From Gilvimarinus agarilyticus (GTDB lineage Bacteria; Pseudomonadota; Gammaproteobacteria; Pseudomonadales; Cellvibrionaceae): DNA of 64,000 nt. Of this stretch, positions 1 to 64,000 are shown one piece after another. The notes under the pieces were generated by a model. It made no database searches. It was not told where the DNA came from and saw only the letters and a list, made by a program, of their open reading frames with translations. Numbering within the stretch: the first letter of the stretch is position 1; each line of letters starts with the position of its first letter. The stretch is from contig NZ_JXCJ01000001.1 in assembly GCF_000832015.1 (NCBI RefSeq), positions 2,728,631-2,792,630 on the forward strand, given 5' to 3'. The translations under genes and the position numbers were made by a program.

Positions 1-286
1 ACCAACACAACTCGGGAATCTCGGGAACGTCCGATTGACGGTAAAACACCGCTTTGTCGGTATCCAGGCCTAAAGCCAGCCAGGTTGCAGCGATCTCGCG
101 ACGGGATTGCTCGATGCGGGCAGCGTCGTCGCACTTAATCAGCGCATGATAATCGGCCAAAAAATAAAACGACTGCAGCTCGGGATCACGGCTGGCCGCA
201 ATAGCTGGCCGAATGGCACCGACATAATTACCTAAATGAGGCGTTCCGGTGGTGGTAATACCCGTTAAAACACGTTGTTTGCTCAT
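1..286 (-). CDS. trpS: tryptophanyl-tRNA synthetase, N-terminal part (runs off the window)
   Basis: The minus-strand frame from an ATG at 286 reads [21 protein letters not shown] and stays open to the window edge. The TGTPHLGNY stretch is the HIGH-type ATP-binding signature of class I TrpRS, and the following [10 protein letters not shown] segment is typical of the family. The enzyme charges tRNA-Trp in the cytosol. Only about 95 residues are visible, so the KMSKS loop and C-terminal domain lie outside. Family assignment is by motif recognition. Confidence 0.93.
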
Positions 287-348
287 GGAGTTCTCTTTGA
301 TTTCGGATCACTTAGCAGCTTTAAAGGGCGCCTATGATACAGGTTCGC

Positions 349-1470
349 TTAACGCCTGTGTAGCGCGGCTAAATCCAGTAATAGCTGCCGATACTGACCA
401 CCACCGCGAGACCACTGTAGGCGGGATAGGTCGATACCCGGCGGGCGGGAGGCGAACGGTAACTGAGCAATAATCGCCTCGGCAAATGCCTGGCCATCTG
501 CTTCAAGCTCTCCTTTGACCGGGTAGCAGACCTCAGCACCAAACCACTCAGGGTAAGCCTGCCGGGCCGGTACAATCGGTGTAGCGCCGGCGGCAACCGC
601 CTCGAGTACCGACAGGCCCTGAAAGTCGTGATCAGCACTGGATAACACCACATCACTGTCAGCCAGCAATTGACGGTACTGCCCCGCCGGGAGGAACCCC
701 CACTGCCCCAATGCCTTGGCGTTAGTTAACAAATTGTGGATCGCGGCAAACTCTTGTGGCACGTTACGAAACGACTGGCCGGCCACGTGCAACACAAACG
801 GTAGCTCACCGCCAAAGTGTACAAGCAGACACTCCAAAGCGCGTAACAATAAGGCGGGGTTTTTGTCGTATTCCCAGCGGTGATTCCAAATCAGTTGCGC
901 CCGCTGCTCGATGTTTGCCGAGCGGGCTGGTCGATTAAAACAATCATCTTCAAGCAAAACCGGTATTACTCGTGCGCGCTCACGCATCACGTCAACAAGC
1001 CCGCTCGGTACTAAGTCGGGTAAGCGGCGCAGTAACTGCTCGGTTCCGCTAAAAAAAGAGTCGCAGTTAAACGCGGTATTAAACACCAACTGATCGGCGC
1101 ATAAAGCGCTGTAGAGCGTCACAATTTGTGGCTCTACCGATGCGTGGGCGCGATCACTTTTAGGGTAAGCAAACTGGTTTTCATGAAAATAAAGCGCTGT
1201 TGGCAATTGCGCAAGCTCCGGCACCATACCCCGGAGGCTCGATAAATCCACCATACTGGTGGCAATAAGCGCTTGATAGGAATCGCACAGGGTGTCGCGG
1301 TGTAAGCCGGCAAAACTTAAGCTGTTGCCGCGAATACGCCAACTAAAGTGCCGCGGCGGCAACGCCAACTGAGTAAATTCAACATCGTTTAGGTAGCGTG
1401 CAAGACCTTGCCGCCAGCGTTGGTGACTGGCGGCATCGTAACCCGATAACAGTAAAACCCGGTCACTCAA
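349..1470 (-). CDS. DUF3524 glycosyltransferase, tRNA-queuosine alpha-mannosyltransferase-like
   Basis: This 373-residue protein starts [22 protein letters not shown]. It has the N-terminal DUF3524 type domain, including 'HENQFAYP' near residue 95, followed by a GT4-like C-terminal half with '[25 protein letters not shown]', the nucleotide-sugar binding E-x7-E type segment. Known relatives mannosylate queuosine in tRNA-Asp; that function is transferred by family and not shown here. Its ATG overlaps the apeB stop by 4 nt (1467-1470), so translation is probably coupled to apeB. Confidence 0.82.
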
Positions 1471-2804
1471 ACGCTCTGGCCTAAACGTAGTGGGCGCCGA
1501 TAAAACAACTCGAGCACTTGTTTTAAGGCAAAGGCGTCGTCGCTGCCGGCCAATTCGCGAATCGAGTGCATGGCAAAAGTGGGCACGCCGATATCAATGG
1601 TACGAACCCCCACCTCGGCGGAGGTAATCGGTCCAATGGTGCTGCCACACTCCATATCCGTGCGCGAGACAAAACTCTGCACCGGAACACCTGCCTCTTG
1701 GCACAGTAAGCGAAACATACCGCTGGTTTCACTGTTCGTCGCATAGCGCTGATTGGCATTTACTTTAATAACCGGGCCGGCGTTTAATCGCGGGCCGTGT
1801 TGCGCATCGTGCTTGGCCGTGAAGTTGGGGTGTATACCATGTGCATTATCGGCCGATATCATTATCGACCGATCCAGCGTTCGCATACGCTCGCTAACAT
1901 CCGGAATCATCCGCTGCAAAAACTGATCGAGCATCGGACCTTTTGCGCCACAGGCTGAGGCACTGCCTACTTCTTCGTGATCGTTACACACCAACAGGCG
2001 GTGTTGCTTGCCGTCGGATGCCAGCAACGCTTGCAAGCCCACGTAGCAACTGAGCAAATTATCCAGCCGTGCGCTGGCGATAAACTCGCGCTTTAAACCA
2101 ATAAGCGCTGGAGCCTGCGTGTCGTAAAGGCACAACTCGAAATCGAGTATGTCGCCGGCCGCGAGTGAGGCCGCACCACTTTCTTGTTGGTTCGACAGCT
2201 CGGCGGCCAAAAGCCGGGCAAAGTCCGGGGCATCCTCGCTGGCATCGGCCAGCATCAACACCGGCAGAATATCTTGCTGCGGATTAATCGAGCGGTTGCG
2301 ATTTGCCTCGCGGTCTAAATGAATCGCGAGGCTCGGCACCACGGCGACGGGTGCCTTAAAATCCACCAAACAACTCAGGGGCTCGGAGCTTGCATCTTTA
2401 TAAGTAACCCGGCCCGCAATAGACAAGTCCCGATCAAACCACGTGTTAAGTAATGCGCCGCCGTACACTTCTACACCAACCTGATGGTAACCGGCACTTT
2501 TCACGTCCGCCTGAGGCTTTATCTTTAAACAGGGGCTATCGGTGTGGGCGCCGACCATACGGATGCCGGACTCAGAAAACGGCTCTGATGCGTGTACAAA
2601 CGCCACAATCGACGAATCGTTACGCGTAACAAAATAGCGCCCCCCTACTTCCAGCTGCCAGTGGTCCGCCTCATACAATCGCTGAAAACCGGCGGCTGTT
2701 AATCGCTGGGCCATCTCGGCCGCCGCGTGAAACGGCGTTGGGCTGGCGGCGATAAACTGCAGTAAATCCTGATTAAAATCGTTTTTTACAGTAGCGTTTG
2801 TCAT
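1467..2804 (-). CDS. apeB: M18 family aspartyl aminopeptidase
   Basis: The 445-residue length is normal for M18 zinc aminopeptidases, which remove N-terminal acidic residues as large dodecamers in the cytosol. Expected metal and catalytic motifs are visible: '[14 protein letters not shown]' (His/Asp), 'CNDHEEVGS' (Asp-Glu-Glu), '[13 protein letters not shown]' and the C-terminal '[13 protein letters not shown]'. It is the first gene of a two-gene overlap with the glycosyltransferase at 349-1470. Confidence 0.93.
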
Positions 2805-2866
2805 TATGAATCCGAGAGTTAGTGTCGAAGTACGTGTGTTAAAAAGCTGGGCCTAGCGACCGCCAT

Positions 2867-3577
2867 TTATTGCGGCTGAGCAGAACGAACCCGCTGGCGC
2901 TTTTTCCAGGAAACTTCGTTGCGTAAGTACACGGGCTGCACCTGATCGACGGCCATGGTGCCGCCGGCGGCAAACTGCATAGCGCCAATACGCACTATAT
3001 CTTGCGCATGTGGGTATACATCCACGTCAAAATCAGCACCTAGTGCGGCTAATGGCTCGTACTGCCAGCCACTGCCGACCCCCGTAAAAGCGGACTCTTG
3101 GGATAATAGGCTAACGGCCGCTAGCGGCGCGGTAACGCGATCCGGGTGTATCGCCGTCGGGATTTGCGCGGGGTTTGGGCAATCGTATAGCCCCCAATAA
3201 ATCTCACCCATCCGGGCGTCGAGGGCACTTAACACCCGTTGAGACGGCGGCAAGGTATCGCTAAAAGCGCGACCATAGGCCATTGCCATCAAGGTAGACA
3301 CCGGTAATAGCGGTAAGTCGGCACCAAACGCTAACCCCTGTACAACCCCCATGCCAATGCGCAAGCCCGTAAAAGAGCCGGGCCCCGCACCAAAGGCAAT
3401 AGCGTCAAGGTTGTTAACACTCTCGCCTACCTCTGAAAGGAGTTCAGCCACCATCGGCAATGCTCGCTGAGTATGGCTTTTCGCGGCGAGCTCGAACCTT
3501 TCTAGGAGCAGCTCCCCATCACTATAGGCCACAGAGCAGGCATCACTTGAGGTGTCTAGCGCGAGTATTTTAGCCAT
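2867..3577 (-). CDS. tsaB: tRNA threonylcarbamoyladenosine biosynthesis protein TsaB
   Basis: An ASKHA-fold protein of about 236 residues, starting MAKILALDTSSDACSVAY, with the family motif 'GAGPGSFTGLRIGMG'. TsaB partners TsaD and TsaE to make the t6A37 modification on ANN-decoding tRNAs. The frame extends upstream through GTG-ATG (3589, 3586), but homologues begin at the ATG at 3577, so that start was chosen. No strong Shine-Dalgarno is visible at either site. Confidence 0.93.
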   Translation of the reverse strand: MAKILALDTSSDACSVAYSDGELLLERFELAAKSHTQRALPMVAELLSEVGESVNNLDAIAFGAGPGSFTGLRIGMGVVQGLAFGADLPLLPVSTLMAMAYGRAFSDTLPPSQRVLSALDARMGEIYWGLYDCPNPAQIPTAIHPDRVTAPLAAVSLLSQESAFTGVGSGWQYEPLAALGADFDVDVYPHAQDIVRIGAMQFAAGGTMAVDQVQPVYLRNEVSWKKRQRVRSAQPQ

Positions 3578-3690
3578 AAGGGTCATCACAGGAGTACGAA
3601 TTAGCCACTATTTTGACAGATTGCCCCCTTGAGCCTCAACAACTTAGTATTTTATCGCGGTAAAATAACTTAACGCTGCTTAGCCAGACA

Positions 3691-3725
3691 AAAAAAGCCC
3701 TCACTGTCGCCAGTGAGGGCTTTTT
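3691..3725 (-). terminator. Rho-independent terminator of the AlgP-like gene
   Basis: A 15-bp perfect stem (3692-3706 with 3711-3725) around a 4-nt loop. On the minus strand it ends in a run of seven U, just after the stop of the gene at 3747-4502. Confidence 0.9.
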
Positions 3726-3746
3726 AATCGGCCCTTTTGGGCAGGC

Positions 3747-4502
3747 TTAGGCCTTTTTAGGCGGGCGGCCGCGACGAGTGGCGGCTTTTTTACGTTTTAC
3801 CGGTGCTTTGCGAGTACGGGCTTTCGCTTTTACCGGTGTTGCAGAAGCGGCTTTAGGCTTAGCCTTGGTTTTACGCTTGGCTTTTGTCTTAGCTTTTGCT
3901 TTGGCGGCTTCTTTCTTTTCTAATGCTTTAATTTTAGCTTTGGCTTTTTTCTCAGCGGCCTTGGCCTTAGCCTGCATTTTCTTGGCCGCCGCCTTCACCT
4001 TTTTCGAGTCAGCACTGGCACGAGCCTTTAACCACTTAGCTTCAAACGCCGCTTTGGCTTTGGCCAGATCACTGGATGCAGAGGCGGTCAAGCGCGCTTC
4101 GACCTCGGCAATTTTCGCTTTGCTGGTTTCCTGTAAAGATCTTACCGCGGCGAGGGATTTCTCTTTCGCTAACCGGGTCTTTTGTTCGGCTAATTTTACT
4201 CTCAGTGTACGGGCTTTATCGGCCGCGCGTGTGGCGGCACTTGAAGCCGCTTTTGCAGAACGCTTATCGCCCGCTTTTGCGCTTTTGCTCGCTTTAGCCC
4301 GGGCCGTTTTTGCTTTGGCGCGAGCCGCAGCGAGTTTTTTATTTTGCTCGTCTAATTGCGCCTGGGCCTTATCAACCGCTAGCTGAACTTTAGCCACAGC
4401 CGGATCAACCGTTGACTTTACCGCACGCGCAGGGGATTTACGGGTGGTTGTTTTACGTTTAGCCGGCGCTTTTCGAACCGCTTTTTTCGCAACTCTAGCC
4501 AT
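3747..4502 (-). CDS. Lys/Ala-rich histone H1-like (AlgP/AlgR3-like) protein
   Basis: 251 residues made almost wholly of K, A, R, T and E. A central helical part (about residues 35-150, charged heptad-like) lies between basic tails. The tail is rich in KA/KAK repeats resembling the AlgP and histone H1 C-terminal tails and ends in 'RGRPPKKA', an AT-hook-like RGRP core. It is expected to bind DNA without sequence specificity and affect nucleoid structure or transcription. It is monocistronic with its own strong terminator. Low-complexity proteins are hard to assign by homology, so 'AlgP-like' is a description of composition and architecture. Confidence 0.8.
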   Translation of the reverse strand: MARVAKKAVRKAPAKRKTTTRKSPARAVKSTVDPAVAKVQLAVDKAQAQLDEQNKKLAAARAKAKTARAKASKSAKAGDKRSAKAASSAATRAADKARTLRVKLAEQKTRLAKEKSLAAVRSLQETSKAKIAEVEARLTASASSDLAKAKAAFEAKWLKARASADSKKVKAAAKKMQAKAKAAEKKAKAKIKALEKKEAAKAKAKTKAKRKTKAKPKAASATPVKAKARTRKAPVKRKKAATRRGRPPKKA

Positions 4503-5016
4503 GAGATATCTCCCAAATAGTTATTACTCGTACACGTCAAAAACCAATTTTACCTGTGCGCGCAGTAGGCGCATGACAAATACTATTTAAAAAACGCACA
4601 CTTTGCACGTTTAAGGCTCACTTTTAGCAAAAAACACTCAACAATATAGTCGAAAAGTAATAAAGCGGCAAAAAAGTAACAACCACGGCGTATTTTTTAG
4701 TTTTTACGCTAAGCGTTTTTTTAATTTGCTTTACCCTATAAACGCCTGACTCGTTTTAATGTTTTGAAGCGGCGCTCTTAATCCAGCTACTTCACAAACG
4801 ATATTGGCAAGGCCATCTAGGGTTGGCAAGAATCCAATAATGGCGGTAGATATTATTACGGAGCCTGGTAGCCGCGCGGCAATGTTTTGAAAAAGATAGT
4901 TGTAGCAAAGCCACGCACTGGCTTTTCGGTAAAGGGACAGGCAACAACAAAGATAGATACTGCAAAGTATTAAAGGTTAACGATAAGAAAGAGTACGACT
5001 AAAAACCTCAGGCAAC
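4503..5016. other. intergenic region, no gene seen
   Basis: An AT-rich stretch of about 515 bp between the AlgP-like gene and the adk terminator. It has several A/T homopolymer runs (for example around 4665-4735) but no convincing coding frame, tRNA or strong inverted repeat. The 5' part presumably holds the minus-strand promoter of the AlgP-like gene. Confidence 0.5.
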
Positions 5017-5042
5017 AAAAAAAGGCCCCGAAGGACCTTTTT
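5017..5042 (-). terminator. adk terminator with UUCG tetraloop
   Basis: On the minus strand a 10-bp stem (one G-U pair) closes a C(UUCG)G tetraloop and is followed by seven U. It lies immediately downstream of adk. Confidence 0.88.
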
Positions 5043-5070
5043 AATCTGCTACCCAGTAACGCAGCGAGCG

Positions 5071-5724
<654 letters not shown>

Positions 5725-5981
5725 TTACAATCACTCCTCAGTATAAATTAGTCGACCTATCTGGCCTGAGCGGGCAGCTGGCGCTTTAAATCACCTTGGT
5801 ACGACATCGAAGCCGTCCTGTACCGCTATCAAAGTTGCCTAGCCGAGCCACCAAACGATTCTTACCGCTTGTGACCGGTCTGTATCGGAAACCAATTTTG
5901 AATAAATATTGTGCAGAAAAAAGGCGTTACGATACACCGCTGCCAACACAATCACAAGACAAGCCCCTTTCCTGCAACATA

Positions 5982-6014
5982 AGCCATTGTTTCATATAGC
6001 CATTGTGGCTATAT
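5982..6014. repeat. short direct repeat and perfect inverted repeat upstream of the gene at 6139
   Basis: AGCCATTGT occurs at 5982-5990 and 5998-6006. ATATAGCCA (5994-6002) and TGGCTATAT (6006-6014) form a 9-bp perfect inverted repeat with a 3-nt loop. This is a possible operator or promoter-proximal hairpin in the otherwise empty 5725-6138 gap. Confidence 0.5.
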
Positions 6015-6138
6015 TAGTAACAGGCCATGGGCGTTAGTCGACCCTTCGGGGAGACAGCACCAGGCTAAAGATATACAGACCAGCGCTTTTATAGTGCCCT
6101 GCTATTCACCGATCAAGGCAACGGACGAGGTAACCGAT

Positions 6139-6468
6139 ATGAAGCCCAGCGAATTACTAGGCCATTGGGAAAAGACTGCCAGCGGTGAAATGACCCGCTC
6201 TGCCTATCATGTAGCTTTACCTCTGGAGGATGCCGCTAAGCTCGAGGCGCTGCAACAAATGTACCCCAAGCGTAGCGTTGAGCAACTGATAGGCGATTTA
6301 TTAAGCGCCGCACTCTACGAGCTGGAAGAATCTATGCCCTATGTAAAAGGCCAGACTGTAGTCGCCCACGATGAAATGGGGGACGAAATCTATGAAGACA
6401 CCGGCCCCACCAGCCGCTTTTTAGAGCTTACTCAAAGTAAACTGAAAGAGCTAAAAAAGGCCCAATAA
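6139..6468 (+). CDS. conserved hypothetical protein of pseudomonad type
   Basis: 109 residues beginning MKPSELLGHWEKTASGEMTRSAY. The ATG at 6139 is preceded by GAGG at a good distance, so it is preferred over an upstream in-frame ATG at 6094. The sequence is acidic and helical and resembles a family next to or near adk in Pseudomonas, sometimes labelled pilin-assembly related; I know of no solid functional evidence. It is convergent with the kinase at 6475-7005, with 6 bp between stops. Confidence 0.75.
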   Translation: MKPSELLGHWEKTASGEMTRSAYHVALPLEDAAKLEALQQMYPKRSVEQLIGDLLSAALYELEESMPYVKGQTVVAHDEMGDEIYEDTGPTSRFLELTQSKLKELKKAQ

Positions 6469-6474
6469 AAGTGC

Positions 6475-7005
6475 TCAGGCGTCCTTATCGGCGTATTGAC
6501 CACCCTCTTCATAAATAACTTCACTGACAATCTGTGCCGGCGTCTTGCCACGGCAGTCGATCGTTATATCAGCGTGGCGCTGATACAGCGGCAAACGCTC
6601 GGCGTAGATATCAGCCAGCCCATGAGCACTAGGGCTAGCGATTCCACGGGTGGAAAAGTTATCGACCCGAGCCTCGACACCAGCCAGGTCCAGATCGAGA
6701 AAAATGACTTGCCCAAGTGACTTAAGCAGCCCCATTGCCGCCTCGCTATACACCACACTACCGCCCGTAGCCACCACATGCCGGTCGCACTGAAGCGAGA
6801 GTACCGTGGCTTCTTCAAGCTCTCGTAAATGACCGTAATCGACCTCGTAAACGATGTCTTGCAAGGTTTTTCCGGCGTGGGTCTGAATCAACAAATCAGT
6901 GTCAACAAACTCACGTGCTAACTCTTTGGCCAACAAAACACCAACGGTGCTTTTGCCCACTCCAGGCATACCAATCAAAATAATACTTTCACCGTGAACC
7001 GTCAC
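6475..7005 (-). CDS. shikimate kinase-like P-loop kinase
   Basis: A protein of about 176 residues with Walker A 'GMPGVGKST', a 'DTDLLI' acidic pair, 'LRELEE' and 'ATGGSVV', the order seen in AroK/AroL. The usual RP lid motif is replaced by 'DNFSTRGIASP', so it looks like a divergent paralogue whose substrate may not be shikimate. GTG at 7005 was chosen because AGGAG lies 5 nt upstream; the longer frame starts only at a TTG (7071) without a site. It sits just downstream of the chemoreceptor gene. Confidence 0.78.
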   Translation of the reverse strand: MTVHGESIILIGMPGVGKSTVGVLLAKELAREFVDTDLLIQTHAGKTLQDIVYEVDYGHLRELEEATVLSLQCDRHVVATGGSVVYSEAAMGLLKSLGQVIFLDLDLAGVEARVDNFSTRGIASPSAHGLADIYAERLPLYQRHADITIDCRGKTPAQIVSEVIYEEGGQYADKDA

Positions 7006-7078
7006 ATTAACTCCTGTGCTTGGGGTTGAGGCTAGCAGGCTGGAAGCCTGAGTACGTAAGGGGTTTTTCAACAGCCTG

Positions 7079-8725
7079 CTAGACCTTAAAGTTTCCGACC
7101 AATTGGCGCAAGTTATGGGAGAGTGAACTTAGCTCGGCACTGGCCTCTGCCGTTCTGCTGGCGCCGCCTGAAGTATTCATCGCCAGCTCATTAATTTCCA
7201 CTAAATTCTTATCAATTTCCGCGGTTACGGAGCTTTGCTCTTCGGCGGCTGTAGCAATTTGAATCGCCATATTGGTAATAGCCCCAACCGCCTCACTGAT
7301 ACTGGCTAGGGACTGGCCGCCATCATTAGCCGACTCGACGGCCTCACCGGTCATCTCATTTGCGTGGTCCATCGCCTGCACCGCGCCCTGCACCCCCGTT
7401 TGCAGCTTGGCTAACATCTGCTGAATATCTTCCGTGGACTCTTGGGTACGGCTTGCCAAGGTACGCACTTCATCCGCCACCACGGCAAAACCGCGGCCCT
7501 GGTCGCCCGCACGGGCGGCCTCAATGGCCGCGTTAAGGGCCAATAAATTAGTTTGCTCGGCCACACCGCGAATAACATCAATCACCGAGGTCACATTTTT
7601 TGCCTCTTCTTCAAGCTTACCCATGACGCTGGCGGTGTCGTTGATGCGGGCCGATAACTCTTCAACTCGGGTCACTGCCGTGCGAATTCGCCCCTGACCA
7701 ATCTCGGTGACATTGCTGGCATTTTTGGCGCTTTCTGCGGTTTCGTTAGTATTTTGCGCCACCTCTTGAATGGCCATAGTGAGTTCATTAACCGCCGTCA
7801 CCACCATGGTAATAGCGTGACACTGTTCATCGGCGGCCTTTTGGCTACTGCCGGATACCTCCAGCAACAAGTTGGCCGATACGGCCACCTCCTCGGTGTT
7901 GCTGCGTATCTGGCTGATCAGTGCTTGCAGCTTATCCATAAAACGGTTCACGTGGCCGACCAGTTCACCCAACTCGTCGTGGCTACTGGCATCGAGCCGA
8001 ATCGTTAAATCGCCATCACCGTCGGCAATATTATGAATTCTCGCCCCGATGGCTTTTAGCGGCCGTATGACCAGCATCGGTAAAAACAACGCGGCAGCGA
8101 CAGTAACAATCAGGCAAATAATGGCAATAGCAATCAGCTGCCCCGATATGAGTGTTGCATCGGATTCGATTTGCCGGGTAAATGCATCCACATGGGTTAA
8201 ACGTCGCTCACCCACGTCGTCCATATAAGTGCGTACGGCCTCAAAGCGACGATAACTTTCTTCAAAGCCTGTCTGCTCGGCCGGATCGATGGCCATGGGG
8301 TCTCCCAACCGCGCCTGTTGCAACAGGGCACGACTGTACTGATACCAGCTGTCGTACAGCTGTAAAAACTCGTCTCGCTCAGTCTGGTTACTGGTATTGG
8401 AGATATCCAGAGATTCTAAAAAGCGAGACTTCGCTTGAGCCGCGTTTTCTTCAAACTCCGCCTCTAGCGCTGCGGTGGTAACGCCACTCACACCGTTGAC
8501 AAACATCGTGCGCTCGGCCGTCAGCGCCTGATACAGATCGCGGTCAGCTTGCAACAACAATTGCAGCTCTTGCAGGTTAGTTTTGGCGATGGTGTTAGCA
8601 TGGGAGGACAGCTGATTCGCCGAGCGCACTGAGTACAGGCTCGAGTACATAAACAGCGCAACCAATAACAGCAGGGGTATGGTGAGCTTCCAGCGAAAAC
8701 TCATGTTATTGAACCAAGCAAGCAT
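7079..8725 (-). CDS. methyl-accepting chemotaxis protein
   Basis: 548 residues. TM1 is about residues 13-33. A periplasmic four-helix-bundle-like sensor follows (34-190), then TM2 about 195-215, a HAMP domain, and the long signalling domain. The conserved hairpin tip '[35 protein letters not shown]' family signature is present in order. It should signal through CheW/CheA; the ligand cannot be read from the sequence. No che genes are in the window. Confidence 0.95.
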
Positions 8726-8831
8726 AATGTGTCCCTCTCAACGCCGTGGGCGGCGCACAGCTGCGCCACCTGATTATTATCATATCGGCTGAGGGGGACG
8801 GAACTTAAGACTACCCTAAGTTTAATACTCG

Positions 8832-10547
8832 CTAACGGTGCAGCTTTAGGCTGACCTTAATGACTTTAGCATCCTGCATTTCCAGCACAATAAACTCGAC
8901 ATTGCCCAAGCGCACCCGGTCACCCACCACGGGTTGTTTGTATTTCTTATAAATGTAACGGCCAATGCTCCAGTTAACCATATCCTCAGGCACATCAAAG
9001 TTATACAGCATACCCAAGTCGGCCAACTTAGCTCTCGCGGTAAATACAAACTCGCCGAAAAATGCCTGAGCATTAAGCCGGTCGGGCTCATGCTCACCCA
9101 CCAACACTTTATCCAAAGCTTTTAGGGCGTCGGGGCGAGCCAGTAAATATACATGATCCCCCGCCAGTAACGTTGGAGTCTTTTTTAAGGGCACCGGCTC
9201 TTCATCGCGCATAATACAAAGCAGCTGGGTTTGGTCCGGCAGCGGCAAGTTATTGGAGTCCATTTTTAACGAGGGGGAATCTTGCGACAGTTTATAGCCC
9301 ACAAACTCATACCCGGCCTGCCCCGGCACACCTAACTCAACCCGCTGCACGCGGGCTGAGCTGGTCGGTACATCCAACTTTAACCAACGGGCCAAAGGCG
9401 CCACCGTCCAGCCTTGCAGCACCAAGGAGATTAAGACAATAAAAAAGGCAATATTAAAAAAGAAAGGCCAGTGCTCAAGCCCCGCCAGCCACGGGAACAT
9501 CGCCAACACAATGGGCACGGCGCCCCGCAAGCCCACCCAGGATATAAACAAAGTCTCGCGCCAGGAGAACTGGAACGGCAAGAGCGAGAGCGAGACGGCT
9601 AACGGCCGCGCCACAAAAATTAAAAACAGCCCCACCAACAGCGCACTCGAGGCATAAGTGACCAGCTCACTGGGCGTAACCAGCAGCCCCAGCATCAGAA
9701 ACAGGCTAATTTGCGCAAGCCAGGCGATACCATCGTGAAAGCGTTGAATGTTATACAAGCCTTTGGATACACGGTTGCCAACCATCAGGCCGCCAAGGTA
9801 TACCGCCAGAAAGCCACTTGAATGCAGTACCGCCGCGACGCCAAAAATCGAGATACCGCCAAACAAGGCCAACAGCGGATAAAGCCCGGGGCTCAGGGCC
9901 AGCTTGGTGACACCCCACGCCAACACCCGGCCGCCCGCAAGCCCAACGGCCGCACCAACGCCCATTTGCCAAAGAAAGGCTAAGAGCATAGAGGCGTGGA
10001 AACCGGTTTCCCCTAAGCGAATAAACTCCACCACGGTTATGGTGAGGAAGATAGCCATAGGGTCGTTGAGGCCAGACTCTATCTCGAGGGTTGCGCCCAC
10101 CCGGGACTTGAGCGCCAAGCCTTGCATATTAAGCACCGAGAACACGGCGGCGGCATCGGTAGAGCCGACAATGGCGCCAATTAGCATCCCCTCGACCCAC
10201 GGTAAATCCAGCATCCAGGCGGCAAATGCGCCGCAAATGGCAGCCGTGACAACGACGCCAAATGACGCCAGCACCAGAGCCGGCCGCAGCCCCACCCTAA
10301 AGTTGGTGATATCGGTGCGTAAGCCGCCATCAAACAGAATCACGGCAAGAGCGATCGTCCCTAAAAAGAGCGCGGACTGCACGTCGTCGTAGGCAATTTG
10401 CCCAATACCGTCTTCGCCTCCGAGCATGCCCACCAGCAAAAACACCAACAATAGCGGCATCCCCACTCGCGGAGAGAGAGCGCTGGCCAATATGCTGATC
10501 AAAAACAGAACAGCACCTAGTAATATCAACTGATTAAGTACATCCAT
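8832..10547 (-). CDS. K+/H+ antiporter, CvrA/NhaP2 type (CPA1)
   Basis: 571 residues. About 12 hydrophobic segments fill residues 1-400, with 'GSTDAAAVFSVL' and 'LESGLNDPMAI' (on the minus strand product 'IESGLNDPM') as CPA1 transport motifs. A cytosolic C-terminus follows with TrkA-C-like and CorC-like regulatory parts. Homologues exchange K+ or Na+ for H+ across the inner membrane. The ATG at 10547 (MDVLNQLILLG) is preferred to the upstream TTG at 10574. Confidence 0.9.
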   Translation of the reverse strand: MDVLNQLILLGAVLFLISILASALSPRVGMPLLLVFLLVGMLGGEDGIGQIAYDDVQSALFLGTIALAVILFDGGLRTDITNFRVGLRPALVLASFGVVVTAAICGAFAAWMLDLPWVEGMLIGAIVGSTDAAAVFSVLNMQGLALKSRVGATLEIESGLNDPMAIFLTITVVEFIRLGETGFHASMLLAFLWQMGVGAAVGLAGGRVLAWGVTKLALSPGLYPLLALFGGISIFGVAAVLHSSGFLAVYLGGLMVGNRVSKGLYNIQRFHDGIAWLAQISLFLMLGLLVTPSELVTYASSALLVGLFLIFVARPLAVSLSLLPFQFSWRETLFISWVGLRGAVPIVLAMFPWLAGLEHWPFFFNIAFFIVLISLVLQGWTVAPLARWLKLDVPTSSARVQRVELGVPGQAGYEFVGYKLSQDSPSLKMDSNNLPLPDQTQLLCIMRDEEPVPLKKTPTLLAGDHVYLLARPDALKALDKVLVGEHEPDRLNAQAFFGEFVFTARAKLADLGMLYNFDVPEDMVNWSIGRYIYKKYKQPVVGDRVRLGNVEFIVLEMQDAKVIKVSLKLHR

Positions 10548-10683
10548 AAACGTAATAATACACCAGCTTGACAAGCTTAAAGCGCGCGCGCCGAAAATAT
10601 TTAACTGGTGAGCGCAGCCAGCGCAACCCGATAATTCCTGTTATCATGCATGCTATTCTAACGCCCAGAACAAGTTGTTATAC

Positions 10684-12690
10684 ATGCTCAGTAAAGACGC
10701 TATTTCTCAGCTTTCGCAGTTAAAGTCATCCATCGTCGCCGACAAGATCTACGCAGAGGGCCTGGTACGGCCTACCGCCAAACGATTTGGCTTTGTCCGG
10801 CTGGATGATGGCCGTGACGCTTTTTTAAATCCCGATCAGATGTTGCGCGTACTGCCGGGTGATCGCGTTAAAATCAGCCTGACTGAAAACAGCAAAAAAC
10901 AGCTCGAAGCAACTTTAGAGAGTTTGCTTGAAACACCCCTTAAGCGATTTGTCGGTCGCTATGTACGCAAGGGCCCTGCGCATTTTGTCGAGCCCGATTT
11001 ACCGCCCTTTAACCGCTGGTTATTTATTCCGCCGCAAGAGCGCACCAACTGCGCCGAAGGTGACTTAGTCGCCTGCGAGCTGGTAAGGCACCCGTTTAAG
11101 CACGACGGTAAAGCGCAGATTCGCGTCATCAACCGTATTGGCCGCCCCGACGAAATTGGCATTGAGGGTCGCTATATTGCCGCCAAGTTCGACTTGCCCA
11201 GCGAGTGGAGCGAGGCGACCCAAGAGCAAACCCAAAGCATCAACATCGAGAGCCTCACCGATAGTGAGCGCACCGATTTAACCGCACTGCCACTGGTCAC
11301 CATCGATTCGGAATTTACCCGGGATATGGACGATGCGGTATACGCCGAACGCGACGGTGACGGCTGGCAACTCACCACCGCCATTGCCGATCCAAGTGCG
11401 TTTATTCAATACGATTCAGCACTCGACCAAACCGCGCGCACTCGAGGCAGCACCCTCTACTTGTTGGGCTACCCAATTACTATGCTGCCTACCGAGCTGT
11501 CGCACGACACCTTTTCGCTTATTCCCGATGAGGTAAGGCCGGCACTCGCGTGTACGCTAAGCATTAATGCACAGGGCGAGATTACGGAGTACCACTTTCA
11601 GCAAGCGTTAATTAAGTCGCACCATAAGCTTAACTACCAAGCGGTAAGCGATTTACTCGAGGGCAAAGCTGAGGGAGACGACAGCTACGCCACCCTGCCC
11701 GAAGCTGTGCGTCACAGCTTGGCGGCCCTACAAGAGTGCGCTAACGCCCGTTTAGAATACCGCCGCGAGCACGCATTGGTGATGGAAGACCGGGCCGATT
11801 ACCAATATTGGCTCAACGAGCAAAAGAAAATTGACCGCATTGAAAAACGCCACAGAAACAGTGCGCAAAAAATTGTCGAGGAAGCAATGTTGGCCACCAA
11901 CATCTGTGCCGGGCGCCTGTTCAAACAAAACCCCAACACCGGGCTTTACTCCGGGCACATTGGCTTTCGCCCCGAGCGCCTTGACGATGCGAAACAGCTT
12001 GCCGCCGAACATTTGCCCGAGTTAGCCGAATCAGACCTATCTCAGCTCGATAATTTTCAGGCGCTGTTTAAGCACCTGCGCAACAATGCAGCGCAAAACC
12101 CCGATCTGAATGTGCTGCTCTCTTTATTGCAGCGTTTGCAACAAGCCGGCAGCTTAAGCGCCGAGCACCAAAGTCATTTTGGCTTAGGATTTGACGCCTA
12201 TGCTACGGTCACCTCGCCCATTCGCCGCTATCAAGATTTATTTAATCATTACGCGCTCAAGGCGATTCTTAATGGCAGTAAGCCACCTGTCGAACCTGCT
12301 GAGCTTGCCGAGCAGCAGCAACAGATTTTGGTGCGTGGTCGTCAAGCTAGCAGACAACTAGAGCATTGGCTTTTGTGCCAGTATTTATCAGAACAGCAAG
12401 TAGGCACGGTGCATTTTGGCACGGTTACCGGGGTAAGCCCCAATGGTATTAATGTCCGGCTGAACGACATCGGCTGTGATGGCTTTGTACAGCTATCAGA
12501 AAAGGGCAAGCCCCGCCCGAAATTTGACAGCCGGCGCTTACAGTTAACCACTGAAGCTAAAACTTATACGTTAGACGAGACCGTCGCCGTTAAAATATCC
12601 GCGGTCGATGTCGCGGCCCGACGCATCAGTTTAGAGCTGGTTGATCAAGCCGTTGCCGAGCGCTTACAGGCGTTTGAGGCCGACCAGTAA
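10684..12690 (+). CDS. rnb: exoribonuclease II family protein
   Basis: 668 residues: N-terminal cold-shock-like OB part, central RNB domain and C-terminal S1 domain. The catalytic acidic cluster appears as 'TIDSEFTRDMDDAVY', closely matching RNase II rather than RNase R. Length also fits RNase II. It degrades single-stranded RNA 3' to 5'. The ATG at 10684 (MLSKDAISQL) was chosen over the TTG at 10675. The EVE gene follows 33 bp later, probably in the same transcript. Confidence 0.9.
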   Translation: MLSKDAISQLSQLKSSIVADKIYAEGLVRPTAKRFGFVRLDDGRDAFLNPDQMLRVLPGDRVKISLTENSKKQLEATLESLLETPLKRFVGRYVRKGPAHFVEPDLPPFNRWLFIPPQERTNCAEGDLVACELVRHPFKHDGKAQIRVINRIGRPDEIGIEGRYIAAKFDLPSEWSEATQEQTQSINIESLTDSERTDLTALPLVTIDSEFTRDMDDAVYAERDGDGWQLTTAIADPSAFIQYDSALDQTARTRGSTLYLLGYPITMLPTELSHDTFSLIPDEVRPALACTLSINAQGEITEYHFQQALIKSHHKLNYQAVSDLLEGKAEGDDSYATLPEAVRHSLAALQECANARLEYRREHALVMEDRADYQYWLNEQKKIDRIEKRHRNSAQKIVEEAMLATNICAGRLFKQNPNTGLYSGHIGFRPERLDDAKQLAAEHLPELAESDLSQLDNFQALFKHLRNNAAQNPDLNVLLSLLQRLQQAGSLSAEHQSHFGLGFDAYATVTSPIRRYQDLFNHYALKAILNGSKPPVEPAELAEQQQQILVRGRQASRQLEHWLLCQYLSEQQVGTVHFGTVTGVSPNGINVRLNDIGCDGFVQLSEKGKPRPKFDSRRLQLTTEAKTYTLDETVAVKISAVDVAARRISLELVDQAVAERLQAFEADQ

Positions 12691-12723
12691 CTCTGTTGGC
12701 GCGCCTGCGCAAGAGACGAATCA

Positions 12724-13185
12724 ATGACCCAGTATTGGCTGTTTAAATCGGAGCCAGATTGTTTTAGCATCGATGATCTGGCGCAGCAGAGCGCGCAAAC
12801 AGCCCGCTGGGATGGCGTCCGTAACTTTCAGGCGCGTAATTTTTTGCGCGATAACGTCACGCTTGGCAACTGGGTGTTTTTCTATCATAGTCGCTGCAAA
12901 GCCATTGGCGTTGTTGGTATTGCAGAAGTAACGCGCGCGGCCTACCCGGATCCACAACAGTTTGATCCACAAAGCCCCTACTTTGATCCCAAATCCGATT
13001 CAGACAATCCGCGCTGGTTTTGCGTCGACATAACCCTTAAGCGAAAATTCTCACACATGGTCTCCCTCGAGCAAATAAAACAGATTCAGGCACTCGACGA
13101 CATGATGCTGCGCAAGCAAGGCCGGCTATCGATACAGCCAGTCAGTGTTCACGAATGGCAGATTATTAATCAGCTGGCTACATAA
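12724..13185 (+). CDS. EVE domain protein
   Basis: 153 residues starting MTQYWLFKSEPDCFSIDDL. The opening 'YWLFKSEP', the 'WDGVRNFQARNFLRD' segment and 'GDxVFFYHS'-type strand are typical of EVE (thymocyte nuclear protein 1-like) proteins. EVE domains relate to PUA/YTH folds and bind modified bases. The bacterial role is not settled. Confidence 0.92.
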   Translation: MTQYWLFKSEPDCFSIDDLAQQSAQTARWDGVRNFQARNFLRDNVTLGNWVFFYHSRCKAIGVVGIAEVTRAAYPDPQQFDPQSPYFDPKSDSDNPRWFCVDITLKRKFSHMVSLEQIKQIQALDDMMLRKQGRLSIQPVSVHEWQIINQLAT

Positions 13186-13200
13186 CCCGCCATACAGAGC

Positions 13201-13230
13201 AAAAAAATGCCAGCAACCGCCGGCATTTTT
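13201..13230. terminator. shared terminator between convergent genes
   Basis: Hairpin built on ATGCC/GGCAT with flanking A and T runs on both sides. The internal mismatch becomes G-U on the minus strand, favouring termination of the pectinesterase transcript, but it can also end the EVE transcript. Confidence 0.8.
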
Positions 13231-13243
13231 ACAGTCGTAGCGG

Positions 13244-15796
13244 TTAGGGCTCAGGGTTCCAGCCCACACCATTGTTGTAATCGGCAAAGACTGACGCCCG
13301 ATCCAGATACGCCGCTGCCTCACCGTCCGATAACAGATAACCTGACTCACGGTTGGACAAATCCAGTGGGTTACCGCTTAGATCGGTACTACCAAATTCC
13401 TTCCAACCCGATTGAGCATCCGCCACCGTTGGGTTAGGTGCCGGTTGGCTGTTTACGCCCTCACCCGCCCAACCAATATCGGCAATATGAGTATCCATCT
13501 GACAGTTAATAAACGTCACGTTGTCGTAGTTTTCGGCTTTACCGCCGCTGCGGGCCAAGTAGCTAGTGCCATCGGCAATTACATTACCAGTGGGGCCGGC
13601 GCGGCGGGTTAAACGTGAGTTTAAAAACACAAAGCCTGGGTCTGTGATGTTTTCAGTGCGAGCCTGCAAAATATAACCATCACTAGAGCCTTTGGAATCA
13701 CCCAACGAACGAATTTCACTCTCTTCGAACAGCGACGCCACACTGTAACCCCAGATAAAGTCGACGTTACCGGCCACCAATGTGTTGTAAAACCAGGTGT
13801 AGCCTTTCAGCAGAAGCGTATCTTGCTCACTGATAAACGAGGAGTTTTTAGCAATTAAGCGATAGCTGCTGTTAAAATAAATCGTCTCAGCTTGGTTCGA
13901 GGCGTTATCCACACGAATATGATCATTTTTAAGAGTAATGCCATCTAGCACCAGATTATCGACCCCCTCAACCAAAAATACGCTGCGCCCGCCGGCGGGC
14001 GTACCCGGCCCCGGTGCCGCGCTTGAACCCGAACCGCCATTAAGAGACTCGTAGTTATCGTAATGAATAACTACTTTATCAGCCCCCTCGCCGCGCAAGG
14101 TTACATTGTTTTTATCACGTAAAAACAACATCTCATGATAGTCACCGGCGTTAATAGTAATCATCGCCTCATCATCCTTCGCCACACTAGACATCATATA
14201 GTTTAATGCCCCCTGTACCGTGCGAAAGTCCGCCGCGCCATCGTCATCAACGCTAACCTCGTTACCGGTAGGTGCCGCCGCTTGAGTGCTAAAACTCCAG
14301 TTGGCGTTATCACCCAGACCAGCAAAGGCAACGCCGTTTAGCTCGGCCCCGGTCACCACACCATCGCCGATGGCGACGTAATAATCAGTGCCGTACTCCA
14401 GCAAGCCATTGTGAGGTTTTATGTGTAAAGTGTTGCCGTCGACGGTAAACGGGGCGTAGTACACGCTGCGTACACGCTCTTGCCCGGCATAACCAATCGT
14501 ATCGACTTCGATACCCAGCTTAATAACGTCGACCAGGGTATTATCGCTAGCGCGAAAAATACGTACTGAGCCAATATCCCCCAGGGTTGGGGTATCATCA
14601 AAGGTAATAGCCAACGCGTCGTCGATGTGAACGTCCGTGGCGCCACTGGCCGGGTACAATGTACCGTCCAAATTACCGTAGTCGGTGCTTGGCATGGTAA
14701 AGCCTTCAGCAACGGCGACATCGATACTGCGCACAATGCTCGGGTCCGCCCCACTGGTGAAGCTTACGGTTGCATCACCTTTTGTCAGTGGCGTAAGGGA
14801 CACTTGAGCGCCCTCTATATCCACGGCTACGACTGCCGGGTCTGAGGATTCAACGGTGAAAGTGTCCGCCGTTACCCCGTCATCCTGCAGCGCCGCTACG
14901 GTTACCACTAAAGGTGCGCTACCCGCCTCGACCTCCCAGCTAGGATCGGCATAATCCAGGGTTAGCTGCACAGGCTTAACAGCCGGGTCGCCCACTTTAA
15001 TATCGTCAATCTCAAACGAGCGGTTGTATGTATAAAGCCCTATCAGCCCCTTGTCGGCGTAGTCGGCATCCTGTGTTGTACCAAGCTGCTCACCATTTAG
15101 GTAAACCGATAAGCTCTCGCCAATCATCTCAAAGCGCACCGTGTACCACACACCATCGGTCTCGCCTGCCTCGCCGAGCAAAATAGGTTTGCCCGCTTGC
15201 ACTGGACGTGAGATAGCACCGTCGACACTTTTGGCGACCTCTACCTTGGTACTGCTCGACGAATTTTGCACATTTAAGCCACCGGCGTGCCAGTCACCCG
15301 GGCTTTGATAGCGCGCCATCATGTACAAAAACTTGCTGGCGGTATTGCTGTTTTGCCTCGGCCGAATGCGCGCCTCGACAAAGTAATCAGCGCTTGGCAC
15401 ATCGGCAAACGCCTCGGGGGTGACCAACAATAGCTCACCATCGACTTTATTAGGGCCGGCAGTGGCGGCCGTGTAGCGCAGAACGTTATTGCCGTTATCG
15501 TCCAAAATATCAAACGTACCGGTCGCACCACTGGTGTTATCCGGGCTGGCCAATACATCCCAATTAGTCAGCTCACCACTGGCAAAATCATCACAAAAAT
15601 ACAAACCGGTTTCCGGGCACACAAAAGGCCCACCTACCGGTACTTCCGGTTCGGGTTCGGGTTCGGGAGTTTGCCCAGAGCCATTCTCACCTGGAATATT
15701 AATAACGATAGGATCGTCATCGTCACTGTCGCTGCCACAACCGGCAAGTACACTCATTAGCACTGCTGCCGACAAGAGATAGCCTGTTTTCATCAC
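13244..15796 (-). CDS. secreted lipoprotein pectinesterase (CE8) with LamG-like and Ig-like modules
   Basis: 850 residues. A lipoprotein signal ends 'VLAGCGS' (Cys about 20) and is followed by an acidic stretch and a PE repeat linker. Residues about 60-270 look LamG-like, 275-365 Ig-like (Big2 type), 375-505 Big5-like, and about 510-850 is a right-handed beta-helix carbohydrate esterase 8 domain. Catalytic-region motifs 'SEQDTLLLKG' and 'GNVDFIWG' (catalytic Asp) are present. The usual substrate-binding YLGRPW segment reads 'YLARSGG'. It should demethylate pectin at the cell surface. It is monocistronic, with an operator-like palindrome upstream. Confidence 0.92.
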   Translation of the reverse strand: MMKTGYLLSAAVLMSVLAGCGSDSDDDDPIVINIPGENGSGQTPEPEPEPEVPVGGPFVCPETGLYFCDDFASGELTNWDVLASPDNTSGATGTFDILDDNGNNVLRYTAATAGPNKVDGELLLVTPEAFADVPSADYFVEARIRPRQNSNTASKFLYMMARYQSPGDWHAGGLNVQNSSSSTKVEVAKSVDGAISRPVQAGKPILLGEAGETDGVWYTVRFEMIGESLSVYLNGEQLGTTQDADYADKGLIGLYTYNRSFEIDDIKVGDPAVKPVQLTLDYADPSWEVEAGSAPLVVTVAALQDDGVTADTFTVESSDPAVVAVDIEGAQVSLTPLTKGDATVSFTSGADPSIVRSIDVAVAEGFTMPSTDYGNLDGTLYPASGATDVHIDDALAITFDDTPTLGDIGSVRIFRASDNTLVDVIKLGIEVDTIGYAGQERVRSVYYAPFTVDGNTLHIKPHNGLLEYGTDYYVAIGDGVVTGAELNGVAFAGLGDNANWSFSTQAAAPTGNEVSVDDDGAADFRTVQGALNYMMSSVAKDDEAMITINAGDYHEMLFLRDKNNVTLRGEGADKVVIHYDNYESLNGGSGSSAAPGPGTPAGGRSVFLVEGVDNLVLDGITLKNDHIRVDNASNQAETIYFNSSYRLIAKNSSFISEQDTLLLKGYTWFYNTLVAGNVDFIWGYSVASLFEESEIRSLGDSKGSSDGYILQARTENITDPGFVFLNSRLTRRAGPTGNVIADGTSYLARSGGKAENYDNVTFINCQMDTHIADIGWAGEGVNSQPAPNPTVADAQSGWKEFGSTDLSGNPLDLSNRESGYLLSDGEAAAYLDRASVFADYNNGVGWNPEP

Positions 15797-15862
15797 ACCT
15801 TCCTTATTATTAATTATCTTTAGCGCTACGCACCTAATGCTTCTCAGGGCTTTACAACCCCA

Positions 15863-15902
15863 ACCAACCTTACCAATAATATTATTGGCCCGACCAACCT
15901 TA
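15863..15902. promoter_or_regulatory. candidate operator upstream of the pectinesterase
   Basis: A perfect 16-bp palindrome CCAATAATATTATTGG (15873-15888) lies about 77 bp upstream of the pectinesterase ATG. It is flanked by two copies of ACCAACCTTA (15863-15872 and 15893-15902). The regulator is not identified. Confidence 0.5.
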
Positions 15903-16178
15903 ACACCATCACATTACCAAACTCAATAGTATGATATTTAAAAAACCGAGACCCTAGCACCACGGAGCCTGTCCTACAATTAACAAAGTTTCTTGTAAAA
16001 CCTACATAATCAGTAAGTTACAGCGATTAATTATTAAACAATCACAGGTGATTTCAGCACTTTTTGTGAACTACTCGGCGTAACAGCCAAGAATTTTACT
16101 GACTGGCCGACCTTTTGCTCCTACCCCTCCACTTAACCTTCATTTACCGTGAGAAACTTTCTATAGGAGCATCACAAA

Positions 16179-16766
16179 ATGGCCTTACCACTTAAAGTCA
16201 CCCACCTCACAATCGCTGTATGCGCTTTTTCTCTTGCCAGTGCGGCATACGCCGATCGCGGTGCAGCGCTAAAAGACACCTACATTAGCTACAACCACTC
16301 CGGGCTCCAGTACCTGGAGCAGGACCTGGATGACTACGACTGCAACCAAGACGGCCTGCGTGCTTACGGCAATGTGGATATTGACGGCAACTGGTATGGG
16401 CTAGGCTCAGTGACCGACGTCAGCGGTAACAAGGGTTGTGGCTCAACGACTTTGTCGGCAGGTGCTGGTTACCGCACCGCATTTAGCCCAAGCTTTGATT
16501 TATACGGCACCCTGAGCGTCGAGCACACCTCACCCGATCACGGTGACAGTGATACCGGATTAATTGCCTCCGCGGGCTTACGTGGGATTGTGTACAACAA
16601 TATCGAAGGTAAGGCCGAAGTCGCCCACCACACCGCTTTTAATGACACCACGGCTCTAAACTTAGGCGCTAATTATTGGTTCACCCAAACGATCGCCGCC
16701 ACCCTGGATACCTCGTTAACCGATGAGGGCAACTCCATTGCCGCCGGTGCGCGAATGAACTTCTAA
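16179..16766 (+). CDS. small outer-membrane beta-barrel protein
   Basis: 195 residues with a signal peptide ending 'LASAAYA', then alternating short beta strands rich in G/Y/aromatic residues and a C-terminal 'ARMNF', the terminal-Phe outer-membrane signature. Two Cys (about 55 and 90) may form a disulfide. It resembles small Ax21/OmpA-like barrels. Function is unknown. A strong hairpin follows. Confidence 0.78.
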   Translation: MALPLKVTHLTIAVCAFSLASAAYADRGAALKDTYISYNHSGLQYLEQDLDDYDCNQDGLRAYGNVDIDGNWYGLGSVTDVSGNKGCGSTTLSAGAGYRTAFSPSFDLYGTLSVEHTSPDHGDSDTGLIASAGLRGIVYNNIEGKAEVAHHTAFNDTTALNLGANYWFTQTIAATLDTSLTDEGNSIAAGARMNF

Positions 16767-16775
16767 CGCCCTTAA

Positions 16776-16810
16776 AGGCAGAGCCAGCACGCTCTGCCTG
16801 CTTTATTTTG
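16776..16810 (+). terminator. terminator after the outer-membrane protein
   Basis: A 9-bp perfect stem (16776-16784 with 16791-16799) and a 6-nt loop, followed by a T-rich stretch. Confidence 0.75.
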
Positions 16811-16823
16811 ATAGACACGTTAC

Positions 16824-16850
16824 AATCGCCTTTTTTGCTTAAAGGCGATT
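16824..16850 (+). promoter_or_regulatory. hairpin that covers the ribosome-binding site of the CvfB-like gene
   Basis: AATCGCCTTT (16824-16833) is exactly complementary to AAAGGCGATT (16841-16850) across a 7-nt loop. The right arm holds the only Shine-Dalgarno-like AAGG before the ATG at 16855. In RNA this would hide the site. Confidence 0.6.
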
Positions 16851-16854
16851 TGTT

Positions 16855-17691
16855 ATGGCGCATATTGGCCGCTACGCGACCCTCCCCATCGTTAAGCTGG
16901 TAGATTTTGGGGCTTATCTCGATGCTGGAGAGCTGGATACTGTCTTACTCCCCAAGCGATACCTCACCGACAAAATGACCATTGGCAGTGAGATCGATGT
17001 ATTTTTATATCTCGATTCCAACGACATCCCCGTCGCCACCACCATTCGGCCTTTTACACAGGTCGGTGAGACCACGCTACTTAAAGTGGTCGACGTTAAT
17101 GATGCCGGTGCATTTTTAGACTGGGGCCTGCCTAAGCATTTACTGGTACCGTTTAAAGAGCAGCACAAACGCTTTGAAGTCGGACAATCTTACGTGGTCA
17201 CCCTATACCTCGACCCTTACTCGCAACGCATTGTTGGCTCCTCTCGACTTAGCCGACATCTTGACGAAGATGGCCGCCAGCTAAGAGTGGGAGGCAAAGT
17301 CGATTTGTTGATATGCGGCAAAAGCGATATGGGATTTAAAGCGGTTATTAACCAACGCTACTTAGGCTTGGTGTTTCGCGACGATGCCTTTAAACCATTG
17401 CGCTACGGCCAACAAACCGATGGTTACATCAAAGGTATTCGCCCCGACGGAAAAATTGATCTGTCATTACAGCCGCTGGGTGATAAAGGCCGTGACCGCT
17501 TACAACAAAAAATTCTAGATCATCTGTCTCAGGTGGGCGGTCGCTCACCATTAAATGACAGGGCCGACCCTGCGGACATCGTAAAACAGTTTGGCGTCAG
17601 TAAGGGAGCCTATAAAAAAGCCTTGGGCGCACTCTATAAGCAACGTGTTATTACCATTGGACCAGATGACATTAGTTTAAATAAAAACTAA
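16855..17691 (+). CDS. CvfB/YitL-family S1 RNA-binding protein
   Basis: 278 residues: three S1-like OB repeats (about 5-65, 70-135, 145-210) and a C-terminal winged-helix of about 60 residues ('DIVKQFGVSKGAYKKALGALYKQ'). This is the CvfB architecture. Family members bind RNA and influence virulence gene expression in Gram-positives; the role in proteobacteria is unknown. Translation may be controlled by the hairpin just upstream. Confidence 0.88.
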   Translation: MAHIGRYATLPIVKLVDFGAYLDAGELDTVLLPKRYLTDKMTIGSEIDVFLYLDSNDIPVATTIRPFTQVGETTLLKVVDVNDAGAFLDWGLPKHLLVPFKEQHKRFEVGQSYVVTLYLDPYSQRIVGSSRLSRHLDEDGRQLRVGGKVDLLICGKSDMGFKAVINQRYLGLVFRDDAFKPLRYGQQTDGYIKGIRPDGKIDLSLQPLGDKGRDRLQQKILDHLSQVGGRSPLNDRADPADIVKQFGVSKGAYKKALGALYKQRVITIGPDDISLNKN

Positions 17692-18246
17692 TCAATGACC
17701 TTGCGCCGAGCGATTACGCTAGGCGCTGTTATCATTGCAACTCCCCTTTACAATAAAAACTTATAACGCCAGGCGCTCTTGTGCACAACTTGGCGCTCTG
17801 CTGCCACCCACCAACTAAGAAGTAAAAACGATTACCGTGTGTAATGGCTTGCAATGGTTTTTTTAATGCTGTACTCCTTACTCTTGTGGCGCAGAGCACT
17901 ACGAAAACCCACCATATTATCTATCGTGGGTCGATCTAACTTCTGCAACAATTAACTGCCATGTTTGGACAAATGGGCGGCTTCCATTAACTTCAAAAAA
18001 TGCTGAGCCTGGATGCAAGAGCATGTCGTTATCGAAGAGACCGGAGCTGCGTTAACAAAACGAGACCTAAAGCCACAAGCTACCGAGCGTCAAAAAACAT
18101 CGTTTAGCCCTCTATGCGCTCGGGGCAGCACCAGCACTAACGACCATCCTAGCTACAGGATCGCAAACAAACATAGCGCTAGCGCGCACCTAGTAAAGTA
18201 CTAATACGGACGTTGGCCATGGAGTTAAGCAATTTAACTCTAGCCC
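17692..18246. other. intergenic region, no gene seen
   Basis: About 555 bp between convergent genes. It contains weak imperfect inverted repeats (for example ACCCAC/GTGGGT around 17910-17935), but no T-tailed terminator, tRNA or convincing coding frame. Confidence 0.5.
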
Positions 18247-18849
18247 CTAGCGCTTGATAAACTCGGCGTAGACCTCAATCGTTACCTGGTCGCCCACGGC
18301 GGGAACATAGTTCCCCATATTAAAGTCGGAACGGTAAAAGGTCAGCGCGGCCTCAAACCCAATGATGTAATCGCCGGTTAAGCGATTAGTTGTAGCGCCA
18401 TTGAGGGTAACCTGAAGCTCGGCGGGCCGCGTTACACCCCGAAACAACAAGTCACCTTGAAAAATAAGGTGGTTGCCGCTTTGCCGGGCACGTCCCTCTG
18501 ACTCGAAACGAGCCTCGGGGTAGCGCTCGGCGCAAAGCCAGTCACAGTTTTTTAGCGTATCAGCAAAATCCGGCCGGTTCACATCGAGCGAGCGCATATC
18601 GACACTGGCGCGAATAGAGCTCGTCGCCGGGTCTTCGGGTTGGTAGTCGAGCTCTGCGCTAGCGCGGTTAAAGCGCCCCACAAACTGCGAGACACCGAGG
18701 TGAGAAACTTTGAATAGAACGGTGATGTGATGAGGGTCGAGGCTGTAGTTACCCTGCTTTAACGTCTTTAGGTCGGTTTCAACACTGCCCGACAGAAGCG
18801 CCCCGCAGCCACTGACAAGCAGCGAGGCAAACAGAAGAATAACGCGCAG
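18247..18849 (-). CDS. YceI-family lipoprotein, 5' end disrupted by island insertion
   Basis: The frame encodes a lipoprotein signal 'LRVILLFASLLVSGC', then 'YSLDPHHITVLFKVSHLG', and a full YceI lipocalin-like domain to the stop. YceI proteins bind amphiphilic or isoprenoid ligands in the periplasm. No ATG, GTG or TTG exists between an in-frame TAG in the island end and codon GTG at 18681, which would drop the signal peptide and first strands. The coordinates given begin at a CTG (18849). In the uninterrupted chromosome the same frame runs back into the 3' end of guaA, where an ATG gives [14 protein letters not shown] before the signal core. The gene may now be silent or start at CTG/ATT. Confidence 0.72.
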   Translation of the reverse strand: MRVILLFASLLVSGCGALLSGSVETDLKTLKQGNYSLDPHHITVLFKVSHLGVSQFVGRFNRASAELDYQPEDPATSSIRASVDMRSLDVNRPDFADTLKNCDWLCAERYPEARFESEGRARQSGNHLIFQGDLLFRGVTRPAELQVTLNGATTNRLTGDYIIGFEAALTFYRSDFNMGNYVPAVGDQVTIEVYAEFIKR

Positions 18850-18862
18850 GGGCGCGTTATTC
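18837..18862. repeat. 11-bp perfect inverted repeat at the old guaA stop / yceI start
   Basis: GAATAACGCGC (18837-18847) and GCGCGTTATTC (18852-18862) with a 4-nt loop. It spans the ancestral guaA stop codon (TAA) and the presumed first codons of the yceI lipoprotein, so it was probably the guaA-yceI junction hairpin before insertion. Confidence 0.7.
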
Positions 18863-18868
18863 CCACTC
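18859..18868. repeat. attachment site distal to the integrase
   Basis: ATTCCCACTC. On the minus strand it reads GAGTGGGAATAA including the next two bases, i.e. the codons for Glu-Trp-Glu and stop that end GuaA. It is therefore a remnant of the original guaA 3' end. Confidence 0.88.
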
Positions 18869-19124
18869 TAACATTAATAACGAATAAAAATCCTTTTAAA
18901 TCAACAGTATAAAAAGCGCCACGAGACAAATACCATTGAATATACCATGTTTAAAAATTTTTAGGATTAAACCCTAAGGCTGAATTAGAGCGCCTTTCAC
19001 AACCGCTAGACGACGTGGGCTTATCCGGCGGCAGGGCGTTGCGAGGGGGCTGTGCCCCCCTTCCCTAGACGCTACCTTTGCCCTGCCCCCGGCGCCCATC
19101 GTCAGAGAGTTTGGAAATGGGCTC
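18869..19124. other. island end region without a gene, with a GC-rich structured patch
   Basis: AT-rich from 18869 to about 18975, then GC-rich. GGCAGGGC (19030-19037) and GCCCTGCC (19080-19087) are inverted and enclose a second hairpin, AGGGGGC with GCCCCCCT (19044-19061). It may act as the ATPase gene's terminator or as a site for a recombination protein. Confidence 0.45.
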
Positions 19125-21224
19125 TTAGTCACCTGCAAGGGTTCTCTCACACTCCAGAACAACATACTCTGGTACATTATCAAATTTATGTGGATTCAAT
19201 TGCATGACATATTCGTTCTCAATATGGAAGGTTTCATTAACAAATTTTTGTAGTACGCCGTCTTCCTTACCTTTAGGAATATGCATCTCTTTATAAACTC
19301 TGAAGAGTTGAAGCTTGTCATACCCTATAGTTGAATCAAAGAACCTTCTCTCCATTTCTTCTTTATCATTAAGGATGCTAAGCAGTTCATCGTAATCAAA
19401 TCCTGGAATAAATTCTTCTATTCTGGCCTTAGCTTTCTCAACTTCTTCAGGCAGCATATCTACATCGCCCGCATCTGTCTTTCTAATTGGGGTAGCCCGA
19501 CCGTGCAGGAGATTTGCAAGGTAATTATACTCCTCACCAAGGTCATTAAGGATCTCAAAATGTCGCCTAAGATATATGCATTTAATGACCTCATCCGACA
19601 AATCACGAACGTTCGTTTCGCATATTTGTGCAAATGTCTGTATATCACACTCGTTGATCTCAGCCTCAGAAACAACCCCCGACCTGGAAGACAAAAAACA
19701 AGCAGTTGGTTTGGAATGTTGGAACAACCTTTTTACGCTTCGGATAACATCAATAGCAGGCTCAATGTCGTGTGTCAGCATCAAAACTGTAGAATCGCGC
19801 AAACTTGCCTTCCCTCGAAAAAGCTCATTCAAAATTGCAAACTTTTTCGTCTTATCAAAGCTAGAGACAGGATCATCTAAAATTGCAAGATCAGGCTTTT
19901 CACTAAGAACCTGATGCATAAAAAGAACGAGAGCGAACGCATTCTTTTCACCGTAACTTAGGTGCTGGGAAGCAGCTTCTATGTGTTCATCGAAATCCTG
20001 ATGAACCAACTTCATCTTATAAGAATCAGCTTCAGCCTGGATTGTCACACTATATTTATAGCCAGCAGAACTCAGAAAATCATTAATACTTTTTTGGTTA
20101 TCTACGATAGATTTCTCTATCTGCCGCTTATGCTTATTTATCTTTCCCTTCAGTTCACCTACTCTATCTATTAGCTCCTGAAGTTTGCCATTAATTGGGT
20201 CTACAACTGATGTTGTTTCAGGAGAGTTAAGCTTTTCCAACAACCCCAGATCAACCTTCAGCTTTTCAATCTCATCCTCTATTTTTTCCACATCTCTTAA
20301 CGAGAAAAAAGAAATCGAGCGTAAGCCTTCTAGCTTTGATAGCAGCGTTTCAACGTCCCCACGGAGAGAAGCCAAGAAATTGATTTCCTCAGGGGACAGT
20401 TCAATTTTGGACTTAGTAACGGATTCTAGCTTTTCTCGACATGCCTGACCGAAGTATTTACCAAGCCTATCAATGATTACTTTGAGATTGTTTAGATGCT
20501 CTACAGCTTTAGAGTCATATTCTTTGGACACCTGCTTTGCAGTGTCTTTTTTCCCAGGCTCTTGAATGCTTGAAGCACAGTAAGGGCAATTATCTGACAA
20601 GTCCAAAAAGGCATTTCCTTTTGCCTGCCATGATATCCAACTCGCAGGTTGCTCACATTTTAGGAAGTCCTCGAATGGCTTTAATTCATCTGGAATGTTT
20701 TCAATTTTATTACCAGATCCAAAAGCTTTATATCCTTTACTCGATTTTGAGAGAGTGCCCGTCTTAGTTACCCCAAAAGCATCACGTAGTTCTTTCAGGT
20801 CGGAGATAGCACTTTCGAGTTCTTCGTTATTATCAAATGCGGACTTTATTCCAGAGAAAAGTTCTTCAATTTCCTGCATTGCGCCCAGAAAAGCATCGTT
20901 TTTAATAAAAATGTCAAAACTATTCTTGAGAACCTCGTCTCTTTGAAAAACAAACTGGGAGACATAAGTGTCATCAAAAACTAATACAGAACCTATATCT
21001 TCAACGCCTTGCACGGATGGCTCATGTTCGCCAGGAACACCTCGATACTTAAAAGGCTTTAGACCTTGTAACGACCCATCATTAGCTACCGAGGAGATAA
21101 TTGAACGTGCAATCGTGCTTTTTCCTAACCCATTTGGACCATACTTAATATTTAACACACCTTCAGCTATTTTTATTTCTGCGCTCTCGATGCTATTGCA
21201 GTTTTCTATTTTTATAGTTCGCAC
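19125..21224 (-). CDS. RecF/RloC-type AAA ATPase with zinc-hook-like CPYC, probable defence gene
   Basis: 699 residues. Walker A 'GPNGLGKST' is at 29-37. Long charged coiled-coil regions (about 115-150 and 225-385) flank 'CPYC' at 213-216, like a Rad50/RloC zinc hook. ABC signature 'LSYGE' is at 422-426, Walker B 'LAILDDPVSSFD' near 445-457, and H-loop 'LTHD' at 483-486. The C-terminal 200 residues are not recognised; R553, E557 and H574 could echo the Arg-Glu-His triad of PrrC/RloC anticodon nucleases, but the spacing differs and this is weak. It is a single AT-rich cargo gene at the island edge. DNA repair or general RecF-like roles are alternatives. Confidence 0.8.
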   Translation of the reverse strand: MRTIKIENCNSIESAEIKIAEGVLNIKYGPNGLGKSTIARSIISSVANDGSLQGLKPFKYRGVPGEHEPSVQGVEDIGSVLVFDDTYVSQFVFQRDEVLKNSFDIFIKNDAFLGAMQEIEELFSGIKSAFDNNEELESAISDLKELRDAFGVTKTGTLSKSSKGYKAFGSGNKIENIPDELKPFEDFLKCEQPASWISWQAKGNAFLDLSDNCPYCASSIQEPGKKDTAKQVSKEYDSKAVEHLNNLKVIIDRLGKYFGQACREKLESVTKSKIELSPEEINFLASLRGDVETLLSKLEGLRSISFFSLRDVEKIEDEIEKLKVDLGLLEKLNSPETTSVVDPINGKLQELIDRVGELKGKINKHKRQIEKSIVDNQKSINDFLSSAGYKYSVTIQAEADSYKMKLVHQDFDEHIEAASQHLSYGEKNAFALVLFMHQVLSEKPDLAILDDPVSSFDKTKKFAILNELFRGKASLRDSTVLMLTHDIEPAIDVIRSVKRLFQHSKPTACFLSSRSGVVSEAEINECDIQTFAQICETNVRDLSDEVIKCIYLRRHFEILNDLGEEYNYLANLLHGRATPIRKTDAGDVDMLPEEVEKAKARIEEFIPGFDYDELLSILNDKEEMERRFFDSTIGYDKLQLFRVYKEMHIPKGKEDGVLQKFVNETFHIENEYVMQLNPHKFDNVPEYVVLECERTLAGD

Positions 21225-21371
21225 AATAAAACCCCCTTCCCTGATTCAACCCAAATAACAAATTCCCGATTAGGTAGTTATACTATATTATTGAATTTTT
21301 CCTCGGCAGATGTTGCATTCCAGCGTAGCCTAAGAGTAAATTCATGTATAGAGATGAAAGGGCGAAGGTCG

Positions 21372-21566
21372 ATGAAAATCATTAAAAACAGCAACTTAAA
21401 CAAGCCCAGCAGCTCAGAACCATCCGTTTCAATAGACAAAGATGCCTTTCCTAGGCCTCTGTCGAGCGAGGAACTTACTGAGCTCCGGCGGGATATGACG
21501 GAGTCTTCAGCTTGGGCAAAGGCAGAACTGGCCCGCCGACGTAAAAATAAGGGAGAGCGATCATAG
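21372..21566 (+). CDS. small hypothetical island protein (orf64)
   Basis: 64 residues from an ATG at 21372 (MKIIKNSNLNKPSSSEPS) preceded by an AAGG-type site; a longer frame starts at 21291. It is hydrophilic with a basic C-terminus 'AKAELARRRKNKGERS'. It is convergent with traJ (5 bp between stops) and divergent from the ATPase gene. I do not recognise it. It could be a relaxosome accessory or a regulator. Confidence 0.5.
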   Translation: MKIIKNSNLNKPSSSEPSVSIDKDAFPRPLSSEELTELRRDMTESSAWAKAELARRRKNKGERS

Positions 21567-21571
21567 CCTTG

Positions 21572-21949
21572 TCATGGCTCAGACCTCGGCATAACAATCT
21601 TGGTCATGACCTTCCCCATTTCCTCCTGTGTCGCCTCAATCCTTCCGAGAACTGCAAGGATTGTTGACTGACCGAACTGGGCCGTGCGCACGTCATCAGT
21701 AAGCCATAGCTTCAATAGGCCCCCCAAGCGGCCAAGGTCGCCGTTGATCCGGGCCAGCTCCCGAACCTGCTCATAATCCACCACACCTGAGATGTGATAT
21801 CCCTGCCCGACCTCCCGCAGGTAACGTGCTGCACTCATACCGGCCCGCTTCGCTTGCGCTTCGATCTGTTCCTTTTCCTCGGGTAAGCAGTACACTTTAA
21901 TAGGTGTGCTGCTCTTCCTCGTTATTCGCTCTTTCTTATCGTTCATCAT
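21572..21949 (-). CDS. traJ: TraJ-like oriT-binding relaxosome protein
   Basis: 125 residues: 'PIKVYCLPEEKEQIEAQAKRAGMSAARYLREVG' is a ribbon-helix-helix type N-terminus, followed by 'LARINGDLGRLGGLLKLWLTDDVRT', the hallmark segment of IncP TraJ/MobC-like proteins. TraJ binds one arm of the oriT inverted repeat and recruits the TraI relaxase. Its ATG overlaps the preceding stop by 4 nt. Unlike IncP plasmids, its oriT lies about 3.3 kb away rather than directly upstream. Confidence 0.88.
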   Translation of the reverse strand: MMNDKKERITRKSSTPIKVYCLPEEKEQIEAQAKRAGMSAARYLREVGQGYHISGVVDYEQVRELARINGDLGRLGGLLKLWLTDDVRTAQFGQSTILAVLGRIEATQEEMGKVMTKIVMPRSEP

Positions 21950-22185
21950 CTTTTGCCTTGGTTCCTTGTCACCTGACGGATAGTGTCCAACGCCTGTTCG
22001 AAATCCTCCGGCGTCGCTCGGCCAGTTTCAGCCTGGTAGTAAAGGATCGTGAACATATTGGATACCGCCTCCGCGACGGGCGAAATCTGCCGGGCGGTTT
22101 CCTGGTCGATAAACTCCAGAGCAGCCAGCTCGGTCGCTGCCTGATGAATTGCTTGCTGAGCTTCGATATTATGTGTGGTTGTCAT
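21946..22185 (-). CDS. small hypothetical protein coupled to traJ
   Basis: 79 residues beginning MTTTHNIEAQQAIHQAATEL, predicted helical and acidic. A good site (GAGAGGTGA) precedes the ATG. The ATGA overlap with traJ implies a joint relaxosome or transfer role. It is found next to traJ in related mobile elements as far as I recall, but has no function I can name. Confidence 0.65.
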   Translation of the reverse strand: MTTTHNIEAQQAIHQAATELAALEFIDQETARQISPVAEAVSNMFTILYYQAETGRATPEDFEQALDTIRQVTRNQGKR

Positions 22186-22252
22186 GTGTCACCTCTCTGA
22201 CAGGTGGTATGTGGAAATGCGGGCGGTGCACCATCACCGGCCCGTGTGCTTT

Positions 22253-22519
22253 CTATAGGCCGGTATTGGAAAACCCGGCCACCTCTGAAAACGGGGTTTT
22301 CCCGGTTCCAGCCCCTGCGTCATTGCTGATGCGTATGCTGCTCGATGCCTCCACCCGGCCAGTAGGGTCCGGGCGATACACAAAGGCCGCAATCTCCGCT
22401 TCGGTGTCTTTCTCTTCCTCGGTCGATGGTTCGACAACCGGCACAAATTCGGCTTCTGTGCGGGGTTCCTGGTCTTTGTCGAGCATATCCAGGGCAGCCA
22501 TGAAATTACGTTTTTTCAT
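22253..22519 (-). CDS. small protein sharing short motifs with TrbL C-terminus
   Basis: 88 residues from MKKRNFMAALDML, with AAGGAA 8 nt upstream. The middle is acidic ('EPSTEEEKDTEAEIAAFVYR'). It ends 'GKTPFSEVAGFSNTGL', close to 'GDTPFAQAAGFSGAG' inside the adjacent TrbL. 'AEIAAFVYR' also recalls TrbL's terminal 'EEVASFVNR'. It may be a TrbL-derived or TrbL-interacting small protein in the trb operon. Confidence 0.6.
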   Translation of the reverse strand: MKKRNFMAALDMLDKDQEPRTEAEFVPVVEPSTEEEKDTEAEIAAFVYRPDPTGRVEASSSIRISNDAGAGTGKTPFSEVAGFSNTGL

Positions 22520-22531
22520 CGTCTTATTTCC

Positions 22532-24154
22532 TTACGTATCTTGCCGATCGCGGTTCACAAAGCTGGCAACCTCTTCATTACGTTCCTGCTGTCGTTCCTG
22601 GGCATACGAAACGTAGTCCCCGACGTCGAAGGTGTGCTTTTCCGGGTCGCGTGCTTGCCACTCAGCGTGTGATTGGCGGGCCTTGTCCTGGTCCTCGCTG
22701 GACAGAGCATCAAAGCCGCCCGTTTGGTTTACCCAGCCGCCGCCGTTGCCACCGCTCAAGCTATCGCTGTCGAACGATGCGGTATCACTCACCTGATCAG
22801 CGCTACCAGCATCGTTATCACTCTTTGGCTCCATGCTTTCACGAATCGAGGATGCCAGGCGTCCGCCGGCGGTCTGATTAGCCTTGTCTTGAAAACTTCC
22901 GGCCATCTTTGCCCCGACCCCTTTAGCAAGCTCGCCAGCCGTTCCGGCTGCTAGAGAAGCTACCCGACCAAACCCACCATTAGAGCTGGAACTACCCGCT
23001 CCGGAAAAACCTGCTGCCTGGGCAAATGGCGTATCACCCGTGCTCGCGTTATCGCTGCCAGTGGTGCTACCACCCCAGCTTTCACCGGTATCACTAGAGC
23101 TACCGCCGAAGCTCGGAATGTCTCCACCGGCCATACTGGATTGCGCCTTTTGAAAGGCTGCTTTTACAGCACTAGCTCCACCGGCCATATTAGTCGCCCC
23201 GGACATTGCAGCGCTTCCAAGCGCAGCACCACCCGATGCGACGGCTGCACCGGCACCGACAGCACCACCAATCAAGGCCCCTGCACTGAATGAACTACCA
23301 GCGCTCGCGGCACCACCACCGCCAGGGATCAAACCTGCAACCACGTTTGGTACGGAGTTAACGAGAATAACCATGACAAGGGACACAACGAAAATGACCA
23401 ACAATTCGTCCATTGGCGCACCTTCTGAAAGGCCGGAGTGATAACCATCGATGATAGAAACAGCGATCCCAACCAGCAGTGTCATTGTCATGATTTTGAG
23501 TGCTATACCGGCCACACTCCTGAAATAGTTGACGGCAATGTCAGAGGTCCAGCGCGAGCCACCGAAGCCCAAGACAAAGATTCCCGCGTAAGCAATAATC
23601 CATGCCGTAACTAGGGCAAGAAGAACGTTGGCCGCGACAATGGCCATGCATGCCAATATGGCAAGCGTGGTCAGGAAGATGGACAAGTTGTCCATAGGGC
23701 TAGTGATGCTATAGCTGCTCGCTGCCTTAGCGATAATATCAAACGCAATATCTATCGGCGTGGACGGATTCAACCCCCTTGGCAGGCCGGATGCTTCAGC
23801 CGCGATATTTCTCAACGAGTTGATAATATCCATTGCAAAGCCAGGCCCATTGATCAACAGCCACCAAAAGAACCCGGTAGTAATGGTGAAGCGGGTAAAC
23901 TCGGCGAAGAACTCGCCAATGTCGGCTTTGCGCAATGCCATCATGCCGAACGTCCAGACCATTGAGATAACAACCAGTGTCCAGAATAACCAGGACGCAT
24001 GATCAGTAATTGTTGTCGCCCAATTTGAGCTTTCGGTTAAAAAACGGTCCGAAACTTCATTCAACACGCCGCCTTTATCTATTTCGGCAAAGGCGGCTGG
24101 TGAAATGGAAGCAAAGGGCAGTACTGCCCCAAAGCGAAGAAGTACTGTTTTCAT
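22532..24154 (-). CDS. trbL: P-type conjugative transfer protein TrbL (VirB6-like)
   Basis: 540 residues: an N-terminal signal-like segment, five or more hydrophobic segments between about 50 and 280 (TrbL/VirB6 inner-membrane channel domain), then a long Gly/Ser/Ala-rich soluble tail. TrbL spans the inner membrane in the mating-pair apparatus. It starts 1 nt after the trbK stop. No other structural trb genes (B-I) are present in the island. Confidence 0.93.
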   Translation of the reverse strand: MKTVLLRFGAVLPFASISPAAFAEIDKGGVLNEVSDRFLTESSNWATTITDHASWLFWTLVVISMVWTFGMMALRKADIGEFFAEFTRFTITTGFFWWLLINGPGFAMDIINSLRNIAAEASGLPRGLNPSTPIDIAFDIIAKAASSYSITSPMDNLSIFLTTLAILACMAIVAANVLLALVTAWIIAYAGIFVLGFGGSRWTSDIAVNYFRSVAGIALKIMTMTLLVGIAVSIIDGYHSGLSEGAPMDELLVIFVVSLVMVILVNSVPNVVAGLIPGGGGAASAGSSFSAGALIGGAVGAGAAVASGGAALGSAAMSGATNMAGGASAVKAAFQKAQSSMAGGDIPSFGGSSSDTGESWGGSTTGSDNASTGDTPFAQAAGFSGAGSSSSNGGFGRVASLAAGTAGELAKGVGAKMAGSFQDKANQTAGGRLASSIRESMEPKSDNDAGSADQVSDTASFDSDSLSGGNGGGWVNQTGGFDALSSEDQDKARQSHAEWQARDPEKHTFDVGDYVSYAQERQQERNEEVASFVNRDRQDT

Positions 24155-24155
24155 A

Positions 24156-24338
24156 TCAGAACTCCTTGCTCTTAGAGCGATCCACCGGTTCTTTCAGGCT
24201 ATCGTAGATAGTCCCGTTCTGTTTTTCGCACTGCTCTTGCTGTTGGTTTGTTTTTTCGCAGTTTTCTTCCTTCTCACTACATCCCGCCATGAGGAACAAA
24301 GAAAGCAGGAGCGTCAGCATTTGAATCATGTATTTCAT
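24156..24338 (-). CDS. trbK: TrbK-like entry-exclusion lipoprotein
   Basis: 60 residues with lipoprotein signal 'LSLFLMAGC', small size and position between trbJ and trbL, as in IncP plasmids where TrbK blocks entry of related plasmids into the host. The C-terminus 'IYDSLKEPVDRSKSKEF' is nearly the same as TrbJ's 'LYEGLSEPVNRSHSKEY'. Confidence 0.8.
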   Translation of the reverse strand: MKYMIQMLTLLLSLFLMAGCSEKEENCEKTNQQQEQCEKQNGTIYDSLKEPVDRSKSKEF

Positions 24339-24340
24339 GC

Positions 24341-25120
24341 TTAGTACTCCTTGCTGTGAGAACGGTTGACTGGCTCTGACAGCCCCTCATAGAGCTTATC
24401 GCGTGAAGCCTGATACTGAGCTTCGCGGTCGGCTTCGGCCTGCATTTGCGTGCCGACGGCATTCTGCTGAGCAATCAGCAAGCTGCGGATTTGCAGGAGC
24501 TGGTTGGCCTGGTTGCTGGCGAGCTGGTTAGCGTACCCGATGGCGGCCAGTTGGCCATCCGCGCCCTGGGCGGCAGATTGCAAACGCTGGAGTTGTCGAG
24601 CGTCAGCCTGCAAGTTGTCTTGCTGCTGCTCAAGACCCTTAAACAGCGCGTCGTTGGCCTTCTTCTGCGATTCAGACGCCAGGCGGCGGTTCTCGGCCAT
24701 CGCGACCCGTTCGGCATCGCTGCACCCCGCCGATGAGAAGCACGGCGAGCTGCGGTAATAGGCCACGTCCTGGAACTTGCCCAGGTAGGCATCGAGGCTG
24801 CCAAGCTGATTTTGGTAATAGGCGAGTGTGTTGGTTGCCTGGTTCAGATCATTGATGGTGCGCTGCGCCTGGTCCCAAATATGGGCCGCCGGTGCCATCG
24901 TGTTTTGCAGTTGGTTTTCGTACTGCTGGAGTTGAGTTTGGTATTCCTGAATCTGCTTGAGCGTCTGCGCAACCGCTTCCATCGCGGTCATGATGTTCTG
25001 CGATAGGTTTGTGCCATCAACTACAGGAATACCGGCGTGGACAGGCTGCAAAGTGCAGGTCGTCATGGCGACGACCAGAGTAATTTTAGCGGCTAAATTT
25101 TTTCTTCTAACTTTTTGCAT
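24341..25120 (-). CDS. trbJ: P-type conjugative transfer protein TrbJ (VirB5-like)
   Basis: 259 residues with a signal peptide ending 'LQPVHAG', then a Gln-rich helical body ('MEAVAQTLKQIQEYQTQLQQYENQLQN'), a Cys pair ('SPCFSSAGC') and the typical TrbJ layout. VirB5-like proteins sit at the pilus tip or in the periplasm and contact the recipient. It is the first gene of the trbJ-K-L operon and lies directly downstream of the island's oriT. Confidence 0.92.
   Translation of the reverse strand: MQKVRRKNLAAKITLVVAMTTCTLQPVHAGIPVVDGTNLSQNIMTAMEAVAQTLKQIQEYQTQLQQYENQLQNTMAPAAHIWDQAQRTINDLNQATNTLAYYQNQLGSLDAYLGKFQDVAYYRSSPCFSSAGCSDAERVAMAENRRLASESQKKANDALFKGLEQQQDNLQADARQLQRLQSAAQGADGQLAAIGYANQLASNQANQLLQIRSLLIAQQNAVGTQMQAEADREAQYQASRDKLYEGLSEPVNRSHSKEY
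25082..25097. repeat. 16-bp sequence shared (inverted) with a palindrome at 29206
   Basis: AATTTTAGCGGCTAAA, inside the signal-peptide codons of trbJ, equals the reverse complement of the core of the perfect palindrome at 29206-29224. Confidence 0.5.
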
Positions 25121-25283
25121 TCGTTGATCTCCATTACCAATGAATGCTTTATCGTGCCTTTCAATGCATAACGTATAAGCTCAATAATTGGACATAAAAG
25201 TTGACATGGAGAAATTTAATCCAACAAATCCTACGGCGGCAGCCAATGGCCTCGCAGAGCAGGATTACCGTTGAGCGCCCCGG

Positions 25284-25385
25284 CGCGAATAAGGTAAGTG
25301 AAGAAGGAACCACCGACTTGTCGGTGGGCCTACTTCACCTATCCTGCCCGCCTTTCGGCGTTGTTTACGCCAAGGAAAGTGTTGC
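25284..25385 (+). other. oriT: IncP-type origin of transfer (oriT)
   Basis: The stretch matches the RP4/R751 oriT layout as I know it: GAATAAGG, then GTGAAGAAGG...CCTACTTCAC as the TraJ-binding inverted repeat (with an inner CCACCGAC/GTCGGTGG hairpin), then the nic core CACCTATCCTG^CCC, then GGCGTTG...GCCAAGGAAAGT. The nick falls between 25346 and 25347 on the plus strand. By RP4 polarity the oriV/rep side would enter the recipient first and traJ/trb last. Confidence 0.95.
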
Positions 25386-25801
25386 CGCGAAAATCTGTTT
25401 TTTAGTGCATACCATATAAAATCGCTTGAACACCTTCTTGCACGAACAGAAACAGAAGAAAACGCTAAATATCAGGCAATTACTACGCTAGAACGGGGGT
25501 ATACACAGCCAAAAAACACAGCAATACACAGCTTTACCAATTCAGGAGGAGTTGCGCCCCTCAAGTGTCAATGAAACGTGCGAGTGCTAGGAATGCATCC
25601 GATGTAGCACTCTGTATTCCAAGGACTTTTAAACATCCCAGACACTCTTGACGGCCTTTTCTTTGACAGTTTCAGATTGGTATCGGTTGGGTCATACGGT
25701 CAGGAAGGACCGCTATCAACACCCTGTGCGTGTCGAGCCGCTAGCGCCCAACTTCGGACAGCTTTTCGGGCACAGCGTCAGTGCGGATAGGAAATGTAGT
25801 G

Positions 25802-25837
25802 TTGTAGTATGTTGTACGGTGCTACTACATACTACAA
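25802..25837. repeat. 15-bp-arm inverted repeat
   Basis: TTGTAGTATGTTGTA (25802-25816) and TACTACATACTACAA (25823-25837) pair with one mismatch around CGGTGC. No T-run follows, so an operator or replication/partition protein site is more likely than a terminator. Confidence 0.7.
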
Positions 25838-26138
25838 ACCTCACACATTTGTAGCCTACTACCGCCTGAAGTGGCTATTTATCTTGATGTATGGAAAACG
25901 GCTTTCTGAGCCGCCCAGAGAGGCGCTTCAGGCATCACCCTTCGCCAACCCCTAGTCAGCCTCTGAACGACGCTCCTGGAGCTTATAAGGCGGCTTTGGT
26001 CGTCCTTCGGACGGATTGAACGCCATGGAGAAGGGATTGCTCCTGGCGAGCACACAAAATCGGCCTCCCTCTTGGCGTTAAAACATCGGCCGGAGGCCGA
26101 TAGATACTCAACCTCCAGCACCCAGCTGGAGGTTGCTG

Positions 26139-26168
26139 GATATCCTGAGATATCCTGAATATCCTGCC
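26139..26168. repeat. three tandem 10-bp repeats beside the iterons
   Basis: GATATCCTGA at 26139-26148 and 26149-26158, then ATATCCTGCC at 26159-26168. It lies 15 bp from the first iteron and next to an A-run, so it is probably part of oriV. Confidence 0.65.
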
Positions 26169-26183
26169 AAAACAGCAAAAAAT

Positions 26184-26267
26184 CGGGCGGGTGTGAGTCA
26201 CTACCGGGCGGGTGTGAGTCGCCATCGGGCGGGCGTGGGACGCTATCGGGCGGGTGTGAGGCGCTTT
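26184..26267. repeat. oriV: four 21-bp iterons (oriV)
   Basis: Four exact-period copies start at 26184, 26205, 26226 and 26247, each opening CGGGCGGG(T/C)GTG. IncQ plasmids use 20-bp iterons bound by RepC. The fourth copy and part of the third lie inside the 3' end of repC, encoding its last residues. Confidence 0.9.
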
Positions 26268-26998
26268 ATCCTATTCTCAGCATCTATCGTTATTCCAACT
26301 TCATGCAATTTTTCCGCATCTTCCCTAAGCCTGGAACGCCCATTTCGCATCTTCTTACTATTGATGTTTTCACCACAGACTGCGCGAATGAGAGTATCAA
26401 CATGCCACCCTCCGGCTGGGTCATTCTTGTGGGTCAATATGTGTCGAGCGACCGCCTGACTAATCCCGTGCCGCAAGCGAGCAATGGGTGCGGGATCGTA
26501 GTACAGGCTAAGGTCATGCTCCAATAGCATGACCAAGGCGATACCAAGCCGAACTCTCCACAGATTTCGCTCTCCTCCCGTCAAGGGATCAGGGCGTGTC
26601 ATAGGTGAAGGAATAACATGATCGATCAAGCCGCCGATTATCGGAAAATCGAACTGTGGTGTTTCAATGGTTACAGTTGCTGCTCGCAGCTCTGCCAGCA
26701 GCTTCTCAAGCTGGGAGGAACTATACCGGCTATCTGACAACGTTTTCCGCACTTTGGCAGGGTCTACCAAAAGCTCTACACCACCATCTGACACATCGCG
26801 TCGACGTTCGGCACAGTGCAAAATAGCCTCAACAACATCTGCGTGCCGCTGGCCAAGCCTTCCCTTTATGCGACAGCGGCCAAAGGATGTTTCCATCCAG
26901 TTGGCCTCCAGCAGGCTCGGGCGCTGGCTGGCCTGGTAAAGCATCACTCGTGCCTGTGCGCTGGTACTAGTTGGAGTGACCTTGTTACCAGTTGTCAT
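26243..26998 (-). CDS. repC: RepC-like replication initiator
   Basis: 251 residues, with winged-helix-like segments ('SSQLEKLLAELRAATVTIETP' and 'GRSRLREDAEKLHEVGITID') and the family block 'HDLSLYYDPAPIARLRHGISQAVARHILTHK'. It resembles RepC of IncQ-like replicons and related islands, which bind iterons and melt oriV. It overlaps repA by 14 nt, and its 3' end overlaps the iterons, allowing autoregulation. No RepB primase is seen. Confidence 0.85.
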   Translation of the reverse strand: MTTGNKVTPTSTSAQARVMLYQASQRPSLLEANWMETSFGRCRIKGRLGQRHADVVEAILHCAERRRDVSDGGVELLVDPAKVRKTLSDSRYSSSQLEKLLAELRAATVTIETPQFDFPIIGGLIDHVIPSPMTRPDPLTGGERNLWRVRLGIALVMLLEHDLSLYYDPAPIARLRHGISQAVARHILTHKNDPAGGWHVDTLIRAVCGENINSKKMRNGRSRLREDAEKLHEVGITIDAENRIKRLTPAR

Positions 26999-27848
26999 CA
27001 GCGCCTTCCATAACAGCTTTCGATTTCTTGAACGGCAATACTCCTTTGGCCTTACGCTGCTTCTCCAGCACGGCAGGTTTCAGCACACCGCCTTCGTGAC
27101 GTCTGAACCAACGCTCTGCGAAAGGAGAGCCATAATTCGCCTTGCTCACGCCATAGCGGACGAAGTACCCACGCTGACTATCATCAACACCCCATTCCTC
27201 AGCCTCGGTTTGCGTCATGCCAGACAGATACGATTGCCAGCGAATGTTATCGACCAGAACAGACGACCCACGGCTGGCCTGTTGCTGGTCACCCGCACCA
27301 ATCATGGCGGCGCTCTTACTGGCATGGTGCAAAAACACGATAGAGCACCCCGTATCGGCGGCAATGGCCTCCATACGTCCGATCACTTGCGCCATTGGGC
27401 CGCTGGCGTTTTCATCTTCAATATGGAAACGGCGTAAGGTGTCCAGGATCATCAGGCGACGGCCTTCAGCCGCTCGCTTAAGGCCATCGAACCAATCGAG
27501 ACACATGATGTTGGGGCACCTTCCTATCAGCGGCTCAATCAGCAAGCCTTCAGCAACGGCTTGCCGCTTCTCGGCAGTGAGATGCGCCCCAAGCGCATGT
27601 AATCGGTGATGGATAGCAACAGGAGGATCTTCTGCGGGAAGATAGATAACTGGACCAACAGGAAATTCTCCGACTTCCAGCAAGTCCGGGCCTCCAGCGA
27701 TCTGAGTGGCAAACTGTAAGGCCAGCATGGATTTTCCGGCACCACCTGGTGAAACCAAGGCCCCTACCGTACCGGAAACCATGTTAGGTAAAACATAATC
27801 AAGAGGCGGCGGCGTTTGCGAAAAGGCCGCCATAAGATCAAGGGCCAT
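26985..27848 (-). CDS. repA: RepA-like hexameric replicative helicase
   Basis: 287 residues, RecA-fold. Walker A 'SPGGAGKSMLALQFA' is near residue 33, 'VIYLPAEDPP' follows, Walker B 'RLMILDTLRRFH' and 'IVFLHHASK' come later. This is the RSF1010 RepA family, which unwinds DNA at oriV. It lies 4 bp after the alpA-like stop and overlaps repC, so alpA-repA-repC form one operon. Confidence 0.92.
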   Translation of the reverse strand: MALDLMAAFSQTPPPLDYVLPNMVSGTVGALVSPGGAGKSMLALQFATQIAGGPDLLEVGEFPVGPVIYLPAEDPPVAIHHRLHALGAHLTAEKRQAVAEGLLIEPLIGRCPNIMCLDWFDGLKRAAEGRRLMILDTLRRFHIEDENASGPMAQVIGRMEAIAADTGCSIVFLHHASKSAAMIGAGDQQQASRGSSVLVDNIRWQSYLSGMTQTEAEEWGVDDSQRGYFVRYGVSKANYGSPFAERWFRRHEGGVLKPAVLEKQRKAKGVLPFKKSKAVMEGADDNW

Positions 27849-27852
27849 ACTG

Positions 27853-28083
27853 TTAGGCCCCTATGGTGTTGCCAGGTCGAGTAGCCTGGATTCCAGACGC
27901 TTTACGCGTCTCTATCCATTCTTCGACTTCCGATAAATCCCAAGCAACATTTCTGCTTGTAAGCGCTATGCGCTTCGGAAATTCCCCACGCTGCTCTAGG
28001 TTATAAATTGTGCGCGTTGAAAGTGGAATCATCTCCAGGAGTTGTTTCCTGTTGATGAGAACTTTATTTGCCATTGTTTGCAT
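27853..28083 (-). CDS. AlpA-family HTH regulator / excisionase
   Basis: 76 residues from the ATG at 28083 (MQTMANKVLINRKQLLEM), chosen because GGAGG lies 8 nt upstream. 'LLEMIPLSTRTIYNLEQRGEFPKRIAL' plus 'VAWDLSEVEEWIETR' is the MerR-like wing-helix of AlpA/phage excisionases. Such proteins promote excision or control integrase expression. It heads the repA-repC operon. Confidence 0.88.
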   Translation of the reverse strand: MQTMANKVLINRKQLLEMIPLSTRTIYNLEQRGEFPKRIALTSRNVAWDLSEVEEWIETRKASGIQATRPGNTIGA

Positions 28084-28169
28084 GCTTGAACCTCCATTTA
28101 CCTGTTGAGGCTTCGTCGTGCCAAGCAATGCAACTTGATTAAGCTTTATTTTTGGACTATAAGGTTGTT

Positions 28170-29204
28170 ATGGATACGGAATACCAAGCTAGGCTAGACC
28201 TAGGACGAGACTACATAGCCATCCTACCAGGCTGCGCCCAGCCTGTTTCTCTTGCTATCGCCAAATTTAGAACGCGCTGGGGACCTTACTCTGCCTTCTC
28301 TCGGCGCTACCCCATTCTTCGCCTGATAAAAGAACTGATCGATCCTGCCATAGCTGAGTACATGGATTCCCTCCCAAACAGCTATAAAAACCATGTTGCG
28401 GGTATTGGCTCAGGGGTTGGATTTAGCGAAATCATCCGGCTAATAGGGCTGGAAGCAATGGTGCGCATGCAGCGCCAACTGCTACGCCAGTTCATAAGGA
28501 CAAGTGATGAGCAAACCCAAAGAGATCAGTGCTTCGTCGCAACCATTGAATCGTTAATCGAATTAACTTGGGATTGCGCCTGTAAGCGTCCGAAGAAATC
28601 AACAGCGACCAAAGGCGTCAACCTGAACGTACAACGAAAACATAATTTTTGTGAATTCTGTGGAAACCTTACGGAGTACTCAAAATTCATGCTCGCAGTC
28701 GAGCAGAAACAAACAAATGAGGTTGAACTAATAGACCACAAAAAACTAGAACTTAGCCACAATTACTGCAAAGAGCATCGCCCCAAACTTGCCAATGACG
28801 AGTGGAATCCAAGTTACAAACAAGCAAAGCGCTCCCTCGCACAATTCAACATCGAACTTTCCAGGTTAACTCATCAATCTGCACATCGCTCTAAGCCTCA
28901 TGCTATGTCAGGAGACAAACTGATCGATGACTATTTCTTCTTATTCATGTTGAATTTAACATTACAGCCAGCAGACGTAGCGGAGCTTCGCAATCTGGCT
29001 CGAAAGATGGTCGACTCTAAGCTCTCAGACAATAAGAAGAAAATGCTGGTTCTTCAGCATTATGGCTACACTCAATCTCAAATTGGTAAAAAGCTACTAA
29101 GCAGAAAACAACAACCAATGACACCTCAAGCAGTATCCAAAGCATTAGCAGCCATTCGCAAAGATTTTTTGCTTCCTGCTAACAGGCCAGAAAAATCCCA
29201 ATAG
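28170..29204 (+). CDS. unrecognised island protein with Zn-binding Cys/His and C-terminal HTH
   Basis: 344 residues from ATG 28170 (AAGG just upstream; the longer frame begins at a TTG). Basic N-terminal half. A likely zinc site is formed by C161-x2-C164 and C200-x2-H203, and possibly C136/C138. The C-terminal part has a sigma/LuxR-like helix-turn-helix 'LQHYGYTQSQIGKKLLSRKQQPMTPQAVSKALAAIRKDF'. It is divergent from alpA-repA-repC, with under 90 bp between starts. It could be an island regulator or replication accessory factor. I cannot name the family. Confidence 0.7.
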   Translation: MDTEYQARLDLGRDYIAILPGCAQPVSLAIAKFRTRWGPYSAFSRRYPILRLIKELIDPAIAEYMDSLPNSYKNHVAGIGSGVGFSEIIRLIGLEAMVRMQRQLLRQFIRTSDEQTQRDQCFVATIESLIELTWDCACKRPKKSTATKGVNLNVQRKHNFCEFCGNLTEYSKFMLAVEQKQTNEVELIDHKKLELSHNYCKEHRPKLANDEWNPSYKQAKRSLAQFNIELSRLTHQSAHRSKPHAMSGDKLIDDYFFLFMLNLTLQPADVAELRNLARKMVDSKLSDNKKKMLVLQHYGYTQSQIGKKLLSRKQQPMTPQAVSKALAAIRKDFLLPANRPEKSQ

Positions 29205-29205
29205 A

Positions 29206-29244
29206 AATTTTAGCCGCTAAAATTCACTGACTAGAATTTTAGCC
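29206..29244. repeat. perfect palindrome plus extra half-site
   Basis: AATTTTAGCCGCTAAAATT (29206-29224) and a further AATTTTAGCC at 29235-29244, between two gene 3' ends. A 16-bp copy occurs at 25082-25097. Confidence 0.65.
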
Positions 29245-29275
29245 AATTTGATCTGCGCGAGAAGGGAGGAAGTAA

Positions 29276-29569
29276 TCAGTGCATTTCATAGTCCGCCAGT
29301 TTCGCGAGGGTTATGCACTCTTGACTTGTAACGAACCCTGTTTCTTCCGCCTCCGCAGGCAACATATATAGAACGTCGAGCGGCAGCTCTTTCCCCGCAA
29401 TTCTCAATTCCGCCTTAAGTCTTAACAAAGCATCACCAGGCGGACCAACAATCAAAATATCGAAATCGCTGCCTACACCGAGCAATGAAGAGCCGAACAT
29501 GTAGGATTCGAACTCACGCAGGGACTCGCAAGATTTTAGTAAGTGTCTTGCCACCCCACATGCCTTCAT
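29276..29569 (-). CDS. minimal pol-beta-type nucleotidyltransferase
   Basis: 97 residues from the ATG at 29569, whose A is shared with the preceding TGA (TGATG), so re-initiation is likely. 'GSSLLGVGSDFDILIVG' gives the G-S...D-x-D motif (S27/S28, D35, D37) and 'LPLDVLYM' supplies the third acid (D65). The catalytic triad is complete. Size is like MNT/DNA-pol-beta-like antitoxins, far below CD-NTases of CBASS. It is the third gene of the HNH operon; it could modify a partner protein or RNA. Confidence 0.8.
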   Translation of the reverse strand: MKACGVARHLLKSCESLREFESYMFGSSLLGVGSDFDILIVGPPGDALLRLKAELRIAGKELPLDVLYMLPAEAEETGFVTSQECITLAKLADYEMH

Positions 29570-30210
29570 CAACGGTTCCGTAACAGTTTCTTTAACTCTT
29601 CCCATTTCATCACCTCACAGCCAAGATCCTTTCCTGCTTCAAGGGCATTCTGAGTGGGATTGCCGTTCGGGTTGATATTCCAAGCAATATCGATGGGGCC
29701 AAACCGATCCCAGAAGGTGCGAATAGCGTCAGCTGTCGGCTCATACTCCATGATCATGCCCACTCGAAATGTACGCCCGTTGGCAAGCGTCATCGTGAAA
29801 ACTCGGTCAAACTCTCTATCAAGATTTGTAATAGATCTCATTTGACTAATGAGCCGGTAGGAGAAAAAGAAATCCTTATGGGAAGCACTCCTTACATTGC
29901 CGCTGGAAAGGGCGGAACCAAGTGTACCGGCACTTCCCCAGCCTATTGCGTTTCTTTCTAAATATTCGATCGCTCCACCTTCCCAAACGCATTCCTTTCG
30001 ATATCCGCAAAGGAATTCCATATCGGGGAAATCCTCATGGTATTGTTCCGCTAAGTCAGCGTTGATCGTGTAAGCAGCCGAGATAACTGCCACAATGTCT
30101 GGCTGGTGAGGCAGCGTAATTTTGATAGCATCACCGTGAATATGCTGTGCTGACGCACTCTTCTGAGCTTCCAATATATATTGAAGCGCATAGTTTACCT
30201 GCCAATTCAT
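29569..30210 (-). CDS. unrecognised middle protein of the HNH-NTase operon
   Basis: 213 residues from ATG 30210 (MNWQVNYALQYILEAQ), overlapping the HNH stop by 4 nt. Alpha/beta, soluble, with conspicuous 'CGYRKECVWEGGAIEYLE', 'GWGSAGTLGSAL' and a C-terminal 'DIAWNINPNGNPTQNALEAG' before 'EVMKWEELKKLL'. No known motif identified: no HEPN Rx4-6H, no SAVED, no clear PD-(D/E)xK. The tight overlaps on both sides indicate a functional unit with its neighbours. Confidence 0.8.
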   Translation of the reverse strand: MNWQVNYALQYILEAQKSASAQHIHGDAIKITLPHQPDIVAVISAAYTINADLAEQYHEDFPDMEFLCGYRKECVWEGGAIEYLERNAIGWGSAGTLGSALSSGNVRSASHKDFFFSYRLISQMRSITNLDREFDRVFTMTLANGRTFRVGMIMEYEPTADAIRTFWDRFGPIDIAWNINPNGNPTQNALEAGKDLGCEVMKWEELKKLLRNR

Positions 30211-30899
30211 GAGAAGATTCCATCCATTTCTTCTGGGTAGCGGATAGCACTGCCTGCTACGCCACAAACATGTCGCTCTGAGAGACCTCGAACATGCTCT
30301 TGGTATTGTGCGAATGTCTGTAGCTCAGCGTCCGTCATGTGCTGTTGGTTTGCCATGATAATGGCCTGGATACGGAAATGGTTAGGCAGAATGACACCTC
30401 GCATCCTCTGCATCCACGTTCTAGCTGCTTCAGATTCTGGATCATATTCAAAGCCTGATCCATCAGAGGGCGCGAACTCCCTCCATACTGCTTTATTTTC
30501 GGCCATGGCGGCGACCACGGCGCACCTAACTTGGCTACGCTCATCGTATGTACGAATTCCTTGTCTGTGTGCCAAAGCAGCAAGATGATTGTTTTTCCAA
30601 TCTAGCAACGTTCCTCGGCTATATCCGCCGGGATCTTTGTCGACTATCGTATGGCATGTGGGACACAATAGAATAAGATTTTCAAAAGAGTCGACCTCAA
30701 GTCCTCCAGTGGGCCTTTCTTCATGGCGCGGCCCCGTTTCTCCATGTGGAATCACATGAGCCATTTCAGCTATATGCTTGTCCCCGCCCATTTCAGCAGG
30801 AAAAAGAGGCTGAAGGCAGTCGGGGCGTTGACAGTGACCTGCCGCCTCCGAAAACAGCCGAAGTTTCGTTTTTGTAGGTATTTGTTTACGCTCTGCCAT
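30207..30899 (-). CDS. HNH endonuclease
   Basis: 230 residues from ATG 30899 (MAERKQIPTKTKLRL). The N-terminal HNH domain has C23-x4-C28, 'AEMAHVIPHGETGPR' (H48), 'SFENLILLC' (N74) and 'CPTCH' (C79, C82, H83), then 'YSRGTLLDWKNNHLAAL'. This HNH subtype is the one fused to SAVED in Cap5, but residues 110-230 here look helical and are not recognisably SAVED. It is the first gene of the three-gene operon and lies beside the integrase in a typical cargo slot. Confidence 0.88.
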   Translation of the reverse strand: MAERKQIPTKTKLRLFSEAAGHCQRPDCLQPLFPAEMGGDKHIAEMAHVIPHGETGPRHEERPTGGLEVDSFENLILLCPTCHTIVDKDPGGYSRGTLLDWKNNHLAALAHRQGIRTYDERSQVRCAVVAAMAENKAVWREFAPSDGSGFEYDPESEAARTWMQRMRGVILPNHFRIQAIIMANQQHMTDAELQTFAQYQEHVRGLSERHVCGVAGSAIRYPEEMDGIFS

Positions 30900-30959
30900 G
30901 GTTACAAGCCTATAATCTGATGCGGATACAATTAATCCATAGATAAAATACAAGTAAAG

Positions 30960-32159
30960 TTATCGGGTCTTTCCAGCAGTCCATTCATCAATCATATCAG
31001 CCCAGTCCTGCAACATAGCTGTACGCTGATCACGATACTCGGCTTTGTTATATATCGCCCTTACACCTTTTTGCTCATGTGCCAGGCATTTCTCTATCCA
31101 GTCGGTGTTGTAACCGGCTTCATGAAGCAAGGTACTGGCTGTTCGTCTCAGGTCGTGCGGGCCGAATTTAGCAAGCGATTGCCCCTCTTTCTGAGCCAGT
31201 TTGTATGTCATCGTCATCACCCGGTTCAGCGTAGCACTGCTCATGGGGACGTCAGAATCGTAGCGTGACGGCAGAACATACTCCGATCCTCCGGAGAACG
31301 TCTTCAAAGCAATGAAGATGTCCATGGCCTGCCTGGATAGAAACACCAGGTGAGGGTTTCGCCGTTTCATCCGTTCCTTGGGAATCGTCCAGAGCGCTTC
31401 GCTGAAGTTGATCTCACTCCAGGTGGCATTCGTCAGCTCGCTTTTTCGCACCATCGTCAACAACAGCAGCTTGACCGCTGCCCGGATCGATGGCGATGTA
31501 CCAATACGGCCCATGTACTGGTACATGATCCTGATTTCTTCGGGTGTCAGGGTTCGATCTCTCGGCTCAAATCTGGCTATGCTCGCTGGCCTCACCAGGT
31601 CTGCCGGGTTTTCGACCTTCTGACCCCGCTCAGTCGCCCAGCGGTATACCTGGAGTACAATCTCACGCGCATGAACCGCCGTAGCAGGCGCACCGCGCTC
31701 TACGATGGCGTCGGTTAGTGCTCGCAAGTCCTCGTGGGTGATTTCGGTCAGCTTCTGATTGCCAAATTTCGTTTCTAGCTCTCTCGTATAAACCGAGCGG
31801 CGCATATCACGGGTAGAGTCGGCCATCTGGTAGCCACGTAGCCACTTTTCCGCCCAGGCACCAAAGGTTTCAGCCCCTTTAACACGCGCCTTGTCTCGAG
31901 CCTTCTCCTTCGCTGGCGACTTTCCATCGGCGACCATCCGCTTGGCTTCACCAAGTCGCTCACGGGCTTCTGCCAGCGTGATCCCCCCAACGCCATAGCG
32001 GCCAAAGGTGATTGTCTCTTGCCTGCCATTGATCGAGTAGTTGTAACGGAATGAGATAGAACCGGCAGGAGTGACAGCCACATAGAGGCCATCACGGTCA
32101 TTCACCTTGTAGAGTTTATCCCTCGGCTTGAGGTTGCGCAGCTTGGTATCGGTCAGCAA
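30960..32159 (-). CDS. int: site-specific tyrosine integrase (P4-like, DUF4102 N-terminus)
   Basis: 399 residues. N-terminal DUF4102 arm-binding domain (about 1-95), SAM-like core-binding domain (95-185) and catalytic domain with R238 ('MVRKSEL'), H335-D-L-R338, H361 ('LAHE') and Y370. The frame begins at TTG 32159, with AAGGA about 9 nt upstream and no better start. It should recombine the guaA 3' site with the island circle. Conserved GuaA C-terminal codons explain the target choice. Confidence 0.95.
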   Translation of the reverse strand: MLTDTKLRNLKPRDKLYKVNDRDGLYVAVTPAGSISFRYNYSINGRQETITFGRYGVGGITLAEARERLGEAKRMVADGKSPAKEKARDKARVKGAETFGAWAEKWLRGYQMADSTRDMRRSVYTRELETKFGNQKLTEITHEDLRALTDAIVERGAPATAVHAREIVLQVYRWATERGQKVENPADLVRPASIARFEPRDRTLTPEEIRIMYQYMGRIGTSPSIRAAVKLLLLTMVRKSELTNATWSEINFSEALWTIPKERMKRRNPHLVFLSRQAMDIFIALKTFSGGSEYVLPSRYDSDVPMSSATLNRVMTMTYKLAQKEGQSLAKFGPHDLRRTASTLLHEAGYNTDWIEKCLAHEQKGVRAIYNKAEYRDQRTAMLQDWADMIDEWTAGKTR

Positions 32160-32182
32160 GAGTCTTATCCTTCTTCGATTCC

Positions 32183-32339
32183 AATACCATGCTGGAAGAT
32201 CACCCGAAAATCAGGCAATAAAATCAATAAAAACAGATAGTTAAATAATTTCGATACCATGAACACACAGGATCAAGCAGCATGGTATCGGCTATCACTC
32301 ATGGCATCATGTCTCGATAATACCACCTTGGATACCACG
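32183..32339. repeat. repeated ATACCA motifs upstream of the integrase
   Basis: AATACCATG (32183-32191), CGATACCATG (32252-32261), its exact inverse CATGGTATCG (32281-32290), then ATACCAC copies near 32319 and 32331-32339. Position between att and int suggests integrase or AlpA arm-type binding sites. Confidence 0.6.
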
Positions 32340-32398
32340 CTCAAGCGGTGCTTCCCGCTGCCATCAGTTGCCAAATACTGCCAGACATAAAAACAAAA

Positions 32399-32420
32399 AA
32401 GCCCATGAAAACATGGGCTT
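32399..32420 (-). terminator. terminator supplied by the island to guaA
   Basis: AAGCCCATG/CATGGGCTT (9 bp, loop AAAA); the minus strand continues into U6. It lies inside the island 48 bp after the guaA stop, and so ends the guaA transcript before int. Confidence 0.85.
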
Positions 32421-32467
32421 AAGTGTCATTTAATGCCAGTTAGTACCAGCTAATGCCTAACGTGTGA

Positions 32468-34045
32468 TCATTCCCACTCAATAGTCGCCGGCGGCTTGCT
32501 CGATACATCGTAGGTTACCCGAGACACACCCGAGATCTCGTTGATGATGCGATTGGACACTTTCTCCAACAACTCGTAAGGCAAGTGCGCCCAACGGGCA
32601 GTCATAAAGTCGATGGTTTCTACGGCGCGCAGGGCAATTACCCACTCGTAGCGGCGGCCGTCGCCAACCACACCCACCGATTTAACCGGCAGAAATACCG
32701 CAAACGCCTGGCTGGTTTTGTGGTACCAATCGGCATTGTGCAGCTCCTGAATAAAAATCGCATCGGCTTCACGCAAAATATCGGCGTACTCTTTTTTCAC
32801 TTCACCCAGAATACGCACCCCAAGGCCCGGCCCCGGGAATGGGTGGCGATACACCATATCGTACGGCAAGCCCAGCTCTAAGCCGATGGCTCGCACTTCA
32901 TCTTTAAACAGCTCACGTAAAGGCTCTACCAGCTCCAGCGCCATGTCATCGGGCAAACCGCCCACATTGTGGTGCGATTTAATAACGTGGGCTTTACCGG
33001 TTTTGGCCGCCGCCGATTCAATTACATCGGGGTAGATAGTACCTTGGGCCAACCACTTAACATCGCGGATTTTGGTGGCCTCTTCATCAAACACTTCGAT
33101 AAAGGTGTTGCCGATAATTTTGCGTTTTTTCTCAGGGTCATTTTCACCGCCTAAGCGCGTTAAAAATAACTCTTCACGGTCAGCGCGAATCACTTTAACG
33201 CCCATGTTTTTCGCAAACATGTCCATTACCTGATCGCCTTCGGCTTTGCGCAGCAAACCGTTATCGACAAACACACAGGTTAATTGATCGCCGATCGCCT
33301 TGTGCAACAAAGCCGCCACAACCGAAGAGTCCACGCCACCAGACAAACCCAGCAGCACTTTATCGGTACCCACTTGTTCGCGAATTTTAACCAGAGCATC
33401 GTCGACGATATTAGAAGGTGTCCAAAGTGCGTCGCAGCCGCACAGCTTTAACACAAAGTGCTCAAAAATGCGTTTGCCCTGCAGGGTATGAGTAACCTCT
33501 GGGTGAAACTGCAACCCGTAAAAATCTTTTTCGTCACAGTACATGCCAGCAATGGGGCACGACGGCGTCGAGGCCATCACTTTAAAGCCCTCGGGCAGCG
33601 ATATAACTTTGTCACCGTGACTCATCCACACATCGAGCAAAGCGTTACCGTCGGCATCCACATGATCTTTAATGTCGTCAATCAAGGGGCCGTTGTTGTC
33701 AATTTTTACCTGAGCGTACCCAAACTCCTGAATCGCCGACCCCTGTACCGAGCCACCTAACTGCTCCGCCATGGTTTGCATGCCGTAGCAAATACCCAGC
33801 ACCGGCACGCCCAACGTAAAGACCACCTCCGGTGCCCGCGGCGAGTTAGCCACAGTAACCGACTCCGGACCACCGGCCAAAATAATACCGCTGGGGTCAA
33901 ACTCGCGAATTTCTTCTTCGCTCATGTCGTAGGCGCGGATAATGGAGTAAACCCCCACCTCACGCACACGGCGAGCAATCAACTGGGTATATTGAGAGCC
34001 AAAATCGAGAATAAGAATACGCTGAGCGTGAATATCCTGAGTCAT
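32468..34045 (-). CDS. guaA: GMP synthase (glutamine-hydrolysing)
   Basis: 525 residues. Class I amidotransferase with nucleophile in 'VLGICYGMQ' and '[11 protein letters not shown]', ATP-pyrophosphatase with PP-loop '[13 protein letters not shown]', and the C-terminal dimerisation domain ending 'TIEWE'. Converts XMP to GMP. Follows guaB with a hairpin between them. The island is inserted at its stop codon without loss of protein sequence. Confidence 0.98.
32470..32479. repeat. attachment site at the guaA/integrase side
   Basis: ATTCCCACTC, the second copy of the 10-bp core. It overlaps the last codons of guaA (Glu-Trp-Glu-stop), so the gene stays intact after integration, with TGA instead of the ancestral TAA stop. 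Confidence 0.88.
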
Positions 34046-34081
34046 AGGGTTTCCGCAAACAGTTAAAGGTTGGTAAAAATG

Positions 34082-34113
34082 AAAAACCCCCGCACGCCAT
34101 GGCAGGGGTTTTA
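34082..34113 (-). terminator. hairpin terminator or attenuator between guaB and guaA
   Basis: Stem AAAACCCC.GC / GC.GGGGTTTT with a G-U pair on the minus strand, followed by U5. It lies in the 86-bp gap after guaB and before guaA, so guaA may have partly independent expression. Confidence 0.75.
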
Positions 34114-34131
34114 GGCTGTTGTTAGATCAGG

Positions 34132-35607
34132 TTAGCGTCCACTAATAGGATAGTTGGGCGCCTCTTTGGTGATCTGCACATCGTGTACATGGCTCTCGCC
34201 CATACCCGCCGACGTGACTCGCACAAATTTGGGTTTAGTGCGCATCTCATCGATGTTCTGGCTACCGGTGTAACCCATCGCCGAGCGTAGACCGCCCATC
34301 ATTTGATGGACAATAACGTGCAAGGGGCCTTTGTAAGGCACGCGACCTTCAATGCCCTCTGGCACCAGCTTTTCAGCACCGGCACTGGCGTCCTGAAAGT
34401 AGCGATCAGACGAGCCCTGCGTTTGCGCCATAGCACCCAATGAGCCCATGCCGCGATACGCTTTATAGGTGCGCCCCTGAAACAGCTCCACTTCGCCAGG
34501 TGCCTCTTCGGTACCGGCAAACATCGAGCCCATCATGACACAGTCAGCGCCGGCAACAATGGCCTTGGCCAAATCACCGCTAAAGCGCACGCCACCATCG
34601 GCAATAACCGGCACATCGGTGCCTTTTAATGCCTCAACCACGTTGGCAATTGCCGATACCTGAGGTACGCCCACGCCACTAACAATACGTGTTGTACAAA
34701 TCGAGCCTGGACCAATACCGACTTTTACCGCGTCGGCGCCCGCCTCGGCCAAGGCTTTGGCCGCCTCAGCGGTGGCAATATTACCACCGATCACTTGTAC
34801 TTCGGGGTACTGCTGTTTAATTGCGCGCACGCCATCGAGAACATTTTTGGAGTGTCCGTGGGCCGTATCCACCACCAGAACATCAACCCCGGCGTCCACC
34901 AACGCCTTGATTCGTATCGCAGTATCCGCACTGGTGCCGACACTCGCACCGACGCGCAAGCGGCCTTCCGGGTCTTTACTGGCACTGGGGTACTGCTCGG
35001 CTTTATTAATATCTTTAACGGTAATCATCCCGCGCAGTTCGAACTTATCGTTGACGATAAGCACTTTTTCAATGCGATGCTTGTGCAGTAACACACGGAT
35101 ATCTGCCGCCGAGGTCCCCTCAAGGGCCGTCACCAGCTTGGCTTTTGGCGTCATGATGCTGGCTACCGTAGCATCGAGGTTCGCCTCAAACCGAACATCA
35201 CGGCGGGTTACAATGCCCACCAAATCACCGTTTTCCAGTACCGGCACACCCGAAATATTGTGTGACTGGGTCAGTTGCAACAGCTCGTTAATGGTGGAGT
35301 TTGCCTCAATAGTGATAGGATCTTTCACCACACCGGCTTCGTATTTTTTAACCGCACGCACTTGCTGCGCCTGCTTTTCAATCGACATGCTTTTGTGAAT
35401 GATGCCGATACCGCCTTCCTGAGCGATGGCAATAGCCAGGCGCGCCTCGGTAACGGTATCCATTGCAGCAGAAATCAGCGGGATATTCAGCGAAATGCTG
35501 CGGGTCAGGCGTGTTTTTAAGGACACATCCTTAGGGGTAACCTCGGAGTAACCGGGCACCAGCAAAACATCGTCAAACGTAAGTGCCTCTTCAGCGATTC
35601 GCAACAT
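34132..35607 (-). CDS. guaB: IMP dehydrogenase
   Basis: 491 residues from ATG 35607 ([19 protein letters not shown]). TIM barrel with two inserted CBS domains (about 95-205) and the catalytic loop '[17 protein letters not shown]' containing the active Cys. Oxidises IMP to XMP, the rate-limiting step to GMP made by the adjacent guaA. The upstream in-frame extension to 35655 is not used by homologues. Confidence 0.97.
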
Positions 35608-35811
35608 AGCTATCCAACCTTTGCGCCAATAGAAAATAAGCGCGGCATTATACACTTTTTATTCGCCTTCAGTAAACCGGCGAAAACCCACGCTTGGCGC
35701 CCTAACCGGTTGATATTCTTTTATTTTTGCCGCTTACAACCAGACAGTCTAAAAAGCGCCAAACCGGCCTTTCTAAACGCCAAACTAACCCAGCTTTGTT
35801 ACAATCGCTCC

Positions 35812-37158
35812 ATGAATATTACCGCACAGCAAAACGCCGCCGAAAACGGCCGCACGGTTTACAGTGTTTCGACACTCAACCGCCTCAGCCGCCAACTTCT
35901 GGAAACACACCTTCCCTTGGTTTGGATCGAGGGAGAGATCTCCAACTTTGCCCGGCCAAGCTCTGGGCACTGGTACTTCACACTCAAAGACGATGCCGCT
36001 CAGGTACGCTGCGCTATGTTTAAAAACCGTAGCGCCCATTTGCGCTTTACCCCCAAACAGGGTGAGCAAGTGTTGTTACGGGCAAAGGTAAGCCTGTACG
36101 AGGGCCGTGGCGACTACCAGCTGATCGCCGAGCACATGGAGCCGGCGGGCCACGGGGCACTCCAGCGCGCCTACGAGCAACTTAAAACAAAGCTCGCCGC
36201 CGAGGGTTTATTTGAGTCAAGCCGCAAGCAAGCGCTGCCCGAGCTGCCACACCACATTGGGGTGATTACCTCGCCCACAGGTGCGGCCATTCGCGACGTG
36301 TTAACGGTATTACGGCGACGCTATCCCGCGGTGCCGGTCACCGTCATACCGGTACCGGTACAGGGTACCGAAGCCGCCCCGGCGATTGTAAAAGCGCTCG
36401 CCCTCGCCGCGCGGAGCCAGCTCTTTGATGTTTTGCTGCTTACCCGTGGCGGCGGCTCACTGGAAGATTTATGGCCCTTTAACGACGAACGCGTCGCCCG
36501 TGCCATTGCCCATTGCCCTACCCCTATTATCAGCGCCGTCGGCCACGAGGTAGATGTCACGATTGCCGACTTTGTCGCCGACATGCGCGCCGCCACACCT
36601 TCGGCGGCCGCCGAGCTGGTAGTGCCCGATATGGCGGAGCAGCTGGAGCGCTTACAAGTGCGTGAGCGTTATCTGGGGCAAACCATTCAGCGCCGGCTGC
36701 AACGCCTGAGCGAGCAATTAGCACACCTGAAAAAACGCCTACGTCATCCCGGCGACAACCTGCGCCAGCAAGCGCAGCGGCTCGATCAATTAGAGCTGCG
36801 TCTGAAGCGCACCATGAAGCAACAACTAAACGATAAACGCCTTCAGCTAAACAATTTAAAGGCGCGACAAACAGACCCGCGCCGCGCGCTGCTGCAATTA
36901 AAAGAGCGGCTCCTACGCGGTCGCGCCGGGCTTATTCAGCAGTGGAGCCTGTATCAGCAGCGAACTCGACAGCGCCTGGGTGAAAACGCCCGGATGCTTC
37001 ACAGCGTTAGCCCCCTTAACACCCTAGAGCGCGGCTACGCCATGATAACGACCGCCAATGGCGATATTGTGCGCGACAGCAATCAGGTAAAAGCGGGTGA
37101 TAAAGTCACCGCTAAACTCGCCCAGGGCGAGCTGCAGTGTGAAGTCCTTGAGCCCTAG
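35812..37158 (+). CDS. xseA: exodeoxyribonuclease VII large subunit
   Basis: 448 residues from ATG 35812 (MNITAQQNAAENGRTVYSVS). N-terminal OB domain ('VWIEGEISNFARPSSGHWYFTLKD'), catalytic core with 'TSPTGAAIRDVL', 'LLTRGGGSLEDLWPFND' and 'ISAVGHEVDVTIADFVAD', then a long coiled coil and C-terminal beta module. Works with XseB to cut single-stranded DNA. Divergent from guaB. Confidence 0.96.
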   Translation: MNITAQQNAAENGRTVYSVSTLNRLSRQLLETHLPLVWIEGEISNFARPSSGHWYFTLKDDAAQVRCAMFKNRSAHLRFTPKQGEQVLLRAKVSLYEGRGDYQLIAEHMEPAGHGALQRAYEQLKTKLAAEGLFESSRKQALPELPHHIGVITSPTGAAIRDVLTVLRRRYPAVPVTVIPVPVQGTEAAPAIVKALALAARSQLFDVLLLTRGGGSLEDLWPFNDERVARAIAHCPTPIISAVGHEVDVTIADFVADMRAATPSAAAELVVPDMAEQLERLQVRERYLGQTIQRRLQRLSEQLAHLKKRLRHPGDNLRQQAQRLDQLELRLKRTMKQQLNDKRLQLNNLKARQTDPRRALLQLKERLLRGRAGLIQQWSLYQQRTRQRLGENARMLHSVSPLNTLERGYAMITTANGDIVRDSNQVKAGDKVTAKLAQGELQCEVLEP

Positions 37159-37210
37159 TGAACCGCGAGTGTGATTGCAGCTAAAGGTCAAACCCATTAT
37201 ATTAGGCGCT

Positions 37211-37312
37211 CTTGTCGGGGTGCCTCGGCCTGTTGTAAAGCAGGTACGGAGGCTGAGATCGGTACGTCCGAACCCGTGGAACCTGAACAGGCTGATACCT
37301 GCGGAGGGAACA
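37211..37312 (+). ncRNA. TPP riboswitch (THI element)
   Basis: Conserved blocks in order: GTCGGGGTGCC, GGCTGAGAT (37251-37259), then CGAACCC and ACCTGAACAGG...TACCTGCGGAGGGAA. Downstream, GCCTC (37340-37344) can pair with GAGGC (37355-37359), which is the Shine-Dalgarno of thiO, and CCCTCC (37331-37336) can pair with GGAGGG inside the aptamer end (37302-37307). This suggests translational control, with thiamine pyrophosphate shutting down thiO-thiS-thiG. Confidence 0.97.
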
Positions 37313-37362
37313 AGTAACGCACCTGGTGCGCCCTCCCCAGCCTCAACGATAAACGAGGCACC

Positions 37363-38490
37363 GTGAATCCAACTTCCACAGCTCACGTCGCCATTGCCGG
37401 CGCGGGTTTACTCGGCCGCTTAACCGCGTGGCGCTTAACCCGCGCCGGTTATAAAATCGACTTATACGAGGCCGGCTCGCTGACTGATTCCAGCTCGGCC
37501 GCCATATCAGCGGCAGGCATGTTATCGCCCTTAAGCGAGGCCGTGGTCTCTGACTATCAGGTGTATCGCATGGGGCTACACAGCCTCGTACTCTGGCCTC
37601 AGTGGCTTGAAGCGTTAGGGCGCCAAGCGCCCAGGCATTTTCATCGCCACGGTAGCCTCGTGGTGGCGCACCCACAAGATGAGGGCGAGTTGCTGCAGTT
37701 TGAAGCCGATTTAACCCGCGTGGTCGGCGCCCGTAACGAGCTAGTCCGTCATTTAAGTGCCCAGCAAATACAAACTCTCGAACCCGACCTAAACCCGCAC
37801 TTTAAGCGAGCGCTTTTGTTAGAAAACGAGGCTCATCTCGATAACCGTGAATTAATGCAGAGTTTGCTGGATTATTGTCGTAACAGCGCTGAGATTAGGT
37901 TGTTCGAGCACACCAAAGTAGACGTTGGCCCCCATACCGTTACCGAGCTAAACCCTCTAAAAAAACGTAACTACGATTGGGTTATCGATTGCCGTGGTGT
38001 GGGTGCTAAAACGCAACAACCGGCCCTACGGGGGGTGCGCGGTGAAACCCTGCACGTTCAAACCAGCGAGGTAAAACTGCAGCGGCCGGTGCGCCTTATG
38101 CATCCGCGCTACCAGCTTTATATAGTGCCTAAACCCAACCAGCGTTACATCATCGGCGCCACACAAATTGAAAGCGAAGACACCTCGCCCATTAGCTTGC
38201 AATCGTCACTTGAACTTTCAAGCGCGCTTTACACCTTGGCCCCGGCCTTTGCCGAATCCAGAATCGTCGAAACCGACAGTAATTTGCGCCCAGCGTATAT
38301 GGACAACTTACCTAAGGTTGAGTTTGACCACGGCATTATTCGCGCCAACGGGCTCTACCGTCACGGCTACCTACTGGCGCCGACGATTACCGAATTAGTA
38401 CTGACAGCCTTTGGCCAACCAGCGACAAGCGACGAGTTTTTTCCCTTCGTATACGATCATCGCATCCCGCACAATAAGGTGAATGTATGA
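37363..38490 (+). CDS. thiO: glycine oxidase ThiO
   Basis: 375 residues from GTG 37363 with GAGG 4 nt upstream. FAD-binding 'VAIAGAGLLGRLTAWRL' at the N-terminus, then a DAO-type fold with 'SAAGMLSPLSEAV', and C-terminal 'DSNLRPAYMDNLPKV'. Oxidises glycine to dehydroglycine for the thiazole moiety of thiamine. First gene of the riboswitch-controlled operon; overlaps thiS by 4 nt. Confidence 0.95.
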   Translation: MNPTSTAHVAIAGAGLLGRLTAWRLTRAGYKIDLYEAGSLTDSSSAAISAAGMLSPLSEAVVSDYQVYRMGLHSLVLWPQWLEALGRQAPRHFHRHGSLVVAHPQDEGELLQFEADLTRVVGARNELVRHLSAQQIQTLEPDLNPHFKRALLLENEAHLDNRELMQSLLDYCRNSAEIRLFEHTKVDVGPHTVTELNPLKKRNYDWVIDCRGVGAKTQQPALRGVRGETLHVQTSEVKLQRPVRLMHPRYQLYIVPKPNQRYIIGATQIESEDTSPISLQSSLELSSALYTLAPAFAESRIVETDSNLRPAYMDNLPKVEFDHGIIRANGLYRHGYLLAPTITELVLTAFGQPATSDEFFPFVYDHRIPHNKVNV

Positions 38491-38711
38491 GCTCTGCCAG
38501 CATAGAAGTTTTTTTAAACGGCAACCGCTGTGAACTGCAACCAGCGACACCACTGAGCGAGGCCATAACCCAATGGCAGCAACAAAACAGTGTGAGTGAA
38601 AAGTTTGCCGCCGCCATCAACGGCGAGTTTGTACCCCGCTCACAGCACAGCAGCACACTGCTCGCCAGCGGTGACCTGATAGACATCGTGCAACCGGTTG
38701 GAGGTGGTTAA
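38487..38711 (+). CDS. thiS: sulfur carrier protein ThiS
   Basis: 74 residues, ubiquitin-like fold, ending in the required Gly-Gly ('IVQPVGGG'). Its C-terminal thiocarboxylate donates sulfur to ThiG. Overlaps thiO by ATGA and is followed by thiG after 2 nt. Confidence 0.96.
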
Positions 38712-38713
38712 GT

Positions 38714-39520
38714 ATGAGCCAGACAAACAAGATTGCAGACCCGTTAACCCTGTACGGTGAGCAGTTCGCCAGTCGTTTTTTATTGGGTACCGCCCTGTAC
38801 GATTCGCCACAGTTAATGCGCGACTCCATTGTCAGCTCGCGCTGCGATATTGTCACGCTGGGGTTGCGCCGGCAAAATCCCGCGCAAGGGGATGGCGACA
38901 GCATCTGGCAATACATTCGCGACAGCGGCTGCAAATTATTGCCCAACACCGCTGGCTGTAAAACCGCCAAAGAAGCCATTAACCTGGCGTTAATGTCCCG
39001 TGAGATGTTTGATACCGCGTGGGTAAAATTAGAAGTGGTCGGTGACGATTACAACCTGCAGCCCGACTCTTTTGCACTCATCGAGGCCGCAGGCGAACTC
39101 ATCAGCCAAGGATTCAAAGTACTGCCCTATTGCACCGAAGATCTCATTGTGTGCCAGCGACTACTGGATGTTGGCTGCCAAGTTCTGATGCCATGGGGCT
39201 CGCCCATCGGCACCGGTCAGGGCCTGTTAAATCGCTACCACCTAAACGCTTTGCGGCAACGGTTTGATGTGCCGTTAATTGTCGATGCGGGCCTGGGCGC
39301 GCCATCCCAGGCTGCCGAGGCGATGGAGATGGGGTTTGATGGAATTTTACTAAATACCGCGGTTGCCAAAGCCGGTAACCCACCACTGATGGCACAGGCT
39401 TTTGCCAACGCGATTGAGGCCGGTCGTGAAGCCTTTACCGCCGGTTTGATGCAAAAACGTCAAACGGCCAGCCCTAGCACTCCCACCATCGGCCAACCGT
39501 TTTGGCATCAGCAAAAATAA
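38714..39520 (+). CDS. thiG: thiazole synthase ThiG
   Basis: 268 residues, TIM barrel. '[14 protein letters not shown]', catalytic Lys in '[12 protein letters not shown]', '[15 protein letters not shown]', and '[30 protein letters not shown]' phosphate site. Joins DXP, ThiS-thiocarboxylate and dehydroglycine. Last gene of the operon; no terminator is visible before the convergent permease 1 bp away. Confidence 0.97.
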
Positions 39521-39521
39521 C

Positions 39522-40427
39522 CTACAACGCCAATAGCGCGCGCCACAAAAACAAGCTGGCAATACCCACCGGCAAACTATAACCCACCAAAGACGCCGCT
39601 AAGCGCGGCGCCAGATTATAGCGCATGGCTAACGCACCGGCCGAAATCATGGCCGGCATGCCCGCCTCCAGCACCACCACGGTCAGAGCCACACCTTCAC
39701 CACCGAGCAATGTGGCGACACCCCAGGCCAACAGAGGCTTTAGCAACAGCAATACCGCCAAGCCAAAACCGAAAACAGCAATATGGTGGCGCTCCAGCTG
39801 TAAATGCCAAGAGATACCCACGGCCACCATTACCACCGGCACCAATGATTGCGCCCCGAGCTGTAACACACCGGATAGCGCCGCCGGATAAGGCAGGTTG
39901 AACGCAAGCACCACAATAGCAAGCAACAAACTGATAAACGGCGGGAAGGTAATAATCTTGCGTGCGATCATCGCGGCCGAGCTTGCGCCTCCGCCAAAGC
40001 TTGTGGCAACAATAATGCCGAAGGTATTCAACACAAGGAAGGTACCAAACTGATCGTATAAAATTGCGTACCCCACACCATCAGCACCCACCAAGGCATT
40101 GATAAGCGGAATACCGACAAAGCCGGTATTACCCAAAGGCAGCAGCAACAGCAAACAACCGGTAACCGACTTAGACCACTTGGCAACCCGCGCCACCTGC
40201 CAAACGATAAGTGCCGTTAACGTCATTACCACCCACGCGGTAGCCACCGGCAACAGTGCCCGGGCGTCGAGAGTCAGACGGGGCATTTCGTAGAGAATCA
40301 AACAAGGTAATGCTACGTTGATCACGTAGGCATTTAAACGAGCGGCCGCTTTATCGCCGGCCAGACGGGTAAACTGTAAAACCAGCCCCAACGCCAGCGT
40401 CAGGGCAATCAGTACAAAAGCGTTCAC
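39522..40427 (-). CDS. AEC-family (auxin efflux carrier-like) transporter
   Basis: 301 residues, about ten hydrophobic segments in two halves (BART/NhaA-like inverted fold), with 'NTGFVGIPLI' in the first half and 'MPAMISAGALAMRYNL' in the second, typical of AEC permeases. Substrate unknown; relatives move malate, malonate or auxin-like acids. Located 17 bp after der on the same strand. Confidence 0.88.
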   Translation of the reverse strand: MNAFVLIALTLALGLVLQFTRLAGDKAAARLNAYVINVALPCLILYEMPRLTLDARALLPVATAWVVMTLTALIVWQVARVAKWSKSVTGCLLLLLPLGNTGFVGIPLINALVGADGVGYAILYDQFGTFLVLNTFGIIVATSFGGGASSAAMIARKIITFPPFISLLLAIVVLAFNLPYPAALSGVLQLGAQSLVPVVMVAVGISWHLQLERHHIAVFGFGLAVLLLLKPLLAWGVATLLGGEGVALTVVVLEAGMPAMISAGALAMRYNLAPRLAASLVGYSLPVGIASLFLWRALLAL

Positions 40428-40444
40428 AGCCGCACCGGGTAAAA

Positions 40445-41833
40445 CTAACTGCCTTTTCGGGGCGAGCGTCTAACCCGCGAGCTACGCGGAGCTGAAGGGT
40501 TGGGCTTTTTACGGTCGGAAAAGGGGTTATCACCGGATTTAAGCTCTACTCGCACCGGTGTACCACGCAGTTTTAACGCATTGCGAAAGGTTTTTTCCAG
40601 GTAGCGCACATAATGTGCCGGTACCTTAGCGGTTTGATTGCCGTGGATAACAATAACCGGCGGGTTACTGCCTCCGGCGTGAGCGTAACGCAATTTGATC
40701 CGGCGCCCGTTCACCAATGGCGGCTGGTGCTCGCTGACGGCATCCTGCAACACCTGTGTTAAGAAGCTCGTAGAGAGTTTATCAGTGGCCGAATGGTACG
40801 CCTGCTCGATGGATTTATATAAGTTGCCAACCCCGGTGCCGTGCAACGCCGAAATAAAATGAATATTGGCAAAATCAATAAACCGTAAGCGACGCTCAAG
40901 CTCGTTTTTAACATACTGCTTATGGCTGTCTTCCAGGCCATCCCATTTATTTAACGCCACTACCAGAGCGCGCCCGGCATCGATAATCGAGCCCAGCAAA
41001 TGCAAATCCTGATCGACCACCCCTTCGCTGGCGTCCATCACCAAGATGGCAACGTTCGAGTCGTCGATCGCCTGCAGGGTTTTAACAATAGAAAACTTCT
41101 CGATCGTTTCCGATACGTTTTTACGACGCCGCACCCCGGCGGTATCGATGATGGTATAGGGTTTATCAAAGCGCTCGTACTGAATATACACGCTGTCGCG
41201 AGTGGTACCGGGCATGTCGTACACGACTACCCTATCCTCGCCCAACATGCGGTTCACCAGGGTCGACTTGCCCACATTGGGCCGGCCCACTATCGCAATT
41301 TTAATGCCCGTAGAGGTGGCGATAGAGTCCGGCTCCTCCTCTTCTGGCAGCTCGTCAAACACCGACTCCATCAGGCTTTTGACACCGCGCCCATGGGTGG
41401 CGGTAGTGGCAAATACCTCGCCAATGCCCAGCTCGTAAAACTGCGAGGCGACCATGTCCGGGTCCATCCCATCGATTTTATTGGCCACTAAATAGGTTTT
41501 TTTGCCGTGTGCGCGTAAGTGCTTGGCAATGGCAAAATCGCCACTGGTCACACCGTCCCGGCTGGACACCATAAACAGCACTACATCAGCCTCTTCGATC
41601 GCCTGCAGAGACTGCTGCGCCATCGCCGAGTCGATACCCGCCTCTTCGCCGGTGATCCCACCGGTATCAATTACCATAAAGCGGCGGTCATCAAATTTGC
41701 CCTCGCCGTATTTACGGTCGCGCGTTAGCCCCTCGTAGTTAGCCACGATGGCATCACGCGAGCGCGTAAGGCGGTTAAACATGGTGGACTTGCCCACATT
41801 GGGTCGTCCGACAAGGGCAATGACTGGAATCAT
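40445..41833 (-). CDS. der: ribosome biogenesis GTPase Der
   Basis: 462 residues from ATG 41833 ([19 protein letters not shown]). Two tandem G domains, each with 'GRPNVGKST' (near 8 and 185), switch and NKxD motifs, and a C-terminal KH-like domain ending in a basic tail. Needed for 50S subunit maturation. An open extension to 42028 overlaps bamB and is rejected. Confidence 0.97.
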
Positions 41834-41891
41834 AGTTTTGGATCTTGTGTCTGGGGTGCGGCCCCGTAAGGCCGCAGAGGTATGGGTGCGA

Positions 41892-43034
41892 TCAGTCTTG
41901 TTCGATCGCGTAGGCCGCCAGTGTACCATCATTGGCCAAAATATAGAGCAGTTCGCCGTCGCTCCACAAAGGTACGCGCACACCAGAGCTATCAACCCGC
42001 TCACGGGCGGCAAAGGTGCCGTCGGCACGATTCAAAAAGTGTACATAGCCCTCTTCATCAGCCACTACCGCGTAATCACCCAGCACGGCCGGGCCGGTTA
42101 CCTGGCGGCGCAGCATTAACTCATTAGTCCACAGCTCAGAGCCGCCGCCAGCGCTGTAGGCCGCCACGGCGCTATTATCTTTGGTGATATAAAGCGCGTC
42201 ACTGCCTAAACCAATTTCTTGGTGGCTCGACGAGTCAATAGCCCACAAAGGGCGACCGTTAGATCGTGTTACCGCCATCAAGCGACCCTGATAGCCACTA
42301 ACGTATAAAATACCATCGCGTAACAGCGGCGAGGCCTGAATATCGACCATTTTTTCCAAATCTGAGCGGCCCTTAGGCATCGCAACACGCTGCTCCCAAA
42401 GAATCAGGCCATTTTGCGGGTTAAACGCCATTAAGCGGCCATTGGCAAAACCGGCGTATACTGCAGCGGCGGTAATAACCGGTGCCGGGCGCCCGCGCAG
42501 CGTTAGCTTGGGCGGCGGATTGTCGTAAAACCACATCACTTCGCCGTTACTGGCATCGAGCACCGTTAAGCGGCCATCCAGAGTCTGCGCCGCTACAATG
42601 CCTTCGCTGCCAGAGGGAACTGACATCACTTCGCCGCTTAGTTGCGTGCGCCACAGCTCGGTGCCATCGGCGATGTTCAACGCCAGCACCTCACCTTCGT
42701 CGGTACCCAGCAACAATTGGTCGTTACCCAAACCGACACCACCAGCCAACATGGTATCCAGATCTTTGCGCCACAACACCTTACCGTTGTGGCGGTTTAA
42801 AGCGTAGATCTCGCCTTCGTAGTCGGCGGCATATAAGGTATCGCCATCAATCGCCGGGGTGATGCGGGTATAACCCTCACCCTGGCCATCACCAATACCG
42901 CGATGCCAGACACGATCAATCTCTACGGTCGGCTCAAAATCAACCAACTCCATAGGTTCGGTGCCGTCTTCTTTGCTGAACAGCGAGCAGCCAGACAGGC
43001 CGACAAGCAAGCACAGCAGCGCTAGGTATCTCAT
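41892..43034 (-). CDS. bamB: outer membrane assembly lipoprotein BamB
   Basis: 380 residues. Lipoprotein signal 'LLVGLSGCS' (Cys about 16), then PQQ-like beta-propeller repeats ('[22 protein letters not shown]' pattern recurring eight times). Part of the BAM complex. Start overlaps the stop of the yfgM-like gene by 4 nt. Confidence 0.95.
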
Positions 43035-43708
43035 GCAGAAGGCTCCTCGGCGTTATTGGCCGATTTGAGGTCATCAATTTTCATTTGCAGCACAACCCGG
43101 CGCTGTTGCTGCTCGGTGCCCACTTTCTCGATGGCGCTTTGATAGGCGGTTAAGGCCGCCGCACGATCGCCATTTTGGCGCAATACATCACCGCGCACTT
43201 CCGCTTGCTCGGCGGCAAAACCGTTAGCAGGCTGATTGGCAAGCAGCGTTAACGCCTCATCAAAGTTACCTTCGGCGGCCAACACACGGGCCAAGCGCAG
43301 GCGAGCAACTTCTTGCAGGGCAGGATTGTCATGGTTATCCAGCACCCAATTAAGCTGCGCCTTAGCGGTGTCGAGATCGCCACTTCGCACCCCAGCTTGT
43401 GCCGCATAAAGCGCTGCTTGGGCGGCGTAAGCACTGCCTTTGTCGGTCTCTTTGATTTGCTCGGCCAGATGATTAATGGTGGCGGTTTGCGCGTCGCCAG
43501 CGTTACCCGCTTCACTGGCCGCGGTTACCAGCTCATCGTAGTAAGCCGATGCGGTCTCAGCTTTTGTTTGTTGCTGGCCCTGCCAGAAGTTCCAGCCAAA
43601 ATAACCGCCAGTCGCCACCAACACACTGATGATCACAGTAGAGCCGTACTCTTTCCAGAGACGTTTTAAATTTTCTATTTGTTCTTCTTCGGTCAGATGA
43701 TCGCTCAC
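43031..43708 (-). CDS. YfgM-like SecYEG-associated TPR protein
   Basis: 225 residues: short acidic cytosolic N-terminus, one TM helix (about 23-41, 'TVIISVLVATGGYFGWNFW'), then periplasmic TPR-like helices with paired Ala-rich repeats. YfgM works with PpiD at the translocon. Gene order hisS-yfgM-bamB-der is conserved in gammaproteobacteria. Confidence 0.93.
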   Translation of the reverse strand: MSDHLTEEEQIENLKRLWKEYGSTVIISVLVATGGYFGWNFWQGQQQTKAETASAYYDELVTAASEAGNAGDAQTATINHLAEQIKETDKGSAYAAQAALYAAQAGVRSGDLDTAKAQLNWVLDNHDNPALQEVARLRLARVLAAEGNFDEALTLLANQPANGFAAEQAEVRGDVLRQNGDRAAALTAYQSAIEKVGTEQQQRRVVLQMKIDDLKSANNAEEPSA

Positions 43709-43766
43709 GAATTACTCCTAACGGGTCAGTCTTATGTTCTGTCTAGGGTCAATGTTCGCCTGCCAG

Positions 43767-45047
43767 TTACGGCGACGGACAGTAGTCTTTTAGTACCGCG
43801 GCGAGCTCGCCACGAGCCAGGCTTTGCTGCGGTTTATCTTCCCGGAGGTACTTTACCACGACACAATCATTGGCCGCTTCATCTTCCCCCAAAATCAGCG
43901 CCACCGAAGCACCGCTTTTATCCGCTTTTTTTAGCTGGCTTTTAAAGCTGCCACCGCCACAGTGCATCTGTAAGCGTAACCCGGGCAACTGCTCACGCAA
44001 CGATTTTGCCAATGTTAAGGCGCTGGCCTGTACCTCCCCTACTGCGGCCAAGTAAACATCCAGGGTGTTTTCGGCTTCGGCGGGTACAACCTCCTGCTGC
44101 TGTAGCAGCAACACCAAACGCTCCAGCCCCATGGCAAAACCCACGGCTGGCGTTGGTTTGCCGCCTAATTGTTCAACCAGGTTATCGTAACGGCCGCCGG
44201 CGCACACGGCGCTTTGGGCACCGAGTTTGTCGGTCACCCACTCAAAGGCGGTGCGGCCATAGTAATCCAGCCCGCGTACCAAACGGGGGTTAACCCGATA
44301 TGGGACACCAGCGGCATCCAACAGTTGCTTTAACGTCTCAAAATGCATTTTTGAGTCTTCGTCTAAATAATCCAGCAGCGAGGGGCCGCCGTCCAACAGT
44401 GTCTGTGTAGCGGCCACTTTACTGTCTAAAATGCGCAGCGGGTTGCTATCCAAACGGCGCTGACTGTCTTCATCTAACGCCTCCTTGTGGTTACTAAGGT
44501 ACGCCACCAGAGCCTCGCGAAATTCACGGCGCGCGGCATCACTTCCCAGCGAGTTAATCTCAAGCGTGACGCAATCGTCGAGCTTTAATGCCTGAAACAG
44601 GCTGTGGCTTAACAGTAACAGCTCGGCGTCGATATCCGGGCCCTGCAGGCCGTAAGTTTCGATACCAATTTGATGAAACTGCCGGTAGCGACCTTTTTGC
44701 GGGCGCTCGTAACGAAACATAGGGCCCATGTACCACAGGCGCTGGGTTTGGTTATAGAGCAAACCGTGTTGCTCGCAGGCGCGTACACAACTGGCCGTGC
44801 CCTCAGGGCGTAAGGTTACGCTCTCACCACTGCGATCCTCAAAGGTATACATCTCTTTTTCGACAATATCGGTCACTTCACCGATCGAGCGTTTGAAGAG
44901 GTGAGTTTGCTCCATAACGGGAAAACGTATTTCGCGATAGCCAAAGCTGGCTAGCGTTTGAGTTACGGTTTTTTCCAAGTGTTGCCAGGTGGCGATGTCG
45001 TCGGGGAGCAGATCGTTCATACCCCGGATTGCCTGAATCTTTTTCAA
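43767..45047 (-). CDS. hisS: histidyl-tRNA synthetase
   Basis: 426 residues. Class II core with motif 2 '[21 protein letters not shown]', HisA motif '[16 protein letters not shown]', '[15 protein letters not shown]' and a C-terminal anticodon-binding domain. Charges tRNA-His. Sits between ispG and yfgM as usual. Confidence 0.97.
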
Positions 45048-45103
45048 TGTTCTGCCTTACATCCGTCTAGGAGTGAAACCCGGTAGCGCATAAGCGCTGC
45101 CCG

Positions 45104-46216
45104 TTAAATTTTGGCGATAATATTTTTTTCGGCCTTCAACTTTTCGTCGGCCTTGGCACGAATCAAGCGCTCGAGGCTATCCACCAAGTTTTCGTTGGTA
45201 AACTTAGTGCTAGGCTGACCATCAACGTACACTAAATTACTGGGCGAGCCGCCCGCCAATCCGAGGTCTGCCTCTTTAGCCTCACCGGGGCCGTTTACCA
45301 CGCAGCCGATAACTGCCACATCGAGCGGTACTGTAATATCTTCAACCCGCAATTCTAACTCATTCATGGTTTTAATCACGTCAAAGTTCTGCCGCGAGCA
45401 GCTTGGGCAAGCGATAAAATTTACCCCTTTGCTGCGCAATTTTAAACTGCGCAGCAAATCCCAGCCGACTTTTACCTCTTCGACGGGGTCGGCAGCGAGC
45501 GAGATACGAATGGTGTCGCCGATGCCATCGAGCAATAATGCCCCCAAACCCACAGCGGATTTAACCGTACCCGAGCGTAAACCACCGGCCTCAGTAATGC
45601 CCAGGTGCAGCGGCTGATCAATTTTACTGGCCAGCTGGCGATACGCACCCACCGCCATAAAAACATCTGAGGCTTTTACACTGACCTTGAAGTCGGGAAA
45701 GTTTAATTTATCGAGAATATCCACATGACGCATAGCCGACTCGACCAGCGCCTCGGGCGTCGGCTCGCCGTACTTCTTCTGGATTTCTTTTTCGAGTGAG
45801 CCGGCATTAACGCCGATCCGAATCGGGATACCTAAGTCACGAGCCTTATCAACTACCGCGCGAATACGCTTGTCGCGACCGATATTACCGGGATTGATGC
45901 GTAAACAGTCGACCCCTAAATCGGCCACTTTTAACGCGATACGATAATCAAAATGAATATCGGCAACCAGAGGTACGCTCACCTGTTTGCGAATTTCACC
46001 AAAGGCGTCAGCGGCCTCGAGCGTAGGTACCGACACTCGTACAATATCAGCGCCGGCGCTATGAATGCGATTCACCTGCTCAACCGTCGCCGCCACATCG
46101 TGGGTGTCGGTGTTCGTCATGCTTTGCACCGCAATCGGGGCATCGCCACCCACCGCCACATTCCCCACCATAATTTGACGGGACTTACGGCGCTTAATGG
46201 GGGATTCGCTATGCAT
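45104..46216 (-). CDS. ispG: (E)-4-hydroxy-3-methylbut-2-enyl-diphosphate synthase
   Basis: 370 residues. N-terminal TIM barrel and C-terminal Fe-S domain with '[10 protein letters not shown]' and '[14 protein letters not shown]' supplying the 4Fe-4S ligands. Penultimate step of the MEP isoprenoid pathway; depends on cluster assembly encoded about 4 kb away. Confidence 0.97.
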
Positions 46217-46224
46217 AATAGCCT

Positions 46225-47208
46225 CTAGAGTTTGCTATCAACGTCAAACCGGACGACCTTATCGGCGCCGTCGGCATCGGGCACGGCAACCACATCGCCG
46301 TTTAGTGCAATTTCAACACCGGTGGGGTTGCCGAGCTTAACATTAAATGGCGCAACGCCGTGCAGCGTAAGGCTGGTGTTTTCACGTTGTAAGTCAGCAA
46401 CCAGAGAGTCACCGTTGGAGTCCAGCACTTCCAACCAGCACTCGTTGTCAAAGCGCAACACCAATTCATCTAAGATTGTGCCGTCGGCCGAGCTGGTCGT
46501 GCCGATCGACATATCACGCACTACGTTCGCCGCCTGCTCTTGTGGCGCCTCAGCCTCGCTCGTATCCTGAGCAGTTTCATCTACCGCGGGCTCATCGAGG
46601 GCGACGGAGGGGTTTTCTGATGCTGCTAATCCGCTCTCCCCGTCACCCGAGGCGACAAGCTCGATCGCCGGCGTGTAATCCGGTGTCGTATCGTCGAGGG
46701 TTGCAGCAGCGTCAGTATCAGCCTGACTGCCACTGAAGCGACTCGGCTCAGGGGCAGATTCTGGCAATGCGGCAGGCTCAGCCTGGCTCACCACTTCGGG
46801 CGACGCTAAGTTCATGTACCAGTACACCCCACCCAACAAAGCCAACAGCACCACGATTAACGCAACTCGCCCCGGCCACACCGAGCGGCTGGCTGACATT
46901 TTCACATTAAGCGACTCACTGGGAGCCGCCGGCGCTTCGGCTTTTGCAAAGTCAGCTTCAAATTCGCGCACCAACGCTTCGCCATCCAAACCAAGGTATT
47001 TACCGTAGCTGCGCAAATAACCACGCGTGAACACCACCGAAAATAACTTTTCGTACTGGTCGCTTTCCAGGGCAACAATTTTATCGAGCTGAATATTTAA
47101 CGCGCTGGCAATTTGCTCGCGGGATTTACCTTGGCGTTCGCGCTCAAGCGCCAACTTGCCGCCGGGCCCAGGGGTTACTTGTGTTTGCGGCTCTAACTCT
47201 TCAGACAT
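46225..47208 (-). CDS. rodZ: cytoskeletal protein RodZ
   Basis: 327 residues from ATG 47208. Cytosolic HTH domain ('[24 protein letters not shown]'), one TM segment (about 117-135), a Pro/Glu/Asp-rich periplasmic linker and a C-terminal DUF4115 beta domain. Links MreB to the envelope and cell shape. It ends 9 bp before ispG starts. Confidence 0.93.
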
Positions 47209-47222
47209 AAACAACTCGTCAG

Positions 47223-48074
47223 CTATTGCTCTTGCAGTAATTGCTTGTATTCAAGGTACTCACTGGAGTACGGATACTTGTTTTTCAGCACCATGGCGTA
47301 ACTGGCTTCGCGATCTTTATTGCCAAAGATTCGCTCAAGCTTAATACCCAACAATAAAGTTTGTGGCGCGGGCCGTGCTATTTGGCCGTACGCATCAAGA
47401 TATCGTTTGGCCGCTGCGTAATCGCCCTCGGCGAAGTGCAACGAGGCCAGCTCGTACTTAACCACCGGTAAGCCGGCGTTAATGCGATTGGCGCGCTCGA
47501 ATGCCGCCTGAGCTTTTTCGGGCTCGTCCAGTTTTAGCGCGGTACGCCCGAGGTTGACCATCACCTCAGCGCGATTGTCGTAGTCCAGCTCTTTCGAGGC
47601 TTTTTCAAACTGCTCATAGGCTTCGTCATAGCGCTCGTACGAATACAAAAACGCTCCATAGTTGTTGCGCGCACGCGTGTAATGGCTGTCGATTCGCAAC
47701 GCTTTTTTAAAGTACTCTTCGGCCAGCTTTGGCTCACCCTCTAACTGGTAGAGCATGGCCATGGCAAATGTGGCATCCACCGAATTGCTGTCAATCTCAA
47801 AAGCTCGGCGCAAATGGTGACGCGCTGACTCGCGGTTTTTACTTTCTATGTACTTAAGCGCCAGCTCTACGTGACTGCTGAGTGCTTTATCTTCATCCAC
47901 CGAATACTTTGAATCCGGCACCGTACTCACACAAGCCGACAGCACCAGTGTGCAGAGCAAAGCACTTAGCATCGCCAATCCGCGTTGCCATAAAGCCCGG
48001 GGGCTAGCCTGCCTGTGCGCAAACCGCACCTTGGTTTTTGCCGCCAACTTACTCTGTACCTGTGTTCTCAGCAT
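47223..48074 (-). CDS. pilW: type IV pilus biogenesis lipoprotein PilW/PilF
   Basis: 283 residues. Long basic N-terminus, then lipoprotein signal 'LLCTLVLSAC' (Cys about 48) and six TPR repeats ('DATFAMAMLYQLEGEPKLAEEYFKKALRIDSHY' type). Helps PilQ secretin assembly. A later start closer to the hydrophobic core ('MLSALLCTLVLSAC') is possible. Encoded between rlmN and rodZ as in Pseudomonas. Confidence 0.9.
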   Translation of the reverse strand: MLRTQVQSKLAAKTKVRFAHRQASPRALWQRGLAMLSALLCTLVLSACVSTVPDSKYSVDEDKALSSHVELALKYIESKNRESARHHLRRAFEIDSNSVDATFAMAMLYQLEGEPKLAEEYFKKALRIDSHYTRARNNYGAFLYSYERYDEAYEQFEKASKELDYDNRAEVMVNLGRTALKLDEPEKAQAAFERANRINAGLPVVKYELASLHFAEGDYAAAKRYLDAYGQIARPAPQTLLLGIKLERIFGNKDREASYAMVLKNKYPYSSEYLEYKQLLQEQ

Positions 48075-48124
48075 AAACGCCCCTTTTTGTTATTTACGAT
48101 TATTCACCGGATTTCTTGTGCCTG

Positions 48125-49285
48125 TTACTGGCTAATAATTGTGACCGGCTCGTCTTTGACAAAATTCGCCCGGTACCGCTCTGAGCGTTTGGTGAGATCA
48201 TTAACCGTACCCGCCAGCTGACCACAGGCGGCGTCGATATCATCGCCACGAGTGGTACGCACGGTGGTGATAAAACCTTCTTGCATCAAAATATCCTGAA
48301 ACCGTCGCAGGGCATTGTTACTAACACGCTTGTAGTTAGACAAATTAAACGGGTTAAACGGAATCAAATTAATTTTTACCGGCACATCGCGCAACAGCTC
48401 GGCCAGCTCACGAGCATGCTCGGGGCGATCGTTGACATGATCGATAAGGGTATATTCGATGGTGATTTTGCGATGGGTGTCCGGCAAGCCATCGATATAG
48501 CGCTTTGCCGAATCCAGCAGCATGGCTATGGGGTATTTACGGTTGATGGGCACCAGCTCATTGCGCAGCGCATCGTTGGGTGCGTGCAGCGAGATTGCGA
48601 GGCACGCGTCGGTAAACTCACCCAAACGATCCAGTTGTGGCACCACACCCGAGGTACTCAACGTCACCCGACGCTTCGAAATACCGTAGGCATTATCGTG
48701 CATCATCAAGTTCATCGAGTCGACGACATTATCGAAGTTCATTAAGGGCTCGCCCATGCCCATCATCACCACATTGGTCACTTTGCGCGGGCCGCCGGCG
48801 GTAAGCTGACCAAAGGATTTGGCCGCGATCCAGACCTGCCCGATAATTTCAGCCGCCGTAAGATCGCGATTAAAACCCTGTTTGCCGGTAGCGCAAAAAC
48901 TGCAGTCGAGCGAGCACCCCACTTGCGATGAAACACACAAAGTGCCGCGCTCACCCTCGGGAATAAACACCGTTTCAACGACACTGCCGCCGGTGACCCG
49001 AATCAAAAATTTGCGCGTGCCGTCGACCGAGTCGAGCTGTTGCAGCACTTCTGGGGCCACAATCTCACACTGTTGCTTCAGCTTGTCACGTAGCGCTTTG
49101 CTGATATTGGTCATCTCATCAAAGTCGTCAACACCCAGCTGGTGAATCCACTTAAGCACCTGAGCGGCGCGAAAGCGTTTTTCGCCCATCGACTCAAAAA
49201 AGGCCACTAGCTTAGCCTCGGGCAAACCTAATAGGTTGACCTTTGCTGGCGTTGGGGTGTTGGTTTCTACGTCTGCTACTGCCAT
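48125..49285 (-). CDS. rlmN: dual-specificity rRNA/tRNA adenine-C2 methyltransferase RlmN
   Basis: 386 residues, radical SAM. Cluster motif '[15 protein letters not shown]' (C-x3-C-x2-C), '[11 protein letters not shown]', and the second catalytic Cys in the C-terminal '[11 protein letters not shown]'. Methylates A2503 of 23S rRNA and A37 of some tRNAs. Confidence 0.97.
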
Positions 49286-49303
49286 AACCTTACCTGCGCT
49301 TAA

Positions 49304-49729
49304 TCAGCGCGAATGAATTTCCTCAGCGGAAAAAAAGTACGCCACTTCGCGCTTGGCAGACTCGGGCGAGTCAGAGCCATGCACCGCGTTGGCGCTAACC
49401 GCCGTGGCAAAATCGGCACGAATCGTACCGGGAGCGGCGTCATCCGGGTTGGTCGCCCCCATCAGCTCACGGTTCAGAGCAATGGCATTCTCGCCTTCCA
49501 GCACCTGTACACAGACCGGGCCAGACACCATAAATTCCACCAAAGACGGGAAGAATGGGCGCGTCTGATGCTCGGCGTAGAAACCCTCAGCTTGCTTTTG
49601 TGTCAGCTGAATCATCTTTAGCGCGGCGACCTGTAGGCCCGCCTCTTCAAAGCGCTGAATAATCGCGCCAATGTGGTTACCAGCGACCGCATCGGGCTTA
49701 ATAATGGACAATGTCCGCTCTACCGCCAT
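49304..49729 (-). CDS. ndk: nucleoside diphosphate kinase
   Basis: 141 residues. '[12 protein letters not shown]' start and the catalytic histidine in '[16 protein letters not shown]'. Transfers phosphate among NTPs. Lies 18 bp upstream of rlmN and is separated from the suf genes by a strong hairpin. Confidence 0.98.
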
Positions 49730-49777
49730 GTGTTACTCCGTTAGATTCGCTTTACGGGGCAAACCCGCCCCTCTAAT

Positions 49778-49812
49778 ACCCAAAACCCGCGGATTATACG
49801 CGGGTTTTGGGT
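49778..49812. terminator. strong hairpin between sufE and ndk
   Basis: 14-bp perfect stem (49778-49791 with 49799-49812), loop GATTATA. It has no clean U-run on the minus strand, but lies where the suf transcript should end; it may be a terminator or mRNA 3' stabiliser. Confidence 0.65.
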
Positions 49813-49894
49813 CATTTTATATCAATAACTAACCCGTTTTCAGGGCATGGGTCGCCATTTACCCGGCTGACAGCTTGCTTGCCCGAGCGGCCGC

Positions 49895-50317
49895 TTAGTG
49901 CGCCGCCGCGGCAATTTGCTGAATTCGCTGAACCATCGACTTCAGCCCATTACCACGGGTCGCGCTCAGGTGGTTGAGCAAGTTCAGCTCGGCGAAATAG
50001 CCATCAATATCAAACGCCTGGATGTCGGCCGGTGTTTTGCCGTTATAAGCGGCCAACACCACAGCTAGCAGCCCTTTTACGATAAAAGCGTCGCTATCGG
50101 CGGCAAAAAACAGCCGATCATCGCGCTGCTCGCTCACCAACCACACCTGGCTCTGACAACCACGCACCAAAAATGACTCTGTTTTGTAAGCCTCATCTAA
50201 CTCGGGCAGCTCTTTACCCAAATCTATAATGTACTTGTAGCGCTCTTCCCAGCCATCAAAAAAGCTCAGGGTATCAATAATATCGGCGCTGGTTATTTCC
50301 GTACCAAATTCACTCAT
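49895..50317 (-). CDS. sufE: cysteine desulfuration protein SufE
   Basis: 140 residues from ATG 50317 (MSEFGTEITSADIID); the longer frame to 50344 lacks support. Active Cys in 'LVRGCQSQVWL'. Accepts persulfide from SufS and passes it to SufBCD. Last gene of the Fe-S operon. Confidence 0.94.
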   Translation of the reverse strand: MSEFGTEITSADIIDTLSFFDGWEERYKYIIDLGKELPELDEAYKTESFLVRGCQSQVWLVSEQRDDRLFFAADSDAFIVKGLLAVVLAAYNGKTPADIQAFDIDGYFAELNLLNHLSATRGNGLKSMVQRIQQIAAAAH

Positions 50318-50360
50318 TGTTATACCTAGCTCGCGCACCGCCACGGCAGTGACGCCAAAA

Positions 50361-50900
50361 TCAAAAAAACATGCCCGTTTCGAGCTGCGCCTCTTCGCTC
50401 ATCATGTCGCGGCTCCAGGGCGGGTCAAACACCAGGTCAACCTCAACTTCTTGCACATTGGGCACCTTCCCTACGCGATACTCTACATCGCCCACCAACA
50501 CCGGCCCCATGCCACAGGCCGGAGCCGTTAAGGTCATGGTGATACCCACATGGCCGCGAGCCTGGTCGATATCCAGCGCGTAAATCAACCCTAAGTTAAC
50601 CAAGTCTACCGGGATTTCCGGGTCGAATACCGATTTTAGCGCCTCCCACACCTGGGTATCACTAATCTGGCCATCGCCGGTGTCAACAAAGTCCAGCGTC
50701 TCCGGCTCTTTACCCAAAGCCGCTGCATCAGTGCCATCTACACGTACCATTTGCCCGTGATAGCTGAGGGTATAGTTACCACCCAGCGCCTGAGTGATCG
50801 TTACAAACGTATCTTTCGGAATGGTCACCGGAGTACCATCGGGTACTCGTCGGGCAGGACAATCGGCCTGCATCACCACCATTTCACGCTCTGTTGCCAT
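50361..50900 (-). CDS. sufT: Fe-S assembly protein SufT (DUF59)
   Basis: 179 residues. C-terminal DUF59/MIP18 domain 'ALKSVFDPEIPVDLVNLGLIYALDI' with Cys in 'LTAPACGMGPVL', preceded by an approximately 75-residue SufT-specific N-terminus. An Fe-S maturation accessory in high-demand conditions. It is in line between sufA and sufE. Confidence 0.93.
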   Translation of the reverse strand: MATEREMVVMQADCPARRVPDGTPVTIPKDTFVTITQALGGNYTLSYHGQMVRVDGTDAAALGKEPETLDFVDTGDGQISDTQVWEALKSVFDPEIPVDLVNLGLIYALDIDQARGHVGITMTLTAPACGMGPVLVGDVEYRVGKVPNVQEVEVDLVFDPPWSRDMMSEEAQLETGMFF

Positions 50901-50923
50901 ATTAAACGCTCGGATCTACGGGC

Positions 50924-51286
50924 TTAGCCCACGTTAAAGCTTTCACCACAGCCGCAGTAATCTTTGGCATTGGGGTTTAAAAATGACAACTGACGGTTGA
51001 CACCCTCGGTCACATAATCAATTTTAGTACCGCGTATTACTGACTCGCTGGCCTCAGCAATGTATAGAGTGACGCCTTCTGGCAAGCTGATCTCGCGATC
51101 GCCCGCGCTTGATTCGGCCACCAAATCCAGCACATACATAAAGCCGGTGCAGCCGCTTTCTTTGACCGACAGGCGCACCGCCTGTGCGTTGGCATCAGCA
51201 GCCAATTGCTGACTAAAATGTTTAGCGGCGGCCGGGGTGACCTCGACCAACGCTGCCTGCTCGGGATTAAACTGTTCAACACTCAT
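50924..51286 (-). CDS. sufA: A-type Fe-S carrier (SufA/IscA family)
   Basis: 120 residues. The three ligand Cys are visible: 'KESGCTGFMY' and 'DYCGCGESFNVG'. Carries assembled clusters to apoproteins. Between sufS and sufT with about 24-bp gaps. Confidence 0.93.
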   Translation of the reverse strand: MSVEQFNPEQAALVEVTPAAAKHFSQQLAADANAQAVRLSVKESGCTGFMYVLDLVAESSAGDREISLPEGVTLYIAEASESVIRGTKIDYVTEGVNRQLSFLNPNAKDYCGCGESFNVG

Positions 51287-51310
51287 GCAAACCTCCTGGG
51301 TTAGCGTGAC

Positions 51311-52546
51311 CTACGCCAGAAACATTTTGGCTTTGGCTAGCGCGGCCATTAACTTGGCAACATCGTCTTCGTTGTTGTACAAGCTAAAACTGGCCCGGAC
51401 AGTGCCGGGAATTCCAAATTGATCCATGATCGGCTGCGCGCAATGATTACCCGTGCGCACCGCCACACCCTGCTGATCGAGGATCATGCCCACATCTTGA
51501 GGGTGGGCAAAATCACAGGTAAAACTCATCACCGCCGTCTTTTCGCGGGAGGTCCCCACCAGCGGAAAACCACCTAAGGCCTGCAACTGCTGCTCGGCGC
51601 TGCGCAGTAGCGCCTGTTCATGACGGTCGGCCGCCTCCCGGTCAAACGACTGCAAAAAACTCACCGCCGCCGCCAAACCGATAGCGCCCGCGATATTGGG
51701 TGTACCCGCTTCAAATTTGTAGGGCAGCTGGTTGTAAATAGTACCGGCAAAACTGACCGACTCGATCATCTCGCCACCGCCCTGATAGGGGGGCATCGCC
51801 TCTAGCAGTTCGCGCTTACCATACAGCGCACCAATCCCCGTAGGGCCAAACATTTTATGGCCCGAGAACACCAAAAAGTCGCAATCAAGCGCTTGCACAT
51901 CAAGCGGCCAGTGAGCGATCGACTGAGCGGCGTCAATTAGCACTTTAGCGCCAGCGGCATGCGCCAACGGAATAATATCGGCAACCGGGTTAATACTGCC
52001 CAAGGCATTTGACACATGCCCTAAAGCTACCATTTTCACGCGCTCGTCCAATTGTTCACGTAAGGCGCTCAAATCAATGACGCCTTCGGCCGTTACCGCA
52101 ATCGGCTCAACGATCGCCCCGGTGGCTTCGGCCACCATTTGCCAGGGCACAATATTAGAGTGGTGCTCCATGGCTGACACGAGTACGCGGTCGCCGGCGC
52201 TGAGATTTGCCCTGCCCCAACTGGCGGCCACCACATTAATGCCTTCGGTGGTGCCGCGTGTCCAAAGCAGCTGCTCTTTAGCCGGGGCATTAATAAACTG
52301 CGCCAGCTGAACCCGTGCGCCCTCAAACTTCTCGGTCGCCCTGTCGCTCAGCGCGTGCGCACCGCGATGCACGTTACTGTTGTCATAGCGGTAGTAATTG
52401 GCAATCGCGTCGATGACCGACTCGGGCTTTTGCGTAGTTGCCGCATTATCGAGATACACCAACGGGTGGCCATTCACCTCTTGCTGTAAAATCGGAAACT
52501 GCTTCCGGATAGCCGCAACATCAAAATCACTCAAAGCTATCACCAT
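51311..52546 (-). CDS. sufS: cysteine desulfurase SufS (group II)
   Basis: 411 residues. PLP lysine in 'FSGHKMFGPTGIG', catalytic Cys in 'VRTGNHCAQPIMD', N-terminal 'YLDNAATTQKPESV'. Needs SufE for activity. Overlaps the sufD 3' end by 20 nt. Confidence 0.96.
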   Translation of the reverse strand: MVIALSDFDVAAIRKQFPILQQEVNGHPLVYLDNAATTQKPESVIDAIANYYRYDNSNVHRGAHALSDRATEKFEGARVQLAQFINAPAKEQLLWTRGTTEGINVVAASWGRANLSAGDRVLVSAMEHHSNIVPWQMVAEATGAIVEPIAVTAEGVIDLSALREQLDERVKMVALGHVSNALGSINPVADIIPLAHAAGAKVLIDAAQSIAHWPLDVQALDCDFLVFSGHKMFGPTGIGALYGKRELLEAMPPYQGGGEMIESVSFAGTIYNQLPYKFEAGTPNIAGAIGLAAAVSFLQSFDREAADRHEQALLRSAEQQLQALGGFPLVGTSREKTAVMSFTCDFAHPQDVGMILDQQGVAVRTGNHCAQPIMDQFGIPGTVRASFSLYNNEDDVAKLMAALAKAKMFLA

Positions 52547-53846
52547 CTAATAACAGCAAATCGGTATCGCGGCCAAACTGCTGCGCCAGCTCTGGCATCA
52601 AGTAATCCAGCACAGCCGGGTTCGCCACTTGCTGAATAAGCTCGTTGACAAAACCAAAGCTCAGCATGACCCGCGCCTGAGATTTACTCACGCCACGGGT
52701 TTGCAAATAGTACAGTGCCGCGTCGTTAATCTGGCTGACGGTTGCCCCGTGTGCACAACGCACATCATCGGCGTAGATTTCAAGCTCGGGCTTGGTATCC
52801 ACCTCGGCTTTATTAGAGGTTAGCAAGTTTTTGTTACTCAACTCGGCCAGTGTTTTTTGCGCATCTTTATGAATGTGAATACGGCCATTAAACACCGCTT
52901 TAGCGCGATCACCAATAATGCCGCGAAACACCTCATTGGTGGTGCAGTGAGGCACACAGTGCTGCACGTTGGTGTGGTAATCCACCAGCTGCTTATTGCG
53001 CGGTAAATACACACCATTAAGCTCCACATGAGCACCCGGACCACGATGCAACAAGCCATAGTCGATGCGCATTAACTCGGCGCCTTTGGCGATCGCAAAA
53101 CCATCGAAGTTAGCGTCGCGCTGCAACTCGGCAAACACCCCGCCCACATGATGAATCGCCTCACCCTCAAGGTTAAGGCGGTAGTGTTTAAAGCGAGCGT
53201 TATCACCTATAACCACTTCGGTTTGCGCATTAACAAACCCGGCGGACGCGTCGCTTGCGGTTAGGTAATGTTCAATCACCTCGGCCTCGGCGCCTGTTTC
53301 GAGCACAACTAAAAGCCGGGTATTGGCCAGGCAATCTGACTCATCGGAAACTTGATTGACAATGTATAAAGGCTTATCGAGCACTGAGTTGGCGGGCACG
53401 TGCAACAACACGCCCTCAGCCAGCAGAGCCTCACTCATAGCGGCAAACAAATGCTGCTCACTGTCGGCCAGGCGCCCCAGATGCTTTTCGATAATCGCGG
53501 TTTGCTCGGCATTCGCCTCACCGAACAAAGTTACCTCAGGCGGCAACTGAGTGCTGGCCGCGCGATCGAGGACACCGTTGTTAATAACAATACGATAGGC
53601 ATCTAGCTCAAGCTGAGCAGGCGCATCCAGTGCCGGCTCCGGTTGCGCCACACTAAAACTTTTTTTACCCAGTGAGCCCAGCGGTGTGTACTTCCAATTT
53701 TCGGTTCGACGCGTCGGCCAGCCTGTGTCAGCAAAGCGCCGAGCGCCCTGCTCACGCAACTCACTTAACCAAACCGGCGCCGCTTGCGCGCCGTTATCGA
53801 GCAGCGCTTGGGCGTGGGACAAGGTCTGCTGCTGAAAATCATTCAT
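52527..53846 (-). CDS. sufD: Fe-S scaffold protein SufD
   Basis: 439 residues from ATG 53846 (MNDFQQQTLSHAQ), which shares a base with the sufC stop (TAATG). Right-handed beta-helix core, C-terminal 'CAHGATVSQINDAALYYLQTRGVSKSQARVMLSFGF' characteristic of SufB/SufD. Forms SufBC2D. Confidence 0.95.
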   Translation of the reverse strand: MNDFQQQTLSHAQALLDNGAQAAPVWLSELREQGARRFADTGWPTRRTENWKYTPLGSLGKKSFSVAQPEPALDAPAQLELDAYRIVINNGVLDRAASTQLPPEVTLFGEANAEQTAIIEKHLGRLADSEQHLFAAMSEALLAEGVLLHVPANSVLDKPLYIVNQVSDESDCLANTRLLVVLETGAEAEVIEHYLTASDASAGFVNAQTEVVIGDNARFKHYRLNLEGEAIHHVGGVFAELQRDANFDGFAIAKGAELMRIDYGLLHRGPGAHVELNGVYLPRNKQLVDYHTNVQHCVPHCTTNEVFRGIIGDRAKAVFNGRIHIHKDAQKTLAELSNKNLLTSNKAEVDTKPELEIYADDVRCAHGATVSQINDAALYYLQTRGVSKSQARVMLSFGFVNELIQQVANPAVLDYLMPELAQQFGRDTDLLLLDGDSFE

Positions 53847-54595
53847 TAAGCCACCCCACCTTCGAGCCAACCGTAACCCTTGGCCTCAAGCTCTTTCGCC
53901 AGAGATTTATCACCGGATTTAACGATTTTGCCATCGGCCAGAACATGGACATAATCGGGCACGATGTAATCCAGCAAACGCTGATAGTGCGTCACCACAA
54001 TAAAGCTGCGATCTTCATTACGCATGGCGTTAACGCCATCGGCAACCGTTTGCAGTGCATCGATATCAAGGCCCGAGTCGGTTTCGTCGAGAATACAAAG
54101 GCTCGGCTCGAGCAGCATCATTTGCAAAATCTCGTTGCGTTTTTTCTCGCCACCAGAAAACCCTTCGTTAACACCGCGCTTTAAAAACGCCTGATCCAAC
54201 TTAACTTTTTGGCTGGTAGCGCGGGCCAATTTCATAAACTCGACCGACGACAACTCTGGCAAACCTTTGTGCTTACGCACCGCATCTACCGACACTTTGA
54301 GAAATTCCATATTGCTTACGCCGGGAATTTCTACCGGGTACTGAAACGCCAGAAACAGTCCTTCGCGCGCACGCTCTTCAACCTCAAGTTCCAAAAGGTT
54401 TTTGCCGTTAAATTCTACAACGCCCTCACCAACCTCGTAGCCGTCGCGCCCGGATAGCACATTACCCAGCGTACTTTTACCGGCACCGTTGGGCCCCATA
54501 ATGGCATGCACCTCACCTGGCTTAACCTCAAGGCTTAAGCCCTTGAGAATTTGTTTGTCTTCGACACTAGCGTGGAGGTTGTCTATGCGTAACAT
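53846..54595 (-). CDS. sufC: Fe-S assembly ATPase SufC
   Basis: 249 residues from ATG 54595 (MLRIDNLHASVEDKQIL). ABC ATPase with Walker A 'GPNGAGKST', signature 'FSGGEKKRNEILQM' and Walker B 'LCILDETDSGLDIDAL'. Drives conformational change of SufB/SufD. The open extension to 54649 is not part of homologues. Confidence 0.97.
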   Translation of the reverse strand: MLRIDNLHASVEDKQILKGLSLEVKPGEVHAIMGPNGAGKSTLGNVLSGRDGYEVGEGVVEFNGKNLLELEVEERAREGLFLAFQYPVEIPGVSNMEFLKVSVDAVRKHKGLPELSSVEFMKLARATSQKVKLDQAFLKRGVNEGFSGGEKKRNEILQMMLLEPSLCILDETDSGLDIDALQTVADGVNAMRNEDRSFIVVTHYQRLLDYIVPDYVHVLADGKIVKSGDKSLAKELEAKGYGWLEGGVA

Positions 54596-54659
54596 ATGTT
54601 CTTTACTCTCAAACGTTAAATTTTTGACCGTCGTAACTTTTGCGCACAAGGCGGCAAGG

Positions 54660-56096
54660 TTATCCGACAGAGCCCTCTAGGCTAACTTCCAGCAGCTTGC
54701 CGGCTTCTACCGCAAACTCCATGGGCAACTCTTTAAATACGTCGCGACAAAAACCGTTCACAATCATGGACACGGCCTTTTCCGGATCTAAACCACGCTG
54801 TGCACACAAAAACATTTGATCATCGCTCACTTTAGACGTGGTGGCCTCGTGCTCGATCACGGCGCTGGGGTTTTTACTCTCGATGTACGGAAACGTATGG
54901 GCGCCACATTGATCACCAATGAGCAGCGAGTCACATTGAGTAAAGTTGCGCGCGCCATCGGCGCCCGGATTCATGCGCACCAAACCGCGATAACTGCTAT
55001 CACTGCGACCGGCCGAAATGCCTTTGGCAATAATGGTCGAGCGGGTGTTTTTACCAATATGAATCATCTTGGTACCGGTATCGGCCTGCTGCATATTGTT
55101 GGTCAGTGCCACCGAATAAAACTCACCCACACTGTTATCGCCGCGCAGTACACAGCTTGGGTATTTCCAGGTAACGGCCGAGCCGGTTTCTACCTGGGTC
55201 CAGCTGATTTTAGCGCTCTCGTGGCAGACACCGCGCTTTGTGACAAAGTTATAAATGCCGCCTTTGCCTTCTGCGTCGCCCGGGTACCAGTTTTGCACCG
55301 TTGAATATTTAATTTCGGCGCGATCACAAGCCACTAATTCAACCACCGCGGCATGCAATTGGTTTTCGTCGCGCATCGGTGCGGTACAGCCCTCGAGGTA
55401 ACTCACATGAGAGCCCTCTTCGGCGACAATAAGGGTACGCTCAAACTGCCCGGTGTTTTGCTCGTTAATCCGAAAGTACGTCGATAATTCCATGGGGCAG
55501 CGCACGCCTTTGGGGATATACACAAAGGAGCCGTCGGAGAACACCGCCGAGTTGAGCGCGGCAAAATAATTGTCTTTTTGCGGCACGACTGAACCCAAAT
55601 ACTTTTTTACCAGCTCTGGGTATTTCTCGATCGCTTCACTGATGCTGCAAAAAATCACACCCGCCTCTGACAGCTTCTCGCGGAATGTAGTCACCACGCT
55701 GACCGAGTCAAACACCACGTCCATCGCCACTCCGGCAAGCATCTCTTGCTCGTGCAACGGAATCCCTAACTTTTCGTAAGTCGCCAAAAGCTCCGGGTCA
55801 ACTTCGTCCAGGCTTTTGGGCCGGTCGTCCATACTTTTGGGGGCGCTGTAGTATGAGATCGACTGATAATCTACCGGCGGATAGTTCACATGGGCCCAGT
55901 CGGGCTCTTCCATTTCTTGCCAGGCGCGAAACGCCTGCAAGCGCCACTCGAGCATCCATTCCGGCTCGTCTTTTTTGGCCGAGATAAAGCGCACCACGTC
56001 TTCATTAAGACCTGGCGGCAAGGTTTCCGATTCAATCGCGGTATGAAAACCCGCGGCGTACTCTTTCCTGATTAGGTGTTCTACCTGTTCAGACAT
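54660..56096 (-). CDS. sufB: Fe-S scaffold protein SufB
   Basis: 478 residues. '[21 protein letters not shown]', '[29 protein letters not shown]' and C-terminal '[21 protein letters not shown]' are the SufB signatures. Builds the nascent cluster with SufC and SufD. Separated from iscS by 110 bp containing two hairpins. Confidence 0.97.
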
Positions 56097-56109
56097 TTCT
56101 CACCTCTTT

Positions 56110-56175
56110 CTCCGCTGTGGCGGAGTGCTCGGGCAGCAACCCGAATGACTAATCACATACCGCGCTATGCGGTAT
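56110..56175 (-). promoter_or_regulatory. paired hairpins in the iscS-sufB gap
   Basis: CTCCGC/GCGGAG (56110-56125) and ATACCGC/GCGGTAT (56157-56175). Neither has a U-run, so they may be RNA processing or stability elements that set iscRS against sufBCDS expression. Confidence 0.5.
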
Positions 56176-56206
56176 TCGATGCGGCCTGCGGCCATCTTGT
56201 TGTTGC

Positions 56207-57355
56207 TTAACTGGCTTTTGCGGTGAGTTTCCCCACCACAGTATTGATATGCTTGATGGCGCGCTCGACTTCCTCTGCACTGGTATAGCGGCCCAAAGAA
56301 ATTCTCAATGAGGCCAGTGCTTGGGCAGAACTTAAACCAATAGCACTGAGGACGTAGCTGGGCGACACCGTGGCCGATGTGCAGGCCGAACCGGTTGAGA
56401 TCGCCAACTCACGCAGCGATAACAGCAGCATTTCGCCATCCACCTCACCAAACGTAATATTGAGATGACTGCAGGAACGCTCCGTTGGGTGTCCGTTAAG
56501 GCGGACACCGGGCAAACCCGAAACCCCCTGCCACAGCCGGTCGCGCAAACGAGCCAATTGCTCAGGACGACTGTCCAGCTCATCGGCGGCCATAGCGGCT
56601 GCCACACCAAAACCAACACATTGATGCGTAGCCAGCGTACCCGAGCGCATACCGCGCTCGTGGCCACCGCCATGAATTTGGGCGGCTACGTTGACCGCAC
56701 CGCTGCGTCGAACGTAGAGCGCGCCAACCCCTTTGGGGCCGTAAACTTTATGCGCTGACATCGACAGCAAATCGACCCCCAGCGCCGCCACATCAACGGG
56801 CATTTTTCCGAGAGCCTGAGCGGCATCGACATGCAACAGGCAGCCGTGCTCACGGCACACTTGGGCAATGTCAGCGATGGGGTTAACCGTACCCAGCTCA
56901 TTGTTTATCAGCATGACACTCACTAAGCGAGTGTTGTCACGCAGTGCCGCGCGTACAGCCTCTGGGGTAATTTGCCCGGTACTGTCCGGGTCAATCAGGG
57001 TTAGCTCGTTACCCTGCGCGGCCAACCACTCAGCGGGGTCCAGCACCGATTTATGCTCGATTGCGCTGACGGCCAAATGACCTTTACCAGCCGCTTCAAG
57101 CACCCCTTTCAACGCCAGATTGTTGGACTCTGTGGCACCGCTGGTCCAGACAATCTCACGGGCATCGGCGCCGATCAGTGCCGCCACCTGGCCACGGGCT
57201 GTCTCGACGGCCTGCTCGGCTTGCCAGCCGTAACGGTGCGAACGTGACGCCGGATTGGCGAAATTGCCGTCCAGCGTAAGGCACTCTGCCATGGCAGCCG
57301 CCACTTCCGGGGCAACCGGTGTCGTCGCGGCATAATCGAGATAAATAGGATTCAT
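56207..57355 (-). CDS. iscS: IscS-type cysteine desulfurase (group I)
   Basis: 382 residues from ATG 57355 (GAGGTGAG upstream). PLP lysine in 'MSAHKVYGPKGVGAL' and flexible-loop Cys in 'STGSACTSATVSPSYVL', both group I features. It sits between iscR and sufB, so the operon has two desulfurases. It is shorter than E. coli IscS and lacks part of the C-terminal scaffold-binding tail. Confidence 0.9.
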   Translation of the reverse strand: MNPIYLDYAATTPVAPEVAAAMAECLTLDGNFANPASRSHRYGWQAEQAVETARGQVAALIGADAREIVWTSGATESNNLALKGVLEAAGKGHLAVSAIEHKSVLDPAEWLAAQGNELTLIDPDSTGQITPEAVRAALRDNTRLVSVMLINNELGTVNPIADIAQVCREHGCLLHVDAAQALGKMPVDVAALGVDLLSMSAHKVYGPKGVGALYVRRSGAVNVAAQIHGGGHERGMRSGTLATHQCVGFGVAAAMAADELDSRPEQLARLRDRLWQGVSGLPGVRLNGHPTERSCSHLNITFGEVDGEMLLLSLRELAISTGSACTSATVSPSYVLSAIGLSSAQALASLRISLGRYTSAEEVERAIKHINTVVGKLTAKAS

Positions 57356-57382
57356 ACGTCTCACCTCGCCCCCAGACAGCTA

Positions 57383-57868
57383 CTAATGACGATCACTGCA
57401 GACGATCTGACCGGCGCGCTGCTCGGTGCTGTGGCGCTGATCCTGGCGCTCGCAAACCGATTGAATATCCCGCCGGGCTACCAAGTCCGCCAGCGTAATA
57501 CCGCCTAAAAACTGATGGATTTGACCGCTAAGGTCCTGCCACAAATGGTGAGTAATACAGATCTCGCCGCCCTGACAGTCACCTTTGCCCTGACAGCGCG
57601 TGGCATCCAACGACTCGCTGACCGCATCCACCACCTGCACAACCGACACCTCGCTGGCACTGGTCGCCAAACTGTAGCCGCCGCCGGGGCCTCGCACACT
57701 GGTCACCAGCGCTTCGCGGCGCAATTTGGCAAACAGCTGCTCAAGATACGACAGTGAAATACCCTGGCGCTCTGAAATATCGGCGAGACTCACCGGCCCA
57801 CACTCACTGTGGAGTGCAAGATCCAGCATGGCAGTTACCGCGTAGCGGCCCTTGGTGGTCAGTCTCAT
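57383..57868 (-). CDS. iscR: Rrf2-family Fe-S regulator IscR
   Basis: 161 residues: winged HTH '[19 protein letters not shown]' and three Cys in '[19 protein letters not shown]' that bind the 2Fe-2S cluster. Represses cluster-assembly genes when clusters are sufficient. First gene of the operon, with an IscR-like site about 70 bp upstream. Confidence 0.95.
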
Positions 57869-57936
57869 GGTGTTTACAGCTATTGGCTAAGTGGTCGACA
57901 ACGTGTGGGCAACGCCTTTAAAAGTGCACGCCCTTA

Positions 57937-57961
57937 AAACCCGACTATTTTACTCAACTAC
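57937..57961 (-). promoter_or_regulatory. candidate type 1 IscR operator
   Basis: On the minus strand TAGTTGAGTAAAATAGTCGG (core) fits the type 1 IscR consensus at most positions, including GA.T(A/T)AAAT AGTC spacing. It contains a TTGAGT that could be a -35 element. Suggests autorepression of the whole isc/suf operon. Confidence 0.7.
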
Positions 57962-58015
57962 TCAGCATATTCCAAGTCAGTGCCGCCCTGGGCGGCACTA
58001 TAGAGGTAATTATAC

Positions 58016-58798
58016 TTAGCTATCGGTATCGGATTTAGCTGCCAGCTCGCGTTTAGACCGCTCGATGTAGTTTTGCGTGCTAGTCAGAACGCCCCGCATA
58101 ATGCTTAGCTCCATCTCGTCCATACGAATACGGCTGTACAAGCGGCGTAAACGAGTCATGGTCTGGCGGGGGTTATCTGGCTCCAAAAAGCCCAACTCTT
58201 CCAGTGTTTGCTGCAAGTGATCGTAGTAACGCTCTAGCGCCTCGACCTTAGCGGGCGCCACATCCCAATCGTCAAAGGTGGGCGCTTTGCCCTCCTGCCA
58301 CGTCAGATGCGCCATGCGCAGCTCATAGGCGATAACCTGAACCGCACAGGCCAGGTTTAACGAGCTGTATTCATTGTTGGCAGGGATATGCACATGATAG
58401 TGACACTTGTGCAGCTCTTCGTTGGTCAGGCCGCGATCTTCGCGGCCAAACAGCACCGCCACTTCGTGCTCCCCCGCCTCGGCGATGGCCTTGGTGCCGC
58501 ATTCGCGCGGATTTACCAAGGGCCATGGAATCCGCCGCTCGCGCGCGCTGGTACCCACCACCAAGCCACAACCGGCAATGGCTTCGTCGAGGGTCTCAAC
58601 CACAATCGCGTTGTCGAGAATATCCAGCGCCCCCGCGGCTCGCCAAACGGCTTTTTCTGCCGGAAAGTCTTTAGGCGCCACCAGATAGAGCCGCGACAAG
58701 CCCATATTTTTCATGGCTCTCGCAGCGCCGCCGATATTACCGGGATGGGAGGTATTCACCAGCACAATACGCAGGTTATCTAATCGATTTTCACTCAT
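58016..58798 (-). CDS. trmJ: tRNA (cytidine/uridine-2'-O)-methyltransferase TrmJ
   Basis: 260 residues from ATG 58798 (MSENRLDNLRIVLVNTS). SPOUT knot: 'HPGNIGGAARAMKNMGL', 'LFGREDRGLTNEEL', 'IPANNEYSSLNLACAVQVIAYEL', plus a helical C-terminus. Modifies position 32 of several tRNAs. Divergent from suhB, next to iscR as in E. coli. Confidence 0.95.
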   Translation of the reverse strand: MSENRLDNLRIVLVNTSHPGNIGGAARAMKNMGLSRLYLVAPKDFPAEKAVWRAAGALDILDNAIVVETLDEAIAGCGLVVGTSARERRIPWPLVNPRECGTKAIAEAGEHEVAVLFGREDRGLTNEELHKCHYHVHIPANNEYSSLNLACAVQVIAYELRMAHLTWQEGKAPTFDDWDVAPAKVEALERYYDHLQQTLEELGFLEPDNPRQTMTRLRRLYSRIRMDEMELSIMRGVLTSTQNYIERSKRELAAKSDTDS

Positions 58799-58996
58799 GA
58801 GCACACCCTTGGATAAGTTTGCCCACGAACTGGGCTAAAAGCGCGGCATTCTAACAAAATCGATCGCAAAGGAGTACATTTGCCACGGAATGTGCTGGTT
58901 TAGCCGTAAGTCGGTTGCTATAATCGGCGCCTCTGGCCGCTGCCCTCGCAGTGACGCCCACGTTCTTTACTAACCCTGACTTGTTGATGGTGCCCC

Positions 58997-59800
58997 ATGG
59001 AACCCATGCTGAATATTGCCCTGCGCGCGGCGCGCAAGGCCGGCGAACTAATTGAGCGCGCAGCCGAGCGTGTTGACCTTGTCTCGATTGAAGAGAAAGG
59101 CCGCAATGACTTCGTTACCGAGGTGGATAAAGCCGCGGAAAAAGAAATCATTTACCACCTAAAAAAAGCGTACCCGGATCACAGCATCATCGGCGAAGAA
59201 GGCGGCTCACAGCCAGGTGCCAATACCGATGTCGAGTGGATCATTGACCCACTGGATGGCACCACCAACTTTATTCACGGCATTCCTCAGTACTCTGTCT
59301 CTATTGCTTGCCGCATTAAGGGTCAGCTGGAACACGCCGTAGTGTACGACCCCATCAAGCGCGAAGAATTTACTGCCAGCCGTGGTCGCGGCGCAGCCCT
59401 CAACGGTCGTCGTATTCGCGTTAGCAGCCGCCGCGGCCTGCCCGGTGCACTCATCGGCACCGGCATTCCCTTCAGTGGCTACGCACTGGAAAACATCTCG
59501 CCCTATCTGGCCGCCCTACAAGAGATTGCCGGCCAAACCTCGGGGATTCGACGCCCGGGCTCGGCAGCGCTGGATTTAGCCTATGTGGCCGCGGGCCGCT
59601 TTGACGCCTTTTGGGAGATGAACTTAAACAGCTGGGATATGGCAGCCGGGATTTTGCTGGTAAAAGAAGCGGGCGGCCTGGTCAGTGATTTTCACGGCGG
59701 ACACAACTACATGGACAGCGGCAACATTGTGTGTGGCGGCCCCAAGGTGTTTAAACCCATCTTGCAGATCGTTAAAAAACACATGGAGCATATTCGCTAG
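58997..59800 (+). CDS. suhB: inositol-1-monophosphatase SuhB
   Basis: 267 residues. Metal sites 'GEEGG', 'DPLDGTTNFIHG' and 'NSWDMAAGILLVKEAGG'. SuhB also joins Nus-factor antitermination complexes at rRNA operons in E. coli. Divergent from trmJ, followed by a hairpin. Confidence 0.96.
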   Translation: MEPMLNIALRAARKAGELIERAAERVDLVSIEEKGRNDFVTEVDKAAEKEIIYHLKKAYPDHSIIGEEGGSQPGANTDVEWIIDPLDGTTNFIHGIPQYSVSIACRIKGQLEHAVVYDPIKREEFTASRGRGAALNGRRIRVSSRRGLPGALIGTGIPFSGYALENISPYLAALQEIAGQTSGIRRPGSAALDLAYVAAGRFDAFWEMNLNSWDMAAGILLVKEAGGLVSDFHGGHNYMDSGNIVCGGPKVFKPILQIVKKHMEHIR

Positions 59801-59810
59801 TGTTTGCCCC

Positions 59811-59836
59811 TGGCAGACGAGACCCCTCGTCTGCCA
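59811..59836. terminator. hairpin between convergent suhB and kinase genes
   Basis: 11-bp perfect stem (59811-59821 with 59826-59836), loop ACCC. No U-run on either side, so its efficiency is uncertain. Confidence 0.6.
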
Positions 59837-59845
59837 CCTTAACCA

Positions 59846-61879
59846 CTAAAGATCGGTGACCAGCTCGGCATCGGCCGCCAAGCGATTTAACACCCGCACT
59901 AGCTGATTGATCTGTAGTGGCTTTGTTAGATACTCATAAAACCCGGCATCTCGCCCTTTTTGCACATCAATCGACATGACATTGGCCGACAACCCAATCA
60001 CCGGTATCGACGCCGTCGCCGGGTCTTTCTGCAAAACACTCAACACCTCGTAACCGTCAAGCCCCGGCAGGTTAATGTCCAGCACGATAATATCGGGCAC
60101 ACTGCTTCGCGCCCGAAAAATCCCAAGATAAGGCTCCTCGGCAACCTCGAGTGTGCAATGCTCGTAACGATTAAAAAACTGCTGCATCAGGCGGATATTG
60201 GTGGGGTTATCCTCAATATAAAGCACCCGGCACTCGGTGTCGTACAGTAGCTCTTCTGCGGGCTCGAGTGTTACCTCGGGCGTATCCTGCGGCCTATCAT
60301 CGACGGCTTCACCGCAGCGCTTCAAATCCACCCAGAAACAAGTACCTTCATCCTGCTCGCTGGTAAAATCGATATGGCCATTCATCATTTCGACCAATTG
60401 CTTGGTGATGACCAGCCCCACACCAGAACCCTCCACCCTACTCATCTCTGCGTGCAGGCGATTAAACGGCTGAAAAACTTCATTGTGTCGATGCGCAGCA
60501 ATACCAGTGCCGGTATCGCGAACGCTGATGCGCAACACATTATTGCGCAGTGCCGCGAGCGTCACTTCAACCTCACCACCCACCCGGTTGTACTTAATCG
60601 CGTTGCTTAATAGGTTCAACATAGCCTGCTTTAAACGCACTGGGTCGGCTGTGACACAGGCGTGATCCAGGTTCTGATAATTGGCCTGCAGATTGATACC
60701 GCGGGCATCGGCCTGTGGCTTCACCAAGGTAAAGCAATCGTTCAACAAACGCGCCACCAGAACAGGCTGCAATTGAGCCTGCATTTTTCCGGATTCAATT
60801 TTGGCCAAATCAAGCACGTCGTTAATAAGCCGTAATAAATGCTCACCGGCCGAGCGGATTTCGCGCAGGTTATCTTTTTGTACCGTTTGCAGGTTGTCGT
60901 CGTACTCGAACAACTGAGCGTACCCTAAAATGGCATTTAAGGGCGTGCGCAGTTCATGACTCATGCTGGATAAGAATTCACTTTTAGCACGGTTGGCTTT
61001 TTCGGCGGCCTCTTTTGCCTGCATTACCCGCTCTTCAGCGCGTTTAATATCGGTAATATCCATGTTGGTGCCGGACATCCGCGTAGGCTGGCCATTATCG
61101 TCAAAAGTTGCCCGGCCACGGGCGCGAATCCAACGGGTACCACCTTGCTTGGTATGCACCCGATACTCGATATCAAACGCGCCCAACCCAGACATGTGTT
61201 TACGCAGCGTGCGGTCAAACTTAGCCAAATCGTCTTTATGAATGTGATTACGCCACTCGCGCAGGCGATCCTGGCCATTGGTGACCATATCGTCGTTTTC
61301 GTTATAACCTAGGTGCTCCCAACAACGGCTGGAAAAGTGAAAGCCGTTACGCTCGGCATACCACTCCCAAATACCGTCTTTAGAGGCTTGAATAATACGC
61401 ACTTGGCGCGCTTCGCTCTCGCGCAGAGCCTCCTCGACGTTTTTAAGTTCGGTAACGTCGAAATTAATGCCCGAAATATAACGCGCCCGACCCTGCTCAT
61501 CGCGAATGGAGTCGGCCCGAACCTGAGTCCACAGATAATCTCCCGCTTTAGTGAGAATCCGGTAACAGGCGTGCAAAGGCTCGGAGGTGCGCAAATGATG
61601 CCGCACCGCCTCAAACATCACGTCCCGGTCATCTGGATGAATGTAGTTGGGTAGTTGATTTGCGTCGTCAAACTCTTCACGATCCAGGTCGGTGTAGCCG
61701 AGTTGCTCCCAGAATGCGCCGGACCAATCGATAAAGCTTGTTTCCAGATCCCACTCCCAAAATCCGTACCCGCTACCACAAAAGATCCGACGGTAACGAT
61801 GGACAATCTCGCGCAGCTGCTCAGGGGACAAATTATCCAGACGCTGGGTAATGCTGATACTGGGGCGCTTTATGCTCAT
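59846..61879 (-). CDS. cytosolic PAS-PAS hybrid histidine kinase
   Basis: 677 residues with no TM helix. Two PAS/PAC units (about 35-150 and 165-285), a short coiled coil, HisKA with 'FLSSMSHELRTPLNAILGYAQ', HATPase_c with 'NLLSNAIKYN' and 'GSGVGLVITKQLVEMM', then a receiver domain with phospho-acceptor 'IIVLDINLPGLDGY' and 'YLTKPL'. The first PAS carries 'WEWDLETSFIDWS'. The signal and phosphorelay target are not in the window. Monocistronic. Confidence 0.94.
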   Translation of the reverse strand: MSIKRPSISITQRLDNLSPEQLREIVHRYRRIFCGSGYGFWEWDLETSFIDWSGAFWEQLGYTDLDREEFDDANQLPNYIHPDDRDVMFEAVRHHLRTSEPLHACYRILTKAGDYLWTQVRADSIRDEQGRARYISGINFDVTELKNVEEALRESEARQVRIIQASKDGIWEWYAERNGFHFSSRCWEHLGYNENDDMVTNGQDRLREWRNHIHKDDLAKFDRTLRKHMSGLGAFDIEYRVHTKQGGTRWIRARGRATFDDNGQPTRMSGTNMDITDIKRAEERVMQAKEAAEKANRAKSEFLSSMSHELRTPLNAILGYAQLFEYDDNLQTVQKDNLREIRSAGEHLLRLINDVLDLAKIESGKMQAQLQPVLVARLLNDCFTLVKPQADARGINLQANYQNLDHACVTADPVRLKQAMLNLLSNAIKYNRVGGEVEVTLAALRNNVLRISVRDTGTGIAAHRHNEVFQPFNRLHAEMSRVEGSGVGLVITKQLVEMMNGHIDFTSEQDEGTCFWVDLKRCGEAVDDRPQDTPEVTLEPAEELLYDTECRVLYIEDNPTNIRLMQQFFNRYEHCTLEVAEEPYLGIFRARSSVPDIIVLDINLPGLDGYEVLSVLQKDPATASIPVIGLSANVMSIDVQKGRDAGFYEYLTKPLQINQLVRVLNRLAADAELVTDL

Positions 61880-61950
61880 AGCGATCTCATGTTAGGTGGG
61901 CGCAGGCTCGAAACGCCCGAAAGCACAAGCATACCTCGCTTTTAAGACGA

Positions 61951-61985
61951 AAAAAAAGCCCGTCGGAATCCGGCGGGCTTTTTAG
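61951..61985 (-). terminator. secDF terminator
   Basis: AAAAAGCCCG.CGG/CCG.CGGGCTTTTT stem with one internal mismatch on the minus strand, followed by U8. It is directly downstream of secF. Confidence 0.85.
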
Positions 61986-62003
61986 TAACGGGCGATTTAC
62001 CCG

Positions 62004-63170
62004 CTATGGCATTTCATCAATCTCTGAACCCTCTTTTTCAGGGGGCATTAGATCTTCTTTAACGATGTGCATCCACATCAGGGTGTTGCAAGACACATAA
62101 ATCGACGAGTAGGTACCCACAACCACACCCACGATCAATGCCAGAGCGAAGCCGCTGATCAACTCTCCACCGAACACAAACAGCATAACCAGCACGAGCA
62201 ACGTGGTTAACGAGGTAATAAAAGTACGCTCCAGTGTTTGAGTGAGCGAGGCATTGATCACATCGGCCGAGCTACCTTTGCGCATTTTACGGAAGTTTTC
62301 CCGAATTCGGTCAAACACCACAATGGTATCGTTAAGTGAGTAACCGATAACCGCCAGCACCGCTGCAAGTACGGTCAAATCAAAATCGATTTGAAACAGG
62401 GCAAAAAAGCCCAGCACAATGATGACGTCGTGAGCTAGCGCCAGAACCGCACCCACCGAAAACTTAAACTGAAAGCGTGCCGCTACATAGAGCATCACCA
62501 CCGCCAGCGCTACCAACATACCCAAACCACCCTCATCGCGAAGCTCGGCACCGATTTGTGGGCCTACATACTCGCTGCGGCGCAACTCCACCTGACTACC
62601 GGTTTTAGCCTCGAGCACATCCAGTAATTCGCTGGTATAGGCGGTGTCTAAAGAGTTTTCGGTAAGTACCACGACCTGAGCAGCCTCAGACCGCGCCTCA
62701 TGGCTCCCAAAATAGACACCCGGCAGCAACTCATCGGTCACATCCGACTCACTCAAACCACTAAAGGTTAACGACTGCGAGTAATTACCGCGATCGCGAG
62801 GAGCGTGATCGACAGACACAAGCTCTGCGGCTGGGTATAGCTGAGCCAGACGGCGACTTAAGGCTTGCTCGCCACCGTCAGACATTGCTCCCTGTGTGCG
62901 GATTAACACCTCAGTGTCAGAGCCAAATAAGACCGCGACCGGATTTACCAGCCCTTCCTCATTTAAAATACCGCGAATCTGCGGAATGTCAGCCGGCTCA
63001 GAAAACCTGACCTCAACCTGCGCCCCACCGGTAAAGTCCAAGCCAAATTTTAGCCCGTTAACGGCCAGCGCCGCGATCGCCACCACCAGCAAGATCACGG
63101 ACAAAGCCGTGGCTGGGATGCGAGCGCCCATGAAATTAAATATTTTTTTACCTGATTGTTCGCTAGACAT
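62004..63170 (-). CDS. secF: protein translocase subunit SecF
   Basis: 388 residues from ATG 63170 (MSSEQSGKKIFNFMG) with GGGG upstream; six TM segments, periplasmic P1 head after TM1 ('GLKFGLDFTGGAQVEVRF'), and 'VIGYSLNDTIVVFDRIREN' in TM4-5. With SecD it uses the proton gradient to pull exported proteins. Follows secD with an 11-bp gap. Confidence 0.96.
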   Translation of the reverse strand: MSSEQSGKKIFNFMGARIPATALSVILLVVAIAALAVNGLKFGLDFTGGAQVEVRFSEPADIPQIRGILNEEGLVNPVAVLFGSDTEVLIRTQGAMSDGGEQALSRRLAQLYPAAELVSVDHAPRDRGNYSQSLTFSGLSESDVTDELLPGVYFGSHEARSEAAQVVVLTENSLDTAYTSELLDVLEAKTGSQVELRRSEYVGPQIGAELRDEGGLGMLVALAVVMLYVAARFQFKFSVGAVLALAHDVIIVLGFFALFQIDFDLTVLAAVLAVIGYSLNDTIVVFDRIRENFRKMRKGSSADVINASLTQTLERTFITSLTTLLVLVMLFVFGGELISGFALALIVGVVVGTYSSIYVSCNTLMWMHIVKEDLMPPEKEGSEIDEMP

Positions 63171-63181
63171 CGCTGACCCCA

Positions 63182-64000
63182 TTAGATCCAAAGCTTCTTG
63201 AGATTTTTACGACGGCCGTAAACCAGATTGACCAGCGCACGTGTACCCATGATGGCTGTAAACATGGACGTTAAAATACCGATAGACAGGGTCACGGCAA
63301 AACCTTTAACCGGGCCCGAACCGATGGCGTAGAGAATCACCGCCACGATCAGGGTGGTAATGTTGGCGTCTAAAATTGTGGTAAAGGCGCGATCGTAACC
63401 GGCCGAAATAGCCGTATGGGGACTGGCCCCGGCCTTTAACTCCTCCCTTATTCGGGCAAAGATCAGCACATTGGCGTCCACCGCCATACCCACGGTTAAC
63501 ACGATACCGGCGATACCCGGCAAGGTAAGGGTCGCCCCCAAAATTGACATAACGGCGACCAGCACCAATACGTTAACCGCCAACGCGATATTGGCGAAAA
63601 TACCAAACACGCGGTAGTAAACGATCATAAACAGCAGCACCAGCGCCATGCCCCACTGCACCGACTGCACACCTAGTTCGATGTTTTCGGCGCCGAGCGA
63701 CGGCCCAATAGTGCGCTCTTCCACAAAGTACATAGGCGCGGCCAACGCGCCCGAGCGCAGCATCAACGCCAGCTCTGAGGCTTCGCCCGGAGCGTTCAAG
63801 CCGGTAATCCGGAACTGCACGCCCAGCGCACTTTGGATGGTGGCCAAGCTGATAACCTTGCTCTCGGTGTACTGCTCCGGCACTTCAATCTGCTCACCCA
63901 CTGCGTTGGTCTCGGTATTCATGCGGGTTTTATATTCGATAAACAACACCGCCATACGACGCCCAACATTGGATCGAGTGGCGTGGTTCATTTTATTACC
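63182..64000 (-). CDS. secD: protein translocase subunit SecD, C-terminal part (runs off the window)
   Basis: The frame is open through the window end; about 273 residues visible. '[23 protein letters not shown]' is the base of the periplasmic domain, then TM segments with '[19 protein letters not shown]' and '[16 protein letters not shown]', the SecD proton-path signatures. An internal ATG at 63991 is not the real start. Confidence 0.96.

Follow-up and report, generated by a model that had tools for sequence, protein, structure and literature searches.

The window, that is, the whole 64,000-nucleotide stretch of Gilvimarinus agarilyticus DNA analysed here, contains a 13.6-kb island of the GIsul2 kind (18861-32479), inserted at the 3' end of guaA (32468-34045, minus strand). 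The island carries an integrase, AlpA, RepA/RepC, iterons, an IncP oriT, trbJ-trbK-trbL, a ptaRNA1 toxin/antitoxin, traJ and defence-like cargo, and its backbone recurs in E. coli and other genera. The attL core GAGTGGGA (32472..32479, minus strand) at the guaA 3' end is identical to the GIsul2 core (PMC9376610), and a candidate attR core GAGTGGGA (18861..18868, minus strand) lies at the opposite end of the island; there are five copies of GAGTGGGA in the window versus 1.2 expected by chance. The tyrosine integrase (30960..32159, minus strand; Pfam Phage_integrase, E 4.9e-24, and Arm-DNA-bind_3) adjoins guaA, as it does at the equivalent position in E. coli islands. The AlpA-type regulator (27853..28128, minus strand; Pfam Phage_AlpA, E 7.6e-14) is likely the excisionase; in GIsul2, whose excision and integration by its own integrase have been demonstrated, AlpA increased excision (PMC9376610). 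The RepA helicase (26985..27848, minus strand; Pfam AAA_25, E 6.5e-29) has counterparts annotated as 'helicase RepA family' in relatives. The RepC-like initiator (26243..26998, minus strand) is named for its position next to RepA, and RepC of the GIsul2 copy in E. coli 6409 is annotated as IncQ-type. Four oriV-like iterons of 21 nt each (26182..26264, plus strand) overlap the repC 3' end. The cargo consists of an AAA_13 ATPase matching the candidate defence protein PDC-S06 over its full length (19125..21224, minus strand; PADLOC E 3.3e-298), an HNH-like endonuclease (30207-30953, minus strand) and, within 28152..30953, a plus-strand protein of 350 aa whose family was not recognised and two small ORFs.

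The original prediction, made from the sequence alone, had placed here a canonical IncP oriT, a TraJ-like relaxosome protein and trbJ, trbK and trbL as the only mating-pair genes. The oriT (25248..25365, minus strand; nic at 25346/25347) is confirmed by the sequence TATCCTG/CCC and by a match to Rfam traJ-II (RF01760, IncP oriT/traJ leader) at 25248-25349 on the minus strand (97.9 bits, E 1.1e-18). The gene for the oriT-binding relaxosome protein, traJ (21572..21949, minus strand), is likewise recognised by the NCBIfam TraJ equivalog (203 bits); it is missing from the related M37H island. Neither the ORF list nor Pfam revealed a relaxase, a coupling protein, TrbB or TrbE among the island ORFs, in agreement with the prediction. 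No resident IncP-type helper was found in the whole genome of the host, which has a single TrbL place and a single TrbJ place. The PtaRNA1 antisense RNA (22179..22251, plus strand; Rfam RF01811, 66.1 bits versus a cut-off of 47) overlies a ptaRNA1-family toxin-like ORF (21946..22185, minus strand), recognised from its translation and so named in E. coli relatives. These two elements, as well as the iterons, RepA/RepC/AlpA/integrase and the flanking GAGTGGGA, had been overlooked, and the genes that had been named stand.

The VirB5-like pilus-tip protein TrbJ (24341..25120, minus strand) is identified by the NCBIfam TrbJ equivalog (396 bits versus a cut-off of 286); its AlphaFold model is helical and of low confidence (pLDDT 51), and the TrbJ profile retrieved nothing relevant when searched against PDB sequences. 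TrbL, the VirB6-like inner-membrane channel protein (22532..24154, minus strand), is identified by both Pfam TrbL/VirB6 (E 1.5e-35) and NCBIfam TrbL_P (249 bits). Downstream of it lies an ORF of 88 aa (22253..22519, minus strand) with two short TrbL-like stretches (AEIAAFV.RP and TPFSEVAGF) noticed by eye. TrbK, predicted to be an entry-exclusion lipoprotein (60 aa; 24156..24338, minus strand), has the lipobox LMAGC and is encoded between the VirB5- and VirB6-like genes, as is typical of TrbK/Eex, and it has a tail in common with TrbJ. Since no TrbK/Eex family model was among its NCBIfam hits, its naming relies on position, lipobox and tail; a tblastn search against plasmids gave no match either. 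The mature protein begins with C-S-E rather than with C-D as in RP4 TrbK, so that the membrane in which it resides may differ. With its integrase beside guaA, GAGTGGGA at both ends, RepA/RepC, AlpA and trbJ-trbK-trbL and with relaxase absent, the island is of GIsul2 type, and it is probably a relaxase-less integrative mobilisable element, a probability that we attach to this assignment jointly with the explanation proposed below.

Matched tails of TrbJ and TrbK

In 75 satellite loci of many genera, on islands as well as on small plasmids, trbJ, trbK and trbL are kept together without trbB/E/F/G/I, and 73 of these loci also match the oriT profile. The co-retention of oriT and trbJKL, for which a survey of guaA islands had been suggested, is widespread, and close relatives with full trb sets, which would have pointed to a deletion remnant, are not what these loci show. 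For trbJ, dN/dS is about 0.07-0.19 against six relatives, dN being far below dS, and the gene is under purifying selection; in E. coli 81EVA, trbJ is interrupted by an internal stop. Four TrbJ loci came from viral contigs, and the lipobox rule missed their TrbK.

As judged from sequence, the C-terminal tail of TrbK (IYDSLKEPVDRSKSKEF; 24159..24209, minus strand) copies that of the adjoining TrbJ (LYEGLSEPVNRSHSKEY; 24344..24394, minus strand), the proposed exclusion code. The two island tails align with a score of 57, whereas 100,000 shuffles of mature TrbK gave a mean of 16.6 and a maximum of 42. For 64 distinct TrbJ/TrbK pairs the cognate score is 54.3 versus 24.8 +/- 1.9 for permuted ones, the maximum of 20,000 permutations being 32.4. 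The tail class of TrbJ equals that of TrbK in 101 of 102 pairs, under class rules drawn up after the tails had been inspected. On a tree of TrbJ bodies (tails removed), the tail class changes 17 times, and TrbK follows TrbJ in about 6.8/7, 4/4, 2/2 and 6/6 independent pairs for four classes, these tests overlapping. We consider this correspondence to be new: full-text searches retrieved no earlier report of it, although older papers (Haase 1996, Lessl 1991, Lyras 1994, Garcillan-Barcia 2008) fell outside their scope and may contain a mention.

Satellite tails are of the types DRSKSKEY, PSxxDxY and NWLEL, and a W-ending tail is found in none of the 75 satellites versus 22 of 24 sampled conjugative relatives. 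This split is not absolute, since one Thauera strain has two conjugative loci, nearly identical to each other, that carry NWLEL as well; by independent pairs, five of six agree (p 0.06). In addition, the genome sample was ranked by similarity to a satellite-rich alignment, so that DRSKSKEY tails on conjugative plasmids, if rare, could have escaped notice. In a comparison with the M37H island, DNA identity drops from about 0.94 to 0.55-0.69 across the trbJ tail, trbK and trbL before recovering to 0.94 at ptaRNA1. TrbL distance tracks the tail class and not the TrbJ body (0.53 versus 0.10 at a body distance <0.08). These patterns indicate that tail, trbK and trbL are exchanged as one cassette, although for TrbL, because the genes adjoin, this may be plain linkage.

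A match between the tails of a VirB5-type protein and an exclusion protein is also seen in Ti, Legionella, P. fragi and R46 systems and in Tn4371-like ICEs. It is similar in IncN and weak in IncW: for R46, 12 of 1000 shuffles scored as well (moderate support), and for R388, 58 of 1000 (weak support). At several EexN loci there was no tail match with the upstream gene. In Tn4371-like ICEs, eex lies 7.5 kb from trbJ and the tails still match, the distant EexN resembling the TrbJ tail clearly in three of nine loci (z 7-11), moderately in three (z close to 4) and, in the remaining three, weakly if at all; the small ORF directly after trbJ in these loci does not match. A second, orphan TrbK with a satellite-type tail is present on IncP plasmids of Delftia and probably of Acidovorax JS42.

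Possible role of the tails and alternative explanations

The best reading of the island, and one that the data support in part, is that of an SGI1-like pore-remodelling satellite of IncP-type systems. The original prediction holds in substance, TrbJ, TrbK and TrbL being kept in 75 loci, but the idea is not new: contrary to the statement that the role of trbJKL in guaA islands was not explained, pore remodelling by trbJKL was proposed in 2017 for GIsul2 and the relaxase-bearing 'IncP island' (Guedon et al., PMC5704250). Furthermore, the determinant would be not TrbL alone but the TrbJ tail, of which TrbK carries a copy and which travels with TrbL. According to our scheme, the integrase and AlpA would excise the island, as known for GIsul2, and RepA/RepC with the iterons would probably maintain the excised circle. 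A co-resident IncP-type helper would provide the relaxase, coupling protein, ATPases and core; its TraI might nick the island oriT with the aid of the island TraJ, and its pilus-tip and inner-membrane channel subunits might be replaced by the island TrbJ and TrbL. The last ~15 residues of TrbJ, where the sequence pattern is evident, would serve as a recognition tail. TrbK, a lipoprotein of the recipient envelope, might exclude by displaying a copy of this tail. The copy would occupy or jam the partner that the tail of the incoming TrbJ has to contact, TrbL being the likeliest candidate. Since the tail type of the island differs from that of W-tailed IncP plasmids, the re-coded pore should evade the TrbK of helper-bearing recipients, and the island TrbK would exclude pores of the island's own code. 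We regard this proposal as a whole, with the tail as an entry-exclusion code, a helper pore re-coded past the helper TrbK and an own TrbK excluding like-coded pores, as reasonably probable. It is tempting to generalise that MPF_T exclusion lipoproteins recognise self through a copied C-terminal tail of their own VirB5, that satellites swap the tail-TrbK-TrbL cassette past helper exclusion and that some helpers counter with an orphan satellite-tailed TrbK; the chances of this we put at about even.

Alternatively, the shared tail might be a docking or sorting signal for a common partner in the same cell (TrbL or another trb protein), with exclusion specificity residing elsewhere. The movement of tail class with TrbL would fit, as would the finding that pKPC_UVA01 requires its TrbK in donors as well; yet transfer of that plasmid does not depend on TrbK, which exerts its effect in the recipient and has an essential C-terminus (PMC8923210), and eex genes 7.5 kb from trbJ still match its tail, so we find this explanation unlikely, though not negligible. 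Somewhat less likely still is helper suppression, in which the island TrbJ, TrbL and TrbK would serve mainly to poison IncP plasmids or keep them out, as fertility inhibition or host-cell defence, instead of aiding the island's own transfer. The defence-like cargo is compatible with such a role, and RP4 action is blocked when recipients contain TrbJ or TrbK by itself (PMC11045733). On the other hand, the oriT retained in 73 of 75 loci fits transfer, by the tail rule a TrbK with another type of tail should leave W-tailed helpers unexcluded, and exclusion does not need TrbL. That the island is a deletion remnant of an IncP-like integrative conjugative element, with trbJKL as functionless leftovers, is suggested by the plain IncP descent of the genes and by the internal stop in E. 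coli 81EVA, but we reject it as very improbable because 75 loci retain the trio without the rest, trbJ is under purifying selection and tail and TrbK remain matched through repeated switches. Least probable of all is functionless gene conversion or recent duplication between trbJ and trbK ends. The adjacency of the two genes and a slight excess of identical codons for matched amino acids (50.5% versus 44.8% expected) would speak for it, but it is rejected on account of the distant eex genes and of codon usage: synonymous positions are nearly random, the M37H tails having 13 identical residues with four identical codons, so that the match is held mainly at the protein level and not by recent copying.

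Returning to the exclusion code, the donor targets of IncP, IncW and IncN exclusion were stated as unknown in 2024 (PMC11493245), and the matched tails offer a candidate donor-recognition determinant of about 15 residues for them. For TrbK, whose C-terminus is essential, no partner in the donor is known (PMC8923210). RP4 TrbJ and TrbK can each protect a recipient on their own (PMC11045733), which is what a shared tail would predict; protection by TrbJ alone in particular would be explained. If the code is true, sequence could be used to predict exclusion groups and to find exclusion genes missing from annotation, as for example on a gonococcal plasmid. The tails also give the 2017 pore-remodelling idea a concrete sequence basis across many genera and may show how IncP-related plasmids recognise and exclude their own kind.

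Comparison with known systems

The closest known element is GIsul2 (Harmer 2017; Zhang 2022, PMC9376610), with which the island shares insertion at the guaA 3' end at GAGTGGGA, int-AlpA-RepA-RepC, the IncP oriT, trbJ-K-L, the ptaRNA1 toxin and the absence of a relaxase. It differs in its cargo, where AAA/PDC-S06 and HNH-like genes take the place of ars and sul2, in having traJ and in its tail class (DRSKSKEF versus PSPKDDY). The literature searched contained no demonstration of mobilisation or exclusion by GIsul2 relatives. IncP islands and MOBP mobilisable plasmids with traI-trbJ-K-L, such as the Burkholderia glumae IncP island and pMATVIM-7, have oriT, traJ and trbJ-K-L in common with the window island and also lack the other trb genes, but they encode their own TraI relaxase; the MOBP mobilisable plasmids examined share the ptaRNA1 toxin as well. 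In RP4, R751, R46, R388 and pTi, TrbK/Eex is also a small exclusion protein encoded between VirB5- and VirB6-like genes, and its tail also copies the VirB5 tail (weakly in R388); their tails are W-ending or of other types, and the island TrbK is too divergent for the NCBIfam models. The island does not belong to the SGI1 family proper (trmE site, traNHG, IncC-type oriT), having instead the guaA site, an IncP-type oriT and trbJKL. It resembles SGI1 (PMC5389848) in being a relaxase-less guest with mating-pore genes that would replace those of the helper: homologues of the helper pore and an oriT of the helper family are present, and relaxase and ATPases are absent. SGI1 evades helper exclusion by replacement of the VirB6-like TraG (PMC5389848), but it relies on an F-type pore, an IncC helper and unrelated genes, and no exclusion gene is known for it (PMC11493245), whereas the window island carries trbK.

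Organization of the island and retention of trbJ-trbK-trbL

The island adjoins guaA (32468-34045, minus strand), and the GIsul2 att core GAGTGGGA is found at the 3' end of this gene (32472) and again at 18861, so that the island is ~13.6 kb long. From guaA, it carries an integrase (30960-32159, adjoining guaA), an HNH-like endonuclease with small cargo genes, a 350-aa opposite-strand protein, AlpA, RepA and RepC, followed by four iterons of 21 nt each, oriT, trbJ, trbK, trbL, an 88-aa ORF, a ptaRNA1 toxin-like ORF accompanied by an antisense RNA, traJ and a PDC-S06 ATPase. The original prediction of an IncP oriT with trbJ-trbK-trbL and traJ was confirmed, the oriT by an Rfam traJ-II match (E 1e-18). 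It was also right that relaxase, coupling protein and TrbB/TrbE ATPases are missing: a search of the ORFs turned up none of these and no further trb genes. A second TrbL or TrbJ is absent from the whole host genome. The PDC-S06 ATPase (19125-21224, E 3e-298) and the HNH-like endonuclease (30207-30953) are defence-like cargo, and in sister islands their slots are occupied by different cargo. E. coli 81EVA, M37H and 203740, as well as the GIsul2 copy in E. coli 6409, have the same gene order at guaA with differing cargo.

When one genome per species was scanned, 263 TrbJ relatives were identified, and the best 80 of them were fetched. Among the fetched loci, the window and annotated loci, 75 have trbJ, trbK and trbL matches with zero trbB/E/F/G/I, and 15 are conjugative. 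The oriT profile matched in 73 of the 75 trio-only loci; TraI relaxase is present in 43 and absent in 32, part of the latter being short contigs. Small MOBP plasmids such as pMATVIM-7 also carry the trio. With a dN/dS of 0.07-0.19, trbJ evolves under purifying selection.

Several loci deviate in detail. In E. coli 81EVA, trbJ (L001:14543-15331) has an internal stop, with trbK and trbL intact. In two loci, TrbL appears to be split, an ORF 3' of trbL being similar to the C-terminal portion of the window TrbL (L002:16707-16904, L003:16704-16901). The window ORF after trbL (22253-22519), with counterparts in loci L004, L006, L007 and L008, contains two short TrbL-like stretches noted by eye (EVAAFV.RP and TPFAEAAG) and is perhaps a second mimic, of TrbL. 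On a Methylophaga frappieri plasmid (L132), the gene after trbK is annotated cysZ rather than trbL; either a trbL fragment has been given the wrong name there or the operon is interrupted.

Correspondence between TrbK and TrbJ tails

Judging by sequence, the C-terminus of TrbK is a copy of the C-terminus of the adjacently encoded TrbJ, an apparently new observation. The window pair (LYEGLSEPVNRSHSKEY vs IYDSLKEPVDRSKSKEF) scores 57 against a maximum of 42 in 100,000 shuffles; other pairs are LFDMGEPTDRSENKGF vs LWDMGEPTDRSKNKGF in M37H, MRTWTFRPSPADNY vs MRQWEFKPSPKDDY in GIsul2, NWLEL vs NWLEL in pMATVIM-7 and YRASPARTW vs FKPSPKREW in R751. Over 64 distinct pairs, the cognate tail score is 54.3 vs 24.8 +/- 1.9 by permutation, and TrbJ segments other than the tail score 15-17. 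Class labels agree in 101/102 pairs (the single mismatch is a shortened TrbK). Because the tails were already known when the class rules were drawn up, scores from permutation and shuffling provide the stronger test. At its other end, mature window TrbK (24156-24338) starts with C-S-E, RP4 and R751 TrbK with C-D, and their membranes may differ.

The tail rule extends to the Ti pair (RGGQTMEPRW vs RGGQEMKPRW) and is obeyed by Legionella and P. fragi plasmids. It also revealed, between trbJ and trbL of a gonococcal conjugative plasmid, a lipoprotein of 46 aa that lacks an annotation (DILKHPYRRGQ vs DVLKRPYKRKE), likely a missed TrbK (N. gonorrhoeae WHO_W plasmid 2, L137 about 3200-3440). Shuffle support is moderate for R46 and weak for R388, and the match is absent from some EexN loci.

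Mere ancestry as the source of the match is opposed by repeated joint class switches, the codon test and distantly encoded Eex. On a TrbJ-body tree with tails excluded, there are 17 switches of tail class. Four tests that overlap one another show TrbK tracking TrbJ in all or nearly all independent pairs, with p 0.016 and 0.031 in the two having sufficient pairs. Codon identity at matching residues is 50.5% vs 44.8% expected from codon usage, a small excess. Some Tn4371-like ICEs encode the matching Eex at a distance of 7.5 kb from trbJ (RRFLGDGTPYTPQ vs KRFYGDGETPYTPP). Among Tn4371-like loci L172 and L174-L178, EexN is located ~7.5 kb upstream of trbJ, the two having the same type of tail in some of these loci; the ORF directly after trbJ has no TrbJ tail type.

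Cassette exchange and tails of satellites and helpers

DNA identity between the window and M37H is 0.93-0.95 in the trbJ body, 0.55-0.69 across the trbJ tail, trbK and trbL, and 0.94 in ptaRNA1, and the comparison with 81EVA gives the opposite pattern. In all loci, TrbL distance tracks tail class and hardly TrbJ body distance. Tail, TrbK and TrbL therefore travel jointly, which would fit TrbL being the partner of the tail, although linkage alone would also suffice.

In a sample skewed towards satellites, DRSKSKEY tails occur in 37 satellites and PSxxDxY tails in 18, both in 0 conjugative loci, NWLEL tails in 20 satellites and 2 conjugative loci (both Thauera sp. 2A1), and W-ending tails in 0 satellites and 22 conjugative loci, with 3 further loci of unclear context. 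Five of six independent pairs agree with this split (p 0.06). The conjugative IncP plasmid of Delftia acidovorans (NZ_CP065667), whose own TrbJ/TrbK pair is W-type, has a second, orphan TrbK between traI and traG (L140:4220-4495) with a satellite-type NWLEL tail NPKNWLELIDKNT; an orphan TrbK search match in Acidovorax sp. JS42 (H164) has a similar kind of position. An answer by helpers to such satellites, or to Thauera-type plasmids, would be expected to take this form.

Proposed mechanism and known systems

The C-terminus of TrbK is essential and its donor partner is unknown (PMC8923210, PMC11493245), TrbJ alone or TrbK alone protects recipients (PMC11045733), and VirB5 forms the pilus tip, sitting on VirB6 (PMC12624023). 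Beyond the anatomy, trio retention, matched tails and cassette exchange established here, we suggest that TrbK would display a decoy tail, engaging whatever the incoming TrbJ tail engages, and that the island would re-code the helper pore. For this island we lean modestly towards that explanation; the broader view, in which tails form a general code and helpers make counter-moves, seems to us evenly balanced.

Pore remodelling, put forward in the original prediction, is an already known hypothesis, because Guedon et al. 2017 (PMC5704250) proposed that GIsul2, encoding TrbJ, TrbK and TrbL without a relaxase, probably reshapes the helper pore to allow retrotransfer into IncP-bearing cells, and extended the idea to the relaxase-bearing IncP island. 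Retention of the trio in 75 loci speaks for the idea itself, and SGI1 is the experimental precedent for pore remodelling (PMC5389848).
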